The notes under the pieces: model-generated | Seen by the model: only the letters and a program-made list of their open reading frames with translations | Databases searched by the model: none | Told to the model about the DNA's origin: nothing | Part shown: piece by piece, positions 1 through 64,000 of the stretch | Layout of the letters: the number at the start of each line of letters is the position of its first letter | Numbering within the stretch: the stretch's first letter is position 1 | Program-made: the position numbers and the translations under genes | DNA from: Rubrivirga sp. SAORIC476 | GTDB taxonomy: Bacteria; Bacteroidota; Rhodothermia; Rhodothermales; Rubricoccaceae | NCBI RefSeq assembly: GCF_002283555.1 | Contig: NZ_MVOI01000003.1 | Coordinates: 642,536 to 706,535 of the forward strand | Reading direction: 5' to 3' | DNA length: 64,000 bases

Positions 1-1662
<1,662 letters not shown>

Positions 1663-1686
1663 CACGGCCATCGGTCGACAGACTGA

Positions 1687-1721
1687 GCGCCCGGTCTCCG
1701 CGTGGAGGCCGGGCGCTTTTT
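1687..1721 (+). terminator. Rho-independent terminator after hppA
   Basis: GCGCCCGG at 1687-1694 pairs with CCGGGCGC at 1709-1716 around a short loop, and five T follow at 1717-1721. It begins 25 bases after the hppA stop codon. Confidence 0.9.
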
Positions 1722-1728
1722 CTGATCC

Positions 1729-1746
1729 CGCCTCGGGCCCGAGGCG
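1729..1746. repeat. Intergenic palindrome, CCTCGG family
   Basis: CGCCTCGGGCCCGAGGCG is a perfect 18-base palindrome just after the hppA terminator. The same arms (CCTCGG and CCGAGG) recur in at least nine other gaps between genes in this window. Confidence 0.6.
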
Positions 1747-1862
1747 AGCAGGGCGGATGGAGAGGGGGATGCGTTAAGACACCGCGGCGAAAGCGCTTGC
1801 GAACGGACGCGGCGGAAACCCTCCGGAGCGGGGACGATTCACGCGAGGCCCCCTCCCTGCCG

Positions 1863-4331
1863 ATGCCCCCTCCTCTCTCTCTCCCACACACGCTCCGCCA
1901 GTACCGACTGGAGGCCACGCTCGGCAAGGGATCGTGGGGCACGGTCTACCGGGCCGTCGACACGCATCTGCTGCGGACGGTGGTGGTGAAGCTGCTCCAC
2001 ACCGCAGGCGACCCGGCAGCACAGACGGCGCGGCTCCTGGAGGAGGCCCGTCTCGCATCGGCGGTGGACCACCCCAACGTGTGCGCGGTCTACGAGGCGG
2101 GCGAGGCCGACGGGCAGTCGTTCCTCGTCATGCAGTACGTCCCCGGCCGGACGCTCGACGCGCTGCTGGAGGACGGCCGCCTGGACGACGCGTTGGCGCT
2201 CTCGCTCGGCATCCAGATCGCCGACGGGCTGGCGGCAGCGCACCGCTACGGGGTCCTCCACCGCGACCTGAAACCGTCCAACGTGATGGTGACCGACGAG
2301 GGCGTGGCGAAGGTGCTGGACTTCGGGCTGGCGCGGCGGACGGCTCCCGGCGCCGCGCCGGAGGACCTGCCGCCTGCAGACCGCGCCGATGCTGCAGACC
2401 GTGCCGACACGGCGATGTCGTCGCGCTTCGGCACGACGGCCTACATGGCGCCCGAGCAGTTCGCGACGCGCCGGAGCACCGAGCAGAGCGACGTATGGGC
2501 GCTGGGGGTGATCCTGTTCCAGATGGCGACCGGGCAGCACCCGTTCTGGATGCGGTCGATGAACCCGGCGCAGTTGCCGAGCGCGATCCAGTCGTACCCG
2601 GTGCCGTCGCCGACAGGCGTCCGGCCAGATCTGGACCCGGCGTTCGGCGCGGTGATCGCGAAGGCGCTCGCGCGGTTGCCGGACGACCGGTACCACCATG
2701 CGAGCGAGGTGCGGGACGCGCTGCGGACGGTGGCGCAGGCGCTCGTCCCGGAGCCGGGCGTGGCGGCGGTCGGGATCGCGCCGCCGGTCCCCCTCCCCCC
2801 GTCCGAGGACGCCGCGCCGCGCCGCGGCCTGCTGGGCGCGCTCGCCGACCGCCTCCTGCCCGCGCGCGGCACGGCGCCCGACAACGCGGTCGCGGTGGTG
2901 CCGTTCGCAGACGCGAGCGAGGCGCCGGGCCCGGCCTACGTCGGCTTCGCACTGGCGGACGCTGTGGCGACGCGACTGGCCGGCGCGCCGACCCTGAGGG
3001 TCCGCCCTCCCCGTGCGCTCCGGGGAGCCGACACACCCGTCGAGGCCGGGCGGCAGGCCGCAGCGGCATTCGTGCTGACGGGCCAGTTCGCGCGGACGCC
3101 CGACGGCTTCCACCTCGGCTGGACGCTCGTCGCCGTCGCCACCGAGGCGGTCGTGCAGGGCGGGACGGTCGAGGTGGCGGGTGACCTCATCGAGGCCCAG
3201 CGGCGACTCGGGGACGATGTGTTCGCGTCGCTCGCGGCGTCGGGCGCGCTCCCCATCGCTCCGGCGCCCCAGTTTCGCCCGGTCGACGCGGTGGACGAGG
3301 CGGCGCTGCCGGACGCGCTCGTGGAGGACTACCTCGGCGCCCGATCGCTGATGGACGGACAGGCGTCGCGGTCGGGCCTGCACGCGGACCTGATCCGGGC
3401 GACGGAGGCGTTCGAGCGGGTGGTCGCGGAGGCGCCCGACTTCGCCCCGGCGCAGGCGGGGCTGGGCATCGCGCTCACGCGGGGCGTCCGCTTCGGCTAC
3501 GGGGGCGTGGGGCACCTGCTGGCGGCGCAGCGGCACCTGGACCGGGCGCTCGCGCTGGACCCGTCCCACATCGAGGCGACCCTGTACCGCGCCTACACGC
3601 GCCTGTGGAGCGGCGAGACCGAACGGGCCCGCCAGGACGTGCAGCACCTCCTCCACACGGCCCCCGACGACGCCGAGGTGCAGGTCGGCGCGGGCGTCGT
3701 TCTCCAGTTGGACGGCCTGCTGGACGAGGCGCTCGACGCGCTCGGCACGGCGCTCCGGCTGGCGCCCGGCATCGGGCCGCGGGTCTACAACCTGCGGGCG
3801 CGCGTCCACCTGTACCAGCAGCGGCCCGAGGCGGCGCGGGTCGAGATCGACCGCGGCCTCTCGGTGGCCCCGGCGCACACGCTGCTGCGGACGACCGACG
3901 CCGTCTGGCACCTCCGCCACGGCCACCTCGGCGACGCCGTGGAGCGGCTCGCGTCGGTCGTGGCCGACGACCCGCTGCTGCGGCTGGCGCACCCGACGCT
4001 CGCCATCGCCGCCCACCGCACCGGCGACCCCGAGCGCGCCCGATCGCTCATGACCGACGACCTGCTGGCGATGGCCGCGGCCGACTGCGAGATGGCCTAC
4101 CGCGTCGGGACGTACTTCGCGGTCGCCGAGGACCCCGAGGCGGCGCTCCACTGGCTCCGGACGGCAGTCCACCTGGGCAACCACAACGCGCCCTGGCTGC
4201 TCGCCAACCCGGACTGGGAGGCGCTTCGGGAGACGGACGCGGGGGTCCGGCGGACGCTGCGGGAGGTCGCCGCGTCGCAGCCCGCGCTGCACGCCCGCTG
4301 GCGGCGGGTGTTGCCCGCGCGGCGAGCGTGA
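1863..4331 (+). CDS. Serine/threonine protein kinase with C-terminal TPR repeats
   Basis: A Hanks-type kinase of 822 residues. The kinase domain covers about residues 14-290: Gly-rich loop GKGSWGTV (21-28), ATP-binding Lys43 in VVVKLL, catalytic loop HRDLKPSN with Asp135, DFG at 153-155, and MAPEQF in the activation segment. After it comes a Pro/Ala-rich linker, then a stretch starting VAVVPFADAS like the regulatory region found beside TPRs in other bacterial kinases and cyclases. The C-terminal 300 residues are Ala/Leu-rich TPR-like helices. There is no clear transmembrane helix, so it is probably cytoplasmic. An in-frame TTG exists at 1797, but ATG 1863 begins just before the kinase fold and is preferred. 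Its substrate is unknown and no partner phosphatase lies nearby. Confidence 0.93.
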   Translation: MPPPLSLPHTLRQYRLEATLGKGSWGTVYRAVDTHLLRTVVVKLLHTAGDPAAQTARLLEEARLASAVDHPNVCAVYEAGEADGQSFLVMQYVPGRTLDALLEDGRLDDALALSLGIQIADGLAAAHRYGVLHRDLKPSNVMVTDEGVAKVLDFGLARRTAPGAAPEDLPPADRADAADRADTAMSSRFGTTAYMAPEQFATRRSTEQSDVWALGVILFQMATGQHPFWMRSMNPAQLPSAIQSYPVPSPTGVRPDLDPAFGAVIAKALARLPDDRYHHASEVRDALRTVAQALVPEPGVAAVGIAPPVPLPPSEDAAPRRGLLGALADRLLPARGTAPDNAVAVVPFADASEAPGPAYVGFALADAVATRLAGAPTLRVRPPRALRGADTPVEAGRQAAAAFVLTGQFARTPDGFHLGWTLVAVATEAVVQGGTVEVAGDLIEAQRRLGDDVFASLAASGALPIAPAPQFRPVDAVDEAALPDALVEDYLGARSLMDGQASRSGLHADLIRATEAFERVVAEAPDFAPAQAGLGIALTRGVRFGYGGVGHLLAAQRHLDRALALDPSHIEATLYRAYTRLWSGETERARQDVQHLLHTAPDDAEVQVGAGVVLQLDGLLDEALDALGTALRLAPGIGPRVYNLRARVHLYQQRPEAARVEIDRGLSVAPAHTLLRTTDAVWHLRHGHLGDAVERLASVVADDPLLRLAHPTLAIAAHRTGDPERARSLMTDDLLAMAAADCEMAYRVGTYFAVAEDPEAALHWLRTAVHLGNHNAPWLLANPDWEALRETDAGVRRTLREVAASQPALHARWRRVLPARRA

Positions 4332-4334
4332 CGA

Positions 4335-4373
4335 CGCCTCGGGTCTCTCCACCCCGGTAGGTCCACCGAGGCG
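4335..4373. terminator. Long-loop inverted repeat between convergent genes
   Basis: CGCCTCGG at 4335-4342 pairs perfectly with CCGAGGCG at 4366-4373, with a 23-base loop. It lies between the kinase stop (4331) and the stop of the minus-strand gene (4385). It may end transcription from both sides; no T-tract is present. It belongs to the dispersed CCTCGG palindrome family. Confidence 0.45.
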
Positions 4374-4384
4374 AGGGACGGCGG

Positions 4385-4930
4385 CTAGAAGCGGACGCCG
4401 ACGGAGACGGGCAGGCGGACCGACGGCTGGAATTCCCCTCCGGACAGGAGGTCTGACAGGACGACCTGGAGGCTCACCTCGGGCACGAAGTGGACGCGCC
4501 CCGCAGGGACGACGATGCCCGACCGCAGGTGGACCTCCGGAACGACGGCGTACGGAGCGTGGTCGCCCGCACGCTCGTGGAAGGCGCCGATGCCCACGGA
4601 CGCATGGGCCGGGGCCTCTCCGGACCGCACCCGGATCCTCGCGTCCAGGGTCGCGCCGACACTCAGCCCGGCTCCCGAGGGGGAGCCGAATCGAGGCGGA
4701 ACGTCGTCGAACCATGCCCCTTCGAGGCCGACCGCCCAGCGAACCCGCCGGGCGTCGCTCCCGAAGCTCCGCCCCACCCGCACGCCTGTGCCAACGGCGT
4801 AGGCGTCCGCCATGCCGAACAGCGGAACGATGGCGGCAGGCGACACAGTGAGGCGGCCAGGCTCTGGCCCGCCCTGCGCCTGTGCGGAGGAGAGCAGGGC
4901 GAGCACCGAAAGGATCAGGGCGAGACGCAT
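4385..4930 (-). CDS. Small secreted beta-barrel-like protein
   Basis: 181 residues. The N-terminus MRLALILSVLALLSSAQAQG is a typical signal peptide with cleavage near AQA-Q. The rest is rich in Gly and alternating hydrophobic residues and ends in VRLPVSVGVRF. A terminal Phe after an alternating strand is usual for outer-membrane beta-barrels. I do not recognise a named family, and the function is unknown. The start is the ATG at 4930, since only from there does a signal peptide begin. The gene stands alone on this strand and converges with the kinase gene. Confidence 0.75.
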   Translation of the reverse strand: MRLALILSVLALLSSAQAQGGPEPGRLTVSPAAIVPLFGMADAYAVGTGVRVGRSFGSDARRVRWAVGLEGAWFDDVPPRFGSPSGAGLSVGATLDARIRVRSGEAPAHASVGIGAFHERAGDHAPYAVVPEVHLRSGIVVPAGRVHFVPEVSLQVVLSDLLSGGEFQPSVRLPVSVGVRF

Positions 4931-4998
4931 TGGTCGGAGGCAGTGAGACCTCCAACCTCGCCCTCCCCCGCCCCGTCCGTCTGGTCCGGTCGGACTAG

Positions 4999-5529
4999 CT
5001 ACACCCCCGCGTCGCGGAGCGGGTAGATCACCCGCTGGATGACGGCCTCCTCCAGCGCGTCCTCCTCGATCCACTCGCCGTCGATCCACAGCCCGAGCGT
5101 CGACCGAACCCCGGACCTCACGCCCGCGCGCTTCTGCGCCAGGATGGCCGCCGTGTCGTCGCCGCTCTCGACCGCCTTCAGGACGGCGGCGCCGTCGAGG
5201 CCGACCGCCTCGGCGTGCTCGGCGAGCTGCGCCGGGCGCAGCGCCATCTGGTGGGCGTACATCCGGTCGTGGAGAAGCCAGAAACCACCCTGCCGCGCGG
5301 CCTCCTCGGACGCCAGCGCCGCGGCGAGCGCGTTCGGGTGCGGACGCAGGGGAAAGTGCCGGAACACGAACCGGATGCCCATCGGATGGTGCTCCCGGAT
5401 GTCGGCCACGAGGTCGTGGACGTCCTTCGAGTACGGACACTCGAAGTCGCCGTAGTGGACGAGCGTGACGAGGGCGTCGTCTGGGCCAGCGATGTGGTCG
5501 GCAGACGAAAGGGGCGGGTCGAGAGGCAT
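4999..5529 (-). CDS. DsbA-family thioredoxin-fold protein with a single active-site Cys
   Basis: 176 residues. The family pattern is clear: HYGDFECPYS near the N-terminus, then FVFRHFPLRPHPNALAAALA and a helical insert. The active-site CxxC is reduced to C-P-Y-S, with Cys31 kept and the resolving Cys replaced by Ser34. In the later loop, where relatives read G-T-P before a strand, this protein reads S-T-L, so the cis-proline is also lost. There is no signal peptide, so it is probably cytoplasmic. Classical disulfide oxidase activity is unlikely; a glutathione-S-transferase- or isomerase-like role, or simple thiol binding, is possible. The next minus-strand gene also has a thioredoxin fold. 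Confidence 0.85.
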   Translation of the reverse strand: MPLDPPLSSADHIAGPDDALVTLVHYGDFECPYSKDVHDLVADIREHHPMGIRFVFRHFPLRPHPNALAAALASEEAARQGGFWLLHDRMYAHQMALRPAQLAEHAEAVGLDGAAVLKAVESGDDTAAILAQKRAGVRSGVRSTLGLWIDGEWIEEDALEEAVIQRVIYPLRDAGV

Positions 5530-5612
5530 CGTTGGAGGGGCGAGTGTGTGAGGGACGACGACGCGAGTACGCTGTGGAGACCACCGGACTCCCCTGCACT
5601 CGCCGTCTGCCC

Positions 5613-6194
5613 CTATCCGATGGCTCCGCCGCCGCCCGCGCGCTCGATCATCTCGACGACCTCGCGGACGGTCGAGGCGCCGCGGTCTCGGGCGTACCAC
5701 TTGCGGAGTTCGCGGTAGCGCGCCTCCTTTTCGACCTCCTGCCCCGCACCCTCGAACCACGCCTGGAGATCGGACGGGCGCGGCCCCCACCAGGCCCGCT
5801 CGGCGCCGGAGGCGTCCAGCAGGATGACGACGGGGATAGAGCGCGCACGGCCGTTGGTGAGATGCGCGTCCATCAGGTCGAGGTGGTCGTCGCGGTCGAG
5901 CACACGCAACTCCACGTTGCGGGCCGCCTCCGCCAGCCGGGCGACGGGCGGCACGGTGGCGGTCGCGTCGAGGCACCAGTCCTCGGTGAGCACGATCAGC
6001 TTCCACTCGCCCACCACGTCCTCGGCGCGGGCGACCATCGCCGGGTCCGCAGAGGCGCGGCCGTAGGCTGAGGTCCAGAGTTCGACGAGGTCCTCGGCGG
6101 CGGCGAGCCAGGGCTCGAAGGGGACGGCAGCGTCCCAGTCGGCGGTGCGGTCGGTGCCTCGGGTGGCGGGGTCGAAGTGGGTGCTCGCGGGCAT
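5613..6194 (-). CDS. Thioredoxin family protein (Thioredoxin_9-like)
   Basis: 193 residues. The centre reads LIVLTEDWCLDATATVPPVA, matching the E-D-W-C-x-D motif of this thioredoxin subfamily, which normally keeps only one Cys. A long helical N-terminus (FEPWLAAAEDLVELWTSAYG) and a C-terminal helical tail frame the fold. There is no signal peptide. The family is found mainly in Firmicutes and Bacteroidota and its role is thought to be redox-related but is not settled. It lies 83 bases upstream of the DsbA-like gene on the same strand, so the two may be co-transcribed. The start is the ATG at 6194. Confidence 0.82.
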   Translation of the reverse strand: MPASTHFDPATRGTDRTADWDAAVPFEPWLAAAEDLVELWTSAYGRASADPAMVARAEDVVGEWKLIVLTEDWCLDATATVPPVARLAEAARNVELRVLDRDDHLDLMDAHLTNGRARSIPVVILLDASGAERAWWGPRPSDLQAWFEGAGQEVEKEARYRELRKWYARDRGASTVREVVEMIERAGGGGAIG

Positions 6195-6325
6195 GCGGTC
6201 GGCGGGTGGGGGCGGACAGACGGGGTCGTCGGGGCGCGCTCTTACGCCGCGACCTGCGTTGGGTCTCCTGCATCTCCGGCTCCCTCCAGAGCTTCACCGA
6301 GGCGCGCGGCCAGCGGCCGGGACGG

Positions 6326-6805
6326 TCAGGCTCTGGCCTGCTCGGCCGCGCGGCCCATCCGCTCGGCGCCGATGTCGACGAACAGGCCCGCGGCCTCGGT
6401 GGCCGTGCGGCCGTCGGACAGGCGGAGCGTGGCGCGGACCGGCACCTTCGCCCCCTCCCCCGCCTCGGCGACGAGTTCGACCGTGACGACGTCGCCCAGC
6501 GGCACGAGCGCGCGGAAGTCGACCTCGATGCGCGCGGCGACCACGATGCGACCGGTGGCGAGGGCTGCCATGCCCATCGCCTCGTCGAGGAGCGCCGCGA
6601 GCGCCCCCCCGTGGGCGTGCCCGGGCGGCCCCTCCGCGCCAGGCCCGAAGACCGCCCGCGCCCAGACCGTCCCGGCGTCGGCGGCGAAGTAGCGGACGCG
6701 GATGCGGTCGGGGTCGTCGTCCGACGAGACGAAGGAGCGCGTGCCCATCGACTCCCAGAATGGCGTCAGGGGCTTCCAGCCGGGCTCCGGGGTGAGCGGC
6801 GTCAT
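6326..6805 (-). CDS. PaaI-type hotdog thioesterase
   Basis: 159 residues with the 4HBT hotdog core. The motif HAHGGALAALLDEAMGMAA is the family active-site helix, with Gly-Gly and Asp/Glu positions kept. These enzymes cleave acyl-CoA thioesters in the cytoplasm; the substrate cannot be read from the sequence. The start codon lies two bases beyond the stop codon of the beta-CASP hydrolase gene, so the two are almost surely one transcript. Confidence 0.9.
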   Translation of the reverse strand: MTPLTPEPGWKPLTPFWESMGTRSFVSSDDDPDRIRVRYFAADAGTVWARAVFGPGAEGPPGHAHGGALAALLDEAMGMAALATGRIVVAARIEVDFRALVPLGDVVTVELVAEAGEGAKVPVRATLRLSDGRTATEAAGLFVDIGAERMGRAAEQARA

Positions 6806-6807
6806 CG

Positions 6808-8190
6808 TCAGAGTTCGATCTCCTGGCCCTGCTCCGGGATGATGACCCGCACGTCCGGGTGGAAGAACTCGATGTTCTCCTTCATCCAGGTCTTGGCCGC
6901 CGTCTCGCCGTGGACCAGCACGACGGTGCGCGGCTTGATGCGGTCGACGACCTCGATGAGGTCGCGGCGGTGGCTGTGTCCCGAGAAGCGGAAGCGCTCG
7001 ACGCGGGCGTTGACCGTGACCGGCCCCTCGTCGGGGTCGAAGGTCATCTTCTCGCCCGCCGCCGCTGCGATCTGGAGGCGGTCGCCTGGGGAGCCCTCCT
7101 TGGAGTAGCCGACGAAGAAGATGCCGTGGCGCTCGTCGGAGACGATCTGGCGGGCGAGGTCGAACGACGGCGTCCGCTCGAAGAGCATGCCGGACGTGAG
7201 GACGAAGATGCCCGGCTTGGCGAGCGCCTCGGTCTTGCGCTTCTGCGAGCGCGGGTAGCGCTCCTGGTCGACGCCGTAGACCTCGAAGTCGGCGTCGAGC
7301 CGCGGCGTGGACTCGCGGGTCTTGTCGTAGATCTCGGACACGCCGCGCATGGAGCCCGCCGTGTAGACCGGCACGTCGGCGTCGATGAGGCCGCGCCGCT
7401 TGAAGCGGTCGATGAGCGCCAGCATGTCCTGGCTACGGCCGAGCGCGAAGACGGGCAGCAGGACCGCCCCGCCGCCGTTCAGCACGTCCGCCATGGCCTG
7501 CCCGAGACGCTTCTCCTCGGCCTTGCGGGAGGTCGTCTCCGCGTCCTCGTCGGCGCCGAGCGTCGACTCCAGCAGGAGCACGTCGACGGGGCCGTCGGGG
7601 TAGTCCGCCTCGGGGAGGATGGTCTGCGGCTGGAGGCTCGTGTCGGACGTGTAGAAGAGGCGGCGGCGCTGGCCGTTCTCGTAGCCCTCCACCATCAGCC
7701 CGACCGCGCCGAGCACGTGGCTGGCATGGTAGAAGGTGCCCGCGAGCGGCCCCTCGGCCTTGCGGCCGGCCAGGCTGAAGGGCGCGTCCAGCACGTGTGT
7801 GTCGTAGACGTAGCTGAGCGCCTCGGCCGTCTCGACGTCGAACACCGGCGCGGCGCTCGACGAGCCCTCCCGGTTGCGCCGCTTCTGGAGCCGCGCGGAC
7901 GACGGGAGCAGCATCTCGGCCAGCATGGCGGTCGGCCGCGACATGTGGATCTGGGCGTGCGGGACCTCGCGCGAGAGCACCGGCAGCGCGCCCAGGTGGT
8001 CGTGGTGCGCGTGCGTCACCACGATGTGGTCCACGGGGCGGTCCTTGAGCAGTTCGAAGGGCGGCAGCGCGGCGTATCCGTCCTGGTCGGGGTCCATGCC
8101 CGCGTCGAGAATCAGGCCCGTGCCGCCAAACGTGAGGTAGTGGCAGGACGCGGCGATGTCGTCGGTATCGCCGAGGGAGAGGTATTTCAT
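6808..8190 (-). CDS. Beta-CASP metallo-beta-lactamase-fold hydrolase (RNA nuclease-like)
   Basis: 460 residues. The N-terminal metallo-beta-lactamase domain carries the metal ligands THAHHDHLG. The second half of that domain holds FYHASHVLGAVGL and FYTSDTSLQ. A beta-CASP domain follows (LLPVFALGRSQDML, later FVLTSGMLFERTPS), and the C-terminus has the RNA-metabolising segment with RFRFSGHSHRRDLIEVV and LVHGE. This order is that of the YSH1/CPSF-type exonuclease group (COG1236) rather than of simple beta-lactamases. It probably acts on RNA in the cytoplasm; the substrate is unknown. It is followed closely by the thioesterase gene. Confidence 0.9.
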   Translation of the reverse strand: MKYLSLGDTDDIAASCHYLTFGGTGLILDAGMDPDQDGYAALPPFELLKDRPVDHIVVTHAHHDHLGALPVLSREVPHAQIHMSRPTAMLAEMLLPSSARLQKRRNREGSSSAAPVFDVETAEALSYVYDTHVLDAPFSLAGRKAEGPLAGTFYHASHVLGAVGLMVEGYENGQRRRLFYTSDTSLQPQTILPEADYPDGPVDVLLLESTLGADEDAETTSRKAEEKRLGQAMADVLNGGGAVLLPVFALGRSQDMLALIDRFKRRGLIDADVPVYTAGSMRGVSEIYDKTRESTPRLDADFEVYGVDQERYPRSQKRKTEALAKPGIFVLTSGMLFERTPSFDLARQIVSDERHGIFFVGYSKEGSPGDRLQIAAAAGEKMTFDPDEGPVTVNARVERFRFSGHSHRRDLIEVVDRIKPRTVVLVHGETAAKTWMKENIEFFHPDVRVIIPEQGQEIEL

Positions 8191-8302
8191 TCCGGGGAGA
8201 TCTGGTCCCGGAGGCTACCCGCGCGACGGCCTCTCGTGTTCTGTGCTTTCAATGAGTTCGCCCCGCCGACGGGCCGCATCGGCGGGGCGACCTCGCTCCG
8301 CG

Positions 8303-8320
8303 CGCCTCGGTGCCGAGGCG
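8303..8320. repeat. Intergenic palindrome, CCTCGG family
   Basis: CGCCTCGG and CCGAGGCG flank a two-base centre (TG). It lies downstream of the aldolase gene and upstream of the beta-CASP gene, both on the minus strand. Confidence 0.6.
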
Positions 8321-8340
8321 GGCGGGGTCACATCACAGGC

Positions 8341-8991
8341 CTACGAGTTCTGCAGCGCCTCCCAGTCGGCCAGGAATTTGGCGAGGCCGTTGTCCGTCAG
8401 CGGGTGCTGGATGAGCTTCTTGATCACGTCCAGCGGCATCGTGCCCACGTCGGCGCCCGCCATCGCGCACTCGACGACGTGCATCGGGTGGCGGATGGAG
8501 GCGGCCAGCACCTCGGTCTCGAAGCCGTAGATGGCGTAGATCTCGACGATCTGGCGGATCAGGTCCATGCCGTTGGACGAGATGTCGTCCAGGCGACCGA
8601 TGAAGGGGCTGATGTAGGTCGCGCCCGCCTTGGCGGCCACGAGCGCCTGCGTCGGGCTGAAGCAGAGCGTGCAGTTGGTCTTGATGCCCTCCTGCGAGAA
8701 CGTCTTGATGGCCTTGATGCCGTCGAGGATGAGCGGCACCTTGACGACCACGTTGTCGGCGATCTGCGCGACCTCGCGGCCCTCGGCCAGGATGCCCTCG
8801 TAGTCGGTCGCCGTGACCTCCGCCGACACGTCGCCGTCGACGATCTCGCAGATCTTGGCGATGTGGCCGTGGAAGTCCTTCACCCCGACCTTCTTCATCA
8901 GGGACGGGTTGGTGGTGACGCCGTCGAGCACGCCCATGTCGGCGGCTTCCTGGATCTCGTCGAGGACGGCGGTGTCGATGAAGAACTTCAT
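8341..8991 (-). CDS. Transaldolase / fructose-6-phosphate aldolase family protein
   Basis: 216 residues, the length of the small FSA/TalC subfamily. The N-terminus [16 protein letters not shown] and the motif GVTTNPSLM are diagnostic. The Schiff-base Lys is Lys84 in VVVKVPL, followed by [20 protein letters not shown] and SPFIGRLDD. The enzyme moves a dihydroxyacetone unit in the non-oxidative pentose phosphate pathway (transaldolase) or cleaves fructose 6-phosphate; the sequence alone does not separate the two. It is a single gene between other minus-strand genes. Confidence 0.95.
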
Positions 8992-9061
8992 GGCGGGGGG
9001 TGAGTCGGGAGAGGGAGGCGTGATACGAACCTGTAGGGGAGCGGGTCCGGCCGCTCCGCCC

Positions 9062-10102
9062 TCAATCGTCGCGGACGGACCGCGTCAGGCGGTACGCGTT
9101 GCGGACGACGCGGAGCAGCTCGCCCTCCTCGAACGCGACCTCGGACGGGAGCTGCGAGAACGCGTACGGCGGGGCCGGGTCGATGCGCCACCGAAAGACC
9201 CACGGCGCGTCGGCGCCGAGCCCGAGGCGGCCGAACCGGGTGTCGGCCACGACGAGCCCGTCCGCCTCGGGGACGCGGGCGAGCCAGCCGCGCGAGAACC
9301 AGGCCAGCGTCTCGCCGGTGCGGCTGGCGGCGAGGTCCGGCGGGAGACCGGCCACGGGCAGCGGCGCGGCGAACCGCACGTCCCACGACGGATCGAAGAC
9401 GTGCAGCGCGAACGGGTGGATCTGGCCGTCGGCCTCTGCGACGCCGCGCCACGCGAACGAGGAGAGGGGGCCGGCCACCACCAGGACGCGCTGGGCGGCG
9501 ATGCCGCGGTCGGCCAGCGCCACGTCGACGGTCTCGCGCGCGTGCGCCTGCATCCCGACGCCCAGCGCCAGATAGGCGACCGCCGCGACCAGCCCCACCA
9601 GCGCCGCGCGCCGCGCCAGTGCCCGGGCGCCTGCCCACAGCGCCACGCCGAGCGCGACGGCCAGCGAGATCGTCACCAGCGGGTCGATGATGAACACGCT
9701 CCCGACGGCGAACGGGTGCGTCGAGAACGGTGCCAGCAGTTGGGTGCCGTAGATCGTGAACACGTCCAGCAACGGGTGCGTCACGAGAGCGAGGATCCAC
9801 AGCGCGATCCAGAGGCCGGGCGTTCCGGGGTCCCGCCCGGTCCGCTCCGCCCGCCATCGCGAGAGCCGCCAGCCCGCCCACCCGAGCACCGCCCCGCCGA
9901 CGAGCCCGAACGCCAGCCCGTGCGTCACGCCGCGATGCACGAGCAGTTGGCCGGCCGTGTCGAGAAACGGGTACGTGAGGATGTCGAGGTCGGGAAGCGT
10001 TCCCGCCACGGCACCCCAGAGCGCCGCTCGGCGCCCGATACGCGGCCCGGCCACCGCCTCGCCGACGGTGGCACCGAGCACGGCCTGCGTGAGAGAATCC
10101 AT
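9062..10102 (-). CDS. YdjM-type membrane-bound metal-dependent hydrolase
   Basis: 346 residues. The start [19 protein letters not shown] followed by [21 protein letters not shown] and [20 protein letters not shown] gives the conserved His and Asp residues of the YdjM/LexA-regulated family of inner-membrane proteins, which resemble metal-dependent hydrolases. Four or more membrane helices fill the first 200 residues; the last 150 residues form a soluble domain. The biochemical activity of the family is not established. The ATG at 10102 is chosen because the conserved MDSLTQ start is there; the reading frame continues upstream without meaning. It is divergent from the nucleotidyltransferase gene. 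Confidence 0.88.
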
Positions 10103-10219
10103 GGACGAGGGCGTGGGAGTCAGGAACGCGATGCCCCCGCAGCACCCACCGCCACCGATCCGGGTTGCAGGATCTTTTCTCCCCCTCCCTCCATCCCTCC
10201 ATTCCCTCCTCTCTCCGCC

Positions 10220-11461
10220 ATGCCTCTCCGTCTCTTCGAGGACGACCGCGTCGGCCGCCTCGCCCCGCTCACGCTGACCCGCGCGGTGTTCGACCTCCGC
10301 GTCGGGGCGCGGACGCTTCTGGAGAGCGCCGTCGACGTATTCCAGCCGAGCCGCCTCGTGCTGCAGACGCGAACCCTGCTCGCGGGCGTAACGGCGCAGG
10401 AGCATCCCGAGACGGCGGTCCGCGAGGCGACGCTCGGGGGAACGCTGTTCGTCAACGGCCGGTGGCTCGTTCGCAGAGGCGAGGTCGCGGACGCCGTGAA
10501 AGCCGCCGAGCGGACGGGGGAGGCGCGGGCCTTCGTGCAGGACGGCGTACTGCTGGCCCTCGTCCACCCCGACCCGCCCGCCGCCCTCCTGAGCCGCGAC
10601 GCGATCGGCATCGAACAGGCGGCGGGGGTCCCGGAGGAGCGCGTCGAGGGCGAGGTGCTGGTCGGCGAACTGGAGGACATGATCACTGACCTCGGGGCTC
10701 GCATCGCCCACGACGCCGAGGCGATGGGCGGCCTCGGGACGCACGCGGGCACGGTCGAGGACGGCGCGATCCTGATCGAGCCCGACCGGATCCACCTGGC
10801 CGCGGGCGCCGTCGTCCGCGCAGGGGCGATCGTCCGCGCCGACGACGGACCGGTGTGGATCGGGGCCGACGCCGAGGTGGGCGAGAATGCGGTCGTAAAG
10901 GGGCCGGTGTACCTGGGACCGAAGGCCGTCGTGCACGCTGCTGCACGGGTGGACGAGAGCGCGCTCGGGTACTGGTCCAAGGTGGGCGGCCAGGTCCATG
11001 CGAGCGTCCTCCACAGCCTGTCCTCGAAGGGCCACGACGGCTACCTGGGCAACAGCACGCTGGGCCGGTGGTGCAACCTCGGCGCCGACACCAACACGTC
11101 CAACCTGCGCAATGACTACGGCGAGGTCTCCCTCTGGGACCCCGAGGCAGGCGCCTTCCGGCCCACGGGACGCCAGTTCATGGGGCTAGTCATGGGGGAT
11201 CACTCCAAATGCGCCATCGGTACCATGTTTAACACGGGGACCGTGGTGGGGGTGTCCTGCAACCTCTTCGGGGCAGGCTTCCCCCCCCGCCACGTGCCGA
11301 GCTTCGCCTGGGGCGGTGCTGACGGTCTGGTGCCATACCGCACGGAAAAGGCCTTTCGGGTAGCGGAGGCGGTGATGGCCCGGCGGGAGCGGTCTCTCAC
11401 GGAGGACGAGCGGGCCCTCCTCCAGACGACTGCGGCAGCCCACGGTCTGGAGGCCGGGTAG
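10220..11461 (+). CDS. GlmU-like sugar nucleotidyltransferase
   Basis: 413 residues. The N-terminal part (MPLRLFEDDRVGRLAPLTLT) matches the Bacteroidota family annotated as putative sugar nucleotidyl transferase, a shortened GlmU-type domain. The C-terminal half is a left-handed beta-helix with hexapeptide repeats (for example VWIGADAEVGENAVVKGPVY) and acyltransferase-like motifs SNLRNDYGEV and GTMFNTGTVVGVSCNLFG. It probably makes or modifies a UDP-sugar for the cell envelope. The start ATG 10220 fits the family N-terminus. A GGATCTTTTC promoter-like box lies about 40 bases upstream. Confidence 0.88.
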   Translation: MPLRLFEDDRVGRLAPLTLTRAVFDLRVGARTLLESAVDVFQPSRLVLQTRTLLAGVTAQEHPETAVREATLGGTLFVNGRWLVRRGEVADAVKAAERTGEARAFVQDGVLLALVHPDPPAALLSRDAIGIEQAAGVPEERVEGEVLVGELEDMITDLGARIAHDAEAMGGLGTHAGTVEDGAILIEPDRIHLAAGAVVRAGAIVRADDGPVWIGADAEVGENAVVKGPVYLGPKAVVHAAARVDESALGYWSKVGGQVHASVLHSLSSKGHDGYLGNSTLGRWCNLGADTNTSNLRNDYGEVSLWDPEAGAFRPTGRQFMGLVMGDHSKCAIGTMFNTGTVVGVSCNLFGAGFPPRHVPSFAWGGADGLVPYRTEKAFRVAEAVMARRERSLTEDERALLQTTAAAHGLEAG

Positions 11462-11508
11462 GCGGGCAGGGCACGGGAACCGACCTGATTTCCGCGAGGG
11501 CCAGCGGC

Positions 11509-11515
11509 TAGCTTC
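11509..11515 (+). promoter_or_regulatory. Promoter -7-like box TAGCTTC upstream of the TonB receptor
   Basis: TAGCTTC stands 38 bases before the receptor ATG. It resembles the Bacteroidota -7 element (TA-N2-TTTG) and is identical to the box before the isocitrate dehydrogenase gene. This is a pattern match only. Confidence 0.4.
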
Positions 11516-11553
11516 ACCGCCGCTGTCCCCGACCGCCTGTCCCCTCCCGCTCG

Positions 11554-13833
11554 ATGGCCCCTTCGCTCCGCTCGCTCGTCGCACTCACTGCGCTCCTCCT
11601 TGCCACTAGCAGCGCCTGGGCCCAGACGGGCGGCCTGCGCGGCTTCGTCACCGGCGCCGACGACGGCCAGCCCCTCATCGGTGCGACGGTGCTCGCCGCG
11701 CCTCTCGCCGCAGACGGCTCGCTGGATGGGGAGCCCCGTGGCGCCGCCGCCGATGTCGACGGCCTCTACGTGATCCCGCGCCTGTCGGTGGGGCGCTACC
11801 TCGTCCGCGTGAGCTACGTCGGCTACGAGACGGAGATCGACACGCTCACCATCGACGCGGGCCCGCTGCGGTCGTACGACGTCGCGCTCCGCGTGGAGAC
11901 GGGCGGCCTGGAGGTCGTGGTGGAGAGCGAGCGCTCGACGGGCGGCGCGCGTGTCACGGCGGGTGTGCAGGCCATCGACCCGCGCGACATCGACATCGTG
12001 CCCGCGCCGGATGTCTCGGGCGACCTCGCGAGCTACCTCACCACCTCGCCGGGCGTCGTCACGACCGGCGACCGCGGCGGGCAGTTGTTCGTTCGCGGCG
12101 GCGAGCCAAGCCAGAACCTCGTCCTGCTCGACGGCATGGCGCTCTACCAGCCGTTCCACGTGCTCGGCTTCTACTCGGCGTTCCCATCGGACATCCTGGC
12201 CGGGGCGGACCTCTACGCGGGTGGCTTCCCGGCGCGCTACGGCGGGCAGGTCTCGTCGGTGCTGGACATCCAGACGCGCAACGGCAACAAGCGCCAGCTG
12301 GCCGCGGCGGCCTCGGTGGCGCCGTTCGTGAGCGCGGCCCGCGTCGAGGGCCCGATCGTACAGGGGACCACCTCCTTCGTGGCGTCGGGCCGCGTGAGCG
12401 TGGTTGAGGAGGGCGCCGCTCGGCTCGTCGACCGTGACCTGCCGTTCGACTTCGGCGACGTGTTTGGCAAGGTCCACTCCGTGCTGACGCCCAACGCGCA
12501 GCTCTCGGTGCAGGGCATCCACACGTACGACCGCGGTACCATCGGCGAAGACGTCGGCGGGACGGTCCCCGAGGAGGTGAGCTACCGCAACACGGCGGCC
12601 GGGCTCCGCTTCCTGTACCTGCCGAACGTGTCCGCGCTGCGCGCCGAGATCCTGGTCAACGCGTCGAGCCTGGAGAGCGACCAGGGGCTGGACACGCTGC
12701 GCAACGTGCCGCTGCGGGCGTCCAGCATCGGCCGGATCAACGCCGAGACCAACCTGACGTTCTACCTCCCGTCGGTGGACCTGAAGACGGGTGTCTTCGT
12801 CCGCACGAACCGCCTCACGAGCGACCTGCGGCTGGTCGGCGGCGACAACCTGCGGGAGTTCTACACCGAGGCGGGCGCCTACATCGAGCCGGAGCTCCGG
12901 CTGGGCGGGCTCTCGGTGCAGGGCGGCGTTCGCGTGCAGAGCTACCCCAACGACGGCCGGACGTACCTGGAGCCCCGCGCGCGGATCGTGTGGTCGGGCC
13001 GCGGCCAGGAGATCTCGGCGGCGGGCGGCCTCTACCACCAGGAGGTGATCGGCGTCAACGACCGCCGCGACGTGGCCAACGTGTTCACGGCGTGGACGCG
13101 CGCCCGCTCCGAGGAGGTGCCGTCGGCCTGGCACGGCATCGTGGGCTACCGCGTCACGCCGACCCCGTGGCTGGAGCTCGTCGCGGAGGGCTACTACAAG
13201 TACCTCCAGAACCTGCAGGTGGCCGAGTGGACCGCCTTCCCGCGCTTCTCGACCGGCACCCAGCCCGCCGACGGCGAGGTCTACGGCCTCGACACCCGCG
13301 TGGAGGTCCGCGCCGGGGACGCCCTCTACGCGTACGTCAGCTACGGCCTCTCGGAGGTCACCTACGACGCGCAGGGCCCGAACCTGGAGCTGTGGTACGG
13401 CAGCGAGTCGCTCCGCTTCAACCCGCCGCACGACCGCCGCCACCAGCTCAACGCGCTCGTCAGCACGACCGTCGCAGGCGTGGACCTGTCGGCCCGCTTC
13501 CAGTTCGGCTCAGGGCTTCCGTTCACGCGGGCGCTCGGCTTCGACCGCTTCATCTCGCCCAACACGCCCCCGGACGTGTTCGAGACGCCGGGCACCTCCC
13601 GCGTGATCTACGAGCGCCCCTACAACGGCCGCCTGCCCACCTTCCACCGGCTGGACCTCTCGGCGGACCGCACGTTCACGCTCCGCTCGGGCCTCGACCT
13701 GACGGCCCAGCTGGCGCTGATCAATGCCTACGACCGGGCCAACGTGTTCTACTACGACACGTTCACGCTCCAGCGCGTCGACCAGCTGCCGCTCATCCCG
13801 TCCTTCGGCCTCAAAATCGCCGTCAACGACTAG
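11554..13833 (+). CDS. TonB-dependent receptor with N-terminal carboxypeptidase-like domain
   Basis: 759 residues. Signal peptide MAPSLRSLVALTALLLATSSAWA; a CarboxypepD_reg-like beta-sandwich at about residues 27-115 (DGQPLIGATV, DGLYVIPRLSVGRYLVRVSY); then the plug domain (QLFVRGGEPSQNLVLLDGM, SAFPSDILAGADLYAGGFPA). The remainder is an outer-membrane barrel with many aromatic strand ends. It should import a ligand in a TonB-driven way. It heads a five-gene operon: the next gene starts directly after its stop codon, and all four genes that follow encode surface lipoproteins of one family, as in other receptor/lipoprotein pairs of this phylum. The substrate is unknown. Confidence 0.93.
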   Translation: MAPSLRSLVALTALLLATSSAWAQTGGLRGFVTGADDGQPLIGATVLAAPLAADGSLDGEPRGAAADVDGLYVIPRLSVGRYLVRVSYVGYETEIDTLTIDAGPLRSYDVALRVETGGLEVVVESERSTGGARVTAGVQAIDPRDIDIVPAPDVSGDLASYLTTSPGVVTTGDRGGQLFVRGGEPSQNLVLLDGMALYQPFHVLGFYSAFPSDILAGADLYAGGFPARYGGQVSSVLDIQTRNGNKRQLAAAASVAPFVSAARVEGPIVQGTTSFVASGRVSVVEEGAARLVDRDLPFDFGDVFGKVHSVLTPNAQLSVQGIHTYDRGTIGEDVGGTVPEEVSYRNTAAGLRFLYLPNVSALRAEILVNASSLESDQGLDTLRNVPLRASSIGRINAETNLTFYLPSVDLKTGVFVRTNRLTSDLRLVGGDNLREFYTEAGAYIEPELRLGGLSVQGGVRVQSYPNDGRTYLEPRARIVWSGRGQEISAAGGLYHQEVIGVNDRRDVANVFTAWTRARSEEVPSAWHGIVGYRVTPTPWLELVAEGYYKYLQNLQVAEWTAFPRFSTGTQPADGEVYGLDTRVEVRAGDALYAYVSYGLSEVTYDAQGPNLELWYGSESLRFNPPHDRRHQLNALVSTTVAGVDLSARFQFGSGLPFTRALGFDRFISPNTPPDVFETPGTSRVIYERPYNGRLPTFHRLDLSADRTFTLRSGLDLTAQLALINAYDRANVFYYDTFTLQRVDQLPLIPSFGLKIAVND

Positions 13834-15558
13834 ATGCTGCGCACCGCCCCTCGCCTGCTGCTCGGCCTGGCTGCGCTCGCCTTCCTCGGAGCGTGCTCGG
13901 ACTCCGTGGACCCGACGCTCGGCACCGAGCAGGCGTTCTCGCTCTACGGCTACCTCGACCCCAGCGCCGACCGGCAGGCCCTCCGCGTCGCCCCGATCGT
14001 GGGCACCATCGTGGCCGACACCGCGCGCACGCTCGCGGCGACGGTCACCTCGGAGGAGCTGGGCACGGGCCGGACGGTCGCCTGGCGCGACTCGTTCGTG
14101 ACCTACCGCGACGGCTCGACGGGGCATGTCTTCGTGGCCGACTACACGCCGACGCCGGGCGCGACGGTCGAGGTCCGCGTCGCCGAGACCACCGGCGAGG
14201 GACGCGTCACCACGGCCACCGTCGAAGTCCCGCCCCTGACCCAGTCCGCCATCGGCGAGCCGACGGTCGTCGCGGGCATGACGACCTACACGGTGACCGT
14301 CCGCGCGCCGCGCGTGATCGGGGGCACGCTCCGGCTCTTCGTGACAGGCCTCCCCTCGGCGCCGGCCGACACGAGCGCGCTCGTGGTGCCGATCGAGCCC
14401 GGGGAGCTGGAACTCACCGACCGCGGCGGCGAATGGACCGCCCGCGTCCCGTTTCTCGAAGCCACACGCGACTTCCTCGAGGCCGAGGATCTCTTCGGCG
14501 TCGGGCTGACGCTGGTCGAGGCCGAGTTCGCACCATTCGTCACGAGCACCGCCTGGGCCATCCCTCCCGACGGCCTCGACGACGACGCCATCGTGGAGCC
14601 GGGGACGTTCTCGAACGTGGTCGGCGGCTTCGGCTTCGTGGGGTCCGGCTTCGAGGCGCCCGTGCGGTGGGTGCCCTCGCCGGGCACGCAGGCTCGCGCC
14701 GGGTTCGCCGTCGAGGGCGATCCGGCGGGTCTCGTGGTGGTGAACGAGGTCGGCACAGGGTTCGTGGAGCTGTACAACTCGTCGATCGAGCCGGTCAGCC
14801 TCGGTGGCTATGCGGTCTCGGCCGGGGCCCCCGAGGCGGGCGTCCGGCTGCCGCCGACCATCCTCGACGGCAAGGCCTTCCTCGTGATCGAGGGCCCCTT
14901 TTCGGTCACCGCCAGCACCACCATCACGCTCACCAACCTGTCGGGACAGGAGGTGCACCGGCTCTACATCGACCAGGACATCAATGCCGAGCCGCGCGGC
15001 CCCGCCTGGGGGTCGTACCCGGACGGTCTCTCGGCCCCGATCCGCGGCGCCTTCCCGGGCGACGACGGCCACGACCTGTTCCATGGCCCCCTGCTGCTCA
15101 CTCCCGGCGCGCCGAACCGACCGTATACCGTCCCGGCCGTGATCAACGAGATCTCGACCTCCGGCGACGGCTTCGTCGAGGTGCTGCGCCAGAGCTCCCT
15201 GCTCGCCCGCGTCTCGCTGGGAACGACCCCCCGCAACCTCGGGCTCGCCGAAGCCACGCAGGTCGAAGGCGACTTCTTCGTGGCCGACGAGACGGAGCAC
15301 TTCGAGTTGGAACAGACCGGAGGCACGCTGTACCTGCTCGCGACCTACGGCCCGCGCCCCGACCCCGGCCAGACCCGACCGCGACGGGTGGTGGACGCAC
15401 GCGCTTACGGTCCGCAGAGCCCAGGGCGCTCGGTCGGCTTCGTGCCCGACGGTCTCGCCGACCCGCGGGATTCAGACCGCGGCTGGCAGGTGGACCTTTT
15501 CCCCACCCGTGGCCGCCCCAACGCTGCAAGCGGGCGGCTCGCGACCCGCTCCGAATGA
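13834..15558 (+). CDS. DUF4249/lamin-tail lipoprotein, paralogue A1
   Basis: 574 residues. A lipoprotein signal with lipobox LGAC (Cys about residue 22). The N-terminal third (SDSVDPTLGTEQAFSLYGYL) resembles DUF4249 proteins that partner TonB receptors. Two lamin-tail-like stretches follow (VVNEVGTGFVELYNSS and AVINEISTSGDGFVEVL), each ending with a TPGAPNRP or PTRGRPNA motif. It starts directly after the receptor stop and overlaps the next gene by ATGA. From its lipobox to residue 122 it is identical to its neighbour B1, while the rest resembles A2, so the N-terminus looks converted. It probably sits on the outer membrane and helps the receptor bind its ligand. Confidence 0.85.
   Translation: MLRTAPRLLLGLAALAFLGACSDSVDPTLGTEQAFSLYGYLDPSADRQALRVAPIVGTIVADTARTLAATVTSEELGTGRTVAWRDSFVTYRDGSTGHVFVADYTPTPGATVEVRVAETTGEGRVTTATVEVPPLTQSAIGEPTVVAGMTTYTVTVRAPRVIGGTLRLFVTGLPSAPADTSALVVPIEPGELELTDRGGEWTARVPFLEATRDFLEAEDLFGVGLTLVEAEFAPFVTSTAWAIPPDGLDDDAIVEPGTFSNVVGGFGFVGSGFEAPVRWVPSPGTQARAGFAVEGDPAGLVVVNEVGTGFVELYNSSIEPVSLGGYAVSAGAPEAGVRLPPTILDGKAFLVIEGPFSVTASTTITLTNLSGQEVHRLYIDQDINAEPRGPAWGSYPDGLSAPIRGAFPGDDGHDLFHGPLLLTPGAPNRPYTVPAVINEISTSGDGFVEVLRQSSLLARVSLGTTPRNLGLAEATQVEGDFFVADETEHFELEQTGGTLYLLATYGPRPDPGQTRPRRVVDARAYGPQSPGRSVGFVPDGLADPRDSDRGWQVDLFPTRGRPNAASGRLATRSE
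13884..14200 (+). repeat. 317-bp tract shared with 15596-15912 (copy 1)
   Basis: Comparison by eye with 15596-15912 gives three mismatches, all silent third-position changes (G/A in the Gly-Thr-Gly codons, T/C in GGGCAT/C, and G/A in CCG/A). The flanks differ at once on both sides. It covers lipobox to TTGE in protein A1. Confidence 0.92.
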
Positions 15559-17213
15559 CACGCCTGACGCCGCTTCTCCTCCTGGCGATGCTCGCCCTCG
15601 GAGCGTGCTCGGACTCCGTGGACCCGACGCTCGGCACCGAGCAGGCGTTCTCGCTCTACGGCTACCTCGACCCCAGCGCCGACCGGCAGGCCCTCCGCGT
15701 CGCCCCGATCGTGGGCACCATCGTGGCCGACACCGCGCGCACGCTCGCGGCGACGGTCACCTCGGAGGAGCTGGGCACAGGCCGGACGGTCGCCTGGCGC
15801 GACTCGTTCGTGACCTACCGCGACGGCTCGACGGGGCACGTCTTCGTGGCCGACTACACGCCGACGCCAGGCGCGACGGTCGAGGTCCGCGTCGCCGAGA
15901 CCACCGGCGAGGAACGGGTCACCGCGGTGCGGATCTCCGTGCCGACGCTCGACCGTCCGGAAATCGGCTCGTTCCTCGGGACGAGTGCCGAGGTGACGTA
16001 CCCGATCCGAGTCCGCGCCCCGCGCGTGCTCACCACCAGCCTCGTCTACCGGGTCGTCGGGTTGCGCTCGGCGCCGATGGACACCGTGGCCGTCTCCTTC
16101 TCCGACTTCGCGCCGTTCGAGGACGCAGGGGGTGGGACGTGGGGCCTGGACCTCCCCTTTGTCGCCACGAGTCGCGCGTTCCTGTCCTCGCCCGCGGCCG
16201 AAGGCGCGACGCTCCGCCTGGTGGACGTCGCCGTCCGGGCGTTCGTGACCGGGCCCGAGTGGGACATCCCGGCGGGCGGGCTCGACGAGGACCGGATCGT
16301 GGAGCCGGGGACGTTCTCCAACGTGACTGGGGGCTTCGGCTTCGTGGGGTCCGGCTACTGGACCGAGTCGCGCTGGACGCCGTCACTCACCACACAATCG
16401 CGAGCCGGCTTCCTCGTCGACACCGACCCGGCCTCGGTGCTCCGGATCAACGAAGTCAGCGCCCAGGGGTGGGTCGAACTCTACAACCCGACGCTGGAGT
16501 TCGTCCCCATCGGGGGCTACCGGATCTCCTCGGAGGGCCAGGCGAATGCCTTCCCGAGCGGAACGGCCGTCCCCCCGCTCGGCTTCCAGGTCTTGCAGGT
16601 CGCGCCGTCCCTCGCCGACGGACGCGTGGTGCTCGAAAGCCCCGCTGCCGTCGAGATCGTGGAGACAGGGATCCGGGGCCTCTCTGAGATCACCTCGATC
16701 ACCATCGGGTCGTTCCCCGACGGCCGCACCCGGCTCATCGGAGAGTTCCCGGAGTTCCGCGGCTTCAACCTGTTCCAGAACCGCCTCGTCGCGACGCCCG
16801 GCGCGCCGAACCGCCCCCTGTCGTTCCTGGCGATGATCAACGAGGTCTTCTCCGCTGGCACCGACGGGTGGGCGGAGATCCTGGCGCCTCCCGGCGTGAC
16901 GGCCATCTTGGTCACCGACGACCCCGAGCGCCCCCTTTCGATGTGGGTGCCCGCCGTTCGGGAGGGCGACCGGTGGATCGCGAACGAGACCCCCGGGCGG
17001 TTCGATCTTCCGCAGACGGGCGGCGAGGTGTACGTGGCCGTGCTCGTGCGGGATGTGCCCCCGCGAGTCTATGATACCCGGACGTACGGCCCGCAGACGC
17101 CAGAACGGTCCTCGGGCACGCTGCCCGACGGCGACCGCGACGCGTGGAGGCTCGACCTTCTCCCGACCCGAGCGTCACCCAACGCCGCTCCCTCTCGGCT
17201 CGCATCTCGCTAG
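15555..17213 (+). CDS. DUF4249/lamin-tail lipoprotein, paralogue B1
   Basis: 552 residues, lipobox LGAC near residue 18. After the shared N-terminal region the protein is of the B type: PRVLTTSLVYRVVGLRSAP, INEVSAQGWVELYNPT, INEVFSAGTDGWAEIL and ILVTDDPERPLSMWVPA, all close to B2 and unlike A1 or A2. The ATG at 15555 overlaps the stop of A1 (ATGA), so translation is coupled. It is probably a surface lipoprotein partner of the upstream receptor. The reading frame is open far upstream, but only this ATG gives a signal peptide. Confidence 0.85.
   Translation: MTRLTPLLLLAMLALGACSDSVDPTLGTEQAFSLYGYLDPSADRQALRVAPIVGTIVADTARTLAATVTSEELGTGRTVAWRDSFVTYRDGSTGHVFVADYTPTPGATVEVRVAETTGEERVTAVRISVPTLDRPEIGSFLGTSAEVTYPIRVRAPRVLTTSLVYRVVGLRSAPMDTVAVSFSDFAPFEDAGGGTWGLDLPFVATSRAFLSSPAAEGATLRLVDVAVRAFVTGPEWDIPAGGLDEDRIVEPGTFSNVTGGFGFVGSGYWTESRWTPSLTTQSRAGFLVDTDPASVLRINEVSAQGWVELYNPTLEFVPIGGYRISSEGQANAFPSGTAVPPLGFQVLQVAPSLADGRVVLESPAAVEIVETGIRGLSEITSITIGSFPDGRTRLIGEFPEFRGFNLFQNRLVATPGAPNRPLSFLAMINEVFSAGTDGWAEILAPPGVTAILVTDDPERPLSMWVPAVREGDRWIANETPGRFDLPQTGGEVYVAVLVRDVPPRVYDTRTYGPQTPERSSGTLPDGDRDAWRLDLLPTRASPNAAPSRLASR
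15596..15912 (+). repeat. 317-bp tract shared with 13884-14200 (copy 2)
   Basis: Second copy of the tract, offset by 1712 bases from the first, with three silent differences. It covers the lipobox and first 105 or so mature residues of protein B1. Confidence 0.92.
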
Positions 17214-17222
17214 CCTCTCTCG

Positions 17223-18920
17223 ATGCACGCTCTCGCCTCCATGTCCTCGACCCTGCTCGCCGGGCGCCGCCTCGTCCTCTCCGCCGTCGTCCTGGCGGCC
17301 CTGGCCTCGGCCGCCGGCTGCTCTGACAGCGTCGACCCGACGGTCGGCACGGACCAGGTGTTCTCGATGTACGGGTACCTCGACCCGTCCTCCGACCGCC
17401 AGGCGCTCCGCATCATCGAGATCGGGCGCACCATCGGATCGGATACGCTGAGCACCATCGACGCGGTCGTCACCTCGACCGAGGCCGGCTCGGCCGTCAC
17501 CACGACGTGGCGCGATTCGCTGGTGACGTTCGCCAACGGCGCCACAGGGCACGTCTTCCTGGCCGACTACACACCGACGCCCAACGCGCAGGTGACGCTC
17601 ACAGCCACCGCCAGCGACGGCCGAGCGGCGACGGTGAGCATCGCGGTGCCGCCGCTCTCGTCCGCCACCGTCGGAGCCCCCGAGAACGTCAACGGCTTCA
17701 CCACCTTCCCGGTGACGGTGCGCGACGTGCCGCGCGTGATCGGCGGCACGCTCCGACTCCGCGTGACCGGCTTGCCGACGGCGCCCGCCGACACGACGGA
17801 GTTGGAGATCCCGGTCCGCGCCTATGACATCCAGCAGAGCGGGCCGGACTGGGTGGTGGTGGTCCCGTTCGTGGAGGCCACCCAGTCGTTTCTGCGCGCC
17901 CGCAACCTGTTCGGCGTCGGGCTGACGCTCGTCGAGGCGGAGTTCGGTGCCTTCATCGCCAACGACGTGTGGAACGTCCCGCCGGGCGGCCTGGACGAGG
18001 ATGCCATCATCGAGCCGGGGACGTTCTCAAACGTCACGGGCGGCTTCGGCTTCGTGGGCGCGGGCTACGAGGCGCCGGTCCGCTGGCTGCCGTCGCCGGG
18101 GACCCAGTCGCGGGCGGGGCTGGCGATCAGCGGCGACCCGGCGGCCCTCATCGCCGTCAACGAGGTCGGGCCGGGCTACACCGAACTGTACAACCCGTCG
18201 GCAGAGGCCGTCGAGGTGGGAGGCTACGTGCTCACGATGGGCGCGCCGCAGGAGGGCGTCATCATCCCCAACCCCAGCACCGTGCCTCCGGGGGGTTTCC
18301 TGGTGGTGGATGGCCCGTTCTCGGTGGTCGTGGACAAGCCCGTCCAGTTCCTCAGTTCCTCCGGCCGCCTGATCGCCCGCAACTACCCCGAGGCGGACGC
18401 CCAGGTCTGGGGCGCGTACCCGGACGGCCTCTCGTTCGTCCTCCCGCAGGGCGGCCCGGACATCTTCCGCGGCCCCCTCCAGCCGTCGCCGGGCGGCCCG
18501 AACCAGCCGCTCTTCCGGCCCGCGGTGATCAACGAGATCTCGACCTCCGGCGACGGCTTCGTGGAGGTGCTGCCGACTGACCTGGGCTTCAACTCGGCGC
18601 GGCTCTCCTCCGTCTCGCGCGAGCTCGCCTTCAACGGAGTCGACGCGTCCCGCGAGGGCCGCTACGTCGTGGCCGACGAAGGCGGGACGCTCACGCTGGA
18701 GCAGACCGGCGGGACGGTCTACCTGCTGGTGGACTACGGCAGCTCGGAGACCCCCACCGAGCCGTCTGGCTACCGCGTCGTGGACGTCCGCACGTTCGGC
18801 CCGCAGGCCCTGAGCCGTTCGCTGGGCTACCTGCCCGACGGTCCGGGCGGCACCTGGAGCGAGGGCCTCCTGCCCACCCGCGCCGCGCCCAACGCCGCCG
18901 CACGCTTCGTCAGCTTCTAG
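17223..18920 (+). CDS. DUF4249/lamin-tail lipoprotein, paralogue A2
   Basis: 565 residues from ATG 17223; a second ATG at 17241 also gives a lipoprotein signal (lipobox AAGC). The A-type markers PRVIGGTLRLRVTGLPTAPA, NLFGVGLTLVEAEF and INEISTSGDGFVEVL are shared with A1. Its N-terminal region differs clearly from the other three (VGTDQVFSMYGYLDPSSD, then STEAGSAVTTTW), so it keeps what is probably the original A-type N-terminus. It starts nine bases after B1 and lies in the same operon. Expected place: outer-membrane surface. Confidence 0.84.
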   Translation: MHALASMSSTLLAGRRLVLSAVVLAALASAAGCSDSVDPTVGTDQVFSMYGYLDPSSDRQALRIIEIGRTIGSDTLSTIDAVVTSTEAGSAVTTTWRDSLVTFANGATGHVFLADYTPTPNAQVTLTATASDGRAATVSIAVPPLSSATVGAPENVNGFTTFPVTVRDVPRVIGGTLRLRVTGLPTAPADTTELEIPVRAYDIQQSGPDWVVVVPFVEATQSFLRARNLFGVGLTLVEAEFGAFIANDVWNVPPGGLDEDAIIEPGTFSNVTGGFGFVGAGYEAPVRWLPSPGTQSRAGLAISGDPAALIAVNEVGPGYTELYNPSAEAVEVGGYVLTMGAPQEGVIIPNPSTVPPGGFLVVDGPFSVVVDKPVQFLSSSGRLIARNYPEADAQVWGAYPDGLSFVLPQGGPDIFRGPLQPSPGGPNQPLFRPAVINEISTSGDGFVEVLPTDLGFNSARLSSVSRELAFNGVDASREGRYVVADEGGTLTLEQTGGTVYLLVDYGSSETPTEPSGYRVVDVRTFGPQALSRSLGYLPDGPGGTWSEGLLPTRAAPNAAARFVSF

Positions 18921-18927
18921 GGCACGC

Positions 18928-20580
18928 ATGCGCGTCGTCGCGGTTCTCCTGCTCATGGCCCTCCACCTCGGGGCGTGCGCGGACTCCGTCGACCCGACGC
19001 TCGGTACCGAGCAGGCGTTCTCGCTCTACGGCTTCCTCGACCCGACGGCCAGCCGGCAGGCCCTCCGCGTGGTGCCCATCGTCGGTGCCATCGACGGCGA
19101 CACGCTGAGCGCGCTGCCCGTCGAGGTCACCTCGGTGGAGCGTGGCACCGGGCGGACCGCCTCGTGGCGCGACTCGGCGTTCACCTTCCGCGACGGCTCC
19201 ACGGGGCACGTCTTCGTGGCGGACTACACGCCGACGCCGGGCGAGACGGTCGAGGTGCGCGTCGAGGAGACCACCGGCGAGCGCCGGGTCACGCGTGTCG
19301 AGGTCGAGGTGGCCCCGCTTCAGCGGCCGGTGCTGGGCACGGTCCTCACGACCGGTGCGGCCGTGACCTACCCGATCCAGATCCAGGCTCCGCGCGTGCT
19401 GACGACCGAGTTGGTGTTCCGCGTCGTCGGCCTTGCGGAGGCGCCCCTCGACACCGTCGCCGTGCCCTTCGCCGACGTCGCACCGTTCGCCGACGTCGGG
19501 GGCGGCGTGTGGGCCCTCGACCTCGACTTTCTGCCGACGGCGCGGGCCTTCCTCGCGTCGCCGCAGGTCCGTGGCGCGACGCCACGCCTGGTGGACGTGA
19601 CCGCGCAGGTGTTCGTCACCGGCCCCCAGTGGGCCGTACCGCCCGCGGGGCTCGACGAGGACCGCATCATCGAACCGGGGACGTTCTCGAACGTAATGGG
19701 CGGCTTCGGCTTCGTCGGCTCCGGGTTCTGGGCCTCGACGCGCTGGACGCCGTCGCTGGCCACGCAGTCCCGCGCGGGCTTCCTGGTAGAGGCCGACCCC
19801 GCCTCGGTGCTGACGATCAATGAGGTGAGCGGCGGGGGCTGGGTCGAGCTCTACAACCCGACGCCCGAGACGTTGCCGATCGGCGGCTACCGGGTCGCCG
19901 TCGGGGCGGACCGGGCGACGATTCCGGCCGGGCAGTCCATCGCGGGGTTCGGGTTTACGGTGGTGCGCGTCGCGGCGACTCTGCAACGTGGGCCGGTGGT
20001 GCTGGAGAGCCTCAGCGGCGTCCCGCTCGTGGACCTGGATGTGGGAGCCCTCCCCGACGACCCGGACGTGTTCTCGTTCGGCTCGTACCCCGACGGGCGG
20101 AGCCGGCAGATTGGCGAGTTCGCCCAGTACCGCGATTTCGACCTCTTCCGAGGGCTGATTGCCCCGACGCCCGGCGCTCCGAACCGGCCCGTGTCCCATA
20201 TCTCCGTCGCCAATGAGGTGTTCACGACGGGCGCCGACGGATGGGTCGAGACCATCAACCGCCTCGGCATCCGTTCCGTCCTAGTCACTGACGACCCCGA
20301 TCGCACGCTCTCCGAGTGGGTACAGGCCCGCCGGGTGGGCGACTTCTGGGTCGCCGACGAGACGCCCGGACGCCTCGTTCTCGATCAGCTGGGCGGCGAG
20401 GTCGTCGTGGTGGTTCTGCGCAATAAGAACCCGCCACGCGTCTACGACGTCCGGCCGTACGGTCCCCAGGTGCCAGGGCAGTCGTCCGGTCTGCTGCCGG
20501 ACGGCGAGCGCGCCAACTGGACGGAGGGGCTCCGGCCCACGCGCGGCGCGGCCAACGCGCTCGCCCGGTTCGGCTTCTGA
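18928..20580 (+). CDS. DUF4249/lamin-tail lipoprotein, paralogue B2
   Basis: 550 residues, lipobox LGAC near residue 17. B-type markers PRVLTTELVFRVVGLAEAP, NEVFTTGADGWVETI and SVLVTDDPDRTLSEWVQA match B1. The N-terminal region (LGTEQAFSLYGFLDPTASRQ) is similar to that of B1 but not identical. It is the last gene of the operon, seven bases after A2, and is followed by a strong hairpin. No unusual features beyond the array itself. Confidence 0.85.
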   Translation: MRVVAVLLLMALHLGACADSVDPTLGTEQAFSLYGFLDPTASRQALRVVPIVGAIDGDTLSALPVEVTSVERGTGRTASWRDSAFTFRDGSTGHVFVADYTPTPGETVEVRVEETTGERRVTRVEVEVAPLQRPVLGTVLTTGAAVTYPIQIQAPRVLTTELVFRVVGLAEAPLDTVAVPFADVAPFADVGGGVWALDLDFLPTARAFLASPQVRGATPRLVDVTAQVFVTGPQWAVPPAGLDEDRIIEPGTFSNVMGGFGFVGSGFWASTRWTPSLATQSRAGFLVEADPASVLTINEVSGGGWVELYNPTPETLPIGGYRVAVGADRATIPAGQSIAGFGFTVVRVAATLQRGPVVLESLSGVPLVDLDVGALPDDPDVFSFGSYPDGRSRQIGEFAQYRDFDLFRGLIAPTPGAPNRPVSHISVANEVFTTGADGWVETINRLGIRSVLVTDDPDRTLSEWVQARRVGDFWVADETPGRLVLDQLGGEVVVVVLRNKNPPRVYDVRPYGPQVPGQSSGLLPDGERANWTEGLRPTRGAANALARFGF

Positions 20581-20588
20581 CGCAGCGA

Positions 20589-20616
20589 GGCCCGGCCGAA
20601 CTGCGTCGGCCGGGCC
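20589..20616. terminator. Hairpin between convergent lipoprotein operon and sigma factor gene
   Basis: GGCCCGGCCGA (20589-20599) pairs perfectly with TCGGCCGGGCC (20606-20616) around six bases. There is no T-tract, but the place between two convergent stop codons suggests termination in both directions. Confidence 0.65.
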
Positions 20617-20657
20617 CCGGGGTCTGCTCGTCCCGCGAACGGGACGGTGCGGGCCAC

Positions 20658-21497
20658 CTAGTTGAGGTGGGCGACCAGCTCCTCGCGGCGGTGCTTCTGA
20701 CGGAGCTTGCGGAGCGCCTTCTCCTTGATCTGGCGGACGCGCTCACGGGTGAGCCCGAACCGCTGGCCGACCTCGACGAGCGTGAGCGGCTGCTCGTGGC
20801 CGATGCCGAAGTAGAGGCGCGTAATCTCGGCCTCGCGCGGGTGCAGCGTGGCGAGCGCGCGCTCGATGTCGATGTTGAGGCTCTCGTTGGTGAGGTCCTC
20901 GTCCGGCTGCTCGAAGTTGTCGTCGGCGAGGACGTCGAGGAGGCTGTTGCCGTCGTCGTCGTCGAACGGGGCGTCCATCGAGAGGGAGTGGCGCGAGTGC
21001 TGCAGGCCCTCGACCACCTTCTCCTCCTTGAGGTCGAGCTCCTGCGCGATCTCGTCGGGGGTGGGCTGGCGGCCGAGCTGCTGCGCGAGCCGCGCCGAGG
21101 CCTTCCGCATCTTCGACAGCGTGCCGACGCGGTTGAGCGGCAGGCGCACCGTGCGGACCTGATCGGAGAGTGCCTTCAGGATCGACTGGCGAACCCACCA
21201 GACGGCGTACGAGATGAACTTGAACCCGCGCGTCTCGTCGAAGCGCTGGGCGGCCTTCACGAGGCCGTAGTTGCCCTCGGAGATGAGGTCGGCGAGGGAC
21301 AGGCCCTGGCCCTGATACTTCTTGGCGACGGAGACCACGAACCGAAGGTTCGCGCGCACGAGCTGGTGCAGCGCGAGCTGGTCACCCTGCTTGATCTTCT
21401 GCGCGAGGTCGACCTCCTGGTCGGGGGTCAGGAGCGGGACCTGCCCGATCTCCTGGAGATACTGGTCCAGCATCCGCTGACTGCGGGGGACGTACAT
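20658..21497 (-). CDS. rpoD: Primary-type RNA polymerase sigma factor (RpoD/SigA-like)
   Basis: 279 residues from ATG 21497. It has region 1.2 (LDQYLQEIGQVPLLTPDQEV), region 2 with NLRFVVSVAKKYQGQGL and FISYAVWWVRQSI, region 3, and region 4 (HPREAEITRLYFGIG, GLTRERVRQIKEKALRKLR). Region 1.1 is absent, as in the short primary sigma factors of Bacteroidota, which are about 285 residues. The frame opens further upstream, but the added residues do not match the family, so the ATG before YVPRSQRMLDQYL is chosen. It directs core polymerase to housekeeping promoters, or acts as a close group 2 relative; no second copy is in view. Confidence 0.93.
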   Translation of the reverse strand: MYVPRSQRMLDQYLQEIGQVPLLTPDQEVDLAQKIKQGDQLALHQLVRANLRFVVSVAKKYQGQGLSLADLISEGNYGLVKAAQRFDETRGFKFISYAVWWVRQSILKALSDQVRTVRLPLNRVGTLSKMRKASARLAQQLGRQPTPDEIAQELDLKEEKVVEGLQHSRHSLSMDAPFDDDDGNSLLDVLADDNFEQPDEDLTNESLNIDIERALATLHPREAEITRLYFGIGHEQPLTLVEVGQRFGLTRERVRQIKEKALRKLRQKHRREELVAHLN

Positions 21498-21888
21498 CGG
21501 CGGTTCGTGGGTTAGCGGTACAAAAGTGGCGGCCCTCGGCCGACCGGCCGCCCTCCGGGGCGCGGTCACAAGCTTGGGAGTGTAAGGATTCGCCTCGGGC
21601 CGGCATCAGGCGAACCACCGTCCTATCGGCACTCCGGGGCGGAGTTCCTTAACAGTTCGGTTTTCGCGCCCCCTCTACGTTCCGAACCGGTGAAGGACTA
21701 CGGTCGGCACGAGGACGCGGTGAGCGGGCGAGAGAACGAGGACCGCTCGCCTCCAGTCTCTGCGCCACGGCCTCTTCACCGGGCCTCACCCCGCCTGAGG
21801 GGAATGGTGGCGTGACACGGGGATGGAGTCGTCGGCTCCCAGCGTTGGTGACACGGCCCGCCTCGGCGCCGAGGCGGGCCGCGCCGTC
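21498..21888. other. 391-base gap without a recognisable gene
   Basis: The stretch holds the upstream region of the sigma factor gene and a 26-base palindrome near the far end. I see no tRNA cloverleaf, no reading frame with a family match and no riboswitch core. The nonamer GTGACACGG occurs twice, near 21811 and 21849. A small hairpin (CCCC/GGGG around GCCTGA) lies near 21790. Confidence 0.6.
21855..21880. repeat. Perfect 26-base palindrome downstream of the trans-sulfuration gene
   Basis: The half-site GGCCCGCCTCGGC is followed at once by its reverse complement. It begins nine bases after the stop of the minus-strand gene. No T-run follows on the minus strand, so it is not a standard terminator. 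It is the longest member of the CCTCGG palindrome family here. Confidence 0.75.
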
Positions 21889-23121
21889 TCAGTCCTGACG
21901 CCGTCCCTGCTCGATGGCCTGGCGGAGGTCGGCCCAAAGGTCGTCGGCATCTTCGAGGCCGACGGAGACGCGGACAAGCCCGGTGGTGATGCCGCCCTTC
22001 GAGCGGGCCTCGCCGGTCGAGACGCGCTGGGTGAGGCCGGCCGGATGCTGCGCGAGCGTGTCGGTGGAGCCGAGGCTGACGGCGGGCGTCGCGAGGCGGA
22101 GCGAGCGGAGGAAGCCGTCGGCAGCGGCGAACGCTTCGGGGCCGTCGGCCGCCCCGTCGGCGCCGAGGACCTCGAACGACAGCATCGCGCCCGGCCCGGC
22201 CATCTGGGTGCCGACGAGCCCGCGCGGGTCGCGACCGGCCACGCTGGGGTGGTACACCGCGCCGACGCCGGGGTGCGCGACGAGGTGCGTCGCGAGCGCC
22301 GACGCCGTCTCCTGGGCGCGGCGGACGCGCAGGGGCAGCGTCGCCAGCCCGCGGTGGAGCGCGTAGGCGGCCTCCGGGTGGAGGTTGGCGCCGGTCAGGA
22401 TGCGGACCTGCCGGAGCCGCTCGGCCCACGCCTCGGAGCACGCCACGACGCCTGCCAGCACGTCGCCGTGGCCGCCGATGAACTTGGTGGCGCTGTGCAT
22501 GACCAGCGCCGCGCCGAGCCTGAGCGGCTGCTGGAGCACCGGCGTCCCGAACGTCGCGTCGACGGCGACGGGGATCTCGCCCGCCACAGCGGCGACGGCG
22601 GCGACGGCGGCGATGTCGATCAGGTCGAGGGTCGGGTTGACGGGCGTCTCGATCATCACGAGGCAGGTGTCGTCCTGGATCGCGTCGGCCACGCCCGACT
22701 CGTCGGTCCAGGTCACCGTCAGGCCCAGCAGGCCGGAAGTCAGGAGCCGGTCGGTGGTGCCATAGATGGGCCGGACGCCGACGACGTGCCGCTTGTGGTC
22801 CGCCTTGGCGGCGAGGAAGATCGCCGTGAGCGCCGCCATGCCGCTGGCGAACGCGACCGCCGCGTCGGCGCCTTCGAGCGCGGCCAGCCCCTCCTCGAAG
22901 CGACCCACGGTCGGGTTGTAGAGGCGCGAGTAGATGGCCCCGCCCGCCTCGGTGGGGCCGCCGCCGGCCATCATCGCGTCCAGGCTGCCGACGGCCGCGT
23001 CGAGCGACTCGAACGGGTACGTCGTGGAGAGGTCGATGGGGGGCGCGTGGACGCCGAGGCGGCGGAGGTCGTCTCGACCGGCGTGGACGGCGAGGCTGTC
23101 GGGGTGGAGAGAGTCGGACAT
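21889..23121 (-). CDS. PLP-dependent trans-sulfuration family enzyme (Met gamma-lyase / cystathionine synthase-lyase type)
   Basis: 410 residues. Family motifs are in order: AIYSRLYNPTVGRFEEGLA, FASGMAALTAIF, MIETPVNPTLDLIDI, VDATFGTPVLQQPL, and the PLP lysine Lys213 in MHSATKFIGGHGD. The C-terminal motif is SLGSTDTLAQHPAGLT. These enzymes act on sulfur amino acids: methionine gamma-lyase, cystathionine gamma-synthase, cystathionine gamma-lyase or homocysteine synthase. The sequence alone does not settle which. The start at 23121 (MSDSLHPDSLAVHAG) fits the family. No methionine or cysteine gene is adjacent, and I saw no SAM riboswitch upstream. Confidence 0.92.
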   Translation of the reverse strand: MSDSLHPDSLAVHAGRDDLRRLGVHAPPIDLSTTYPFESLDAAVGSLDAMMAGGGPTEAGGAIYSRLYNPTVGRFEEGLAALEGADAAVAFASGMAALTAIFLAAKADHKRHVVGVRPIYGTTDRLLTSGLLGLTVTWTDESGVADAIQDDTCLVMIETPVNPTLDLIDIAAVAAVAAVAGEIPVAVDATFGTPVLQQPLRLGAALVMHSATKFIGGHGDVLAGVVACSEAWAERLRQVRILTGANLHPEAAYALHRGLATLPLRVRRAQETASALATHLVAHPGVGAVYHPSVAGRDPRGLVGTQMAGPGAMLSFEVLGADGAADGPEAFAAADGFLRSLRLATPAVSLGSTDTLAQHPAGLTQRVSTGEARSKGGITTGLVRVSVGLEDADDLWADLRQAIEQGRRQD

Positions 23122-23284
23122 GGGCGGAGAGAGAGCGCGTCCGCAAGGTCTCCCTGTGGAGGGGAGTCGTGCGCCCCTCGCTCCCTTTTCCACGAATCCG
23201 GCTCCGGGCACCTCCCCGGAACAGGGGATGGCGACTCAACCCGTTGGGTTTTAGGCTCCTGTACCTCCTCCACCCAACCAGACG

Positions 23285-23635
23285 ATGAAGACTCTCGTCC
23301 GCTTTGCCCTCCCGCTCCTCGCCATCGTCCTGTTCTCGGGCTGCTTCTCCAGCGGCTCGTCCCGGTCGGCCCGCGCCAGCGACGGCCGCGCCTCGCTGGT
23401 GGTCGTCAACAACTCTCCCAAGACGATCTACTACCTCTACGCCTCCCCGTGCTCCAGCACGTCGTGGGGCTCGGACCGTCTCGACTCGGACCAGGTCATC
23501 TCGTCCGGCCAGACGGTCGCGTTCACGATGACGACCGGCTGCTGGGACTTCAAGGCTGTCTTCTCCGACGACACGGACGTGGTGCGCCGCAACGCCAACA
23601 TCACCGACTCGAGCTGGCGCTGGACCATCGGGTAG
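23285..23635 (+). CDS. Small lipoprotein of unknown function
   Basis: 116 residues. The signal MKTLVRFALPLLAIVLFSGC ends in a lipobox (FSGC). The mature part is a short beta domain: SLVVVNNSPKTIYYLYASPC, SSTSWGSDRLDSDQVISSGQ and a CWDFKAVFSDD strand. The pattern W-G-x-D-x-L followed by I-x-x-G-x is found in small secreted proteins of other Gram-negative bacteria with no known function. It is divergent from the trans-sulfuration gene. Confidence 0.75.
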   Translation: MKTLVRFALPLLAIVLFSGCFSSGSSRSARASDGRASLVVVNNSPKTIYYLYASPCSSTSWGSDRLDSDQVISSGQTVAFTMTTGCWDFKAVFSDDTDVVRRNANITDSSWRWTIG

Positions 23636-23642
23636 CGGATCG

Positions 23643-23692
23643 GTAGGGCGCGGCGTGGCATCCCCTTCCCCACAGCCGACGCTGCGCCCTAC
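23643..23692. terminator. Bidirectional hairpin between convergent genes
   Basis: A 14-base stem with one G-T pair: the arm starting GTAGGGCGC at 23643 pairs with the arm ending GCGCCCTAC at 23692, with a loop of 22 bases. It overlaps the stop codon of the CPBP protease gene on the minus strand and starts eight bases after the lipoprotein stop. Confidence 0.65.
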
Positions 23693-24513
23693 AGGCCGCC
23701 GGTGACCACGAGCACGTCATAGAGGGCGTGCGTCCACGCCGCGAGGGCGAAGCCGCGCAGCAGGAAGACGGCGTTGAGCGCGAGCCCGAACAGGAACCGG
23801 AACGTGAACACGGGCAGCGTGAACGGGTCGCCGAACGCCCCGATGTGATGCACGGCGCTGAACACGACCGCGCCGACGACCGCGGCGATGATGTAGGCTC
23901 GCCGCCGGTCCGGCGTCCCGATGCGCTGGATCGCCCAGAACAGACCGCCGACGAGGATCACGCGGAAGACGAGTTCCTCGTACAGCCCCGCGCCAATGCT
24001 GAGGGCCAGCTGGAGCCCGAGGCCAAGTTGCGAGAGCTGGGCCAGCGCGAGGTCCGGGAGCAGCCAGCCGCCGAACAAGGCGCCGACGGTCCCGCCGACG
24101 AGGAACGCCAGCACGACGGCGTACACCAGGGACTCAACGAGGAGGAGTCCGAAGTAGCGGGGCACGAGCGGCGGACGCCGCTCGCGCTCGCGCCAGTACA
24201 CGTAGCCTCCGATGGCGAGCACGACCGCACCGACGGCCGCCCACCCGACGCCGCCGAGGGCCGCCAGGAGCGTCTTCAGCCACACGTCCGCCCCGACGCG
24301 GATCTGGCCGCCGCTGCCGGGGTTGGCGAGCAAGACGCCGACCTCGTAGAGCACGAAGAGAGGGAGCGCGGCGAGGAAGCCGTACGTGGCCGTCTTCGTG
24401 GCGTCGAAGTAGCCGGTCGGGCGGGGCGACGGCGCGGGGGCCGCGGCGGACGGGGACGCGAGGGCGTCCATCTCGGCGGCGAGCCGGGCGACGGCGTCGG
24501 CGGGGGACTCCAT
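23689..24513 (-). CDS. CPBP (CAAX-type) intramembrane metalloprotease
   Basis: 274 residues, with six or more hydrophobic helices. The catalytic motifs of the ABI/CPBP family are complete: E179-E180-x3-R184 (YEELVFRV), the His pair at 222-223 (SAVHHIG) and a late HALYD. Such glutamyl-type proteases work inside the membrane; in bacteria most have no known substrate, some protect against bacteriocins. The N-terminal 35 residues are an Ala/Pro-rich cytoplasmic extension. Single gene, converging with the small lipoprotein gene. Confidence 0.9.
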   Translation of the reverse strand: MESPADAVARLAAEMDALASPSAAAPAPSPRPTGYFDATKTATYGFLAALPLFVLYEVGVLLANPGSGGQIRVGADVWLKTLLAALGGVGWAAVGAVVLAIGGYVYWRERERRPPLVPRYFGLLLVESLVYAVVLAFLVGGTVGALFGGWLLPDLALAQLSQLGLGLQLALSIGAGLYEELVFRVILVGGLFWAIQRIGTPDRRRAYIIAAVVGAVVFSAVHHIGAFGDPFTLPVFTFRFLFGLALNAVFLLRGFALAAWTHALYDVLVVTGGL

Positions 24514-24643
24514 GGCGGGGCGGGGAAAGCCGACCTACGCGCGGGGCAGGCGCGAGGATGCGAACGGCCCCTGACGCCTCTACCCCGCTGCGACGGGCCT
24601 CCGGGAGACTTCTCGGTTCACCGCGGACGCCCTGGGGTGTCCT

Positions 24644-24665
24644 GCCTCGGGCGTCGCGCCGAGGC
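24644..24665. repeat. Inverted repeat, CCTCGG family
   Basis: GCCTCGG at 24644-24650 and CCGAGGC at 24659-24665 flank an eight-base loop, nine bases after the stop of the LysM/RlpA gene on the minus strand. It may act as a terminator, but there is no T-run. Confidence 0.5.
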
Positions 24666-24673
24666 GGACGGGG

Positions 24674-25732
24674 TCAGGGCAGGCTCCGGATCTCGACGCG
24701 GCGGGCCGCATTCGGATCGAGCGACAGCGCGGTCGCGGCGGCGGCCGACAGTTCGACGAGGTAGGACCGGCTCACGGGGCCGCGGTCGGTGACGCGTGCG
24801 AACGTGCTCCGCCCGGAGGCCGGGTTGGTCACCAGCACGACCGTCCCGAAGGGCAACGTGCGATGGCTCAGGGTGAACGCGAGCGGGTCGTAGGGCTCGC
24901 CACTCTCGGTCGGGCGCCCACGCATCACGTCGGGGTAGACGAGCGCGAGGCCGTCCTCGTCGGCCGGGCCCATCTCCATGCGCGAGGCGATGGCCGGGTT
25001 GACCGCGGCGGGCAGGCGCAGCAGCGTCCCGGGCTGCAAGGGCGCGGTCGAGAGGGAGTTGATGCGAGCGAGTTCGTCGACGCTCAGCCCGAGGCCGAAC
25101 GCGATCGAGTAGAGCGTCTCGCCGGGCTCGACGAAGTGGACGAGATCGGCCGGGACGGTGGTGTCGGTGATGGACCACGCGCGCGGGGGGCCGAGGGGGA
25201 CCGGGGCCCCCGCCGTCGCCGGGCCGGTGCCGCCGCCGCCGACCACGAGCCGCTGCCCGACCTCGATGGTGTCGCCGGAGATGCCGTTGAGACGCCGCAG
25301 CTCCTCAACCGAGGTGTCGTAGCGGAGCGCGATACGGAAGAGCGTCTCCCCGGCCGTCACCACGTGGACGACGCCTCCGGCCGCTGGGCCGCGCGCGGGC
25401 GGCGGGGCCGGGGTGACGGGCGTCACGACGGGCGGGCGAGGCGTCTCGGGGCGGGGCAGCGTCGGGATCGACTCGCCGACGCCCTCGACGGGCCCGGGCG
25501 GCGGGGCCGTCTGCGCAGGCATCGGCACACGGTCGGTGAGGCGGAGCGTCTGCCCGACCGAGATGTAGGTCCCGTCGATGCCGTTGAGCGCACGCAGCCG
25601 GTCGACGGTGAGGTCGTGGGCGCGGGAGATCCGGTAGAGCGTGTCGCCGGGCTGCACGACGTAGGTCGTGGCCGACTGGGCGAGCGCCACGAGGGGCGTC
25701 AGCGCGACGAGAAGGACGAGGCGGCGGATCAT
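24674..25732 (-). CDS. Secreted LysM protein with RlpA-like C-terminal domain
   Basis: 352 residues. Signal peptide MIRRLVLLVALTPLVALAQS. Three LysM domains: YVVQPGDTLYRISRAHDLTV (about residues 24-68), HVVTAGETLFRIALRYDTSV (about 122-166) and HFVEPGETLYSIAFGLGLSV (about 198-242), joined by Pro-rich linkers. The C-terminal 90 residues form an RlpA-type double-psi barrel (LPFGTVVLVTNPASGRS, RVTDRGPVSRSYLVELS). The LysM units should bind peptidoglycan in the periplasm; the RlpA domain may cut glycan strands or be structural. A 108-residue TPR gene ends six bases upstream. Confidence 0.9.
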   Translation of the reverse strand: MIRRLVLLVALTPLVALAQSATTYVVQPGDTLYRISRAHDLTVDRLRALNGIDGTYISVGQTLRLTDRVPMPAQTAPPPGPVEGVGESIPTLPRPETPRPPVVTPVTPAPPPARGPAAGGVVHVVTAGETLFRIALRYDTSVEELRRLNGISGDTIEVGQRLVVGGGGTGPATAGAPVPLGPPRAWSITDTTVPADLVHFVEPGETLYSIAFGLGLSVDELARINSLSTAPLQPGTLLRLPAAVNPAIASRMEMGPADEDGLALVYPDVMRGRPTESGEPYDPLAFTLSHRTLPFGTVVLVTNPASGRSTFARVTDRGPVSRSYLVELSAAAATALSLDPNAARRVEIRSLP

Positions 25733-25738
25733 GGCAGT

Positions 25739-26065
25739 CTAGTCGTCGAAGCCGAGGCCGTCGGCCTCGAGGAGGGCGCTCTGAAGCTCGGCGCGGGCGT
25801 GCGTGTCGCCCGCGGCGGTGGCTGCGGCGATGCCGGCGCGGTAGGTCGCCAGGGCATCGGCGTCGCGGCCGAGGGTGCGGTACAACGCGCCGAGGTGGAA
25901 ATACGTCCCCACGTAGTCGGGGCGGTCGCGGACGAGGCCCTCGTAGTACGTCCGGGCCACCTCTGCCTCGCCGCGCTTGGCGTGCTCCTGCGCGAGGGCG
26001 AACCGCGTGAACGGGTCGTCGGGGTCGTCGCGGAGGAACTCCTGGAGGGTGGCGAGTCGGTCCAT
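25739..26065 (-). CDS. Small tetratricopeptide repeat protein
   Basis: 108 residues. MDRLATLQEFLRDDPDDPFTR, RGEAEVARTYYEGLVRDRPD and TYFHLGALYRTLGRDADALA are TPR helices; two to three repeats fit. There is no signal peptide, so it should be a cytoplasmic protein-binding adaptor. It lies six bases upstream of the LysM/RlpA gene and is probably co-transcribed with it. The ATG at 26065 gives the family-like start. Confidence 0.85.
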   Translation of the reverse strand: MDRLATLQEFLRDDPDDPFTRFALAQEHAKRGEAEVARTYYEGLVRDRPDYVGTYFHLGALYRTLGRDADALATYRAGIAAATAAGDTHARAELQSALLEADGLGFDD

Positions 26066-26113
26066 GACGGGAAGATAGCCGGGGCACGAGACGTGCGGCG
26101 CGAGCGGCGCCTC

Positions 26114-26135
26114 CCCGCCTCGGCACCGAGGTGGG
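26114..26135. repeat. Inverted repeat, CCTCGG family
   Basis: CCCGCCTCGG and CCGAGGTGGG flank CA, with one mispaired base. It lies between the TPM-domain gene and the TPR gene, both on the minus strand. Confidence 0.5.
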
Positions 26136-26178
26136 ACAGGCCATCGGCCCGCCCCCGCCTCCCACCGGTACGGCGGGC

Positions 26179-26976
26179 CTACCAGCTTCCCCCTGCGCCA
26201 CCGCCACCGCCGAAACCACCCCCGAAGCCGCCGAAGCCGCCCCCCCCGAAGCCGCCGCCGCCGCCCCAGCCGCCGCCGGGGATCACAATCACGCCCGGTC
26301 CGCTCCGACGACGACGACGGCCCCCTCCCCCGGACCCCGACGACGGGGGCGCCTGGTGACGGGACGCGAGCACGACCAGCACGACGAAGATCAGCAGCAG
26401 GAAGCACAGCACGGAGCCGATGGCATCTTCCCCCCCACCCCCCGAGGCGGACGGGGCCACGAACTCACCGGACAGAGATGCCGTGATGGCGTCTGTCGCC
26501 TCGTCGATGCCGGCGTAGAAGGCGCCCTCGCGGAACCGGGGCACGATGATCTGCCGGATGATCGTGCCCGCTGTCGCGTCCGGCAACGCCCCCTCGGCGC
26601 CGAAGCCGGTCGTGATGAACACCTCCCGGTCGGCCGTGGCGACGAGCAGCACGACGCCGTCGTCAATGCCTGCCCGGCCGACGCCCCACTCGCGAAGGAT
26701 CTCGGTGGCATAGTCGACCGGCGCGACGCCATCCGTGGTCGCCACGAGGACGACGGCCACCTGGGCCCCCGTCGAGTCGTCGAAGGCGACCAGCTTGCGC
26801 TCCAGCGCGTCGCGCTCCGCCGGGGAGAGCGTGCCCGTGAAGTCGTTGACGAGACGCGCCGGGCTGGGCCGCGCCGGGATGTCGAACCGCGACTCGTAAG
26901 GCTGGCCGTTCTGCGCGGCCGCGCCGACGGCGGTGGCGAACAGGACGGCGGCGACGAAGACGGAACGGAGGCGCAC
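26179..26976 (-). CDS. TPM-domain membrane protein with Gly-rich tail (YgcG-like)
   Basis: 265 residues from GTG 26976. Signal sequence RLRSVFVAAVLFATAVGAAA; TPM domain with LVNDFTGTLSPAERDALERK, GAQVAVVLVATTDGV, LREWGVGRAGIDDGVVLLVA and REVFITTGFGAEG; one membrane helix (VLCFLLLIFVVLVVLASR); then an Arg cluster and a long Gly/Trp/Phe-rich tail. This is the usual order for YgcG/TPM proteins, which often sit next to LemA, as here. An earlier GTG at 27003 is possible; no clear ribosome site decides between them. Likely role: envelope maintenance together with LemA. Confidence 0.88.
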   Translation of the reverse strand: MRLRSVFVAAVLFATAVGAAAQNGQPYESRFDIPARPSPARLVNDFTGTLSPAERDALERKLVAFDDSTGAQVAVVLVATTDGVAPVDYATEILREWGVGRAGIDDGVVLLVATADREVFITTGFGAEGALPDATAGTIIRQIIVPRFREGAFYAGIDEATDAITASLSGEFVAPSASGGGGEDAIGSVLCFLLLIFVVLVVLASRHQAPPSSGSGGGGRRRRRSGPGVIVIPGGGWGGGGGFGGGGFGGFGGGFGGGGGAGGSW

Positions 26977-27061
26977 GAGACGAGGCGGGAACAGGATGGA
27001 CACGACGGAAACGCTGCGCAGGGCCCTCAGACCCCACGCCTCACACCTCACGCCTTGCCGC

Positions 27062-27661
27062 TCAGTCGAACGTGATCTCCGGGGCCTGCTCCGCGCCCGC
27101 CTCGGCCTCGAAGGGCGCACGGGGCGTGACGCCCGCGATCGGTGCGATGAGCGCGGTCGGGAACGTGCGGATGCGGCCGTTGAGACCCGCGACAGCGCCG
27201 TTGTAGTCCCGGCGGGCCGTCGCGATGCGGTTCTCGTTGCCCTCGATCTGCGTCTGCAGGTTCAGGAAGCCCTCGTTGGTGCCGAGCGTCGGGTACGCCT
27301 CGGAGACGGCGAGCAGGCGGCCGAGCGAGGCGCCGAGCGCCGACTGCGCCTCCTGGTAGCGCGCGAGCGCCTGCGGGTCGTCGAGGTCGTCGGCCGAGAC
27401 CTGGATGCTGGTCGCGCGGCTGCGCGCCTCGATGACGTTCTGGAGGGTCTCCGACTCGAAGTCAGCCTGGCCCTGGACGGTGGAGACCACCTGATCGATC
27501 AGGTCGGCCCGGCGCTGGTACTGGGTCTCGACGTTGGCCCAGGCCTCGGTGACCCGCTCGTCCTGCTGGACGAGGCTGTTGTAGGTGCCGCAGCCCGCAC
27601 AGCCGGCGAAGCCGACGAGGAGGACGAGGACGAGGAGGACAATCGCGCCGGTGCTTCGCAT
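27062..27661 (-). CDS. lemA: LemA family protein
   Basis: 199 residues. One N-terminal membrane helix (GAIVLLVLVLLVGFAGCAGC) and the LemA four-helix core: YNSLVQQDERVTEAWANVET, QYQRRADLIDQVVSTVQGQA, EARSRATSIQV and AVSEAYPTLGTNEGFLNLQ. The C-terminal region (EGNENRIATARRDYNGAVAG) also fits. LemA and TPM proteins are commonly paired; the TPM gene follows on the same strand. Their joint function is not established. The Cys residues after the helix could be lipidated. Confidence 0.93.
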   Translation of the reverse strand: MRSTGAIVLLVLVLLVGFAGCAGCGTYNSLVQQDERVTEAWANVETQYQRRADLIDQVVSTVQGQADFESETLQNVIEARSRATSIQVSADDLDDPQALARYQEAQSALGASLGRLLAVSEAYPTLGTNEGFLNLQTQIEGNENRIATARRDYNGAVAGLNGRIRTFPTALIAPIAGVTPRAPFEAEAGAEQAPEITFD

Positions 27662-27745
27662 GGTGGGAGCCAGGGAGGGTCAGAGGAGAGCGCTATCCTA
27701 CGCCACCTCCCGCAAAAGGATGCCGCTCCCGCCTCAATCCCCGTG

Positions 27746-28138
27746 ATGGACCCGTTTCCCTCCCTCGACGCCGTCCACGTGGTCGGCGACCGTGTGCTGA
27801 TCCGACCGAGCGACGACGCCGAGCGGTCGTCGGGGGGTCTCTACCTGCCCGCGAGCGTCCGCTCGAAGGAGACCGTGCGGACGGGCCGGGTGGTGCGCGT
27901 CGGGCCAGGCCACGCGGTGCCCAACCCGGACTACTCGGCCTCGGAGCCGTGGACGAGCGACGGCGAACCGGTCCGCTACCTGCCGCTCCAGGCGCGCGTG
28001 GGCGATCTGGCCCTGTTCCTGCGCGAGAAGGCCGTCGAGGTGGAGTACGACGACGCGAGCTACCTGATCGTGCCACACGGCGCGCTGCTGGCGCTCGTCC
28101 GGCCCCAGCACCCGGAAGACGCGGGGTACGAACCGTAG
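27746..28138 (+). CDS. GroES-like (Cpn10 fold) protein, standalone
   Basis: 130 residues; true GroES has about 95. It shows GDRVLIRPSDDAERSSGGLYLP and a C-terminal VGDLALFLREKAVEVEYDDASYLIV, which fit the Cpn10 barrel including the mobile-loop region. An insert of about 25 residues (PNPDYSASEPWTSDGEPVRY) interrupts it. No groEL gene lies beside it. It is probably a paralogue of the co-chaperone, a known type in this phylum, and could cap GroEL or act alone. Start ATG 27746; it is divergent from lemA with only 84 bases between. Confidence 0.85.
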   Translation: MDPFPSLDAVHVVGDRVLIRPSDDAERSSGGLYLPASVRSKETVRTGRVVRVGPGHAVPNPDYSASEPWTSDGEPVRYLPLQARVGDLALFLREKAVEVEYDDASYLIVPHGALLALVRPQHPEDAGYEP

Positions 28139-28145
28139 GTCTCCC

Positions 28146-28166
28146 CGCCTCGGTACCGAGACGCGG
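28146..28166. repeat. Inverted repeat, CCTCGG family
   Basis: CTCGGTACCGAG is a perfect 12-base palindrome inside a longer imperfect one, beginning eight bases after the GroES-like stop codon. Confidence 0.45.
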
Positions 28167-28241
28167 ACCGGGCGCAGCGCGTGGCGCGTGGAGATCTTTG
28201 CGTCTGCCCTCGCGCCCCTCCCCCGCTCTCTCCCCCATCCC

Positions 28242-28745
28242 ATGCCCCTCGACGCCTCCGACTATTCCGCCCTCGAAGGCGGGCTCGTCCGCATGCTGGA
28301 CCGGCTCCAGACCGAAGGCACCGCCACCAAGGACCGCGACGTCGACCAGTTCCTCCGCGACGACGCCAACGCGGTCCTGCTGGGGCTGCTCTACGATCAG
28401 CGCGTCCTCGCCGAGACGGCCTTCGCCGGGCCGTACAAGCTCCGCGAGCGCCTCGGCCACCTCGACATGGGCCGGATCGCGGACATGGACCGGGAGGCCT
28501 TCGCCGAGGTCTTCGCCACGACGCCCGCCGTCCACCGGTTCACCAACAAGATGGTCGACACGACGCGGGCCGTCGCCCGGAGGATCGCAGACGAGTACGA
28601 CGGCGACGCCGCCGGGCTCTGGGCCGACGGCAACTGCGCGACGGTCGAGAAGCGCGTCAAGGCCCTCCCGGGCTTCGGCCCGCAGAAGGCGGCGAAGCTG
28701 AAGTTTTGCCTCTACTACTTCGGCCACCGCGACCTGAGCGAGTGA
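28242..28745 (+). CDS. HhH-GPD superfamily base-excision repair-like protein
   Basis: 167 residues. MLDRLQTEGTATKDRDVDQF, LLGLLYDQRVLAETAFAGPY and the helix-hairpin-helix LPGFGPQKAAKLKFCLYYFG match an uncharacterised HhH-GPD family (TIGR03252 type). These relate to DNA glycosylases such as endonuclease III but lack an iron-sulfur Cys cluster. A cytoplasmic role in DNA repair is likely but the lesion is unknown. An in-frame ATG at 28188 exists; ATG 28242 (MPLDASDYSALEGGL) fits better. GATCTTTG at 28193-28200 could be its promoter -7 box. Confidence 0.85.
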   Translation: MPLDASDYSALEGGLVRMLDRLQTEGTATKDRDVDQFLRDDANAVLLGLLYDQRVLAETAFAGPYKLRERLGHLDMGRIADMDREAFAEVFATTPAVHRFTNKMVDTTRAVARRIADEYDGDAAGLWADGNCATVEKRVKALPGFGPQKAAKLKFCLYYFGHRDLSE

Positions 28746-28863
28746 GGCATCGGGGCGGAACTAACCCGCTGCCGGGGGACCGTCGGGATAGCCCGTGAAG
28801 CTGCGCGACGCGTGAACCCCGGAGCGGCCGGCGCGTTTTGAGGCGGCTCCCCACGACCCCACC

Positions 28864-29916
28864 ATGCCGCACCTCGATGTCCCCCCGTGGGCCTGGATCG
28901 CGTTCAACGCGTACGTCGTGGGGTTGCTGCTGCTCGACCTGTACGGGTTCAACAAGAAGGCCCACGAGATCCACTGGCGGGAGGCGGCGTGGCTGTCGGC
29001 CTTCTTCGTGGGTGCCTCGCTGGCCGTCAACGCGGTCGTCTGGGTGGCCTACGGGCACGCGGCGGGCGTCACGTTCCTGACCGCCTACCTCGTCGAGAAG
29101 TCGCTCTCGGTCGACAACCTGTTCGTGATCGCGGTGCTGTTCGGGTACTTCTCGGTCCCGCCGCGCTACCAGCACCGCGTGTTGTTCTGGGGCATCTTCG
29201 GCGCCATCGTGATGCGGGCCGTGATGATCCTCGTCGGCGTGGCGCTGGTGGACCGCTTCCACTGGGTGCTCTACATCTTCGGCGCCTTCCTCGTGCTGAC
29301 GGGCCTGAAGATGTTCCGGGACACCGACGAGGAGACTGACCTGACGGACAACCGGGTGCTCGGCCTGCTCCGGCGCGTCCTGCCCGTGACCAAGAACTAC
29401 CACGAGGAGCACTTCTTCGTCCGCAAGCTGGGGCGGACGCTGGTCACACCGCTGTTCCTCGTGCTCGTGATGATCGAACTGACCGACGTGGTGTTCGCGG
29501 TCGACTCGATCCCGGCCATCCTGGGGATCACGACGGACCCGTTCCTGGCCTACGCGTCCAACATTCTGGCGGTGGTGGGGCTCCGTGCGCTCTACTTCCT
29601 GCTGGCCGGCGTCATTGAGCGAATTCGGTACCTCCACATCGGTCTGGCGGCGGTGCTGGTGTTCATCGGCGGCAAGATGCTCGCCGAGCCGTTCCTGGAG
29701 CCGCGCGGGCTGGAGATCCCGACGTGGGTCTCGCTGCTCGTGGTGGTGTCGTGCATCACGGTCGCCGCCGCCGTCTCCTGGGCCGCCACCGTCCGCGAAC
29801 GCCGCGGCGAGGAAACGGGCGACGCCCGCCCGCTGCTCGGCTCCGACACGCTCCGGGGCGACGGCACCACCGACCCGCCGCCGGTCGTGTCTCGCGAGGA
29901 CGACCGGGACGCCTAG
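28864..29916 (+). CDS. TerC family integral membrane protein
   Basis: 350 residues with about nine membrane helices. Diagnostic motifs: FLTAYLVEKSLSVDNLFVIA and LVMIELTDVVFAVDSIPAIL, each with conserved Glu and Asp residues in the membrane. TerC/Alx proteins are linked to tellurite resistance and to manganese export that protects secreted proteins. The C-terminal 50 residues are hydrophilic. Single gene, divergent from nothing and ended by a CCTCGG palindrome. Confidence 0.93.
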   Translation: MPHLDVPPWAWIAFNAYVVGLLLLDLYGFNKKAHEIHWREAAWLSAFFVGASLAVNAVVWVAYGHAAGVTFLTAYLVEKSLSVDNLFVIAVLFGYFSVPPRYQHRVLFWGIFGAIVMRAVMILVGVALVDRFHWVLYIFGAFLVLTGLKMFRDTDEETDLTDNRVLGLLRRVLPVTKNYHEEHFFVRKLGRTLVTPLFLVLVMIELTDVVFAVDSIPAILGITTDPFLAYASNILAVVGLRALYFLLAGVIERIRYLHIGLAAVLVFIGGKMLAEPFLEPRGLEIPTWVSLLVVVSCITVAAAVSWAATVRERRGEETGDARPLLGSDTLRGDGTTDPPPVVSREDDRDA

Positions 29917-29925
29917 CCCCGTCCG

Positions 29926-29939
29926 CCTCGGCACCGAGG
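29926..29939. repeat. Short palindrome, CCTCGG family
   Basis: CCTCGG and CCGAGG flank CA, nine bases after the TerC stop codon and before the stop of the next, convergent gene. Confidence 0.45.
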
Positions 29940-29956
29940 ACGACCGGGTCGCGTGC

Positions 29957-30787
29957 TCAGCCCTCCGCGTCGATCACGAACACGTGCGAGAGGTGGTTCG
30001 GACGCGTCGAGATGTGGGCGCCCCCACTCGCCCGTCGGCCCGTCGGTAGCGTCGTCGAGACGGCCGTCCGCCCCGGCCTCGGGGAGGGCGCCGTGGTGAC
30101 GGTCCGCGTCTGACCGGGCGCGTTGGGATCGTAGACCGAGATCGTCGCCGCGAGCGGCCCTCGCCGCTCGATCCCGAAGCCCACCACCTGATGGAGCGCA
30201 AACGGGTCCGGCGAGTCGCCGACGAGGCCCAGCAGCACGGGTCGTCCAGCGCCGAGGCGGGCTTCGATCCGGTCCAACTCGGACGCGAGCGCATCGGCGA
30301 AGGGACTGTCGGGGTCGCGGGAGGCGAGGGCACGGAGCCACCACCCGGCGAACCGCGGCAGCGAGGCGCGGAGCGTCCGCTCCTGGCGCTTGCGGAGGAG
30401 GGCGCGCAACGGGCCGGGCTGAAGGTCAGCGGTCGGCGTGCCGCCGTCGCGCTGCGGCCAGCGCTCGATGGCGGCCAGTGCCATGCCCCCGCACAGGCCA
30501 AACGACGACCACCGCCGCGCCACCGACCGAACGATCCCATCGCCCAGCCCGAACCGCCCGAGCACGGCGCCGACGGCCACCCCCACCGCCCCGCCAACGG
30601 GTCCGCTGACGGCACCGCCTAGCCCGGCCCCGAGGGCGACGGGGACCGAGGTCGCGGCACGGAGACGCTTCGACAGGACGTCGAGGTCGGCGTCGGTCCA
30701 GGTGTACTGGTTGCGGAACGAAAACCCGTCTCGCGCGGGGTCGAAGGCCAGGACGACGCGGCGAGGAAACGAAACCGGTGAGGGCAT
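29957..30787 (-). CDS. Papain-like cysteine hydrolase candidate with Gly-zipper segment
   Basis: 276 residues, family not firmly recognised. Residues 52-75 form a Gly/Ala-rich hydrophobic segment (GAGLGGAVSGPVGGAVGVAV) like a glycine zipper. Then comes SSFGLCGGMALAAIERW with Cys99, later FALHQVVGFGIE with His199, and ISVYDPNAPG with Asp220. Cys, His and Asp/Asn in this order, with Gly-rich context around the Cys, fit a papain-like fold. This is inference from spacing. There is no signal peptide. The gene is divergent from the L,D-transpeptidase gene and has a terminator-like hairpin just before its start. Confidence 0.7.
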   Translation of the reverse strand: MPSPVSFPRRVVLAFDPARDGFSFRNQYTWTDADLDVLSKRLRAATSVPVALGAGLGGAVSGPVGGAVGVAVGAVLGRFGLGDGIVRSVARRWSSFGLCGGMALAAIERWPQRDGGTPTADLQPGPLRALLRKRQERTLRASLPRFAGWWLRALASRDPDSPFADALASELDRIEARLGAGRPVLLGLVGDSPDPFALHQVVGFGIERRGPLAATISVYDPNAPGQTRTVTTAPSPRPGRTAVSTTLPTGRRASGGAHISTRPNHLSHVFVIDAEG

Positions 30788-30809
30788 ACCTGAGCGAAGG
30801 GAGGGCACG

Positions 30810-30831
30810 AAAAAGGACCACGGAAGTCCTT
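30810..30831 (-). terminator. Terminator-like hairpin in the leader of the papain-like gene
   Basis: On the minus strand AAGGAC, a seven-base loop and GTCCTT are followed by TTTTT (plus-strand A run at 30810-30814). It lies 23 bases upstream of the start codon at 30787, and no gene upstream would need a terminator here. It could be an attenuator. Confidence 0.5.
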
Positions 30832-30938
30832 GTTCGGGAACGACCGCCCCCCGATCTTGCGGAGGCGATCTGGGAAAGAGACGGGGGAGAACGACGCCCC
30901 GCCCCCACAGGTCCGCCCGACACACACTCCCTGACCCC

Positions 30939-32732
30939 ATGAGCGAACGACCCTATCGTCGCCCGCTCGGCCTGGTGCTCTTCGCCGGGCTCGTGCTCGT
31001 CGCCGGAGGCGCCTCCGCGACCTACGTCCACCAGCGCAGCCAGCGCGTCACGCCTGCGACCGTCGCGCCTTTCGTCGCCGAGCGGCTCACGACCGACAGC
31101 CTCGCGCTGCACCCGGCCACGCACGCCCTCTACGACTCGCTCGGGCGCCGACCCGTCTGGTTCGCCCCGGCCGCCCGCGGGGCGGCCCTCGCCACCCTCC
31201 GCCGTGCCGACCGCGACGCGCTGCCGCTCGACTCGGCCCTGGCCGACCTCGGCGCGCTCGCCGACACCGCCGCGACCTCGGCGGGCCTCGCCCACCTCGA
31301 CGTGGCGCTGACGGACGCCCTGATGCGGTTCGGCGCCGCCCTCGCCTCGCCACGCGTCGACGCGCGGGCGCTCTACGGCATCAACTGGACGCCCGCGCCC
31401 TCGGCGCCACCCGACCTGGCCGCGCCCCTCGCCACCGCGCTCGCGACCGCCGCCGACACGCCCGCCGCGCTCGATGCCTGGGCGGATGGGCTGCGTCCGC
31501 CGCACCCCGGCTACCGTCGTCTCCGCGCCGCGCTGGCCCGCGAGCTGGACCTCCGCGACCGCCCCGACCTCGCCCTCGACGCCGACCTCGCCCCCGGCGA
31601 CTCCGGCGCTGCCGTCGTGCGCCTCCGCGAGCGGCTCGCCCTGGAGCGAGAGGCTCCGGCGTCCGACATGCCGCGCGTCTTCGACGGCAGCCTCGCCGAC
31701 GCGCTTCGGAGGGTGCAGCGCGCCCGGGCCCTCTCCCCCACCGGCCGCCTCGACGCGCCGACGCGGACTGCGTTGAACGAGCGCCGCGCCGAGCTCATCC
31801 CGCTCCTCGCGCTCAACCTGGAGAAGTGGCGCTGGCTGCCGCGTGACCTCGGCGACCTCCATGTCTGGGTCAACGTGCCCCGCTTCGAGCTGGCCCTCCG
31901 CGAGCGCGCGGGCGACGACTGGTCCGACGCGGCGCGCTTCGTGACCGTCGTCGGCGCCCACGACTGGGAAACGCCGGCCTTCACCGACACGATGGAGACG
32001 ATCGTGTTCAACCCGACGTGGATCGTGCCCGCCTCCATCCAGCGCGAGTCCTACGGCGAGGTCCGCGGCTTCGTCGAGCGTCAGCCGGGGCCGGGCAATG
32101 CGATGGGGCGCGTCAAATTTCTCTTTCCCAACGACCACGCCGTCTACGTCCACGACACGCCCTCGAAGTGGGCCTTCGGCGTGGACGACCGGGCGCGCTC
32201 CCACGGCTGCGTCCGCGCCGGAAACCCGGAGGCGCTGGCCCGCGAGCTGCTGACGCGGACCAACGGCTGGACCGCCGAGCGCGTCCGCGCCATCTTCCAG
32301 GGTCCTTGGGGACCGACCCAGTCGGTCACCGTCGAGGCGACCGTCCCGGTCCACCTCGTCTACTTCACGGCCGAGGTCGACCCCGATGGCCGCCTTCGCG
32401 TCTACGACGACGTGTACCGCCGCGACGCCCGCCTCGCCGACGCCCTCGGCCTGGAGCGGCCTGACGCCCGCGGCCGGGTCCTCGCGACGCTCATCGCGGA
32501 CACCATCGGGGACGAACACGAGGTGGAGGAAGAGGAAGCAGGCCCCGACGAAGACGTCGCCGACGTGGAGGCGGAGACAGAGGCCCCCGCGCCGTCCCCG
32601 GCACCGCCGCCGGAGGCCCGCACGGCCGCACCGGACCGTCGCCTCGTCGGCCCATCGGATACGCTGGGAACCCGAGAGGGAGAGGTACTTTCGAGGTCCC
32701 CCGCGCCGTTGGCGCCCCGTCCCCGCTACTGA
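30939..32732 (+). CDS. L,D-transpeptidase, YcbB type (copy 1)
   Basis: 597 residues. An N-terminal signal anchor (LGLVLFAGLVLVAGG), a scaffold and peptidoglycan-binding-like region with LNLEKWRWLPRDLGDLHVWV, and the YkuD catalytic domain. The catalytic pair is His405 (VYVHDTPSKWAF) and Cys424 in SHGCVRAG. The enzyme should form 3-3 crosslinks in peptidoglycan or attach proteins to it in the periplasm. The C-terminal 80 residues are acidic then Pro-rich and probably disordered. ATG 30939 gives the membrane anchor. The next gene is a diverged copy five bases downstream. Confidence 0.93.
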   Translation: MSERPYRRPLGLVLFAGLVLVAGGASATYVHQRSQRVTPATVAPFVAERLTTDSLALHPATHALYDSLGRRPVWFAPAARGAALATLRRADRDALPLDSALADLGALADTAATSAGLAHLDVALTDALMRFGAALASPRVDARALYGINWTPAPSAPPDLAAPLATALATAADTPAALDAWADGLRPPHPGYRRLRAALARELDLRDRPDLALDADLAPGDSGAAVVRLRERLALEREAPASDMPRVFDGSLADALRRVQRARALSPTGRLDAPTRTALNERRAELIPLLALNLEKWRWLPRDLGDLHVWVNVPRFELALRERAGDDWSDAARFVTVVGAHDWETPAFTDTMETIVFNPTWIVPASIQRESYGEVRGFVERQPGPGNAMGRVKFLFPNDHAVYVHDTPSKWAFGVDDRARSHGCVRAGNPEALARELLTRTNGWTAERVRAIFQGPWGPTQSVTVEATVPVHLVYFTAEVDPDGRLRVYDDVYRRDARLADALGLERPDARGRVLATLIADTIGDEHEVEEEEAGPDEDVADVEAETEAPAPSPAPPPEARTAAPDRRLVGPSDTLGTREGEVLSRSPAPLAPRPRY

Positions 32733-32737
32733 GCCTC

Positions 32738-34465
32738 GTGCCCACCCCTCTGCTTCCCCTCGCCCTGGCCGCCCTGCTCGGCTGGGGCTTCCTCGGCGAC
32801 CTGTTCGGTCCGGAGACCGTCGCGCCGCCCGCGCCCGACGCCGTCGCCGAGGCCGTCGCCGCCCGTATCGACGGCGCGCGAAGCCTGCACCCGGCGACCG
32901 CCGATCTCTACGCCGAGCCCGGCCTCCGCTGGGCCGATGCCCGCGCCCGCGCCGCGCTCGTCCGCGTGCTGGACGCCGCCCCGTCCGACGGCGTCCGCGA
33001 CATCGAGGTCCACGCCGACGCGCTGCCTGCGCTCCGCCGGGCGCTGGCCGACGCCGAGCGCGAGTGGGCGGCCCTCGACGGCGAGGCCCGCGACACGCTC
33101 GCCGACCCGCGCCCGGCCCGCCTCGCCGCGCTCGACCTCGCCATCACCGACGGCCTGCTGCGCTTCGGCGACGCCCTTCGCGGGCGCCGCACCGACCCGA
33201 CGCAGCTCTACCGGCACTCCTGGTTTCCGACCGTTCGCGACTCGACGGGCGCCCAGTTCGCCGCTCTCGCCGAGGCCGTCCGCCGGTCCGACGTGCGGGG
33301 CGTGGACCGCGCCCTCGACGCGCTGCGCCCGCCGCATGACGGCTATGCGCGCCTCCGCGCCCGCCTTGCGGCCCTCCAGGGCGACCTCGCGCCCGTCCCC
33401 GAGGGCGCCGACCTGGCGCCCGGTCAGCGGTCGGTCCGCGTGCCCCACCTCCGCGACCGGCTGACGGCGTGGGGCTACCTCGCCGCCGACACGCTCGACG
33501 CGTGGAGTCGCCCCGACGCCTACGTCTTCGACGATTCGCTGGCCGCCGCGCTCGGCCGCTTCGAGGCCGCCGAGCGGCTCCCGGTCGACAGCGTGCTGGA
33601 CGCGACCGCGACCGAGGCGCTCAACGCCGACCTCGCGCCGCTGCGCCGCCAGATCGCCCTCAACCTGGAGCGGTGGCGCTGGCTGCCCGACGACCTCGGC
33701 GACCACTTCATCTGGGTCAACCTGCCCGCCTTCGAACTCCGCGTCCTCCAGCGCGACTCGACCGGCAGCCCGGACGAGCCGTACGCCGAGAAGCTGCGGA
33801 TGCCCGTCAACATCGGCAACGCGCAGACGGCCGGGTGGACGACGCCCGTGATCACGGATTCGGTCCACACCGTCGAGTTCCAGCCGGTGTGGTACGTGCC
33901 GCGCTCGCTGGCGGCGTCCAACGTGTTTCCGATGGCGGTCCGCGACAGCCTCGCGCTGTGGCGGCAGGGCTTCGAGGTGTACCAGAACGGCGCCGCGGTC
34001 GACTCGCGGCTGGTGCCGTGGGATTCGGTCTCGGTCGGCCAGTTCCGGTTCGTGCAGCGACCCGGCCCGGCCAACCCGCTCGGACGCGTCAAATTCCTGA
34101 TGCACAACCCGTACGCGATCCTCATCCACGACACCAACAAGCGCTACACGTTCGACGATGGGGCGGGCTCGTCCATGTCGAGCGGCTGCGTGCAGGCCGG
34201 CGCCCCGGACGTGCTGGCCGAGTACCTGCTGACGACGGTCAACGGCTGGGAGGAAGGGCAGGCCCGCGCGGCGTGGCAGCGCGGGCCGCGACGGGGCGTC
34301 CGGCTGGACCGCCCGTTCCTGTCGCAGTTCACCTACTTCACGACCTGGGCCGAGACCGACGGCTCGCTCCGGGTCTACAGCGACCCGTACAACTACGACG
34401 CTCGTCTGGCCGAGGCGCTCGGCCTCGGGGCGCCCCTGCCGACCACCGCGACCCCAGATGCCTGA
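32738..34465 (+). CDS. L,D-transpeptidase, YcbB type (copy 2) with SSGC motif
   Basis: 575 residues from GTG 32738. The overall design is as in copy 1: a short N-terminal hydrophobic anchor (LLPLALAALLGWGFLG), IALNLERWRWLPDDLGDHFI and a YkuD domain. His464 (ILIHDTNKRYTF) and Cys484 are kept, but the segment around the Cys reads SSGCVQ in place of SHGCVR, so the His and Arg near the nucleophile are changed. The catalytic His upstream remains, so it may well be active. It is likely co-transcribed with copy 1; a TACTTTCG box lies about 45 bases upstream within copy 1. Periplasmic. Confidence 0.92.
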   Translation: MPTPLLPLALAALLGWGFLGDLFGPETVAPPAPDAVAEAVAARIDGARSLHPATADLYAEPGLRWADARARAALVRVLDAAPSDGVRDIEVHADALPALRRALADAEREWAALDGEARDTLADPRPARLAALDLAITDGLLRFGDALRGRRTDPTQLYRHSWFPTVRDSTGAQFAALAEAVRRSDVRGVDRALDALRPPHDGYARLRARLAALQGDLAPVPEGADLAPGQRSVRVPHLRDRLTAWGYLAADTLDAWSRPDAYVFDDSLAAALGRFEAAERLPVDSVLDATATEALNADLAPLRRQIALNLERWRWLPDDLGDHFIWVNLPAFELRVLQRDSTGSPDEPYAEKLRMPVNIGNAQTAGWTTPVITDSVHTVEFQPVWYVPRSLAASNVFPMAVRDSLALWRQGFEVYQNGAAVDSRLVPWDSVSVGQFRFVQRPGPANPLGRVKFLMHNPYAILIHDTNKRYTFDDGAGSSMSSGCVQAGAPDVLAEYLLTTVNGWEEGQARAAWQRGPRRGVRLDRPFLSQFTYFTTWAETDGSLRVYSDPYNYDARLAEALGLGAPLPTTATPDA

Positions 34466-35156
34466 GCCCACCGCCCCGCGTCGGATCGACTGGGGCGTGT
34501 TGGGCGTCGAGGCGTTCGCCATCTTCCTGAGCGTCCTGCTCGGCTTCGGGGTCACGGAGTGGCGTGACGCGCGGGCCGAGGCGGGACGCCGCGCCGACCT
34601 GCTGGAGGCCTTTGCGCAGGAGATCGCCGCCAACCGCGACGGGCTGGTCGGCAAGGGGAGCTACCATCACTGGCTCGTCCGCGAGGTCGGTGCCGAGGCC
34701 GAGGCAGGGCGGGTCCGCGTGCTGTCGGACGTGTTCCAGATCGAGAACGTATCCGGCTTCAACCCGCTCTCGCTCTCGGGCACCGCCTGGCAGACGGCCA
34801 CGGCGACCGGCGACATCGCCCTGCTGGACTTCGACACCGCGAGCCTGCTCTGGCGGCTCTACGACGCCCAGCGGCAGATCGACGACGAGCAGGACCGGAT
34901 GCGCGCCATCGCGCTCGACCAGTTCAACAGCACGGACCCCGGGCAGGTCACCCGCTTCCTGACGCTGATGCGCGAGTTCACGAGCCTGGAGCGCGAGTTG
35001 CTCTTCCTGACCACCGAGGCCCTCCAGGGCATCGCAGACGACCGCGGGCTGGAGCCTCCACCGGCAATCCCGGCGGACGTCTTCGAGCGCGACCCGTTCG
35101 CAGCGACATCGTCCGGCTCCCCCTCGCCGGTTGCCCCACCGGACGATCGCGAGTAG
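34458..35156 (+). CDS. Membrane-anchored protein of unknown function (DUF6090-like)
   Basis: 232 residues. One helix near the N-terminus (LGVEAFAIFLSVLLGFGVTEW) followed by RDARAEAGRRADLLEAFAQE and a helical body with Asn-Pro-Leu-Ser-Leu-Ser-Gly-Thr-Ala-Trp. This resembles the DUF6090-type family common in marine Bacteroidota; I am not certain. It overlaps the L,D-transpeptidase gene by eight bases, so it is probably the third gene of that operon. Its own end may carry the promoter for the trp leader. Confidence 0.75.
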   Translation: MPEPTAPRRIDWGVLGVEAFAIFLSVLLGFGVTEWRDARAEAGRRADLLEAFAQEIAANRDGLVGKGSYHHWLVREVGAEAEAGRVRVLSDVFQIENVSGFNPLSLSGTAWQTATATGDIALLDFDTASLLWRLYDAQRQIDDEQDRMRAIALDQFNSTDPGQVTRFLTLMREFTSLERELLFLTTEALQGIADDRGLEPPPAIPADVFERDPFAATSSGSPSPVAPPDDRE

Positions 35157-35160
35157 CTTG
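35131..35160 (+). promoter_or_regulatory. Candidate promoter of the trp operon
   Basis: TTG at 35131-35133, a 20-base spacer and TAGCTTG at 35154-35160 resemble the Bacteroidota -33/-7 consensus (TTTG and TA-N2-TTTG). The -7 box overlaps the stop codon of the preceding gene and ends five bases before the leader-peptide ATG, so the transcript could start at or next to that ATG. Pattern match only. Confidence 0.5.
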
Positions 35161-35165
35161 GCCCC

Positions 35166-35243
35166 ATGACGCACCGCGCGCCCCATTCCGTCTGGCCCTG
35201 GTGGCACCCCCTGACCTCAGTGGGCAGACGGACTGTGGCCTGA
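35166..35243 (+). CDS. trpL: Tryptophan operon leader peptide
   Basis: 25 codons, ATG to TGA. Codons 10-13 are Trp-Pro-Trp-Trp (35193-35204), three tryptophans in four residues. A ribosome short of charged tRNA-Trp would stall there. The stop codon is 23 bases before the terminator arm at 35266. The short RNA around it can fold in exclusive ways described under the attenuator entry. There is no Shine-Dalgarno sequence. The peptide itself needs no function. The call rests on the Trp cluster, the place before trpE and the pairings. Confidence 0.85.
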   Translation: MTHRAPHSVWPWWHPLTSVGRRTVA

Positions 35244-35299
35244 CGCGAACGCGCATCCCTCCGCGAGCCCACTGTTCAGATCGAGCAGGGGGCTTTTTT
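35187..35299 (+). promoter_or_regulatory. trp attenuator: pause, antiterminator and terminator stems
   Basis: Region 1 TCCGTCTG (35187-35194) pairs perfectly with region 2 CAGACGGA (35225-35232). Region 2 CAGTGGGC (35218-35225) pairs perfectly with region 3 GCCCACTG (35267-35274). Region 3 also forms the terminator with region 4: AGCCC and CTGTTC (35266-35277) against GAGCAG and GGGCT (35283-35294), loop AGATC, then six T (35294-35299). Trp codons overlap region 1. A stalled ribosome would free 2:3 and let transcription go on; a ribosome at the stop codon would cover region 2 and let the terminator form. This is the classical E. coli-type logic. Confidence 0.82.
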
Positions 35300-35387
35300 G
35301 TTTTCGGTCGACGGCCTCGTTTTCATCCCCTCGCCCCCACCGCGCCCCGCTCGTACCGGAAACTGCCCTCCGCCCCCCGATGCTCCC

Positions 35388-36932
35388 ATGACCCTCACCG
35401 AGTTCGAGACGACCGTCCGCGAGCAGCTCCCGACCGACGGGCGGCGGCTGGCGGTGCCCGTCTACGTCCGCCGCTCGGCCGACTTGCTGACGCCGGTCTC
35501 GGCGTTCCTCGCGCTCCGCGACGAGGGGCAGTTCGGCTTCCTGCTGGAGTCGGTCGAGGGCGGCGAGCGGCTGGGGCGCTACTCGTTCATCGGCAAGAGC
35601 CCGTACCTGGTGATCGAGAACCGCGGCAGCCGCGTCTGGGCGCACCGTCCGGCGGGCACCTACGAGGGCGACGGTGCGCCGCACGAGGTGGAGCCGCTCT
35701 CGGGGACCGTCTTCGAGGCGCTCGGCGAGATCCTGGCCCAGACCGAGCAGGCCGTCGTGCCGGGCCTGCCACGCCTGACCGCGGGCGCGGTCGGCTACGT
35801 CGGCTACGACGCCGTGCGCCAGTTGGAGACGCTCCCGCCGGGCCCGCCCGACCTCCTCGGCCTGCCTGACGCCGTCTGGGGCTTCTACGACACCGTCGCC
35901 GCCTTCGACCGGGTCAAGCACCAGCTGATCCTGATGGCGACCGTCTTCGTCGACGCCGACACCGACCTGCACGGCGCCTACGCGGAGGCGACCGAGCGGC
36001 TGGTGGAGTTGGAGGACGACCTGCTGCAGGGCGGCGTCCCCGGCGAGCCGGTGCGCCTGCTGGCCGCCGAGCCCGCCGCCTCGGTGGAACGGGCGACCTA
36101 CGAGGCGGCCGTCCGCACCGGCAAGGAGTACATCGTCGAGGGCGACATCTTCCAGGTGGTCCTGAGCCAGCGCTTCGCGATGCCGTTCGCGGGCGACAAG
36201 TTCAACCTGTACCGCGCGCTCCGGCAGGTCAACCCGAGCCCCTACCTCTTCTACCTGGACGTGGACGGCCTCGACGCACCCGGCGAGGGCTTCTCGCTGA
36301 TCGGCTCCTCGCCCGAGGTGCTGACGCGCGTCGAGCCCCGCGGGCCGGAGCGCCGCGCCCTCGTGCTGCCCATCGCGGGAACGCGCCGCCGCGGCGAGAC
36401 GCCCGCCGAGGACGCCGACAACGAAGCCGACCTCCTGGCCGACCCCAAGGAGCGCGCCGAGCACCTGATGCTGGTCGACCTCGGCCGCAACGACATGGGC
36501 CGCGTCTCGGACGTGGGCACCGTCTCCGTCGACCGCTTCGCCGAGGTGGAGCGCTTCAGCCACGTCATGCACCTGGTCTCGTCGGTCTCCGGCGCCGTCG
36601 GCGAGCGCCCGGCGACCGACGTGCTGGCGGCCTGCTTCCCGGCAGGCACCGTCTCCGGCGCCCCCAAGGTGCGGGCGATGGAGATCATCGACGAACTGGA
36701 GCCGATCAAGCGCGGCCCCTACGCGGGCGCGGTCGGCTACGCGGGCTTCGACGGCGCGCTCGACACCTGCATCGCCATCCGCACCATGATCGTGAAGGAC
36801 GACGTGGCCTACGTCCAGGCGGGCGCGGGCGTCGTCGCCGACTCGGACCCGGCCGCCGAGTACGACGAGACGAAGGCCAAGGCCGCCGCCCTGTTCGCCG
36901 CCATGCGCTCCGCCACGTCCGACCTGCTGTAG
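35388..36932 (+). CDS. trpE: Anthranilate synthase component I
   Basis: 514 residues. It converts chorismate and glutamine-derived ammonia to anthranilate, the first step of tryptophan synthesis, together with TrpG. The N-terminal domain has FLLESVEGGERLGRYSFIG, the LLES element that binds Trp for feedback inhibition, and NPSPYLFYL later on completes that pocket. The chorismate-binding domain shows IAGTRRRGETPAED, LMLVDLGRNDMGRV, HVMHLVSSVSG and FPAGTVSGAPKVRAMEII. ATG 35388 is chosen; the frame runs upstream into the leader without matching the family. It is the first structural gene after the attenuator. Confidence 0.97.
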   Translation: MTLTEFETTVREQLPTDGRRLAVPVYVRRSADLLTPVSAFLALRDEGQFGFLLESVEGGERLGRYSFIGKSPYLVIENRGSRVWAHRPAGTYEGDGAPHEVEPLSGTVFEALGEILAQTEQAVVPGLPRLTAGAVGYVGYDAVRQLETLPPGPPDLLGLPDAVWGFYDTVAAFDRVKHQLILMATVFVDADTDLHGAYAEATERLVELEDDLLQGGVPGEPVRLLAAEPAASVERATYEAAVRTGKEYIVEGDIFQVVLSQRFAMPFAGDKFNLYRALRQVNPSPYLFYLDVDGLDAPGEGFSLIGSSPEVLTRVEPRGPERRALVLPIAGTRRRGETPAEDADNEADLLADPKERAEHLMLVDLGRNDMGRVSDVGTVSVDRFAEVERFSHVMHLVSSVSGAVGERPATDVLAACFPAGTVSGAPKVRAMEIIDELEPIKRGPYAGAVGYAGFDGALDTCIAIRTMIVKDDVAYVQAGAGVVADSDPAAEYDETKAKAAALFAAMRSATSDLL

Positions 36933-37001
36933 AAGGGACACGGGATGCGGCATGCGCATTCCATCCCTCCACCTCGCCTCCCTCCCCATCCCTCCTTCCG
37001 C

Positions 37002-37475
37002 ATGTTCCCCGCCCTCCGACCGATCCTCAACAAGGGTGGCGCCGGCCGCTACATCTCCCGCGAGGAGAGCGTCCAGCGCCTGATCCCCATCGCCGAGCGC
37101 CAGCTCCGCCTCCTGCGGACCTACGACGCCACGCGCGCCTCCATCGCCGACGCGGGCATCCGCGCCCAGGTGGACGCCATGATGGCCAACCTGCGGACCG
37201 AGATGGCCAAGATCTCGGAGACCATCCTCAGCCTCGGCGGCGTCACGCCGACCGGCGCCGGGATGGGCGCCCTCGCGCCCGACGCCCACGACTCGGACCG
37301 CGAGCGCATCCAGAGCCTGCTGGACGCCGAGCGCGACTTCAGCGCCGCCCTCCGTGAGGAGACCGACGCGGTCCACCACCAGGAGCGGTCGCGCGCCATC
37401 CTCGGCTTCAACATCGAGGTTTCCGACAAGCGGACCGAGCGCCTCCGTGAGATCGCCGCCGACCTCTCCCGCTGA
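37002..37475 (+). CDS. Helical protein of unknown function in the trp operon
   Basis: 157 residues from ATG 37002 (an in-frame ATG at 36945 is less likely, since the extra residues are low-complexity). It is nearly all alpha-helical: SREESVQRLIPIAERQLRLL, LRTYDATRASIADAGIRAQV and NLRTEMAKISETILSLGG, then SDRERIQSLLDAERDFSAAL. A four-helix bundle of ferritin-like shape is possible but I see no clear metal-ligand pattern. It lies between trpE and trpS, so it should be under the same attenuator. No known link to Trp synthesis. Confidence 0.75.
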   Translation: MFPALRPILNKGGAGRYISREESVQRLIPIAERQLRLLRTYDATRASIADAGIRAQVDAMMANLRTEMAKISETILSLGGVTPTGAGMGALAPDAHDSDRERIQSLLDAERDFSAALREETDAVHHQERSRAILGFNIEVSDKRTERLREIAADLSR

Positions 37476-37550
37476 CCGCGCCCGCCTCGGGCACGCGCTC
37501 GAGACCCCGCCCCGACTCCGAGACGCCGTCGCCTGCGACGGCGCTACGAC

Positions 37551-38579
37551 ATGCCTGACTCTCCGTCTTCCCTGCCCGTCATCGTCTCCGGCATCCAGCC
37601 GTCGGGGACGCTCCATCTGGGCAACTACCTCGGCGCCATCCGTCAGAACATCGCCCTCGCCAACGACGAGGCGGCGCGCAGCGAGGCGTTCCTGTTCATC
37701 GTCGACTACCACGCGCTGACGACGCTCCGCGACCCAGAGGCGCTGCGGCGCTACACGATGGACGTGGCGCTGGACTACCTCGCGCTCGGCCTCGACCCCG
37801 ACAAGGCGAGCCTGTTCGTCCAGTCGGACATCCCTCAGCTCACCGAGCTGACGTGGATCTTCCTCTGCCTGACGCCCTCGTCGCAGCTGGAGAAGGGCGT
37901 CTCGTACAAGGACAAGGTGGCGCAGGGGCTGACGGCAAACGGTGGCCTGCTCACCTACCCGATCCTCCAGGCGGCCGACATCCTGGCCTACACGGCGCCG
38001 GGCCGCGGCCTGAAGGTGCCCGTCGGCGCGGACCAGAAGCAGAACCTGGAGATCTCGCGCGACACCGCCGGGCGCTTCAACCAGGCCTACCGGCCCGAGG
38101 ACGCCCCGCTCTTCCCGCTCCCCGACCCGCACATCCTGGACGAGGTGTCGGTGATCCCCGGCCTCGACGGGCGCAAGATGTCGAAGAGCTACGACAACAC
38201 GATCGGCATCTTCGACGAGGGCAAGGCGCTCAAGAAGAAGGTCATGTCGATCCTCTCGGACTCGACGCCGCTGGAGGCCCCCAAGGACCCCGACGCCGAC
38301 CACACGTTCGCGCTCATCCGTCACTTCGCGACGGACGACGAGCGGGCGGAGATCGCCGCCGCCTACCGCGCGGGCGGCTACGGCTACGGCCACGCCAAGA
38401 AGGCGCTCCTGGGCATGATCGACCGGCACTTCGGCGAGGCCCGCGAGCGCCGCCGCGCGCTGGCTGAGCGCCCCGAGCACGTCCGCGACATCCTCCAGGC
38501 GGGCGCCGAGGCGGCCCGCGCGCGGGCGTCCGAGGTGATGGCCGAGGTCCGCGACGCCGTCGGCTTCCTGAACGCCTAG
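37551..38579 (+). CDS. trpS: Tryptophanyl-tRNA synthetase
   Basis: 342 residues. Class I synthetase charging tRNA-Trp. It has VSGIQPSGTLHLGNYLGAIR (the HIGH-type motif HLGN) and the KMSKS loop GRKMSKSYDNTI, plus the Trp-site stretch ILQAADILAYTAPG and VGADQKQNLEISRD. The length is usual for the bacterial enzyme. Its place inside the trp operon is not common: the level of charged tRNA-Trp that controls the attenuator would also set the level of the charging enzyme. It follows the helical protein gene by 75 bases. Confidence 0.97.
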   Translation: MPDSPSSLPVIVSGIQPSGTLHLGNYLGAIRQNIALANDEAARSEAFLFIVDYHALTTLRDPEALRRYTMDVALDYLALGLDPDKASLFVQSDIPQLTELTWIFLCLTPSSQLEKGVSYKDKVAQGLTANGGLLTYPILQAADILAYTAPGRGLKVPVGADQKQNLEISRDTAGRFNQAYRPEDAPLFPLPDPHILDEVSVIPGLDGRKMSKSYDNTIGIFDEGKALKKKVMSILSDSTPLEAPKDPDADHTFALIRHFATDDERAEIAAAYRAGGYGYGHAKKALLGMIDRHFGEARERRRALAERPEHVRDILQAGAEAARARASEVMAEVRDAVGFLNA

Positions 38580-38592
38580 CCCGGTCCCCCCC

Positions 38593-39231
38593 ATGATCCT
38601 GATCATCGACAACTACGACTCGTTCACGTACAACCTCGTCCACCTCGTCGGCGGGGTGACGATGGACTACCGGGTCGTGCGCAACGACCAGATCGGGCTC
38701 GACGAGATCGCGGCGCTGGACCCGGCGGGCGTGCTGATCTCCCCCGGCCCCGGACGACCGGACGAGGCGGGCGTGAGCGAGGCCGTCATCCGCCAGTTCG
38801 GCGAGACCACCCCCATCTTCGGCGTCTGCCTGGGGCACCAGGCCATCGGGGAGGTCTTCGGCGGGCGCGTCGTCCACGCGCCGACGCTGATGCACGGCAA
38901 GACGTCAACCGTGCACCACGACGGCAGCTCCGTGTTCGAGGGCGTCACGCAGGACTTCACCGCGACCCGCTACCACTCGCTGGTCGTCGACCGCGCCTCC
39001 CTGCCGGACGTGCTGGAGGTCTCCGCTGAGACCACCGACGGCGTCGTCATGGGCCTGCGCCACCGGTCCTTCCCCATCGAGGGCGTCCAGTTCCACCCCG
39101 AGTCGATCCTGACGACGGAGGGGCCGCGGATCGTGCAGAACTGGGTGGCTGCGGCGCTGGAGGGTTCAGGGTTCAGGGTTCAGGGTTCGCAGGGACGCGA
39201 CGCAGAAACGGAGGCCACAGAGGAGCGCTAA
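38593..39231 (+). CDS. trpG: Anthranilate synthase component II (glutamine amidotransferase)
   Basis: 212 residues. Class I glutamine amidotransferase supplying ammonia to TrpE. DNYDSFTYNLVHLVGG, ISPGPGRPDEAG, the nucleophile Cys in FGVCLGHQAIGE and the His/Glu in VQFHPESIL are present. Usual TrpG proteins end soon after the HPES motif and the NW helix; here about 20 further residues (GSGFRVQGSQGRDAETEATE) are encoded by the GGGTTCA repeats and the flank of the S23 element. The stop codon overlaps the S23 start (TAATG). Catalysis should not suffer, as the tail is C-terminal. Confidence 0.95.
   Translation: MILIIDNYDSFTYNLVHLVGGVTMDYRVVRNDQIGLDEIAALDPAGVLISPGPGRPDEAGVSEAVIRQFGETTPIFGVCLGHQAIGEVFGGRVVHAPTLMHGKTSTVHHDGSSVFEGVTQDFTATRYHSLVVDRASLPDVLEVSAETTDGVVMGLRHRSFPIEGVQFHPESILTTEGPRIVQNWVAAALEGSGFRVQGSQGRDAETEATEER
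39162..39189 (+). repeat. Four GGGTTCA heptamer repeats (left arm)
   Basis: Three GGGTTCA units and a fourth ending in G rather than A, in frame within the 3' end of trpG. It is the left arm of the inverted repeat around the S23 gene. Confidence 0.9.
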
Positions 39232-39659
39232 TGCCGTCGTTCAAGCGATTCGAGGAGATCGAGGCCTGGAAGCTCGGCCGCGAGCTGAACCGGGATGTGT
39301 ATGCGGTCTCAGGACACGGTGCATTCGGCCAAGATTTCGGACTGCGCGATCAGATCCGCAGAGCCTCAGTATCCGTCACCTCGAATATCGCCGAGGGCTT
39401 CGCCCGTCGTTCCCCGGCCGACTTCGCGCGCTTCCTAACCATCGCCCGCGCGTCCACCGCCGAGGTCTGCTCCCAGCTCTACCTCGCGCTCGACCTCAAC
39501 TACCTCAGCCAAGACGACTTCGACCGGCTCTATCGCCTCGCCCAGCGCATCGGCGGCTCCTGCAGCGCGCTGATCCGCTACCTCCGCTCGTCGAGCCCAC
39601 CCGCCGTCCGCGAGCCCGACGCATCGTGGGCGTTCCAGGACACGAACCCTGAACCCTGA
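39231..39659 (+). CDS. Four-helix-bundle protein, 23S rRNA intervening-sequence (S23) family
   Basis: 142 residues. FEEIEAWKLGRELNRDVYAV, LRDQIRRASVSVTSNIAEGF and ARFLTIARASTAEVCSQLYL match the S23/TIGR02436 family, small four-helix bundles also found inside 23S rRNA intervening sequences and as accessory proteins of retroelements. Their function is unclear. The start ATG overlaps the trpG stop (TAATG) and the gene ends 11 bases before trpD. The stop codon and last residues (DTNPEP) lie within the right GGGTTCA-type repeats. It interrupts an otherwise normal trpG-trpD junction. Confidence 0.93.
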   Translation: MPSFKRFEEIEAWKLGRELNRDVYAVSGHGAFGQDFGLRDQIRRASVSVTSNIAEGFARRSPADFARFLTIARASTAEVCSQLYLALDLNYLSQDDFDRLYRLAQRIGGSCSALIRYLRSSSPPAVREPDASWAFQDTNPEP

Positions 39660-39669
39660 ACCTCGAACC
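39643..39669 (-). repeat. GGGTTCA heptamer repeats in reverse (right arm)
   Basis: Read on the minus strand, GGTTC-type units recur three to four times. Bases 39643-39662 mirror 39170-39189 exactly. The arm contains the S23 stop codon and ends one base before the trpD start. Confidence 0.9.
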
Positions 39670-39670
39670 A

Positions 39671-40711
39671 TTGACCACTCTCAAACCCATTCTGACCGCC
39701 ATCGCCGAAGGTGAGACGCTGACGCAGGCGCAGGCCGAGTCGGCGATGCACGTGATGCTCTCCGGCGAGGCCGACCCCGCGCAGATCGCAGGGCTGCTGA
39801 TGGGGCTCCGGTCTCGCGGCGAGACCCTCGACGAGCTGGTCGGCTTCACGAAGGTGATGCGTGAGTACGCGATCCCGGTCGAGACCGACCTCGACCCGAT
39901 CGACCTGTGCGGCACGGGTGGCGACCACTCCGGCACGTTCAACATCTCGACGGCGGCCAGCTTCGTGGCCGCAGGCGCGGGCGTGCCCGTCGCCAAGCAC
40001 GGCAACAAGGGCGTCTCGTCGTCCAGCGGCTCGGCCGACGTGCTGTCCGCGCTCGGCGTCCGCGCCGACCTCGACGCCGAGGGCGTGTCGCGGTGCCTGG
40101 AGGAGGCGGGCATCGCGTTCCTGTTCGCGCCCCAGTTCCACCCCGCCCTGCGGCACGTTGGCCCGGTGCGGAGGTCGCTGGGGGTGCGGACCTTCTTCAA
40201 CATCCTGGGGCCACTCTGCAACCCGGCGCGCGTCAAGCGCCAGCTCATCGGCGCGTTCTCGGACCCGGTGGCGCGGCAGATGGCGCAGATCCTGATGCGC
40301 CTCGGCAGCGAGCACGTCGTGGTGGTCTACGCCCACGACGGGCTGGACGAGCTCTCGACCACGAGCCCGACGACGATCTACCAGACCGGCAGCCATGCCT
40401 TCGACGGCGGCCTGCTGGAGCAGGAGGTGGTGCCCGAGAAGTTCGGGCTGGCCCGCGTCTCGGCGGCGGCGCTCCAGGGCGGCACGCCGGATGAGAATGC
40501 CGAGATCGTGCGCGGCGTGCTGAGCGGCCAGGCCGGTCCGCAGGCGGACGTGGTACTCCTCAACGCAGCCTACGCGCTGCTCGCATCCGGCGAGTACGAC
40601 GACCTCGACGCCTGCCTGGAGGCGGCGCGCGAGAGCGTCGCCAGCGGAGGAGCCCTCGCCAAGCTGGACGCGCTGGTGGCCGTCTCCACCGAACTCTCCG
40701 AGGCAGCCTGA
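39671..40711 (+). CDS. trpD: Anthranilate phosphoribosyltransferase
   Basis: 346 residues starting at TTG 39671. It joins anthranilate with PRPP. Motifs: LCGTGGDHSGTFNISTAASF (PRPP site), VAKHGNKGVSSSSGSADVL and FFNILGPLCNPARVKRQLIG. The TTG is two bases from the right repeat arm of the S23 element, so the insertion may have removed the original start or leader. TTG may lower its translation. It overlaps trpC (TGATG). Confidence 0.96.
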   Translation: MTTLKPILTAIAEGETLTQAQAESAMHVMLSGEADPAQIAGLLMGLRSRGETLDELVGFTKVMREYAIPVETDLDPIDLCGTGGDHSGTFNISTAASFVAAGAGVPVAKHGNKGVSSSSGSADVLSALGVRADLDAEGVSRCLEEAGIAFLFAPQFHPALRHVGPVRRSLGVRTFFNILGPLCNPARVKRQLIGAFSDPVARQMAQILMRLGSEHVVVVYAHDGLDELSTTSPTTIYQTGSHAFDGGLLEQEVVPEKFGLARVSAAALQGGTPDENAEIVRGVLSGQAGPQADVVLLNAAYALLASGEYDDLDACLEAARESVASGGALAKLDALVAVSTELSEAA

Positions 40712-41538
40712 TGGCGACCATCCTCGACCAGATCCTCGCCGACACGCGCGCCCTCGTCGCCGAGCGGAAGGCCCTCACGCCGACCGCCGCGCTGGAGCGC
40801 CGCTCCGCGTTCCGCGCGCCGACGCTGTCGCTCGCCCGTGCGCTGCGCCGCCCCGACGGACCGGCCACCATCGCCGAGTGCAAGCGCGCCAGCCCGTCGG
40901 AGGGCGTCATCCGGCGCGAGTACGCCCCGGCGGACATCGCGCGGAGCTACAAGCAGGCCGCCGCCGCCGCGCTCTCCGTGCTCACCGAGCCGACCCACTT
41001 CCAGGGCTCGCTCGACCACCTCGCCCAGGTGCGCGCCGCCGTCGACCTGCCGCTGCTGCGGAAGGACTTCGTCGTCGACGCCTACCAGCTTATCGAGGCC
41101 CGCGCGTACGGGGCCGACGCGGTCTTGCTGATCGCGGCCGCCCTCGACCCGGCCGAGATGACCGACCTGCTGGACGCCGCCCGCGACCTCGGCCTGGGCG
41201 TCTTGGTGGAGGTCCATGCCGACGCCGAGGTGGACGGCTTCGACCTCGACCGCGTCGGCGTGCTCGGCGTCAACAGTCGCGACCTCCAGACGTTCGAGGT
41301 GGACCTCGGGCGGGCGGAGCGCATCTTCGCGCGCCTCCCGGAGCGCATCGTCCGCGTCGCCGAGAGCGGCATCCGGACCGCCGACGACGCGGCCCGCCTC
41401 CGCGGCTACGGCGCCGACGCCTTCCTCGTGGGCACCCACTTCATGCGCCAGCCCGACCCCGGCCGCGCGCTCGCCGCGTTCCGACGCGAGACGGCCCTCG
41501 CGCTCGCCGACGCTTCCCGCCAGCCTGCCACCCCATGA
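40711..41538 (+). CDS. trpC: Indole-3-glycerol phosphate synthase
   Basis: 275 residues. It closes the ring of the carboxyphenylamino-deoxyribulose phosphate to make indole glycerol phosphate. The (beta/alpha)8 barrel has [15 protein letters not shown] (catalytic Lys), [35 protein letters not shown] and [14 protein letters not shown], ending in [15 protein letters not shown]. It is a separate, monofunctional gene (not fused to trpF), overlapping trpD and trpF by a few bases, so translation is coupled. Confidence 0.97.
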
Positions 41539-42170
41539 CGAAGGTCAAAATCTGCGGCCTCACACGCCTCCACGACGCCCGCACGGCCGCCGCCGCCGGG
41601 GCCGACTTCCTGGGGTTCATCCAGCACGAGGAGAGCCCCCGCTACGTCAAGCCCGACGTGGCGAAGGAGATCATCGAGTGGGTCCGCGGCCCCGAGCCCG
41701 TCGGCGTGTTCGTCAACCGCGACGCCGACGAGATCAACGCGACGTGCACGCGGGTCGGCTTTACGCTGGCCCAGCTCCACGGCCACGAGTCGCCCGAGAC
41801 GTGCGCGGCCGTCGACGTGCCGGTCATCAAGGCGATCTCCGTCCAGCACGACGCCTCTTCGGAGCAGGTCCGCGCGATGGTCGAGCCCTACCTCGACGTG
41901 GTGGACTTCGTGCTCCTCGACACCCACCACACGAGCCTCTGGGGCGGCACCGGCGAGAGCTTCAACTGGCGCGTCGCCCGCGACCTCTCGGCCGACGTGG
42001 ACCTGTTCCTCGCAGGTGGCATCTCGGCCGCCAACGTCGCCGAGGCCATCCAGACGATGCAGCCGTACGCCGTCGACCTGTCGTCCTCCATCGAGTCGGA
42101 GCCCGGCGTCAAGGACCTCGACGAGATGGCCGCATTCTTCGACGCCTTCCACGCTGCCACCGCCGGGTAG
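41535..42170 (+). CDS. trpF: Phosphoribosylanthranilate isomerase
   Basis: 211 residues, usual length. [20 protein letters not shown] holds the catalytic Cys; later come [23 protein letters not shown], the Asp in FVLLDTHH and [16 protein letters not shown]. It turns N-(phosphoribosyl)anthranilate into the substrate of TrpC. The ATG at 41535 overlaps the trpC stop (ATGA). Confidence 0.96.
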
Positions 42171-42259
42171 GCCCGCCTCGGCGCCCCTGCCCCCGCACGC
42201 GCCCACTCCGAGAGGGTCGAGGTCCGCCCCCGTCCACCTCGACCCGTCCCCCTCCTCCC

Positions 42260-43495
<1,236 letters not shown>

Positions 43496-43550
43496 ACGCT
43501 GTGTCCCGCACGATCCTCGGCCTCGCCCGTGCCGACGTCCCCTCGCTCCC

Positions 43551-43564
43551 CCTCGGCCCCGAGG
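43551..43564. repeat. Short palindrome between trpB and the acetyltransferase gene
   Basis: CCTCGG and CCGAGG flank CC, ending five bases before the acetyltransferase start. Member of the CCTCGG family; it could slow or end transcription inside the operon. Confidence 0.45.
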
Positions 43565-43568
43565 CGGG

Positions 43569-44039
43569 ATGACCTGGACGCACCCCGACGGCTTCACCGC
43601 CTCCGACGACCGAGCCCGGCTCGACCTCGACGCCGTCCACGGCTACCTGAGCCAGTCCTACTGGTCGCCCGGCGTGCCGCGCGAGGTGGTCGAGCAGGCC
43701 GCGGCAGGGTCGCTGCCGGTCGGACTCTACGACGCCGAGGGGGCGCAGGTCGGCTACGCCCGCGTCGTCACCGACCGCGCCACGTTCGCCTACGTCTGCG
43801 ACGTGTACGTCCTCGACGCGCTCCAGGGCCGCGGCCTCGGCGCGTGGCTGATGCGCTGCGTCCGCGCCCACCCCGACCTCCAGGGCCTCCGCCGCTGGCT
43901 GCTCACCACGCAGGACGCCCATGCCTTCTACGAGCGCCTCGGCTTCGCACGCTGCCCCTTCCCCGAGCGGTTCATGACCATCGACCGTCCCGACCTGTAC
44001 CGCCTCGGCACCGAGGCAGGCACCCCCGACGCCCCATGA
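43569..44039 (+). CDS. GNAT family N-acetyltransferase in the trp operon
   Basis: 156 residues. The acetyl-CoA loop is [20 protein letters not shown] (Q/R-x-x-G-x-G/A pattern), with the usual strand before it ([10 protein letters not shown]) and the late [11 protein letters not shown]. The N-terminus ([20 protein letters not shown]) matches the subgroup often labelled as GNAT of unknown substrate. Cytoplasmic. Its stop overlaps the trpA start (ATGA), so it is translated together with trpA. A role in Trp synthesis is not known. Confidence 0.93.
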
Positions 44040-44854
44040 CTCGACTTCGCGCCCACCTCGACGGCCTCCGCCAGCGCGGCGAGACCGCCATGGGGCTCTT
44101 CCTCACGGCCGGCTTCCCGTCGCCCGCCGCGACCCTGCCCATCCTCCAGGCCGTCGACACCGCCGGGGCCGACTTCATCGAGTTGGGGATGCCGTTCTCG
44201 GACCCCGTCGCCGAGGGGCTGCCCATCCAGCAAGCGTCCGAGCGGGCGCTCGCGCAGGGCGCGACGATGGCGCACACGTTCGAGACGGCCGCCGCCTTTC
44301 GGCAGACCTCCGACACGCCGCTCCTGCTGATGGGCTACGCCAACCCCGTGATGCGCTACGGCGTGGGCGACTTTTGCGCCGACGCCGCGTCTTCCGGCGT
44401 AGACGGCCTCATCCTGCCCGACGTGCCTCCCGAGGAGGCCGCCGAGGTGGAGGAGGCCGCCGCCCGCCACGGCCTCTCCATCACCCACCTCATCGCACCC
44501 AACACCTCCGACGACCGCGTCCGCCTCGTCGACGCTCGCTCGACCGGCTTCGTCTACGCCGTCAGCGTGACGGGCCTGACGGGCTCCGGGCTCGGCGACA
44601 CCGACGCGACCGACGCCTACCTGGCCCGCGCCCGCGGCCTCGTCGAGCAGCCGCTGCTCGTCGGCTTCGGGATCTCGACCCACGCCGACGCCGAGCGGCT
44701 GACGCGCCACACCGACGGCTTCATCGTCGGGTCCGCGCTCATCCGCGAGGCCGCGCGCCTCTGGGACGACCGGGATCTCACCGATTCCGCACGTCGCGAG
44801 CGGGTCGGCGAGTGGGCGCGGACGTTGAAGACCGGTGACGCCCCGACCTCATGA
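44036..44854 (+). CDS. trpA: Tryptophan synthase alpha chain
   Basis: 272 residues. It splits indole glycerol phosphate to indole. [40 protein letters not shown] (catalytic Glu), [27 protein letters not shown] (catalytic Asp region) and [14 protein letters not shown] mark the barrel. ATG 44036 overlaps the GNAT stop, and the TGA at 44852-44854 overlaps the next ATG, so genes on both sides are translationally coupled. Confidence 0.97.
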
Positions 44855-45966
44855 CGCGCTTTCTTCCGTTCGTTGCCCTGCTCGCCCTCGTCGCCGTGAC
44901 CGGCTGCGAGACGGTGGAGATGCCGCAGGCTGAGGCCCGTGGCAACACCGAGGAGATCATCGTGATCACCGACAGCGTGACCTGGGCCGGCCCCGTCGGC
45001 GAGGCGCTCCGAGAAGAACTGGGCCGCCCCATCCCGACGCTGCCGAGCAACCAGGGAGCGTTTCAGGTCCGCTTCCAGCCCCTCCAGTCGCGCTTCTTCG
45101 AAAGCCTGAAGGTCCAGCCGAACCTCGTGTTCGCGGCGCCCATCGACGCCGAAGGCGACATCGGCGACTTCCTCCGGGCCCGCGTCGGCGACGACAACCT
45201 CGACGCCGTCCGGTCGGGCACCGTCACGGCGGTCAACCTGCGCGAGAACCTGTGGTCGAACCGCCAGCTCGTGACCATCGCGACGGCAGCCTCTGACAGC
45301 GCGCTCGCCACCGACATCCGCCGCCGCGGCGCCGAGATCCGGGCGGCCTACGAGCGGCTCGCCCGGGACCGGACCACCGAGGAGATGTTCTCCCGCCTGG
45401 AGCAGACCGACCTGGAGCAGCAGCTCCTCGACGACCACGGCTTCAAGATCCGCATCCAGTACGACTACGTCCAGGTGCAGGACACCACCGCGACGGCCGC
45501 CGGGCGCGAGGGCACCTTCGTCCGCTACCGCCGCGTCCTGTCGGACACCTGGCGCGACTTCTTCGTGTTCACCCAGGACGGCGTGGAGCAGCTCCCGTCG
45601 CAGGATGCGTTGGACGGGATCACGAACGACCTCCTCCGCCAGTTCGCACAGGGCTCCATCGACAGCTCGTACGTCCAGTTGGAGAAGAGCCGCGCCGAGA
45701 CCCGCGACACGACCGCGATCGGTGGGCGCGCCGCCGTCGAGCAGCGCGGCTTCTGGCAGACGACCGTCGTCCCGATGGGCGGCTCGTACGTCCGCTACGC
45801 CTTCGTCGACGAGGCCGCCGACCGGCTCTACCTGTACTACGGCATGACGTTCGCGCCCGACCGCACGCTCGACAAGCGCGCGTTCCTCCGCCAGATGGAA
45901 GCCATCGGCTACACCCTGCGCCCCGCTGCGGACGTGCCTCAGGATGCCGCTGCCGCATCTCCCTGA
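44851..45966 (+). CDS. DUF4837 family lipoprotein
   Basis: 371 residues. Lipobox VTGC (Cys19). [40 protein letters not shown] and [17 protein letters not shown] fit DUF4837, a family limited to Bacteroidota and relatives. Its role is unknown; it should be an envelope lipoprotein. The ATG overlaps the trpA stop by four bases, so it is the last gene of the trp transcript, though no metabolic link is evident. Confidence 0.88.
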
Positions 45967-45999
45967 CCGTTTCCTTTCTCGCCTAGACCGTTTCCCCTG

Positions 46000-46920
46000 A
46001 TGTCCACCCAGACCGCCCCTTCCCCCGCCGACACCCCCGAGGGCGAGGGCCAGATCCTCCGCCTCGGCCTGCCGAAGGGCAGCCTCCAAGAGTCCACGTT
46101 CGACCTGCTGGAGAAAGCTGGCTACGGCTTCTCCGTCCGCTCGCGGAGCTACTTCCCGTCCATCGACGACGACGAGCTGACGGCGATGCTCGTCCGCGCC
46201 CAGGAGATGGGCAAGTACGTCGCCGACGGCGTGTTCGACGCCGGCATCACCGGCCTCGACTGGATCGCCGAGACCGGCGCCGACGTCCACGTGGTCGCCG
46301 ACCTGGTGTACTCGAAGGCCTCCATGCGACCCGTCCGCTGGGTGCTCGCCGTGCCCGAAGACTCCGACATCCACTCGGTGAAGGACCTGGAGGGCAAGCG
46401 GATCGCGACCGAGGTGGTCGGCCTCACGGAGCGCTGGCTCGCCGAGCACGGCGTCACCGCCGACGTCGAGTTCTCGTGGGGCGCCACCGAGGTGAAGGCC
46501 CCCGACTTGGTCGACGCCATCGTCGAGGTAACCGAGACCGGCAACTCGCTCCGCGCCAACAAGCTTCGCATCGTGGACGTGCTGCTCTCGTCCAACACCC
46601 AGCTCGTCGCCAACCACGACGCGTGGCAGGACCCGTGGAAGCGGGAGAAGATCGAGAACCTTGCCCTGCTCTTGGAGGGCGCCATCCGCGCCGAGGGCAA
46701 GGTGGGCCTGAAGCTGAACGTCCGCCGCGACGACCTCGCCTCGATCGTGGAGCGGCTCCCGGCGCTCCGCAACCCGACCATCTCGCCACTCTTTTCGGAC
46801 GAGTGGGTGGCCGTCGAGACGATCATCGAGGAACGGCAGGTCCGCAAGCTGATCCCCGAGCTGAAGCGCCTCGGCGCCGAGGGAATCATCGAGTACCCGC
46901 TCAACAAGATGATTCCCTAG
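46000..46920 (+). CDS. hisG: ATP phosphoribosyltransferase, long form
   Basis: 306 residues. First enzyme of histidine synthesis, joining ATP and [60 protein letters not shown] and the PRPP stretch [20 protein letters not shown] are present. The C-terminal regulatory domain ([20 protein letters not shown] to NKMIP) marks the long, histidine-inhibited form that works without HisZ. No other his gene is adjacent. It begins 33 bases after the DUF4837 gene, so read-through from the trp operon is possible. Confidence 0.96.
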
Positions 46921-46983
46921 TTCGTCGGGCGTAGGACGTGGGGAGGCGATCTTTCCCACGCTCCACGCACACCCACCCACGCT

Positions 46984-47304
46984 ATGCAACTCCTCGACCT
47001 CTGCTTCGGCCGCTCCGGCGACAAAGGCGACGCCGTCAACGTCGGCCTGATCGCTCGCGACCCGGCGCACTACGACTGGCTCCGCGAGACCGTCACGGCG
47101 GAGGTGGTCAAAGCCCACTTCGGCCCGCGCTGCACCGGCGAGGTGGAGCGGTTCGAGCTGCCGAACCTGTCGGCGCTGAACTTCATGCTGCACGGCGCGC
47201 TCGGCGGCGGCGGCACGGTGTCGCTGAAGCTCGACGCGCAGGGCAAGACGTACGCTGCGCACCTGCTCCGGATGGAGGTCGAGGCCCCGCCCGTGGCCGC
47301 GTGA
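46984..47304 (+). CDS. Standalone AtuA C-terminal-like domain protein
   Basis: 106 residues. LCFGRSGDKGDAVNVGLIAR, FELPNLSALNFMLHGALGGG and VSLKLDAQGKTYAAHLLRME match the C-terminal domain of AtuA-type (DUF1446) proteins, which act in acyclic terpene catabolism; here the domain is alone. Some genomes split these domains, but the partner is not in view. A GATCTTTC box lies about 30 bases upstream. The stop overlaps the GTG of the next gene. Confidence 0.85.
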   Translation: MQLLDLCFGRSGDKGDAVNVGLIARDPAHYDWLRETVTAEVVKAHFGPRCTGEVERFELPNLSALNFMLHGALGGGGTVSLKLDAQGKTYAAHLLRMEVEAPPVAA

Positions 47305-47654
47305 TCGTTCGGCGAGCGTTGGGACTGGTGGCGCTCGCCGTGCTGGCGGGCTGCGGCGAGTCCACCCCTCGCGTCGACCCGGCGCTGGTGGACGCACTCG
47401 CCGAACTGCACCTCGCCGACGCCCGCGCGGCGCTCGACACCGTGGACGCTCGTCGCCCGGCGCTGGCCGACAGCCTCCGCCGGGTCGCGCTGGCGGCCCA
47501 CGGCCTCGACTCGGCGGCGCTCGCCGCCCGCCTCGACCAGCTCGCGGCAGACCCCGATGTTGCCCGCGCGACGTATGATTCCGTCGACGCGTGGCTCGTC
47601 CGCGAGCGGCAGGGGCCGCCGCCGGACTCCGGGGCCACCTTCTTCCAGCCGTAG
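47301..47654 (+). CDS. Small DUF4296-like lipoprotein
   Basis: 117 residues from GTG 47301, which overlaps the previous stop (GTGA). Lipoprotein signal VRRALGLVALAVLAGC. The mature part is helical: LVDALAELHLADARAALDTV and then LAARLDQLAADPDVARATYD. It resembles DUF4296 lipoproteins of Bacteroidota in size and in the early LAELHLADA helix. Function unknown. A start at a later Met is not available. Confidence 0.75.
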   Translation: MIVRRALGLVALAVLAGCGESTPRVDPALVDALAELHLADARAALDTVDARRPALADSLRRVALAAHGLDSAALAARLDQLAADPDVARATYDSVDAWLVRERQGPPPDSGATFFQP

Positions 47655-47676
47655 CGGCTCGCCCTCCCCCCTCCGC

Positions 47677-48207
47677 ATGCCCGTCCCCGCCCTCATCGAA
47701 ACCTTGCAGGTGTTCACCACCGGCGGCACCATCGACAAGGAGTACTTCGACGCGAAGAGCGCCTACGAGATCGGCGAGCCGCAGATCGTGGAGCTGCTCC
47801 GCGAGGCGGGGGTCTCGTTCGAGATCGCCGTCGAGACGCTCATGCGCAAGGACTCGCTCGACATCACCGAGGCCGACCGCCAGGTCATCGCCGAGCGAGT
47901 CGCGGCCTCCCCGCACCGCTGCGTGATCGTGACCCACGGCACCGACACGATGGCCGCCACCGCCCGCGTGGTCGCCGACGCGCTCGCCGAGGCGGAGGCT
48001 GAGCACACGGTCGTGTTCGTCGGCTCGCTCGCGCCGGCCCGGTTCAAGGCCAGCGACGCCGAGTTCAACGTGGGCTTCGCGTCGGCCGCTGTACAGACGC
48101 TTCCGCCTGGTGCGTACGTTGCCATGAACGGCCGCGTCTTCGACCCGTACCACGTACGCAAGGACCGGGAACGCAACCGGTTCGAACCTGTCACCCCGAC
48201 GGCCTGA
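47677..48207 (+). CDS. Single-domain asparaginase-like protein
   Basis: 176 residues, only the N-terminal domain of type I/II asparaginases. Both active-site Thr motifs are present: FTTGGTIDKEYFDA and VTHGTDTMAATA, followed by VVFVGSLAPARFKASDAEFN. The usual C-terminal domain (about 120 residues) is absent with no sign of a frameshift; such short forms are a known subgroup. It may hydrolyse Asn or related amides, or form a different oligomer. ATG 47677 is preferred to an upstream Met. Confidence 0.88.
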   Translation: MPVPALIETLQVFTTGGTIDKEYFDAKSAYEIGEPQIVELLREAGVSFEIAVETLMRKDSLDITEADRQVIAERVAASPHRCVIVTHGTDTMAATARVVADALAEAEAEHTVVFVGSLAPARFKASDAEFNVGFASAAVQTLPPGAYVAMNGRVFDPYHVRKDRERNRFEPVTPTA

Positions 48208-48247
48208 CCCCGTAGGGGCCTCTTCCTGCTCCCCACCTCCCTGATCC

Positions 48248-49567
48248 ATGACCCGTTTGTCCCTCTCTGGCGCGCTCGCGCTCGCTCTTTTCGCCACCGG
48301 CTGCTCGACCACCACGGTCACCATGGTGGACGACATGCCCGACCCGGCGCCGACGCCCGGTGACATGGCGATGGTCTCGGAGTGCGTCGACGGCGCGGCC
48401 TCGGCCGAAGGCAGCACGTTCGAGTGCTCCAACGTCGACCTCGTCGCCTACGTCCCGCTCGAGGCCTTCGACGCGGACCAGCTCAACGACATCTGGGGCT
48501 GGACCGACTCGGAGACCGGCAAGGAGTACGCGATCGTTGGCCTCGCCAACGGCACGGAGTTCATCGACATCTCCAACCCGACCAACCCGATCCTGCTGGG
48601 CAAGCTGCCCACGCAGACCGTCTCGACGGTCTGGCGCGACATCAAGGTCTACCGCGACCACGCCTTCATCGTGTCCGAGGCCCGCAACCACGGCATGCAG
48701 GTCTTCGACCTGACGCGCCTCCGGGGCCTGACCTCCGACCAGGGGGAGTTCACGGCTGATGCCCACTACGACAAGGTCACGAACGTCCACAACATCGTGA
48801 TCAACGAGGACTCGGGCTTCGCGTACGCGGTCGGCTCGGGCTCCCAGGGCGACGACCTGCCCGCCGAGTGCGGCGCGCCGGGCTTCCACGTGATCAACAT
48901 CCAGGACCCGACCAACCCGACGTTCGTGAACTGCTTCTCGGACGCCTCCAAGGACACGTCGCCGGTCTCGGCGCCGGGCTACACCCACGACGCCCAGTGC
49001 ATCAACTACGACGGGCCGGACGCGGACTACACCGGCCGTGAGATCTGCGCCGCCTCCAACGAGGACGTCGTGACGTTCTTCGACGTGACCGACAAGATGA
49101 ACGTCCGCATCATCTCGATGGCCGAGTACCCGCAGGACGCCTACACGCACCAGGGCTGGTTTACCGAGGACCGCCGCGCGTTCATGGCCAACGACGAGCT
49201 CGACGAGACGAACGGCTACGTCAGCACCCAGCGGACGCTGCTGTTCAACGTCGAGAACCTCGACGAGCCCGAGTTCATCGGCATCTACGACTCCGGCATC
49301 ACGACGATCGACCACAACCTCTACGTCAAGGGCGACCTGAGCTACCAGAGCAACTACCACTCCGGCCTCCGGATCATCGACCACTCGGACGTGCTGAACG
49401 GCAACCTCGTCGAGGTCGGCTACTTCGACACCTACCCGGCAGCGACGGAGATCAGCTTCGGCGGCCAGTGGAGCAACTACCCGTACTTCCCGAGCGGCCT
49501 CGTGATCGCGAGCGACTCGAACACGGGCTTCTTCGTGCTCCGCCCGAACATCTCGATCACCATGTAA
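48248..49567 (+). CDS. LVIVD-repeat / choice-of-anchor B lipoprotein (copy 1)
   Basis: 439 residues. Lipoprotein signal with lipobox ATGC. The body is a beta-propeller-like domain with repeats such as NDIWGWTDSETGKEYAIVGL, TEFIDISNPTNPILLGKLPT, VWRDIKVYRDHAFIVSEA, THDAQCINYDGPDADYTGRE and TIDHNLYVKGDLSYQSNY. Unlike copies 2 and 3 it ends soon after FVLRPNISITM and has no T9SS domain; the lipid is its anchor. Function unknown, probably on the cell surface. First of three tandem relatives; a strong terminator follows. Confidence 0.9.
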   Translation: MTRLSLSGALALALFATGCSTTTVTMVDDMPDPAPTPGDMAMVSECVDGAASAEGSTFECSNVDLVAYVPLEAFDADQLNDIWGWTDSETGKEYAIVGLANGTEFIDISNPTNPILLGKLPTQTVSTVWRDIKVYRDHAFIVSEARNHGMQVFDLTRLRGLTSDQGEFTADAHYDKVTNVHNIVINEDSGFAYAVGSGSQGDDLPAECGAPGFHVINIQDPTNPTFVNCFSDASKDTSPVSAPGYTHDAQCINYDGPDADYTGREICAASNEDVVTFFDVTDKMNVRIISMAEYPQDAYTHQGWFTEDRRAFMANDELDETNGYVSTQRTLLFNVENLDEPEFIGIYDSGITTIDHNLYVKGDLSYQSNYHSGLRIIDHSDVLNGNLVEVGYFDTYPAATEISFGGQWSNYPYFPSGLVIASDSNTGFFVLRPNISITM

Positions 49568-49597
49568 GCCGACGGCCTTCGGGCTCGTGCAGGCTCC

Positions 49598-49630
49598 GCG
49601 GGGGACTCGGCATCGCGCCGGGTCCCCCGC
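49598..49630 (+). terminator. Hairpin terminator after LVIVD copy 1
   Basis: GCGGGGGAC (49598-49606) pairs with GTCCCCCGC (49622-49630) around 15 bases, followed by the T-rich TTCGTTTG. Confidence 0.75.
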
Positions 49631-49676
49631 TTCGTTTGTGCCCTTCCGGGACCCGAGGAACGAGCCCGAGCGCGCG

Positions 49677-49683
49677 TAGGTTG
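49677..49683 (+). promoter_or_regulatory. Promoter -7-like box TAGGTTG
   Basis: TAGGTTG lies 22 bases before the ATG of LVIVD copy 2. The paralogous gene downstream has TACGTTG at 51340-51346, 25 bases before its ATG. The matching positions support a shared promoter element. Confidence 0.4.
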
Positions 49684-49705
49684 GCCGCGCCCCTCCTGCC
49701 CGACC

Positions 49706-51304
49706 ATGCGTCTCCGCCTCTCACTCCTGCTCGCCCTCGGCCTCGTTGTCGCCCCCCCCGAGGCGGGCGCACAGGACGCCCGCGCCGACTGCGTCGGCGG
49801 CGTGGCTGCGCTGCCGGACGTGGGCGCGTTCCCCTGCCTCGGCGTCGACCTGGTGGGGTACCTCTCTGTCGGCTCGTTCAGCAGCCCGGGCTCGCCGGCG
49901 GCCACCGGCAACAACGACATCTGGGGCTGGACCGACCCGCTGACGGGCACCGAATACGCACTGGTGGGCACGACCAACGGGACGGCCTTCGTGGACCTCT
50001 CCACGCCCCAGTTCCCTCGCCTCGTAGGCAAGCTGCCGACCAGCAACGAGCTGACGCCGGTCTGGCGCGACATCAAGGTCTACCGCAACCACGCCTACGT
50101 CGTGGCCGACAATGCGCGCGACCACGGGGTGCAGGTGTTCGACCTGACGCGCCTCCGCGGCCTCACCGGCGACCCGGTCACGTTCGCCCCGGACGCGGTG
50201 TACCCGGGCATCCGCTCGGCGCACAACATCGTGATCAACGAGGACACCGGCTTCGCATACGTCGTCGGGTTTCGGTACCCGGCAGGCGAGCGGGAGGCGC
50301 TGGGGCTGCCTGCCTCCTGCGACCTGCCCGGCTTCCACGTGCTCGACCTCGCCGACCCCGCCGCGCCGGCCTTCGTGACGTGCTTCTCCGACGCCGACAT
50401 CGAGGTCGGCCCCCGCACGCCCGGCTACACGCACGACGCGCAGTGCGTCGTCTACGACGGACCGGACGCCGACTACACGGACCACGAGCTGTGCTTCGCC
50501 GCCAACGAGGACGTGGTGACGGTCTTCGACGTGACCGACAAGAGCGACATCACGATCGTCTCGCAGGCGTTCTACCCGTCCACCTCGTACACGCACCAGG
50601 GCTGGCTCACGGCCGACCAGCGGTTCTTCCTCACCGACGACGAGTTGGATGAGCGGAACGGGCTCGTGCCCACCCAGCGGACCATCGTGCTGGACTTCCT
50701 CGACCTGGACGATCCGGAGTTCGCCTACGTCTACGACTCCGGCCTGCCGTCGATCGACCACAACCAGTACGTCCGGGGCCGGTACAGCTTCCAGAGCAAC
50801 TACGAGACGGGGCTGCGGATTCTCGACCTGAGCCAGGTGGCCCAGGGGACGCTCACCGAGGCCGCCTTCTTCGACACGTACCCGGACGCGAACACGGTCT
50901 CGTTCAACGGCCAGTGGAGCAACTACCCGTACTTCGAGAGCGGGCTGGTGATCGCCAACGACGGCGACTACGGCCTCTTCGTGCTCCGCCCTGACGCCTC
51001 GTTGGACGTTACCAACGCAGGCGGCCCCGTGCCGCGGTCCGGGTTCTCGCTCTCCGCGCCGCGCCCGAACCCCTCTGCCGGCGACACCCGGCTGACGCTC
51101 CAGGTCGACACCGCGCAGCAGGTCCGCGCCGAGCTGTTCGACGTGGCGGGCCGCCGCATGGCCTCGCTGTACTCTGGTCCAGCGACGCCGGGCACGCGCC
51201 TCACGCTAGCGGTCTCCGGGACGAACCTCCCGGCGGGCGTCTACGTGGTCCGCGTGGTCGGCGAGGCGTTCGAGGCGTCCCAGCGAGTCGTGCTCACGCG
51301 GTAA
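49706..51304 (+). CDS. LVIVD-repeat / choice-of-anchor B protein with T9SS domain (copy 2)
   Basis: 532 residues. Signal peptide (LRLSLLLALGLVVAPPEAGA) with no lipobox; propeller-like domain as in copy 1 (IWGWTDPLTGTEYALVGTTN, HDAQCVVYDGPDADYTDHEL, QSNYETGLRILDLSQV). The last 80 residues are a type IX secretion C-terminal domain: APRPNPSAGDTRLTLQVD, AELFDVAGRRMASLYSG, and the end LPAGVYVVRVVGE to VVLTR. It should be exported by T9SS and fixed to the cell surface or released. Function of the propeller unknown. Confidence 0.92.
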   Translation: MRLRLSLLLALGLVVAPPEAGAQDARADCVGGVAALPDVGAFPCLGVDLVGYLSVGSFSSPGSPAATGNNDIWGWTDPLTGTEYALVGTTNGTAFVDLSTPQFPRLVGKLPTSNELTPVWRDIKVYRNHAYVVADNARDHGVQVFDLTRLRGLTGDPVTFAPDAVYPGIRSAHNIVINEDTGFAYVVGFRYPAGEREALGLPASCDLPGFHVLDLADPAAPAFVTCFSDADIEVGPRTPGYTHDAQCVVYDGPDADYTDHELCFAANEDVVTVFDVTDKSDITIVSQAFYPSTSYTHQGWLTADQRFFLTDDELDERNGLVPTQRTIVLDFLDLDDPEFAYVYDSGLPSIDHNQYVRGRYSFQSNYETGLRILDLSQVAQGTLTEAAFFDTYPDANTVSFNGQWSNYPYFESGLVIANDGDYGLFVLRPDASLDVTNAGGPVPRSGFSLSAPRPNPSAGDTRLTLQVDTAQQVRAELFDVAGRRMASLYSGPATPGTRLTLAVSGTNLPAGVYVVRVVGEAFEASQRVVLTR

Positions 51305-51371
51305 GACGACGGACGAGAAGGCACGGTCCCGGCGCGGCGTACGTTGCTCCGGTCTCCCCTTCCCCTGCCCG

Positions 51372-52943
51372 ATGCTGCGCGCGCTCGCCGTCCTCGTCTT
51401 CGCCCTGATTGCCACCCTGACCGCACCCGCCTCGGTCGCCCAGTCGGCCGCCTGCGTGGACGGGACCGCAGGCGGCTACGCTTGCGACCGGATCGACCTC
51501 GTGGCCCACTTCACGCCCCAGGAGTTGGGCGCCCCGCCCGAGGGTGCCTGCCCCAGTCCCTATCCCGGCCTGTGCGCCAACGATATCTGGGGCTGGGAGG
51601 ACTCAGAGACCGGGCGGCGATACGCCATCGTCGGGCTGGCCGTCGGGACGGCGTTCGTGGACGTGACTACCCCGAGCGCGCCGGTCCGCCTCGGCATGCT
51701 GCCGACGGCCACCGTGCCCTCCAGCTGGCGCGACGTGAAGGCCCTGGGCGATGTCGCCCTCGTCGTGGCCGAGGCGAGCGACCACGGCATCCAGGTGTTC
51801 GACCTGACGCGCCTCCGCGGCCTCTCCGAGGACCCCGCCCGGCGGTTCGCCGCCGACGCGCGCTACACCGGCGTCCGCTCGGCGCACAACCTGGTGGTCA
51901 ACGAGAGCAGCCAGATGGCCTACGCCGTCGGCTCGCGCGTGGCCGGCACCTCGTTCCCAGCCGCGTGCTCGTCGCGCGGGCTCCACGCCGTCGACTTCTC
52001 GGACCCGCTCAACCCGGTATTTGCAGGGTGCTTCAGCGACGCCGTCGACGGCGGCGACTCCGGCTACACGCACGACGCGCAGTGCGTCACGTACGACGGG
52101 CCGGATGCCGACTACACGGGCCGCGAGATCTGCTTCGCCTCGAACGAGAACACGGTCTCGATCTTCGACGCGACCGACCCGGCCCGCGCTGTGCTGATCT
52201 CGAAGGTCGCCTACCCGAACTCGGCGTACACGCACCAGGGCTGGCTCACCGAGGATGGGCGCTACTTCCTCGCCAACGACGAACTGGACGAGTACTACGG
52301 CCGCGTCGCCACCCAGCGAACGCTGGTGCTGGACGTGGCGGATCTCGATGACCCCGGACTCGACTTCATCTACGACTCGGGGATGCAGACCATCGACCAC
52401 AACCTCTATGTGCTCGGCAACCTCGCCTACGAGAGCAACTACGAGGCGGGCCTGCGGGTCCTCGACCTGTCACGCATCGCGGACGGTGAGTTGGAGGAGG
52501 TGGCGTGGTTCGACACGTACCCGCTCGACACATCGATCAACTTCGCCGGCCAGTGGAGCAACTACCCGTACTTCGGCGACGGCCTCGTGATCGCCAACGA
52601 CGGCGAGACGGGCTTCTTCGTCCTCCAGGTGGACCCGCTGCTTGCCACCTCCGCCTCAGGCGAGGCGCCGACCGAGACGACGGCGCGTCTCTCGGAGCCG
52701 CGCCCGAACCCCACGTCCGGCGGCGCGCAACTGACGCTCCGTGTCGACGCGGTTCAGACGGTGTGTGCGGAGTTGTTCGACGTGGCCGGGCGTCGCGTGG
52801 CGTCGGTGTACGACGGCACAGCCAGCCCCGGCGCGGACCTGACGCTGTCGGTTTCCGGCGCAGGCCTCCCGGCGGGCGTCTACGTGGTCCGCGTCGCCGG
52901 CGAGACGTTCCAGGCCTCGCGACGCCTCGTGCTGACGCGGTGA
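51372..52943 (+). CDS. LVIVD-repeat / choice-of-anchor B protein with T9SS domain (copy 3)
   Basis: 523 residues. Signal peptide (LRALAVLVFALIATLTAPAS), propeller-like domain (NDIWGWEDSETGRRYAIVGL, THDAQCVTYDGPDADYTGRE, TIDHNLYVLGNLAYESNYEA) and a T9SS C-terminal domain (EPRPNPTSGGAQLTLRVD, AELFDVAGRRVASVYDG, LPAGVYVVRVAGE to LVLTR). It is closer in design to copy 2. The last 60 bases of the two genes are also similar at the DNA level. It converges with the recQ-like gene. Confidence 0.92.
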   Translation: MLRALAVLVFALIATLTAPASVAQSAACVDGTAGGYACDRIDLVAHFTPQELGAPPEGACPSPYPGLCANDIWGWEDSETGRRYAIVGLAVGTAFVDVTTPSAPVRLGMLPTATVPSSWRDVKALGDVALVVAEASDHGIQVFDLTRLRGLSEDPARRFAADARYTGVRSAHNLVVNESSQMAYAVGSRVAGTSFPAACSSRGLHAVDFSDPLNPVFAGCFSDAVDGGDSGYTHDAQCVTYDGPDADYTGREICFASNENTVSIFDATDPARAVLISKVAYPNSAYTHQGWLTEDGRYFLANDELDEYYGRVATQRTLVLDVADLDDPGLDFIYDSGMQTIDHNLYVLGNLAYESNYEAGLRVLDLSRIADGELEEVAWFDTYPLDTSINFAGQWSNYPYFGDGLVIANDGETGFFVLQVDPLLATSASGEAPTETTARLSEPRPNPTSGGAQLTLRVDAVQTVCAELFDVAGRRVASVYDGTASPGADLTLSVSGAGLPAGVYVVRVAGETFQASRRLVLTR

Positions 52944-52984
52944 CCCACGACGCGTAGGGGCACGGCGGATCGCGTCCGCAGGCC

Positions 52985-54940
52985 TTACCGGGTGAGGTAC
53001 CGCTGACCCGCAGGCGTCAACTCGAACCGGACCGCGAGCGGGTCGACCAGTCGGAGCAGGCCTTCCTCCACGAGCCAGTCGGCCAGCACGCGGGTGCGCC
53101 GGGGCGCGTCCGGCCCGGCGGGCTGGTCGCCGCGGTCGACGGCGTCGAGGATGCGGCGCAGGAGCGGCTCGTCGGCCGGGGTGATCACCTCCGGGCGATG
53201 GCGTCCGAGGCACACGTCGCAACGTCCGCAGCGGGGCGGCGCGGGCTCGCCGAAGTAGGCCAGCAGGTGCTGGCGGCGGCACCCGAGCGCGTTGGCGTAG
53301 CGGACCACGTCGTCCAGGCGGGCGTGGGCGCGCTGGCGGCCCCGGTCGAGCGCGGCCGCGTCGACAGGCACGGTGCGTGTGCGCGCGTGGTGCCAGGCGA
53401 GAGTGAGTCCAGCCTCGGGGCGACTGACTTCCAGCAGGCGACGCGCGGCGAGGTAGTCGAGCCCCGCGTCGAGGCGGGCTTCGGGCAACCCCAGCGCCTC
53501 CGCCAGCGGCGCCAGCCGGAGCGTCGCGCCCTCGCCCGCCTCGGCCGGCAGGCGACGCACCAGCGCGTCGGCGAACGTCTGCACGGCCAGCCCTTCCGAC
53601 TCGACGGCCCGCATCAGCCCGTCGCGCCCCCGAGGCAGGCGGACCCGCACCTCGCCCGGCCGCGGCCGGACCACCGACCATGCACCGTCCGCCGCGAGCC
53701 GGTCCACGGCAGCACGGACGATGCCGACCGGCCGCTCCGCGACGGACGCCAGCGTCGTCAGGTCGAGCGTGACGAGCCCGTCGGGCTCGCTTCCCAGCGC
53801 GACCTGCCCGAGGCTTCCCGCCGCCGCGTAGACCGCCTGCACGTCCGCCGGTGTCGGGTGGCCGCGATCGGCGAAGTCGCGTGGCAGCGACTCCGCGTCG
53901 GGGCCGACGGCGAGGACGGCGTAGCTCCGGTCCCCATCGCGCCCTGCCCGACCAGCCTCCTGGTAGTACGCCTCCAGCGTCGGCGGCAGCGCTGTGTGGA
54001 CCACGGCCCGCACGTCGGCCTTGTCGATACCCATCCCGAACGCGCTCGTGGCGGCGACGACGCGCGTCTCGCCCGCCAGCCACCGCCGCTGGGTGGCGTC
54101 GCGGAGGCCGCGGTCGAGCCCGGCATGGTAGGGCTCCGCGGAGATGCCCTCCCGTCGGAGGCGCCCGGCGACGGCCTCGGTCGCACGCCGCGTCCCGGCG
54201 TACACGAGCCCCGCGCCCGGCACCGCCTGGAACACGTCCAGCGCCTGCCGCACCGGGTCCTGCACGTGGTGGACGCTCCACACGAGGTTCGGGCGGTCGA
54301 AGCCGCGCACGATGACCGCCGGGTCGCGAAGCGCGAGTTGGTCGAGGATGTCACGCCGGACCTCGGGCGTCGCGGTCGCCGTCACCGCCACGACGGGGAC
54401 CGGGTTGCCCTCGGCGGTGGTCATCAGAGGCCGGGCCGCGGCGATCTGGCGGTAGGCGGGGCGGAAATCGTGGCCCCACTCCGAGATGCAGTGCGCCTCG
54501 TCGATGGCGAGCAACGTCACATCCAGCCGGGGCGCGCGGGCGGCGAACAGCTCCGTCTGGAGACGCTCCGGGGTGAGGTAGACGAGCCGGTAGAGGCCGT
54601 GCTCGGCGTCGGTCCACACCTGATCCGACTGGCGGCGGCTGAGGCCGCCGTGTAGCGCCGCCGTGCGGACGCCCCGCCGTGCGAGCGCGTCCACCTGGTC
54701 CTGCATCAGCGCCACCAGTGGCGAGACGACGAGCGCGAGGCCACGCCGCGAAACCGGCGGGACCTGGTACACGAGCGACTTGCCTCCGCCCGTCGGCAGG
54801 ACTGCGAGCACGTCGCGGTCTGCGAGCACGGCGGCCACCGCCGCATCCTGGCCCGGACGAAACGCCGGATAGCCCCACACCTCGTTGAGGGTGCGGAGAA
54901 CCTCGTCGGGGATCGCGGGCGCAGGGGTCGCGGGTGCCAT
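52985..54940 (-). CDS. recQ: RecQ-family ATP-dependent DNA helicase
   Basis: 651 residues. 3'-5' DNA helicase in repair and recombination. Motifs: FRPGQDAAVAAVL, Walker A LPTGGGKS, LAIDEAHCISEWGHDFRPAY (DEAH), VAVTATATPEV, VYAGTRRATEAVAG, FGMGIDKADVRAVVH, YQEAGRAGRDG. The zinc-binding part is CRRQHLLAYFGE with CGRCDVC. No HRDC domain is seen; the C-terminal 100 residues instead carry a winged-helix-like stretch (WLVEEGLLRLVDPLAVRFEL). It may be a second RecQ rather than the main one. A TAGCTTG box lies five bases before the ATG. Confidence 0.94.
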   Translation of the reverse strand: MAPATPAPAIPDEVLRTLNEVWGYPAFRPGQDAAVAAVLADRDVLAVLPTGGGKSLVYQVPPVSRRGLALVVSPLVALMQDQVDALARRGVRTAALHGGLSRRQSDQVWTDAEHGLYRLVYLTPERLQTELFAARAPRLDVTLLAIDEAHCISEWGHDFRPAYRQIAAARPLMTTAEGNPVPVVAVTATATPEVRRDILDQLALRDPAVIVRGFDRPNLVWSVHHVQDPVRQALDVFQAVPGAGLVYAGTRRATEAVAGRLRREGISAEPYHAGLDRGLRDATQRRWLAGETRVVAATSAFGMGIDKADVRAVVHTALPPTLEAYYQEAGRAGRDGDRSYAVLAVGPDAESLPRDFADRGHPTPADVQAVYAAAGSLGQVALGSEPDGLVTLDLTTLASVAERPVGIVRAAVDRLAADGAWSVVRPRPGEVRVRLPRGRDGLMRAVESEGLAVQTFADALVRRLPAEAGEGATLRLAPLAEALGLPEARLDAGLDYLAARRLLEVSRPEAGLTLAWHHARTRTVPVDAAALDRGRQRAHARLDDVVRYANALGCRRQHLLAYFGEPAPPRCGRCDVCLGRHRPEVITPADEPLLRRILDAVDRGDQPAGPDAPRRTRVLADWLVEEGLLRLVDPLAVRFELTPAGQRYLTR

Positions 54941-54945
54941 GCGCC

Positions 54946-54952
54946 CAAGCTA
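54946..54952 (-). promoter_or_regulatory. Promoter -7-like box TAGCTTG before recQ
   Basis: On the minus strand TAGCTTG, five bases, ATG: the same sequence and spacing as before the trp leader peptide. It suggests a leaderless transcript. No matching TTG -33 element is seen 17-23 bases upstream. Confidence 0.45.
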
Positions 54953-55181
54953 GCGGCGGCGCTCCTCCCGTTCGGCTCCCCGCTCTCGACGGGTCTGGAG
55001 GGGGTCGAGAAAAAAAGTCGAGACGAGAGGTTACGTCTACGACCGTGCCGGGTCTATGTGCGTGCCTGTTGGGCATCGCGACACGCGGGCTTGATGGTGG
55101 TGGCCGGCGCGACCTGGATCCGTGGTGGGGTCGATGGGTCGCGCCGGTTTTGTTTTGGGACGGCACGGCGGAGGGAGGGGG

Positions 55182-55190
55182 TACCTTTCG
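55182..55190 (+). promoter_or_regulatory. Promoter -7-like box TACCTTTCG before the glycosyltransferase
   Basis: TACCTTTC fits TA-N2-TTTG with one change and ends three bases before the GTG start. A TTTTG at 55153-55157 lies 24 bases upstream, slightly far for the -33 element. Confidence 0.45.
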
Positions 55191-55192
55191 AG

Positions 55193-56236
55193 GTGACCCC
55201 CTCCTCCGTGTCTCCTCCCCTCGTCTCGGTCGTCATCGTCACCTGGAATGGACGGCCGCTGCTGGAGCGCTTCCTTCCCAGCGTCCTCGCGACGGACTAC
55301 CCCGCCCTCGAAGTGGTAGTGGCGGACAACGCCTCGGAGGACGGGACGGCAGCCTGGCTCGCCGAAACGTATCCCGACGTGGTGGTGGTCCGCCACGCAG
55401 AGAACGGACTGTTCGCGAAGGGCAACAACGACGCCGTTCCGTCCGCCTCGGGCGACGTGCTGTGCTTCCTCAACAACGACGTGGAGGTCCCGCCAAGCTG
55501 GCTGACGCCCCTCGTCGCTGCGCTGGACGACCCCGAGGTCGTCGCCGTGCAGCCGAAGCTGCTCCAGCACGGCGACCGCACCCGGTTCGAGTACGCGGGC
55601 GCGTCAGGCGGCTTCCTGGACGCGTTCGGCTACCCGTTCACGCGCGGACGCATCTTCGACACCCTGGAGCCCGACATCGGCCAGTACGACGACGCGCGGG
55701 ATGTCTTCTGGGCGACCGGCGCCGCGCTCCTGGTTCGCCGCGAGGCGTTCGAATCGGCGGGGGGGTTCGACGAATCGTTCGGGATGCACATGGAGGAGAT
55801 CGACCTGTGCTGGCGCCTCCAGCGCGCAGGCGGGAGGATCCGCGTCGAGCCCGCGTCGGAGGTTTACCACCTCGGCGGTGCCTCGCTGCCGCAGGGCGAT
55901 CCCCGGAAGATGTTCTACAACATCCGCAACGGGCTCGTGATGCTGGCCAAGAACCTCCCGGCCGCCGAGGCCCGGCGCGTCTTCCGCGCCCGGCGCGTGC
56001 TGGACGCCGTCGCCACAACACGCGCGTGGGTCGGCGGCAACCGCGCCGAGGCAGACGCCATCCGCAGAGGTCGCCGCGAGGCCCTCGCCCGCATCGCCCA
56101 GGTCGCTCCCCCCAGAGACGAGGTGCCGGTCCTCCCCCCCTACCGAGGCAGCATCGTGCTGGATGCGTTCGTGCGGGGACTCCGGCGGTTCTCGGACCTT
56201 CCAGGAAGCCGGTTCGCGTCTGGCTGGCGACGGTAG
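55193..56236 (+). CDS. GT2 family glycosyltransferase
   Basis: 347 residues from GTG 55193. The GT-A fold starts at LVSVVIVTWNGRPLLERFLP and has VVVADNASEDGTAAWL, NDAVPSASGDVLCFLNNDVE (metal-binding Asp), WATGAALLVRREAFESAGGF and MHMEEIDLCWRLQRAGGRIR. Related to rhamnosyl- and similar transferases that build cell-surface glycans in the cytoplasm or at the inner membrane. An upstream in-frame ATG at 55058 would add a low-complexity segment and cross the promoter-like box, so the GTG is preferred. No other glycan genes adjoin. Confidence 0.9.
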   Translation: MTPSSVSPPLVSVVIVTWNGRPLLERFLPSVLATDYPALEVVVADNASEDGTAAWLAETYPDVVVVRHAENGLFAKGNNDAVPSASGDVLCFLNNDVEVPPSWLTPLVAALDDPEVVAVQPKLLQHGDRTRFEYAGASGGFLDAFGYPFTRGRIFDTLEPDIGQYDDARDVFWATGAALLVRREAFESAGGFDESFGMHMEEIDLCWRLQRAGGRIRVEPASEVYHLGGASLPQGDPRKMFYNIRNGLVMLAKNLPAAEARRVFRARRVLDAVATTRAWVGGNRAEADAIRRGRREALARIAQVAPPRDEVPVLPPYRGSIVLDAFVRGLRRFSDLPGSRFASGWRR

Positions 56237-56243
56237 AGCGCCC

Positions 56244-56291
56244 ACGCTCCGGTCACCTCACGAGGCAGGAGGCCCCGACCGGGACCAGCGT
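56244..56291. terminator. Inverted repeat between convergent genes
   Basis: ACGCT-CCGGTC (56244-56254) pairs with GACCGG (56277-56282) and AGCGT (56287-56291), with a small bulge. It lies just after the glycosyltransferase stop (56236), before the stop of the minus-strand EamA gene. Confidence 0.5.
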
Positions 56292-56293
56292 CC

Positions 56294-57175
56294 TCAGGCG
56301 TCCTTCGACGTGACCACTGCCGCGATGGCCGCGAGCACCACCACCATCCCGACCACGCCGAGCGACGTCGGCACCTCACTGAAGACGACCAGGGCGACGG
56401 TCGACGCGAACACGGGCTCAGAGAGGCTCAGCAGGCCGATCAGCGCGGCGGGCAGGTACTTGAGCGCGTAGGCGAACGACCCGTGGCCGAGGAGTCCCGG
56501 CCCAATTCCCATCGCGATGGCCAGCAAGGCGATGGGCCAGGGCAGCCCGAGCGGCACGCCCGCCACCCACACCCCCACCAGACACGTCACCGCGGCGGCG
56601 CCGTTGAGGAGCGCGAAGTAAGCCACGAATGAGGTCCGCTGGCGGACCGAACGGCCGATGAGGAGGTAGACCGACACCAGCACCGCCGCGCCGAGAGCGA
56701 GGCTGTTGCCGAGCGCCGGGTTCGGGTACATGCCGGACCCGGAGCCTTCGCTGAGCCCGATCATCACCGCACCGACCACGGCGACGCCGATGGCCGCCGC
56801 CGTGCGCCGCGATGGACGCTCCGACAGGAAGACGGCGCCCAACACCGCGATGAAGACCGGACTCGTGGTGACCAGCACCGACGCGCTGGCGACGCTCGTC
56901 AGCTGGACCGACACGATCCAGGCCATGAAGTGGAGCCCCAGCAGGACGCCCGCGCCGAGCACCAGGGCCCACTCGCGCAGCGAGAACGCAGCCACCTCGG
57001 CGCGCGACTGGGCCAACGCGACTGGCGCGAAGACCGCCGTGACGGCCATGGTGCGCCACGCGGCGAGCGTCAGCGCCGGCACGTCGCCCGCGAGCCGGAT
57101 CAGGATGGGCGACGAGCCGACGGCCAGCAGTCCGAGCCCCACCAGGATCCAGACATGCGCCGGAGCCTTCGCCAC
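56294..57175 (-). CDS. EamA/DMT-family transporter
   Basis: 293 residues from GTG 57175. About ten hydrophobic helices in two EamA halves: LAVGSSPILIRLAGDVPALT with AAWRTMAVTAV, and GNSLALGAAVLVSVYLLIG with PGLLGHGSFAYALKYLPAAL and SEPVFASTVALVVFSEVP. Such permeases move small metabolites; the substrate is not predictable. The GTG overlaps the stop of the DUF4293 gene by one base (TAGTG), so the genes are coupled. No better ATG exists. Confidence 0.9.
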   Translation of the reverse strand: MAKAPAHVWILVGLGLLAVGSSPILIRLAGDVPALTLAAWRTMAVTAVFAPVALAQSRAEVAAFSLREWALVLGAGVLLGLHFMAWIVSVQLTSVASASVLVTTSPVFIAVLGAVFLSERPSRRTAAAIGVAVVGAVMIGLSEGSGSGMYPNPALGNSLALGAAVLVSVYLLIGRSVRQRTSFVAYFALLNGAAAVTCLVGVWVAGVPLGLPWPIALLAIAMGIGPGLLGHGSFAYALKYLPAALIGLLSLSEPVFASTVALVVFSEVPTSLGVVGMVVVLAAIAAVVTSKDA

Positions 57176-57591
57176 TAGCGGAGACGGTCCATCGACCGGA
57201 TCTTCTCGATGTCCTTGGTCACGCCCTGCCGCGCCATCCGCAGCAGCACGTAGGCCACGATCGGCTGCATGGCGACGAGGTAGTAGCCCACCGGGGCCTG
57301 GAAGTCTCCGCTGTCGAAGGCGAGGTAGAGCCCCACCAGCACCACCACGACCAACACGAGGTCGAGCCACTGCGCGGCGTAGATCACCTTGCGCTGCAGC
57401 TCGCGGTTCTTGTAGAGGGCGACCGACACCAGGGCGACGAGCGCGGTCACGCCCGCCAGGGCGTATCCGACCACACCGAGCCACGCCCGTTCGGCCGCGA
57501 TGGCCGCGGCCCAGGTCTCCCCGAGGCCGACGAAGAGCGCCAGCAGGAGCGCGCCGGCGACGAGATAGAGGGTCTGGATGCGCTGGATCAT
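57175..57591 (-). CDS. DUF4293 family membrane protein
   Basis: 138 residues, four membrane helices. MIQRIQTLYLVAGALLLALF is the family N-terminus and RKVIYAAQWLDLVLVVVVLV follows the usual KNRxxQ stretch. The family is confined to Bacteroidota and has no known function. It shares one base with the EamA gene and lies 37 bases from the dehydrogenase gene upstream. Confidence 0.92.
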   Translation of the reverse strand: MIQRIQTLYLVAGALLLALFVGLGETWAAAIAAERAWLGVVGYALAGVTALVALVSVALYKNRELQRKVIYAAQWLDLVLVVVVLVGLYLAFDSGDFQAPVGYYLVAMQPIVAYVLLRMARQGVTKDIEKIRSMDRLR

Positions 57592-57628
57592 GCCGATGTG
57601 CGGAGAGCGTGCGGGAAGGAGCGGCGGG

Positions 57629-58648
57629 CTACGCCGCGACGTGGGCGCGGACCCGCTCGGCTACGGCGTCGCCGAACGCGGCCGTCGTGGCCGTGCCGCC
57701 GAGGTCGCCCGTCAGCTTGGACGGATCGGAATACACGTCGTGGAGGGCGAGACGGACCGCCTCGGCAGCGGCGTCCTCGCCGAGGTGCTTGAGCATCATC
57801 TCGCCGGAGCGGATGACGGCAGTCGGGTTGGCGATTCCCTGCCCCGCGATGTCGGGCGCGGAGCCGTGGACGGCCTCGAACACGGCGCAGTCCGCACCGA
57901 TGTTGGCCGAGCCGGTCACGCCGAGCCCGCCGACGAGGCCGGACATCAGGTCGGAGAGGATGTCGCCGAACAGGTTCGTGGTGACGATCGAGTCGAAGTC
58001 CTGCGGATGGATCACGAGTTGCATCGCCATGTTGTCCACGATGCGGTCGTCGAAAGCGATGTCCGGGAAGTCCGACGCGATCTCCTTGCCGATGGAGAGG
58101 AACATGCCGCCGGTCTCCTTCAGGATGTTGGCCTTGTGGACCAGCGTGAGCCGCTTCCGGCCGCGCCGCTGGGCATCCTCGAAGGCGAACCGGATGATGC
58201 GCTCGCAGCCGCCGCGCGTCGCCCGCGCGATGGAGTCGGCAATCTGGTTCTTCTTGTCGAAGTACTCGATGCCTGCGTAGAGGCCCTCCGTGTTCTCACG
58301 GTAGAGCATCAAGTCGACGCCCTCGAACGGCCCGTGCGTGTTGGGCAGCGTCTCGCAGGGACGGATGTTGGCGTACAGGTCGAAGTGCTGCCGGATGCGG
58401 ACGTTGATGCTCCGGAATCCTGTGCCGACCGGCGTCGTGAGCGGCCCCTTGAAGGCGAGGCGCGTCCGGTCGATGGAGTCGATCGTGGCCTGAGGCAGCG
58501 GGTCGCCACCGTCCTCGAAGGCTCCCATGCCCGCCTCCTGCCGGTCCCAGTCGAAGACAACCCCGGTCGCCTCGATGACCTTCACGGCCGCGTCAATGAC
58601 TTCAGGCCCGATGCCGTCGCCAGGAATGAGAGTTGCGGAGTAGGCCAT
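57629..58648 (-). CDS. NAD-type isocitrate/isopropylmalate dehydrogenase
   Basis: 339 residues. ATLIPGDGIGPEVIDAAVKV, the substrate stretch LMLYRENTEGLYAGIEY, TLVHKANILKETGGMFL (catalytic Lys), DDRIVDNMAMQLV and VTTNLFGDILSDLMSGLVGG, then FEAVHGSAPDIAGQGIANPT are all kept. The YRENTEGLYAG form is that of NAD-dependent isocitrate dehydrogenases (mitochondrial-like) or homoisocitrate dehydrogenase rather than LeuB. It probably works in the TCA cycle. No leu gene adjoins. A TAGCTTC box precedes it. Confidence 0.92.
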   Translation of the reverse strand: MAYSATLIPGDGIGPEVIDAAVKVIEATGVVFDWDRQEAGMGAFEDGGDPLPQATIDSIDRTRLAFKGPLTTPVGTGFRSINVRIRQHFDLYANIRPCETLPNTHGPFEGVDLMLYRENTEGLYAGIEYFDKKNQIADSIARATRGGCERIIRFAFEDAQRRGRKRLTLVHKANILKETGGMFLSIGKEIASDFPDIAFDDRIVDNMAMQLVIHPQDFDSIVTTNLFGDILSDLMSGLVGGLGVTGSANIGADCAVFEAVHGSAPDIAGQGIANPTAVIRSGEMMLKHLGEDAAAEAVRLALHDVYSDPSKLTGDLGGTATTAAFGDAVAERVRAHVAA

Positions 58649-58670
58649 AGGATGCGAGACGAGGAGACAG

Positions 58671-58677
58671 GAAGCTA
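58671..58677 (-). promoter_or_regulatory. Promoter -7-like box TAGCTTC before the dehydrogenase
   Basis: On the minus strand TAGCTTC lies 22 bases before the ATG at 58648; identical to the box before the TonB receptor gene. Confidence 0.4.
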
Positions 58678-58833
58678 GACGGGGCCTGTGGGGCCTCGGC
58701 ATGGAGTCCGGGCGAAACGCAGCGTCCCAGTTCCGGTGCCCGGCCCCGAGCATCTGTGCGCGGACTTCGCCGGGGAAGGCGCTCGTCGCCAGCCTCCCCT
58801 GCTGAGGCGAGCGGCAGCATGAAGCCACAAACG

Positions 58834-58866
58834 AAAACCGGGACGCCCCGCGTGGAGCGCCCCGGT
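58834..58866 (-). terminator. Rho-independent terminator of the ExbB/ExbD operon
   Basis: On the minus strand ACCGGG and GCGC pair with GCGT and CCCGGT, followed by TTTT (plus-strand A at 58834-58837). It starts 22 bases after the stop of the last ExbD gene. Confidence 0.8.
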
Positions 58867-58888
58867 CGGGATCGGTCGGAGTCGAGTG

Positions 58889-59338
58889 CTACTCGGCCTC
58901 GCGAGAGGTCGAGTAGTTGACGCGGAGCGCCTCGGCCTCGCGCAACTCCTGCTGCACATCGTAGAGAAGACCCGTCTCCACGTCACGGTCGACGCGCATC
59001 GAGACGATGGTCCGCGGCTCGGTGCGGAGGGCGGCGTACATCGCCTGGCGAATCTGGGGCAGCTCGCGGACGATGGCGTCGTCGATCTGCACCGCTGGGT
59101 CGCCGAGGCCGGACTCCAGCTTCTCGGGCCCGATGTAGACGTACTGAATGAGTCGCTTCTGGTCGATCTTCTCGATGGCCTCGGCCGCAGGGATCGAGAC
59201 GTTGACGAGCAGCTCCGTCTCGCGGAGCACCGTCGTCACCATGAAGAAGATCAGCAGCATGAAGATGATGTCCGGCAGCGATGCTGTCGGGATCTCCTGC
59301 TTCGTGTTGGCGCTCTTCTTCTTGAAGTGGGCGGACAT
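58889..59338 (-). CDS. ExbD/TolR-type biopolymer transport protein (1)
   Basis: 149 residues. One membrane helix after a basic N-terminus: PDIIFMLLIFFMVTTVLRET carries the conserved membrane Asp23 that binds protons. The periplasmic part is about 100 residues. With ExbB it should use the proton gradient to energise TonB receptors or a related device. Last gene of the module. Confidence 0.92.
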   Translation of the reverse strand: MSAHFKKKSANTKQEIPTASLPDIIFMLLIFFMVTTVLRETELLVNVSIPAAEAIEKIDQKRLIQYVYIGPEKLESGLGDPAVQIDDAIVRELPQIRQAMYAALRTEPRTIVSMRVDRDVETGLLYDVQQELREAEALRVNYSTSREAE

Positions 59339-59428
59339 AGAGGGGATGCGTGAAAGGTGATGAGTGACGGGGTTGGAGCGATGAAGGGCCGAGGCGACGT
59401 CGAGTCACCCGATCCCTTCACCCCTCAC

Positions 59429-59998
59429 TCAATCGGGATCCGGCTCGGCGAGGGAGATCTTGAGCGGGTAGCGCTCCGCGATCACGTCCGGCTCGGTCTC
59501 CCCGGTGTCCGGGTCCTCGGCCAGTCGGGCCTTGTACTCGCCGTACGGCATGCCGAACTCCTGCTGCGCCGCCTGATCGCGGACATCGTTGTACGCCGAC
59601 TTGATCTCGTCGAGGACCGCGATGTAGGTCTCGTACGGGAGGCCACGCTTGGTCTTGAACGACGTGACCGCCTTGTCGGGGGAGGTCGAGAGCTGGGGCT
59701 CGCGCCCGTTGTTCAGGATGTGGCGCTTCACGATGTCGCGGATGGCCGCGACGTTCGTCACCTCGTTGTCGATCAGCACGACGCCGTTGGCGTTGACGAG
59801 GACGTTGAGGAGGTTGCGCTGGTTGATCTCCGGCGGCTCCTGCTCGTCGAGCTTCGGCGGGAGCTGCATGTAGATCCCCTTGTCTGCGTTGATCGTCGTC
59901 GTGACGAGGAAGAAGATCAGCAGCAGGAACGCGATGTCGGCCATCGAGGACGATGGGATCTCAGCGTCGCGCTTCTTGCGGGGCTTGAGGAGCGGCAT
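59429..59998 (-). CDS. ExbD/TolR-type biopolymer transport protein (2)
   Basis: 189 residues, longer than its neighbour. IPSSSMADIAFLLLIFFLVT has the membrane Asp. The periplasmic domain (LDEQEPPEINQRNLLNVLVN) has an extra 40 or so residues, as in many Bacteroidota where two different ExbD proteins follow one ExbB. They may form a heteromeric stator. Confidence 0.92.
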   Translation of the reverse strand: MPLLKPRKKRDAEIPSSSMADIAFLLLIFFLVTTTINADKGIYMQLPPKLDEQEPPEINQRNLLNVLVNANGVVLIDNEVTNVAAIRDIVKRHILNNGREPQLSTSPDKAVTSFKTKRGLPYETYIAVLDEIKSAYNDVRDQAAQQEFGMPYGEYKARLAEDPDTGETEPDVIAERYPLKISLAEPDPD

Positions 59999-60082
59999 GG
60001 GGTCGAAGAGAGAAGTCCGCGGAGAGAACGGCGGGCCGGGGCCGGTCGCGTGGAGCGCAGCGACGTGCCTCCACGCGATCGG

Positions 60083-60349
60083 TTACGAGAACAGGCTCCG
60101 GGCGCCCGAGATGATGAGCGCGAGGAAGCCCGAGAGCGTCAGCGAGAGCGCGGTCGCAACCGCGGCGCCGGTGGCCGTCCCGTCGACCGCGTACGCGATG
60201 ACGAAGATCAGGACCGGGAGGGCGAAGGCAGCGAGGCCGAGCTTGCTCTGGCTGAGCACGGTGCCGGCGTTCTTGAGCCCGAACCCGACCATCATCAGCA
60301 GCGAGACCGCGATGAGGACGAGGACGAGATAGATGAGGGCAGTAGCCAT
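60083..60349 (-). CDS. Small membrane protein between ExbB and ExbD
   Basis: 88 residues with three hydrophobic helices (LIYLVLVLIAVSLLMMVGFG, LAAFALPVLIFVIAYAV, AVATALSLTLSGFLALIISG). Not recognised as a named family. It lies between ExbB (75-base gap) and ExbD on the same strand, so it is part of the module and may bind the complex. Confidence 0.85.
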   Translation of the reverse strand: MATALIYLVLVLIAVSLLMMVGFGLKNAGTVLSQSKLGLAAFALPVLIFVIAYAVDGTATGAAVATALSLTLSGFLALIISGARSLFS

Positions 60350-60383
60350 CAGGAAAGGAGGGGCTGGAGGAGGCGGCCGCTCG

Positions 60384-60408
60384 GCCTCGGCGGGGACACC
60401 GCCGAGGC
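60384..60408. repeat. Hairpin between ExbB and the small membrane protein gene
   Basis: GCCTCGGCGG and CCGCCGAGGC form a perfect ten-base stem with loop GGACA. Member of the CCTCGG family. It may lower expression of the downstream ExbD genes or protect the ExbB mRNA end. Confidence 0.6.
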
Positions 60409-60424
60409 GAGCAGAGCCGCTTGC

Positions 60425-61198
60425 TTACGAGAGGTCGGCGCCCGTCATGTCGGGGCCGGTGCCCAGCTCGCCACCGGCGCGCGGGAGCGTGCCGCGGGCG
60501 GAGCGGCCCGAGAGGGCCGGGCGGCCGACCGACATCATCGCCAGCGAGTCGATCAGCTCGACCGAGGCCTCCTCCATGTCGGCCGTGATGCGGTCGATCT
60601 TGGAGACACAGTAGTTGTAGAACACCTGCAGGATGATGGCGGCGATGAGGCCGAAGACGGTCGTGAGGAGGGCGATCTTGATGCCTCGGGCCACGAGCGA
60701 CGGCGAGATGTCGCCCGCCGCCTCGATGGCGTCGAACGCCTCGACCATGCCGACGACCGTCCCGAGGAAGCCGAACATCGGCGCCAGGGAGATGAAGAGC
60801 GAGAGCCACACGAGGCCGCGCTCCAGGAAGCTCATCTCGATGGAGCCGTACGAGACGACCGCCTTCTCGACGGCGTCCATGCCCTCGTCGAAGCGCGTCA
60901 GGCCCGCTTGGACGACGGACGCGACCGGGCCGCGGGTGTTGGCGCAGATCTCCTCGGCTGCAGCGACGCCCTGCGGCCCGCTGTCGAGGGCCTCCTTGAC
61001 GCGCGCCATGAACTTCGGCGCGTTGATGTCCGAACGGTTGAGCGACAGGATGCGCTCGAAAGCGATGGCGAGGCCGATGATCAGCGAGATCAGCACGGGC
61101 CACATGTAGTTACCGCCCTCGTTGAAGCGGTAGACGAGGTCGTTGGCGAAGCCGTTGGAGGCGGCCTCCTGCAGAAGGAGCAGGGCGGAAAGCGTCAT
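60425..61198 (-). CDS. MotA/TolQ/ExbB proton channel family protein
   Basis: 257 residues. Three membrane helices: MWPVLISLIIGLAIAFERIL, LVWLSLFISLAPMFGFLGTV and ALLTTVFGLIAAIILQVFYN, with the conserved LAPMFGFLGTVVGMVEAF and TTVFGL segments that form the channel. The cytoplasmic loop lies between helices 1 and 2. First gene of the four-gene module. The last 30 residues are a flexible polar tail. Confidence 0.95.
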   Translation of the reverse strand: MTLSALLLLQEAASNGFANDLVYRFNEGGNYMWPVLISLIIGLAIAFERILSLNRSDINAPKFMARVKEALDSGPQGVAAAEEICANTRGPVASVVQAGLTRFDEGMDAVEKAVVSYGSIEMSFLERGLVWLSLFISLAPMFGFLGTVVGMVEAFDAIEAAGDISPSLVARGIKIALLTTVFGLIAAIILQVFYNYCVSKIDRITADMEEASVELIDSLAMMSVGRPALSGRSARGTLPRAGGELGTGPDMTGADLS

Positions 61199-61404
61199 GG
61201 GTGAGTACCTCGGGTGGGGAAACGGGTGGGGTCAGGAGGGCCGCCGGGTGCTGGCCCCGGAACGATCGGGAAAGGGCGACGCGATGGCGCCAGACGTGGA
61301 CGGCAATATCCCTCCGCCCTCCTGGAATGTCAACGCGCCACGAAGGCTCTCTGTCGGTGGCGCTTCCGAGAGAGACCCCAGACGCGCTCGAAACCCCAGA
61401 CACA

Positions 61405-61437
61405 CGGGCCCCGGAGGAGTTGCTCTCCCGGGGCCCG
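61405..61437 (-). terminator. Hairpin after the S41 protease gene
   Basis: CGGGCCCCGG (61405-61414) pairs perfectly with CCGGGGCCCG (61428-61437). On the minus strand it begins 25 bases after the protease stop (61462). No clear T-run follows. Confidence 0.65.
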
Positions 61438-61461
61438 AGACCTGACAACCAATGGAATCCC

Positions 61462-63159
61462 CTACCGCGAGACCTGCGCGAGCTGGTCCGCGTCGCGCCA
61501 GTGGGCCATCGCCTCGCGGATCGCCGGGTCGATCTGGCCGACAACCGGGTAGAACGCCTCGGCGTCGAACAGACGGCGTGCCATGAAGGCCCGGATGCGG
61601 GTCTCGATGTCGACGCGCGCAGCCAGCGCCTCGCTGCGCACGAGCACGTCCTCCTCCTCCTCGTCCGGCCGGGAGGCGACGACGGGCGTCCCTTCGCGCT
61701 CGACGAAGTCCAGGAAGCGATTGAAGTCGGCGTCCGACAGACGGTAGTTGCGGACGAACTCGGCCTCGCGGCCCTCCCACTGCGACCGGAACGCGTCGCC
61801 GCGACGCTCCAGGTCCACGCGTGCGAAGTTGTTGTCGAGGTTCTTGCCGATCACCGTGCGGAGCGCCGCCGAGAGCGTGTCCACGGCAACGATGTAGTCC
61901 GGAAGGATGCCGCCACCGCCGAAGACGGTGCGGCCGTTGGCGGTCGCGAAGGTGAGCGAGTCCGGGACTTGCGCCCCGAAGACGGCGGCATCCACGCGTC
62001 CGCCCGACGCGACCAGGTCGCCCTCGATGCCTTCCCGGAGCTCGACCTTGGACGCGAAGTAGTCCTCGTCGCTCTCGCCGACCTCGTAGGGCGTCTGGAT
62101 GAGGCGTCCCGACGGCGTGTAGTACCTCGACACGGTCATCTGGAGGACGCTGCCGTCGGTCATCGGGAACTGCTGCTGGACGAGGCCCTTGCCGAACGAC
62201 CGGCGGCCGATCAGGTAGGCGCGGTCATGGTCCTGCAGCGCGCCCGCGACGATCTCGCTGGCACTCGCCGAGTTCTCGTCGATCAGCACGATCACCGGGC
62301 CGCCCTCGTAGATGCCGCCCGCGGTGGCGCGGTACTGACGGCGGTTGGATGGGTGGCGGCTCTCGGTGTAGACGATCATCTCGCCCGCGCCCAGGAACTC
62401 GTCGGCGATCTCGTAGGCCTGGTCGAGCAGGCCGCCCGCGTTGCCGCGGAGGTCGAGCACGAGGCGCGTCATGCCCTGGCCCTGCAGGTCGCGGATGGCG
62501 TCGCGGACCTCGTCGTGGCTGGTCCGCGCGAAGCGCTGCAGCTTGATCAGGCCCGTCTCGTCATCGACCATGTAGGACGCGATGACCGTGTTCAGCGGAA
62601 TCCGGTCGCGGATGATGCTGTAGTCGAGCGTCTCCCGGTAGCCGGGTCGCTTCACGACGATGTCCACGGACGTGCCGCGCGGCCCCTTGAGGCGGCTCTG
62701 CACGCCGTCGGCGTCGATGCCGACCGCGGTCTCGCCGTCGATCTCGATGATGCGGTCGCCCGGCTGGAGGCCCGCCTCGTCGCTCGGTCCGCCCGCGATG
62801 GGCATTAGCACGACCAGCGTGTCGGCTTCCGCGCGGCCTTCGACGAACTCGTAGTAGATGCCGACGCCCTCGAAGCTGGCGTCGAAGCTCTCACGCACGC
62901 GGCGCATCTCGTCGGACGAGATGTAGATCGAGTGGGGGTCGAGTCCGGCGAGCATGCCCTCGATGGCATCCTCGGCCAGCTCCGACGAGTCGACCTGCTC
63001 GACGTAGGCCCGGGTGATGTACTCGTAGGCCTCCTCGATCTTGCGGAGTTGCTCCATCTCCTCGGAGCCGGAAACGGCGTCCTGGACCTGGACGCCGACG
63101 AGAAGACCGACGGCCAGTAGACCGGCGCCGAGGAAGGGAGTCAGGCGGATGCGGGGCAT
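61462..63159 (-). CDS. ctpA: S41-family C-terminal processing protease
   Basis: 565 residues. Signal anchor (LTPFLGAGLLAVGLLVGVQV), helical start (EAYEYITRAYVEQVDSSELA), a PDZ domain (GPSDEAGLQPGDRIIEIDG) and the protease domain with LVLDLRGNAGGLLDQAYEIA. The Ser is in ENSASASEIVAGALQDHDRA and the Lys in GRRSFGKGLVQQQFPMTDGS. It trims or degrades periplasmic proteins. A 150-residue C-terminal domain follows the protease, as in longer Bacteroidota forms. ATG 63159 gives the signal sequence; the frame is open further up. Confidence 0.94.
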   Translation of the reverse strand: MPRIRLTPFLGAGLLAVGLLVGVQVQDAVSGSEEMEQLRKIEEAYEYITRAYVEQVDSSELAEDAIEGMLAGLDPHSIYISSDEMRRVRESFDASFEGVGIYYEFVEGRAEADTLVVLMPIAGGPSDEAGLQPGDRIIEIDGETAVGIDADGVQSRLKGPRGTSVDIVVKRPGYRETLDYSIIRDRIPLNTVIASYMVDDETGLIKLQRFARTSHDEVRDAIRDLQGQGMTRLVLDLRGNAGGLLDQAYEIADEFLGAGEMIVYTESRHPSNRRQYRATAGGIYEGGPVIVLIDENSASASEIVAGALQDHDRAYLIGRRSFGKGLVQQQFPMTDGSVLQMTVSRYYTPSGRLIQTPYEVGESDEDYFASKVELREGIEGDLVASGGRVDAAVFGAQVPDSLTFATANGRTVFGGGGILPDYIVAVDTLSAALRTVIGKNLDNNFARVDLERRGDAFRSQWEGREAEFVRNYRLSDADFNRFLDFVEREGTPVVASRPDEEEEDVLVRSEALAARVDIETRIRAFMARRLFDAEAFYPVVGQIDPAIREAMAHWRDADQLAQVSR

Positions 63160-63382
63160 AGCGTGCGGCGAGTGCGAATGCCTGCCCAACGGACGGAGGC
63201 TGGCGTTGGTGCGAGTACGGTGGAACACGGAGGCGGTTCGTCGTTCGTCCACAAAATAGGCGCGCGGGCGGAACCCCCGAGGGGAGGGCATCGGCGACGG
63301 GTGCGGAGGTGTGGAACAGGATCGCGGACCGGAACCTTTCCCGGCCCTCCGTTGAACCCGTCTCCCCCTCGCCCCGTCGTCC

Positions 63383-64000
63383 ATGACCAACAAAGCCGTC
63401 GCCCGCCAGCTGGCGCTCACCGCCGACCTGATCGAGCTGACGGGCGGCAACCCGTTCCGCGCACGCGCCTATGCATCGGGCGCCCGCACGGTCGAGCGGC
63501 TGGAGGCGCCTGTCGCCACCCTGGCCGCCTCGGGCGAGCTGTCCGGGGTCAAGGGCATCGGGAAGGGCCTCGTGGCCGACATCGAGGAACTGCTGGCGTC
63601 CGGCACGCTGGCGAGCACCGACGCGCTGCTCCAGTCGCTCCCGCCGGGGCTGCCGGAGGTGATGCGGGTCAAGGGGCTCGGTGTCAAGAAAGTGCGGACG
63701 CTGTGGCAGGACGCGGGGGTGACCTCGCTGGACCAACTGGAGGGCGCGGCCGTCTCGGGGCGGCTGGCGGAACTGCCCGGCTTCGGGGCGAAGACGGTCC
63801 AGAACCTTCTCGACGCGATCGAGCACCTGAAGGCCTACCGGGGAAAGGCTCACCTCCGCGACGCGGTTGGGCCCGCGCTCGCCGTCCGCCAGAGGCTGCG
63901 CGCCGCCGGACTCCGGGCCGACCTCGCGGGCGCGGTTCGTCGCCAGTGCAACGTGGCCGACGCACTCGACCTCGTCGCCGTGGGCACGCCCGCGCAGATC
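63383..64000 (+). CDS. polX: PolX-type DNA polymerase/3'-5' exonuclease, 5' part (cut by window end)
   Basis: 206 codons are visible from ATG 63383, and the frame is open to the last base. The start MTNKAVARQLALTADLIELT and NPFRARAYASGARTVERL is the 8-kDa-like domain of family X polymerases. Two helix-hairpin-helix stretches follow: VKGIGKGLVADIEELLASG and LPGFGAKTVQNLLDAIEHLK. The polymerase palm and PHP exonuclease domains would lie beyond the window. The enzyme fills gaps in base-excision repair. Confidence 0.92.
   Translation, partial: MTNKAVARQLALTADLIELTGGNPFRARAYASGARTVERLEAPVATLAASGELSGVKGIGKGLVADIEELLASGTLASTDALLQSLPPGLPEVMRVKGLGVKKVRTLWQDAGVTSLDQLEGAAVSGRLAELPGFGAKTVQNLLDAIEHLKAYRGKAHLRDAVGPALAVRQRLRAAGLRADLAGAVRRQCNVADALDLVAVGTPAQI

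Follow-up and report, generated by a model that had tools for sequence, protein, structure and literature searches.

Probable recent gene conversion within one domain of tandem predicted lipoprotein genes in Rubrivirga sp. SAORIC476

We analyzed a stretch of 64,000 nucleotides from Rubrivirga sp. SAORIC476 (hereafter, the window), which is part of a 2.16 Mb contig in a genome of 4.48 Mb and 19 contigs. On its forward strand, a gene cluster is headed by a TonB-dependent receptor gene (11554..13833, 759 aa) with Pfam matches to CarboxypepD_reg (4.6 × 10−12) and the TonB plug (1 × 10−7). The receptor stop directly abuts the start of A1 (13834..15558, 574 aa), an open reading frame whose own stop overlaps the start of B1 (15555..17213, 552 aa) in the motif ATGA. 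Two further paralogous frames follow on the same strand, A2 (17223..18920, 565 aa) and B2 (18928..20580, 550 aa), the latter being the closest paralogue of B1. Judged from their sequences, all four products are probable lipoproteins, with signal peptides carrying a lipobox cysteine (LGAC in A1, B1, and B2; AAGC in A2); the cysteine codon of A1 is at 13894-13896. Past B2, on the opposite strand, lies a putative RpoD-like sigma gene identified by eye. Other paralogue arrays were also noticed in the window. Positions 48248-52943 hold three tandem paralogues at ~70% DNA identity, the first two of which match choice-of-anchor B (TIGR04312); by eye, the first resembles a lipoprotein, the second appears to have a T9SS sorting tail, and the third looks like the second. 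In the adjacent same-strand frames 30438-32732 and 32738-34465, which by eye are putative L,D-transpeptidase paralogues, the 3′ parts have a stretch of 102 bases in common at 78% identity.

The first part of A1 was predicted with moderate confidence to form two Ig-like beta domains (residues ~31-133 and ~134-283). Model residues 295-384 matched lamin A/C (3gef; Z 10.4, rmsd 2.4, 89 residues), suggesting a lamin-tail fold in a region where model quality is moderate (pLDDT about 55-80). Scores for the lamin tail family (PF00932) were 20.8 bits for A1, 21.7 for B1, 16.5 for A2, and 22.9 for B2, all below the gathering cut-off of 34.3, which the X_2 paralogue of a relative exceeds (37.4 bits). For DUF4249 (PF14054; cut-off 28.5), the highest-scoring of the four window proteins reached 17.1 bits and a relative's protein 23.3 bits; because these fall below the gathering cut-off, we use only the label DUF4249-like for the first part of the proteins. 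The cluster products are therefore described here, as a prediction of moderate confidence, as two Ig-like domains (DUF4249-like) plus a lamin-tail domain, encoded behind a TonB-dependent receptor. A sequence search for solved structures gave no match, NCBIfam held no family for A1 or B1, and Rfam had no match in the window; Foldseek with the whole model returned only generic Ig-like or fibronectin folds at low TM-scores.

Bases 13884..14200 of A1 (forward strand, codons 17-123) and 15596..15912 of B1 (forward strand) align without gaps over 317 bases, 314 of which are identical, with a longest exact run of 183 bases. The preliminary description of this DNA had reported that the two stretches differ at three silent sites only, and this is what we found: the mismatches (A1/B1 positions 14067/15779, 14127/15839, and 14157/15869) are all silent and in third positions. 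It was also right that the genes are strongly diverged elsewhere, as A1 and B1 share 52-57% DNA identity and 37-45% protein identity outside the tract. Silent divergence is ~0.5 outside the tract and 0.033 within it (3 of 90.5 silent sites; 95% interval 0.007-0.094). The A1-B1 run comprised 72 polymorphic sites and was significant in a GENECONV-like permutation on the polymorphic columns of the four genes (p ≤ 0.0005). Searching the organism's own genome with the tract recovered the four cluster genes and one weak relative (70% identity), but no further donor.

In a search of 40 relatives and family members, a recognizable cluster was found only in G003 and G001, so that the locus is present in three genomes only. 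In G003 (relative X, locus L038), the receptor is followed by X_1 (the A1 orthologue), X_2, X_3 (the B orthologue), and X_4 (the A2 orthologue); in G001 (relative Y, loci L039 and L043), it is followed by Y_1 (the A1 orthologue), Y_2 (the A2 orthologue), and Y_3, a B orthologue truncated by the contig end. Both A1 orthologues have 64-65% protein identity to A1 across its full length. G006 holds a partial relative of the cluster at a contig end, and G002, of the same genus, gave no match to the cluster. Searching a named collection yielded one true relative contig, the Rubrivirga MAG JAAXJP010000231.1, which appears to be the same as the G001 locus (it has the same genes), and one off-target match. 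After the receptor, the paralogues are ordered A1 B1 A2 B2 in the window (13834-20580), A1 X_2 B A2 in X (L038:1488-8298), and A1 A2 B in Y (L039:1-3949). As the order differs in each of the three genomes while the receptor-A1 junction is conserved in L038 and L039, the array has been repeatedly rearranged. A separate locus, L042:1502-6244, is a second receptor cluster of the same genome and has three short tandem DUF4249-like lipoproteins without the lamin-tail extension.

The relatives provide the background against which the near-identity of A1 and B1 can be read. In X and Y, the first domain of the A1 orthologue has 83-84% DNA identity to B, at a silent divergence of 0.22-0.29, and only 71-76% DNA identity to A2. 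Given this background, finding three or fewer mismatches in 317 bases has a probability of ~1 × 10−19 to 1 × 10−21, and finding three differences at ~90 silent sites has a probability of ~6 × 10−7 to 4 × 10−10; the tract's silent divergence likewise compares with 0.376 for cross-genome paralogue pairs. The preliminary description had named as contrary evidence a B-type N-terminus that A1 of the relatives had always possessed, with normal silent divergence. The B-like N-terminus does predate the event, but the silent divergence of 22-29% in the relatives is not shared by the window, where it is 3%.

That description had also argued that A1 was probably overwritten by B1, on the ground that B1 resembles B2 in this stretch whereas A1 does not resemble A2. 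The unlikeness of A1 and A2 is partly ancestral and is seen in both relatives; since it holds in lineages without the recent event, the direction cannot be deduced from it. A recent transfer from B1 to A1 is nonetheless supported by the orthologues at the same locus in X and Y, a comparison that the preliminary description had proposed. We defined diagnostic sites as those at which both A1 orthologues agree, both B orthologues agree, and the two pairs differ. Within the tract, A1 is B-type at 12 of 15 decided nucleotide diagnostics and A1-type at the other three (14000, 14115, and 14118); at the protein level, it is B-type at all 5 decided sites, the lipobox Gly among them. The tract tree pairs A1 with B1 (support 100/99) and adds B2 to the pair (94/95), and constraining A1 to its orthologues was rejected (AU p 3.6 × 10−5). 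In the downstream tree, A1 falls with its orthologues at modest support (78/81) and a grouping of A1 with B1 was rejected (AU p 2.7 × 10−7); the LTD-to-end tree places A1 in the A group, without resolution of its place therein. A1 is thus mosaic, with A1-type sequence on both flanks of the tract: the signal peptide and the receptor junction on one side and the downstream sequence on the other. These flanks rule out an unequal crossing-over that gave a hybrid gene.

From the orthologue-diagnostic sites and the trees, the direction is best read as B1 into A1. A transfer from A1 into B1 is improbable; it could draw on the three diagnostics that remain in the A1 state and on the B-like first domain that the relatives' A1 orthologues also have, but it is contradicted by the B-type state of all the other diagnostics and by the grouping of A1 and B1 with B2, as placing the pair with the A1 orthologues costs 21.9 lnL and is rejected, though less strongly than the other constraints (AU p 0.026). 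An assembly artefact, in which reads from a single copy were assembled into both, is also unlikely, and somewhat more so. The long exact run shared by the copies, judged from the assembled sequence alone, would fit such an artefact; however, both copies lie in a single contig, where their flanks differ and three scattered mismatches distinguish them, copies 16% apart, as in the relatives, are not normally merged by an assembler, and a mis-join requires a pre-existing repeat. Strong purifying selection on protein and codon usage, keeping the first domain alike without conversion, has next to no chance and is by itself already rejected for the window by the silent-site data: the A1, B, and X_2 paralogues do resemble one another most in domain 1, but silent differences in the tract stand at 3% for A1/B1 versus at least 22% in all other comparisons, same-gene orthologues included, and orthologue pN is similar in domain 1 (0.076) and elsewhere (0.089), which indicates no unusual constraint on the domain.

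The tract's left edge is the lipobox (CTC GGA GCG TGC) and its right edge is position 14200. The earlier placement of the border at the lipobox, leaving the signal peptides different, is confirmed, and the signal peptide of A1 is A1-type. In X and Y alike, the homology between A1 and B forms a block that runs from the lipobox to about alignment column 150, and identity falls off sharply at either edge. The tract begins at the edge of this block and stops 14 codons short of the other edge, inside domain 1; the unconverted remainder of the ancestral block (14201..14244, forward strand), which carries the last domain-1 strand, is divergent from B1 in both the identity profile and the codon view. 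On the structural model, the tract would span long strands one to six of the first Ig-like domain, with an A1-type last strand (residues 125-131). Because the lipobox is where homology starts in all three genomes, and because the 3′ border falls inside the domain, the borders need no functional explanation; we infer that they are as expected for homologous recombination limited by homology.

Taken together, we propose, with a probability of roughly 0.88, that a recent, non-reciprocal ectopic gene conversion copied ~317 bp of B1 into the neighboring tandem paralogue A1. Most of A1's first mature domain would now derive from B1, whereas A1 would have kept its own signal peptide, last domain-1 strand, second domain, and lamin-tail regions. 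The event would have proceeded by RecA-type recombination between homologous stretches (cf. PMC8022953); exact A1/B stretches in the relatives' pairs are 34-44 bp. Its borders would reflect the points at which homology begins and weakens, not selection for a domain swap. At silent sites, the two copies of the tract differ about one-tenth as much as the window and X orthologues do (~0.4), and the conversion is therefore recent on that scale. Among the three differences, the simplest reading of 14127 is a change on the A1 side and of 14157 one on the B1 side, while 14067 can be assigned to neither.

Domain 1 may have an older history of this kind. In relative X, pN between A1 and B is 0.120 in domain 1 versus 0.418 elsewhere, and domain 1 is more similar than orthologue rates would lead one to expect (pN ratio 0.34, 0.19-0.56; pS ratio 0.69, 0.46-0.98). 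The A1-A2 pair gave no such effect (ratios 1.03 for pN and 0.99 for pS). Across X and Y, A1-B silent divergence is 0.254 within genomes versus 0.289 between them, a weak signal (ratio 0.88, CI 0.75-0.98), and per-site mosaic maps of X and Y were too noisy for placing further tracts. These data suggest that, across the genus, domain 1 of A1 and B is alike beyond its present rate through earlier conversion, either one ancient transfer or several; for the amino-acid part of this likeness, fast divergence of domain 2 after duplication is an alternative. Only tentatively would we extend this to concerted evolution restricted to one domain and genus-wide: the first Ig-like domain of A1 and B (and X_2) would be kept uniform by recurrent conversion because the single receptor docks on it in each protein, while the outer domains would evolve into distinct binders. 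A second, smaller conversion is possible at a 49-bp patch that A1 (15139..15187) and A2 (18525..18573), both on the forward strand, share with one mismatch. The surrounding A1/A2 sequence is ~60% identical, and both genes differ there from their own orthologues (permutation p 0.0005; site count p 0.03, for a patch picked after being seen).

DUF4249 proteins are known neighbors of a TonB-dependent transporter subfamily, beside which they are usually encoded (PMC11003636); our search of the DUF4249 literature found nothing beyond that paper. Given this and the architecture of the locus, the most likely products of the cluster are a receptor and several partner lipoproteins that act as alternatives or jointly. 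As an addition to the conversion from B1 to A1, it is conceivable, though we consider it doubtful, that the conversion was selected through a need for domain 1 to fit a shared partner, for instance the single upstream receptor. The presence of one receptor gene for four lipoproteins, the DUF4249 neighborhood, and the restriction of both the tract and the earlier similarity to domain 1 would agree with this idea. Against it, the borders track the limits of homology, with the 3′ border in domain 1 and an A1-type last strand, and A2, in the same cluster, is without the A1/B type of domain 1, which weakens a strict matching requirement.

The locus resembles BT2172-BT2173 (PMC11003636) in having DUF4249-like lipoprotein genes directly after a receptor gene, but differs in its three or four tandem paralogues, each with a lamin-tail extension, and in DUF4249 scores below the cut-off. 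As in the ectopic conversion cases of Santoyo and Romero (2005), as cited in PMC6053082, a short tract of a paralogue is homogenized, silent sites included, with unchanged flanks. Compared with those cases as cited there, this one involves four tandem genes for predicted lipoproteins next to a receptor gene in Rhodothermales, and its tract lies in one domain. Short-term conversion cases in bacteria are often in outer-membrane protein genes (PMC6053082). The long-lasting concerted evolution of Wang and Chen (2018, PMC6053082) has paralogues within a genome that are closer than orthologue divergence predicts, as those here may be; however, theirs is full-length, with partial-gene cases named as future work, whereas here only domain 1 is involved and the long-term part is weak.

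The process itself is ordinary; the conversion is real and well resolved, and its domain-limited pattern is instructive. It provides a clear, orthologue-backed example of conversion limited to one domain among outer-membrane lipoproteins encoded in tandem, from a little-studied phylum, and illustrates that uniformity of one domain is compatible with divergence of the others. Trees inferred from full-length A1 would blend two histories. If the homogenized domain is the receptor contact, the pattern would be a sequence-based clue to one TonB-dependent receptor serving several lipoproteins.
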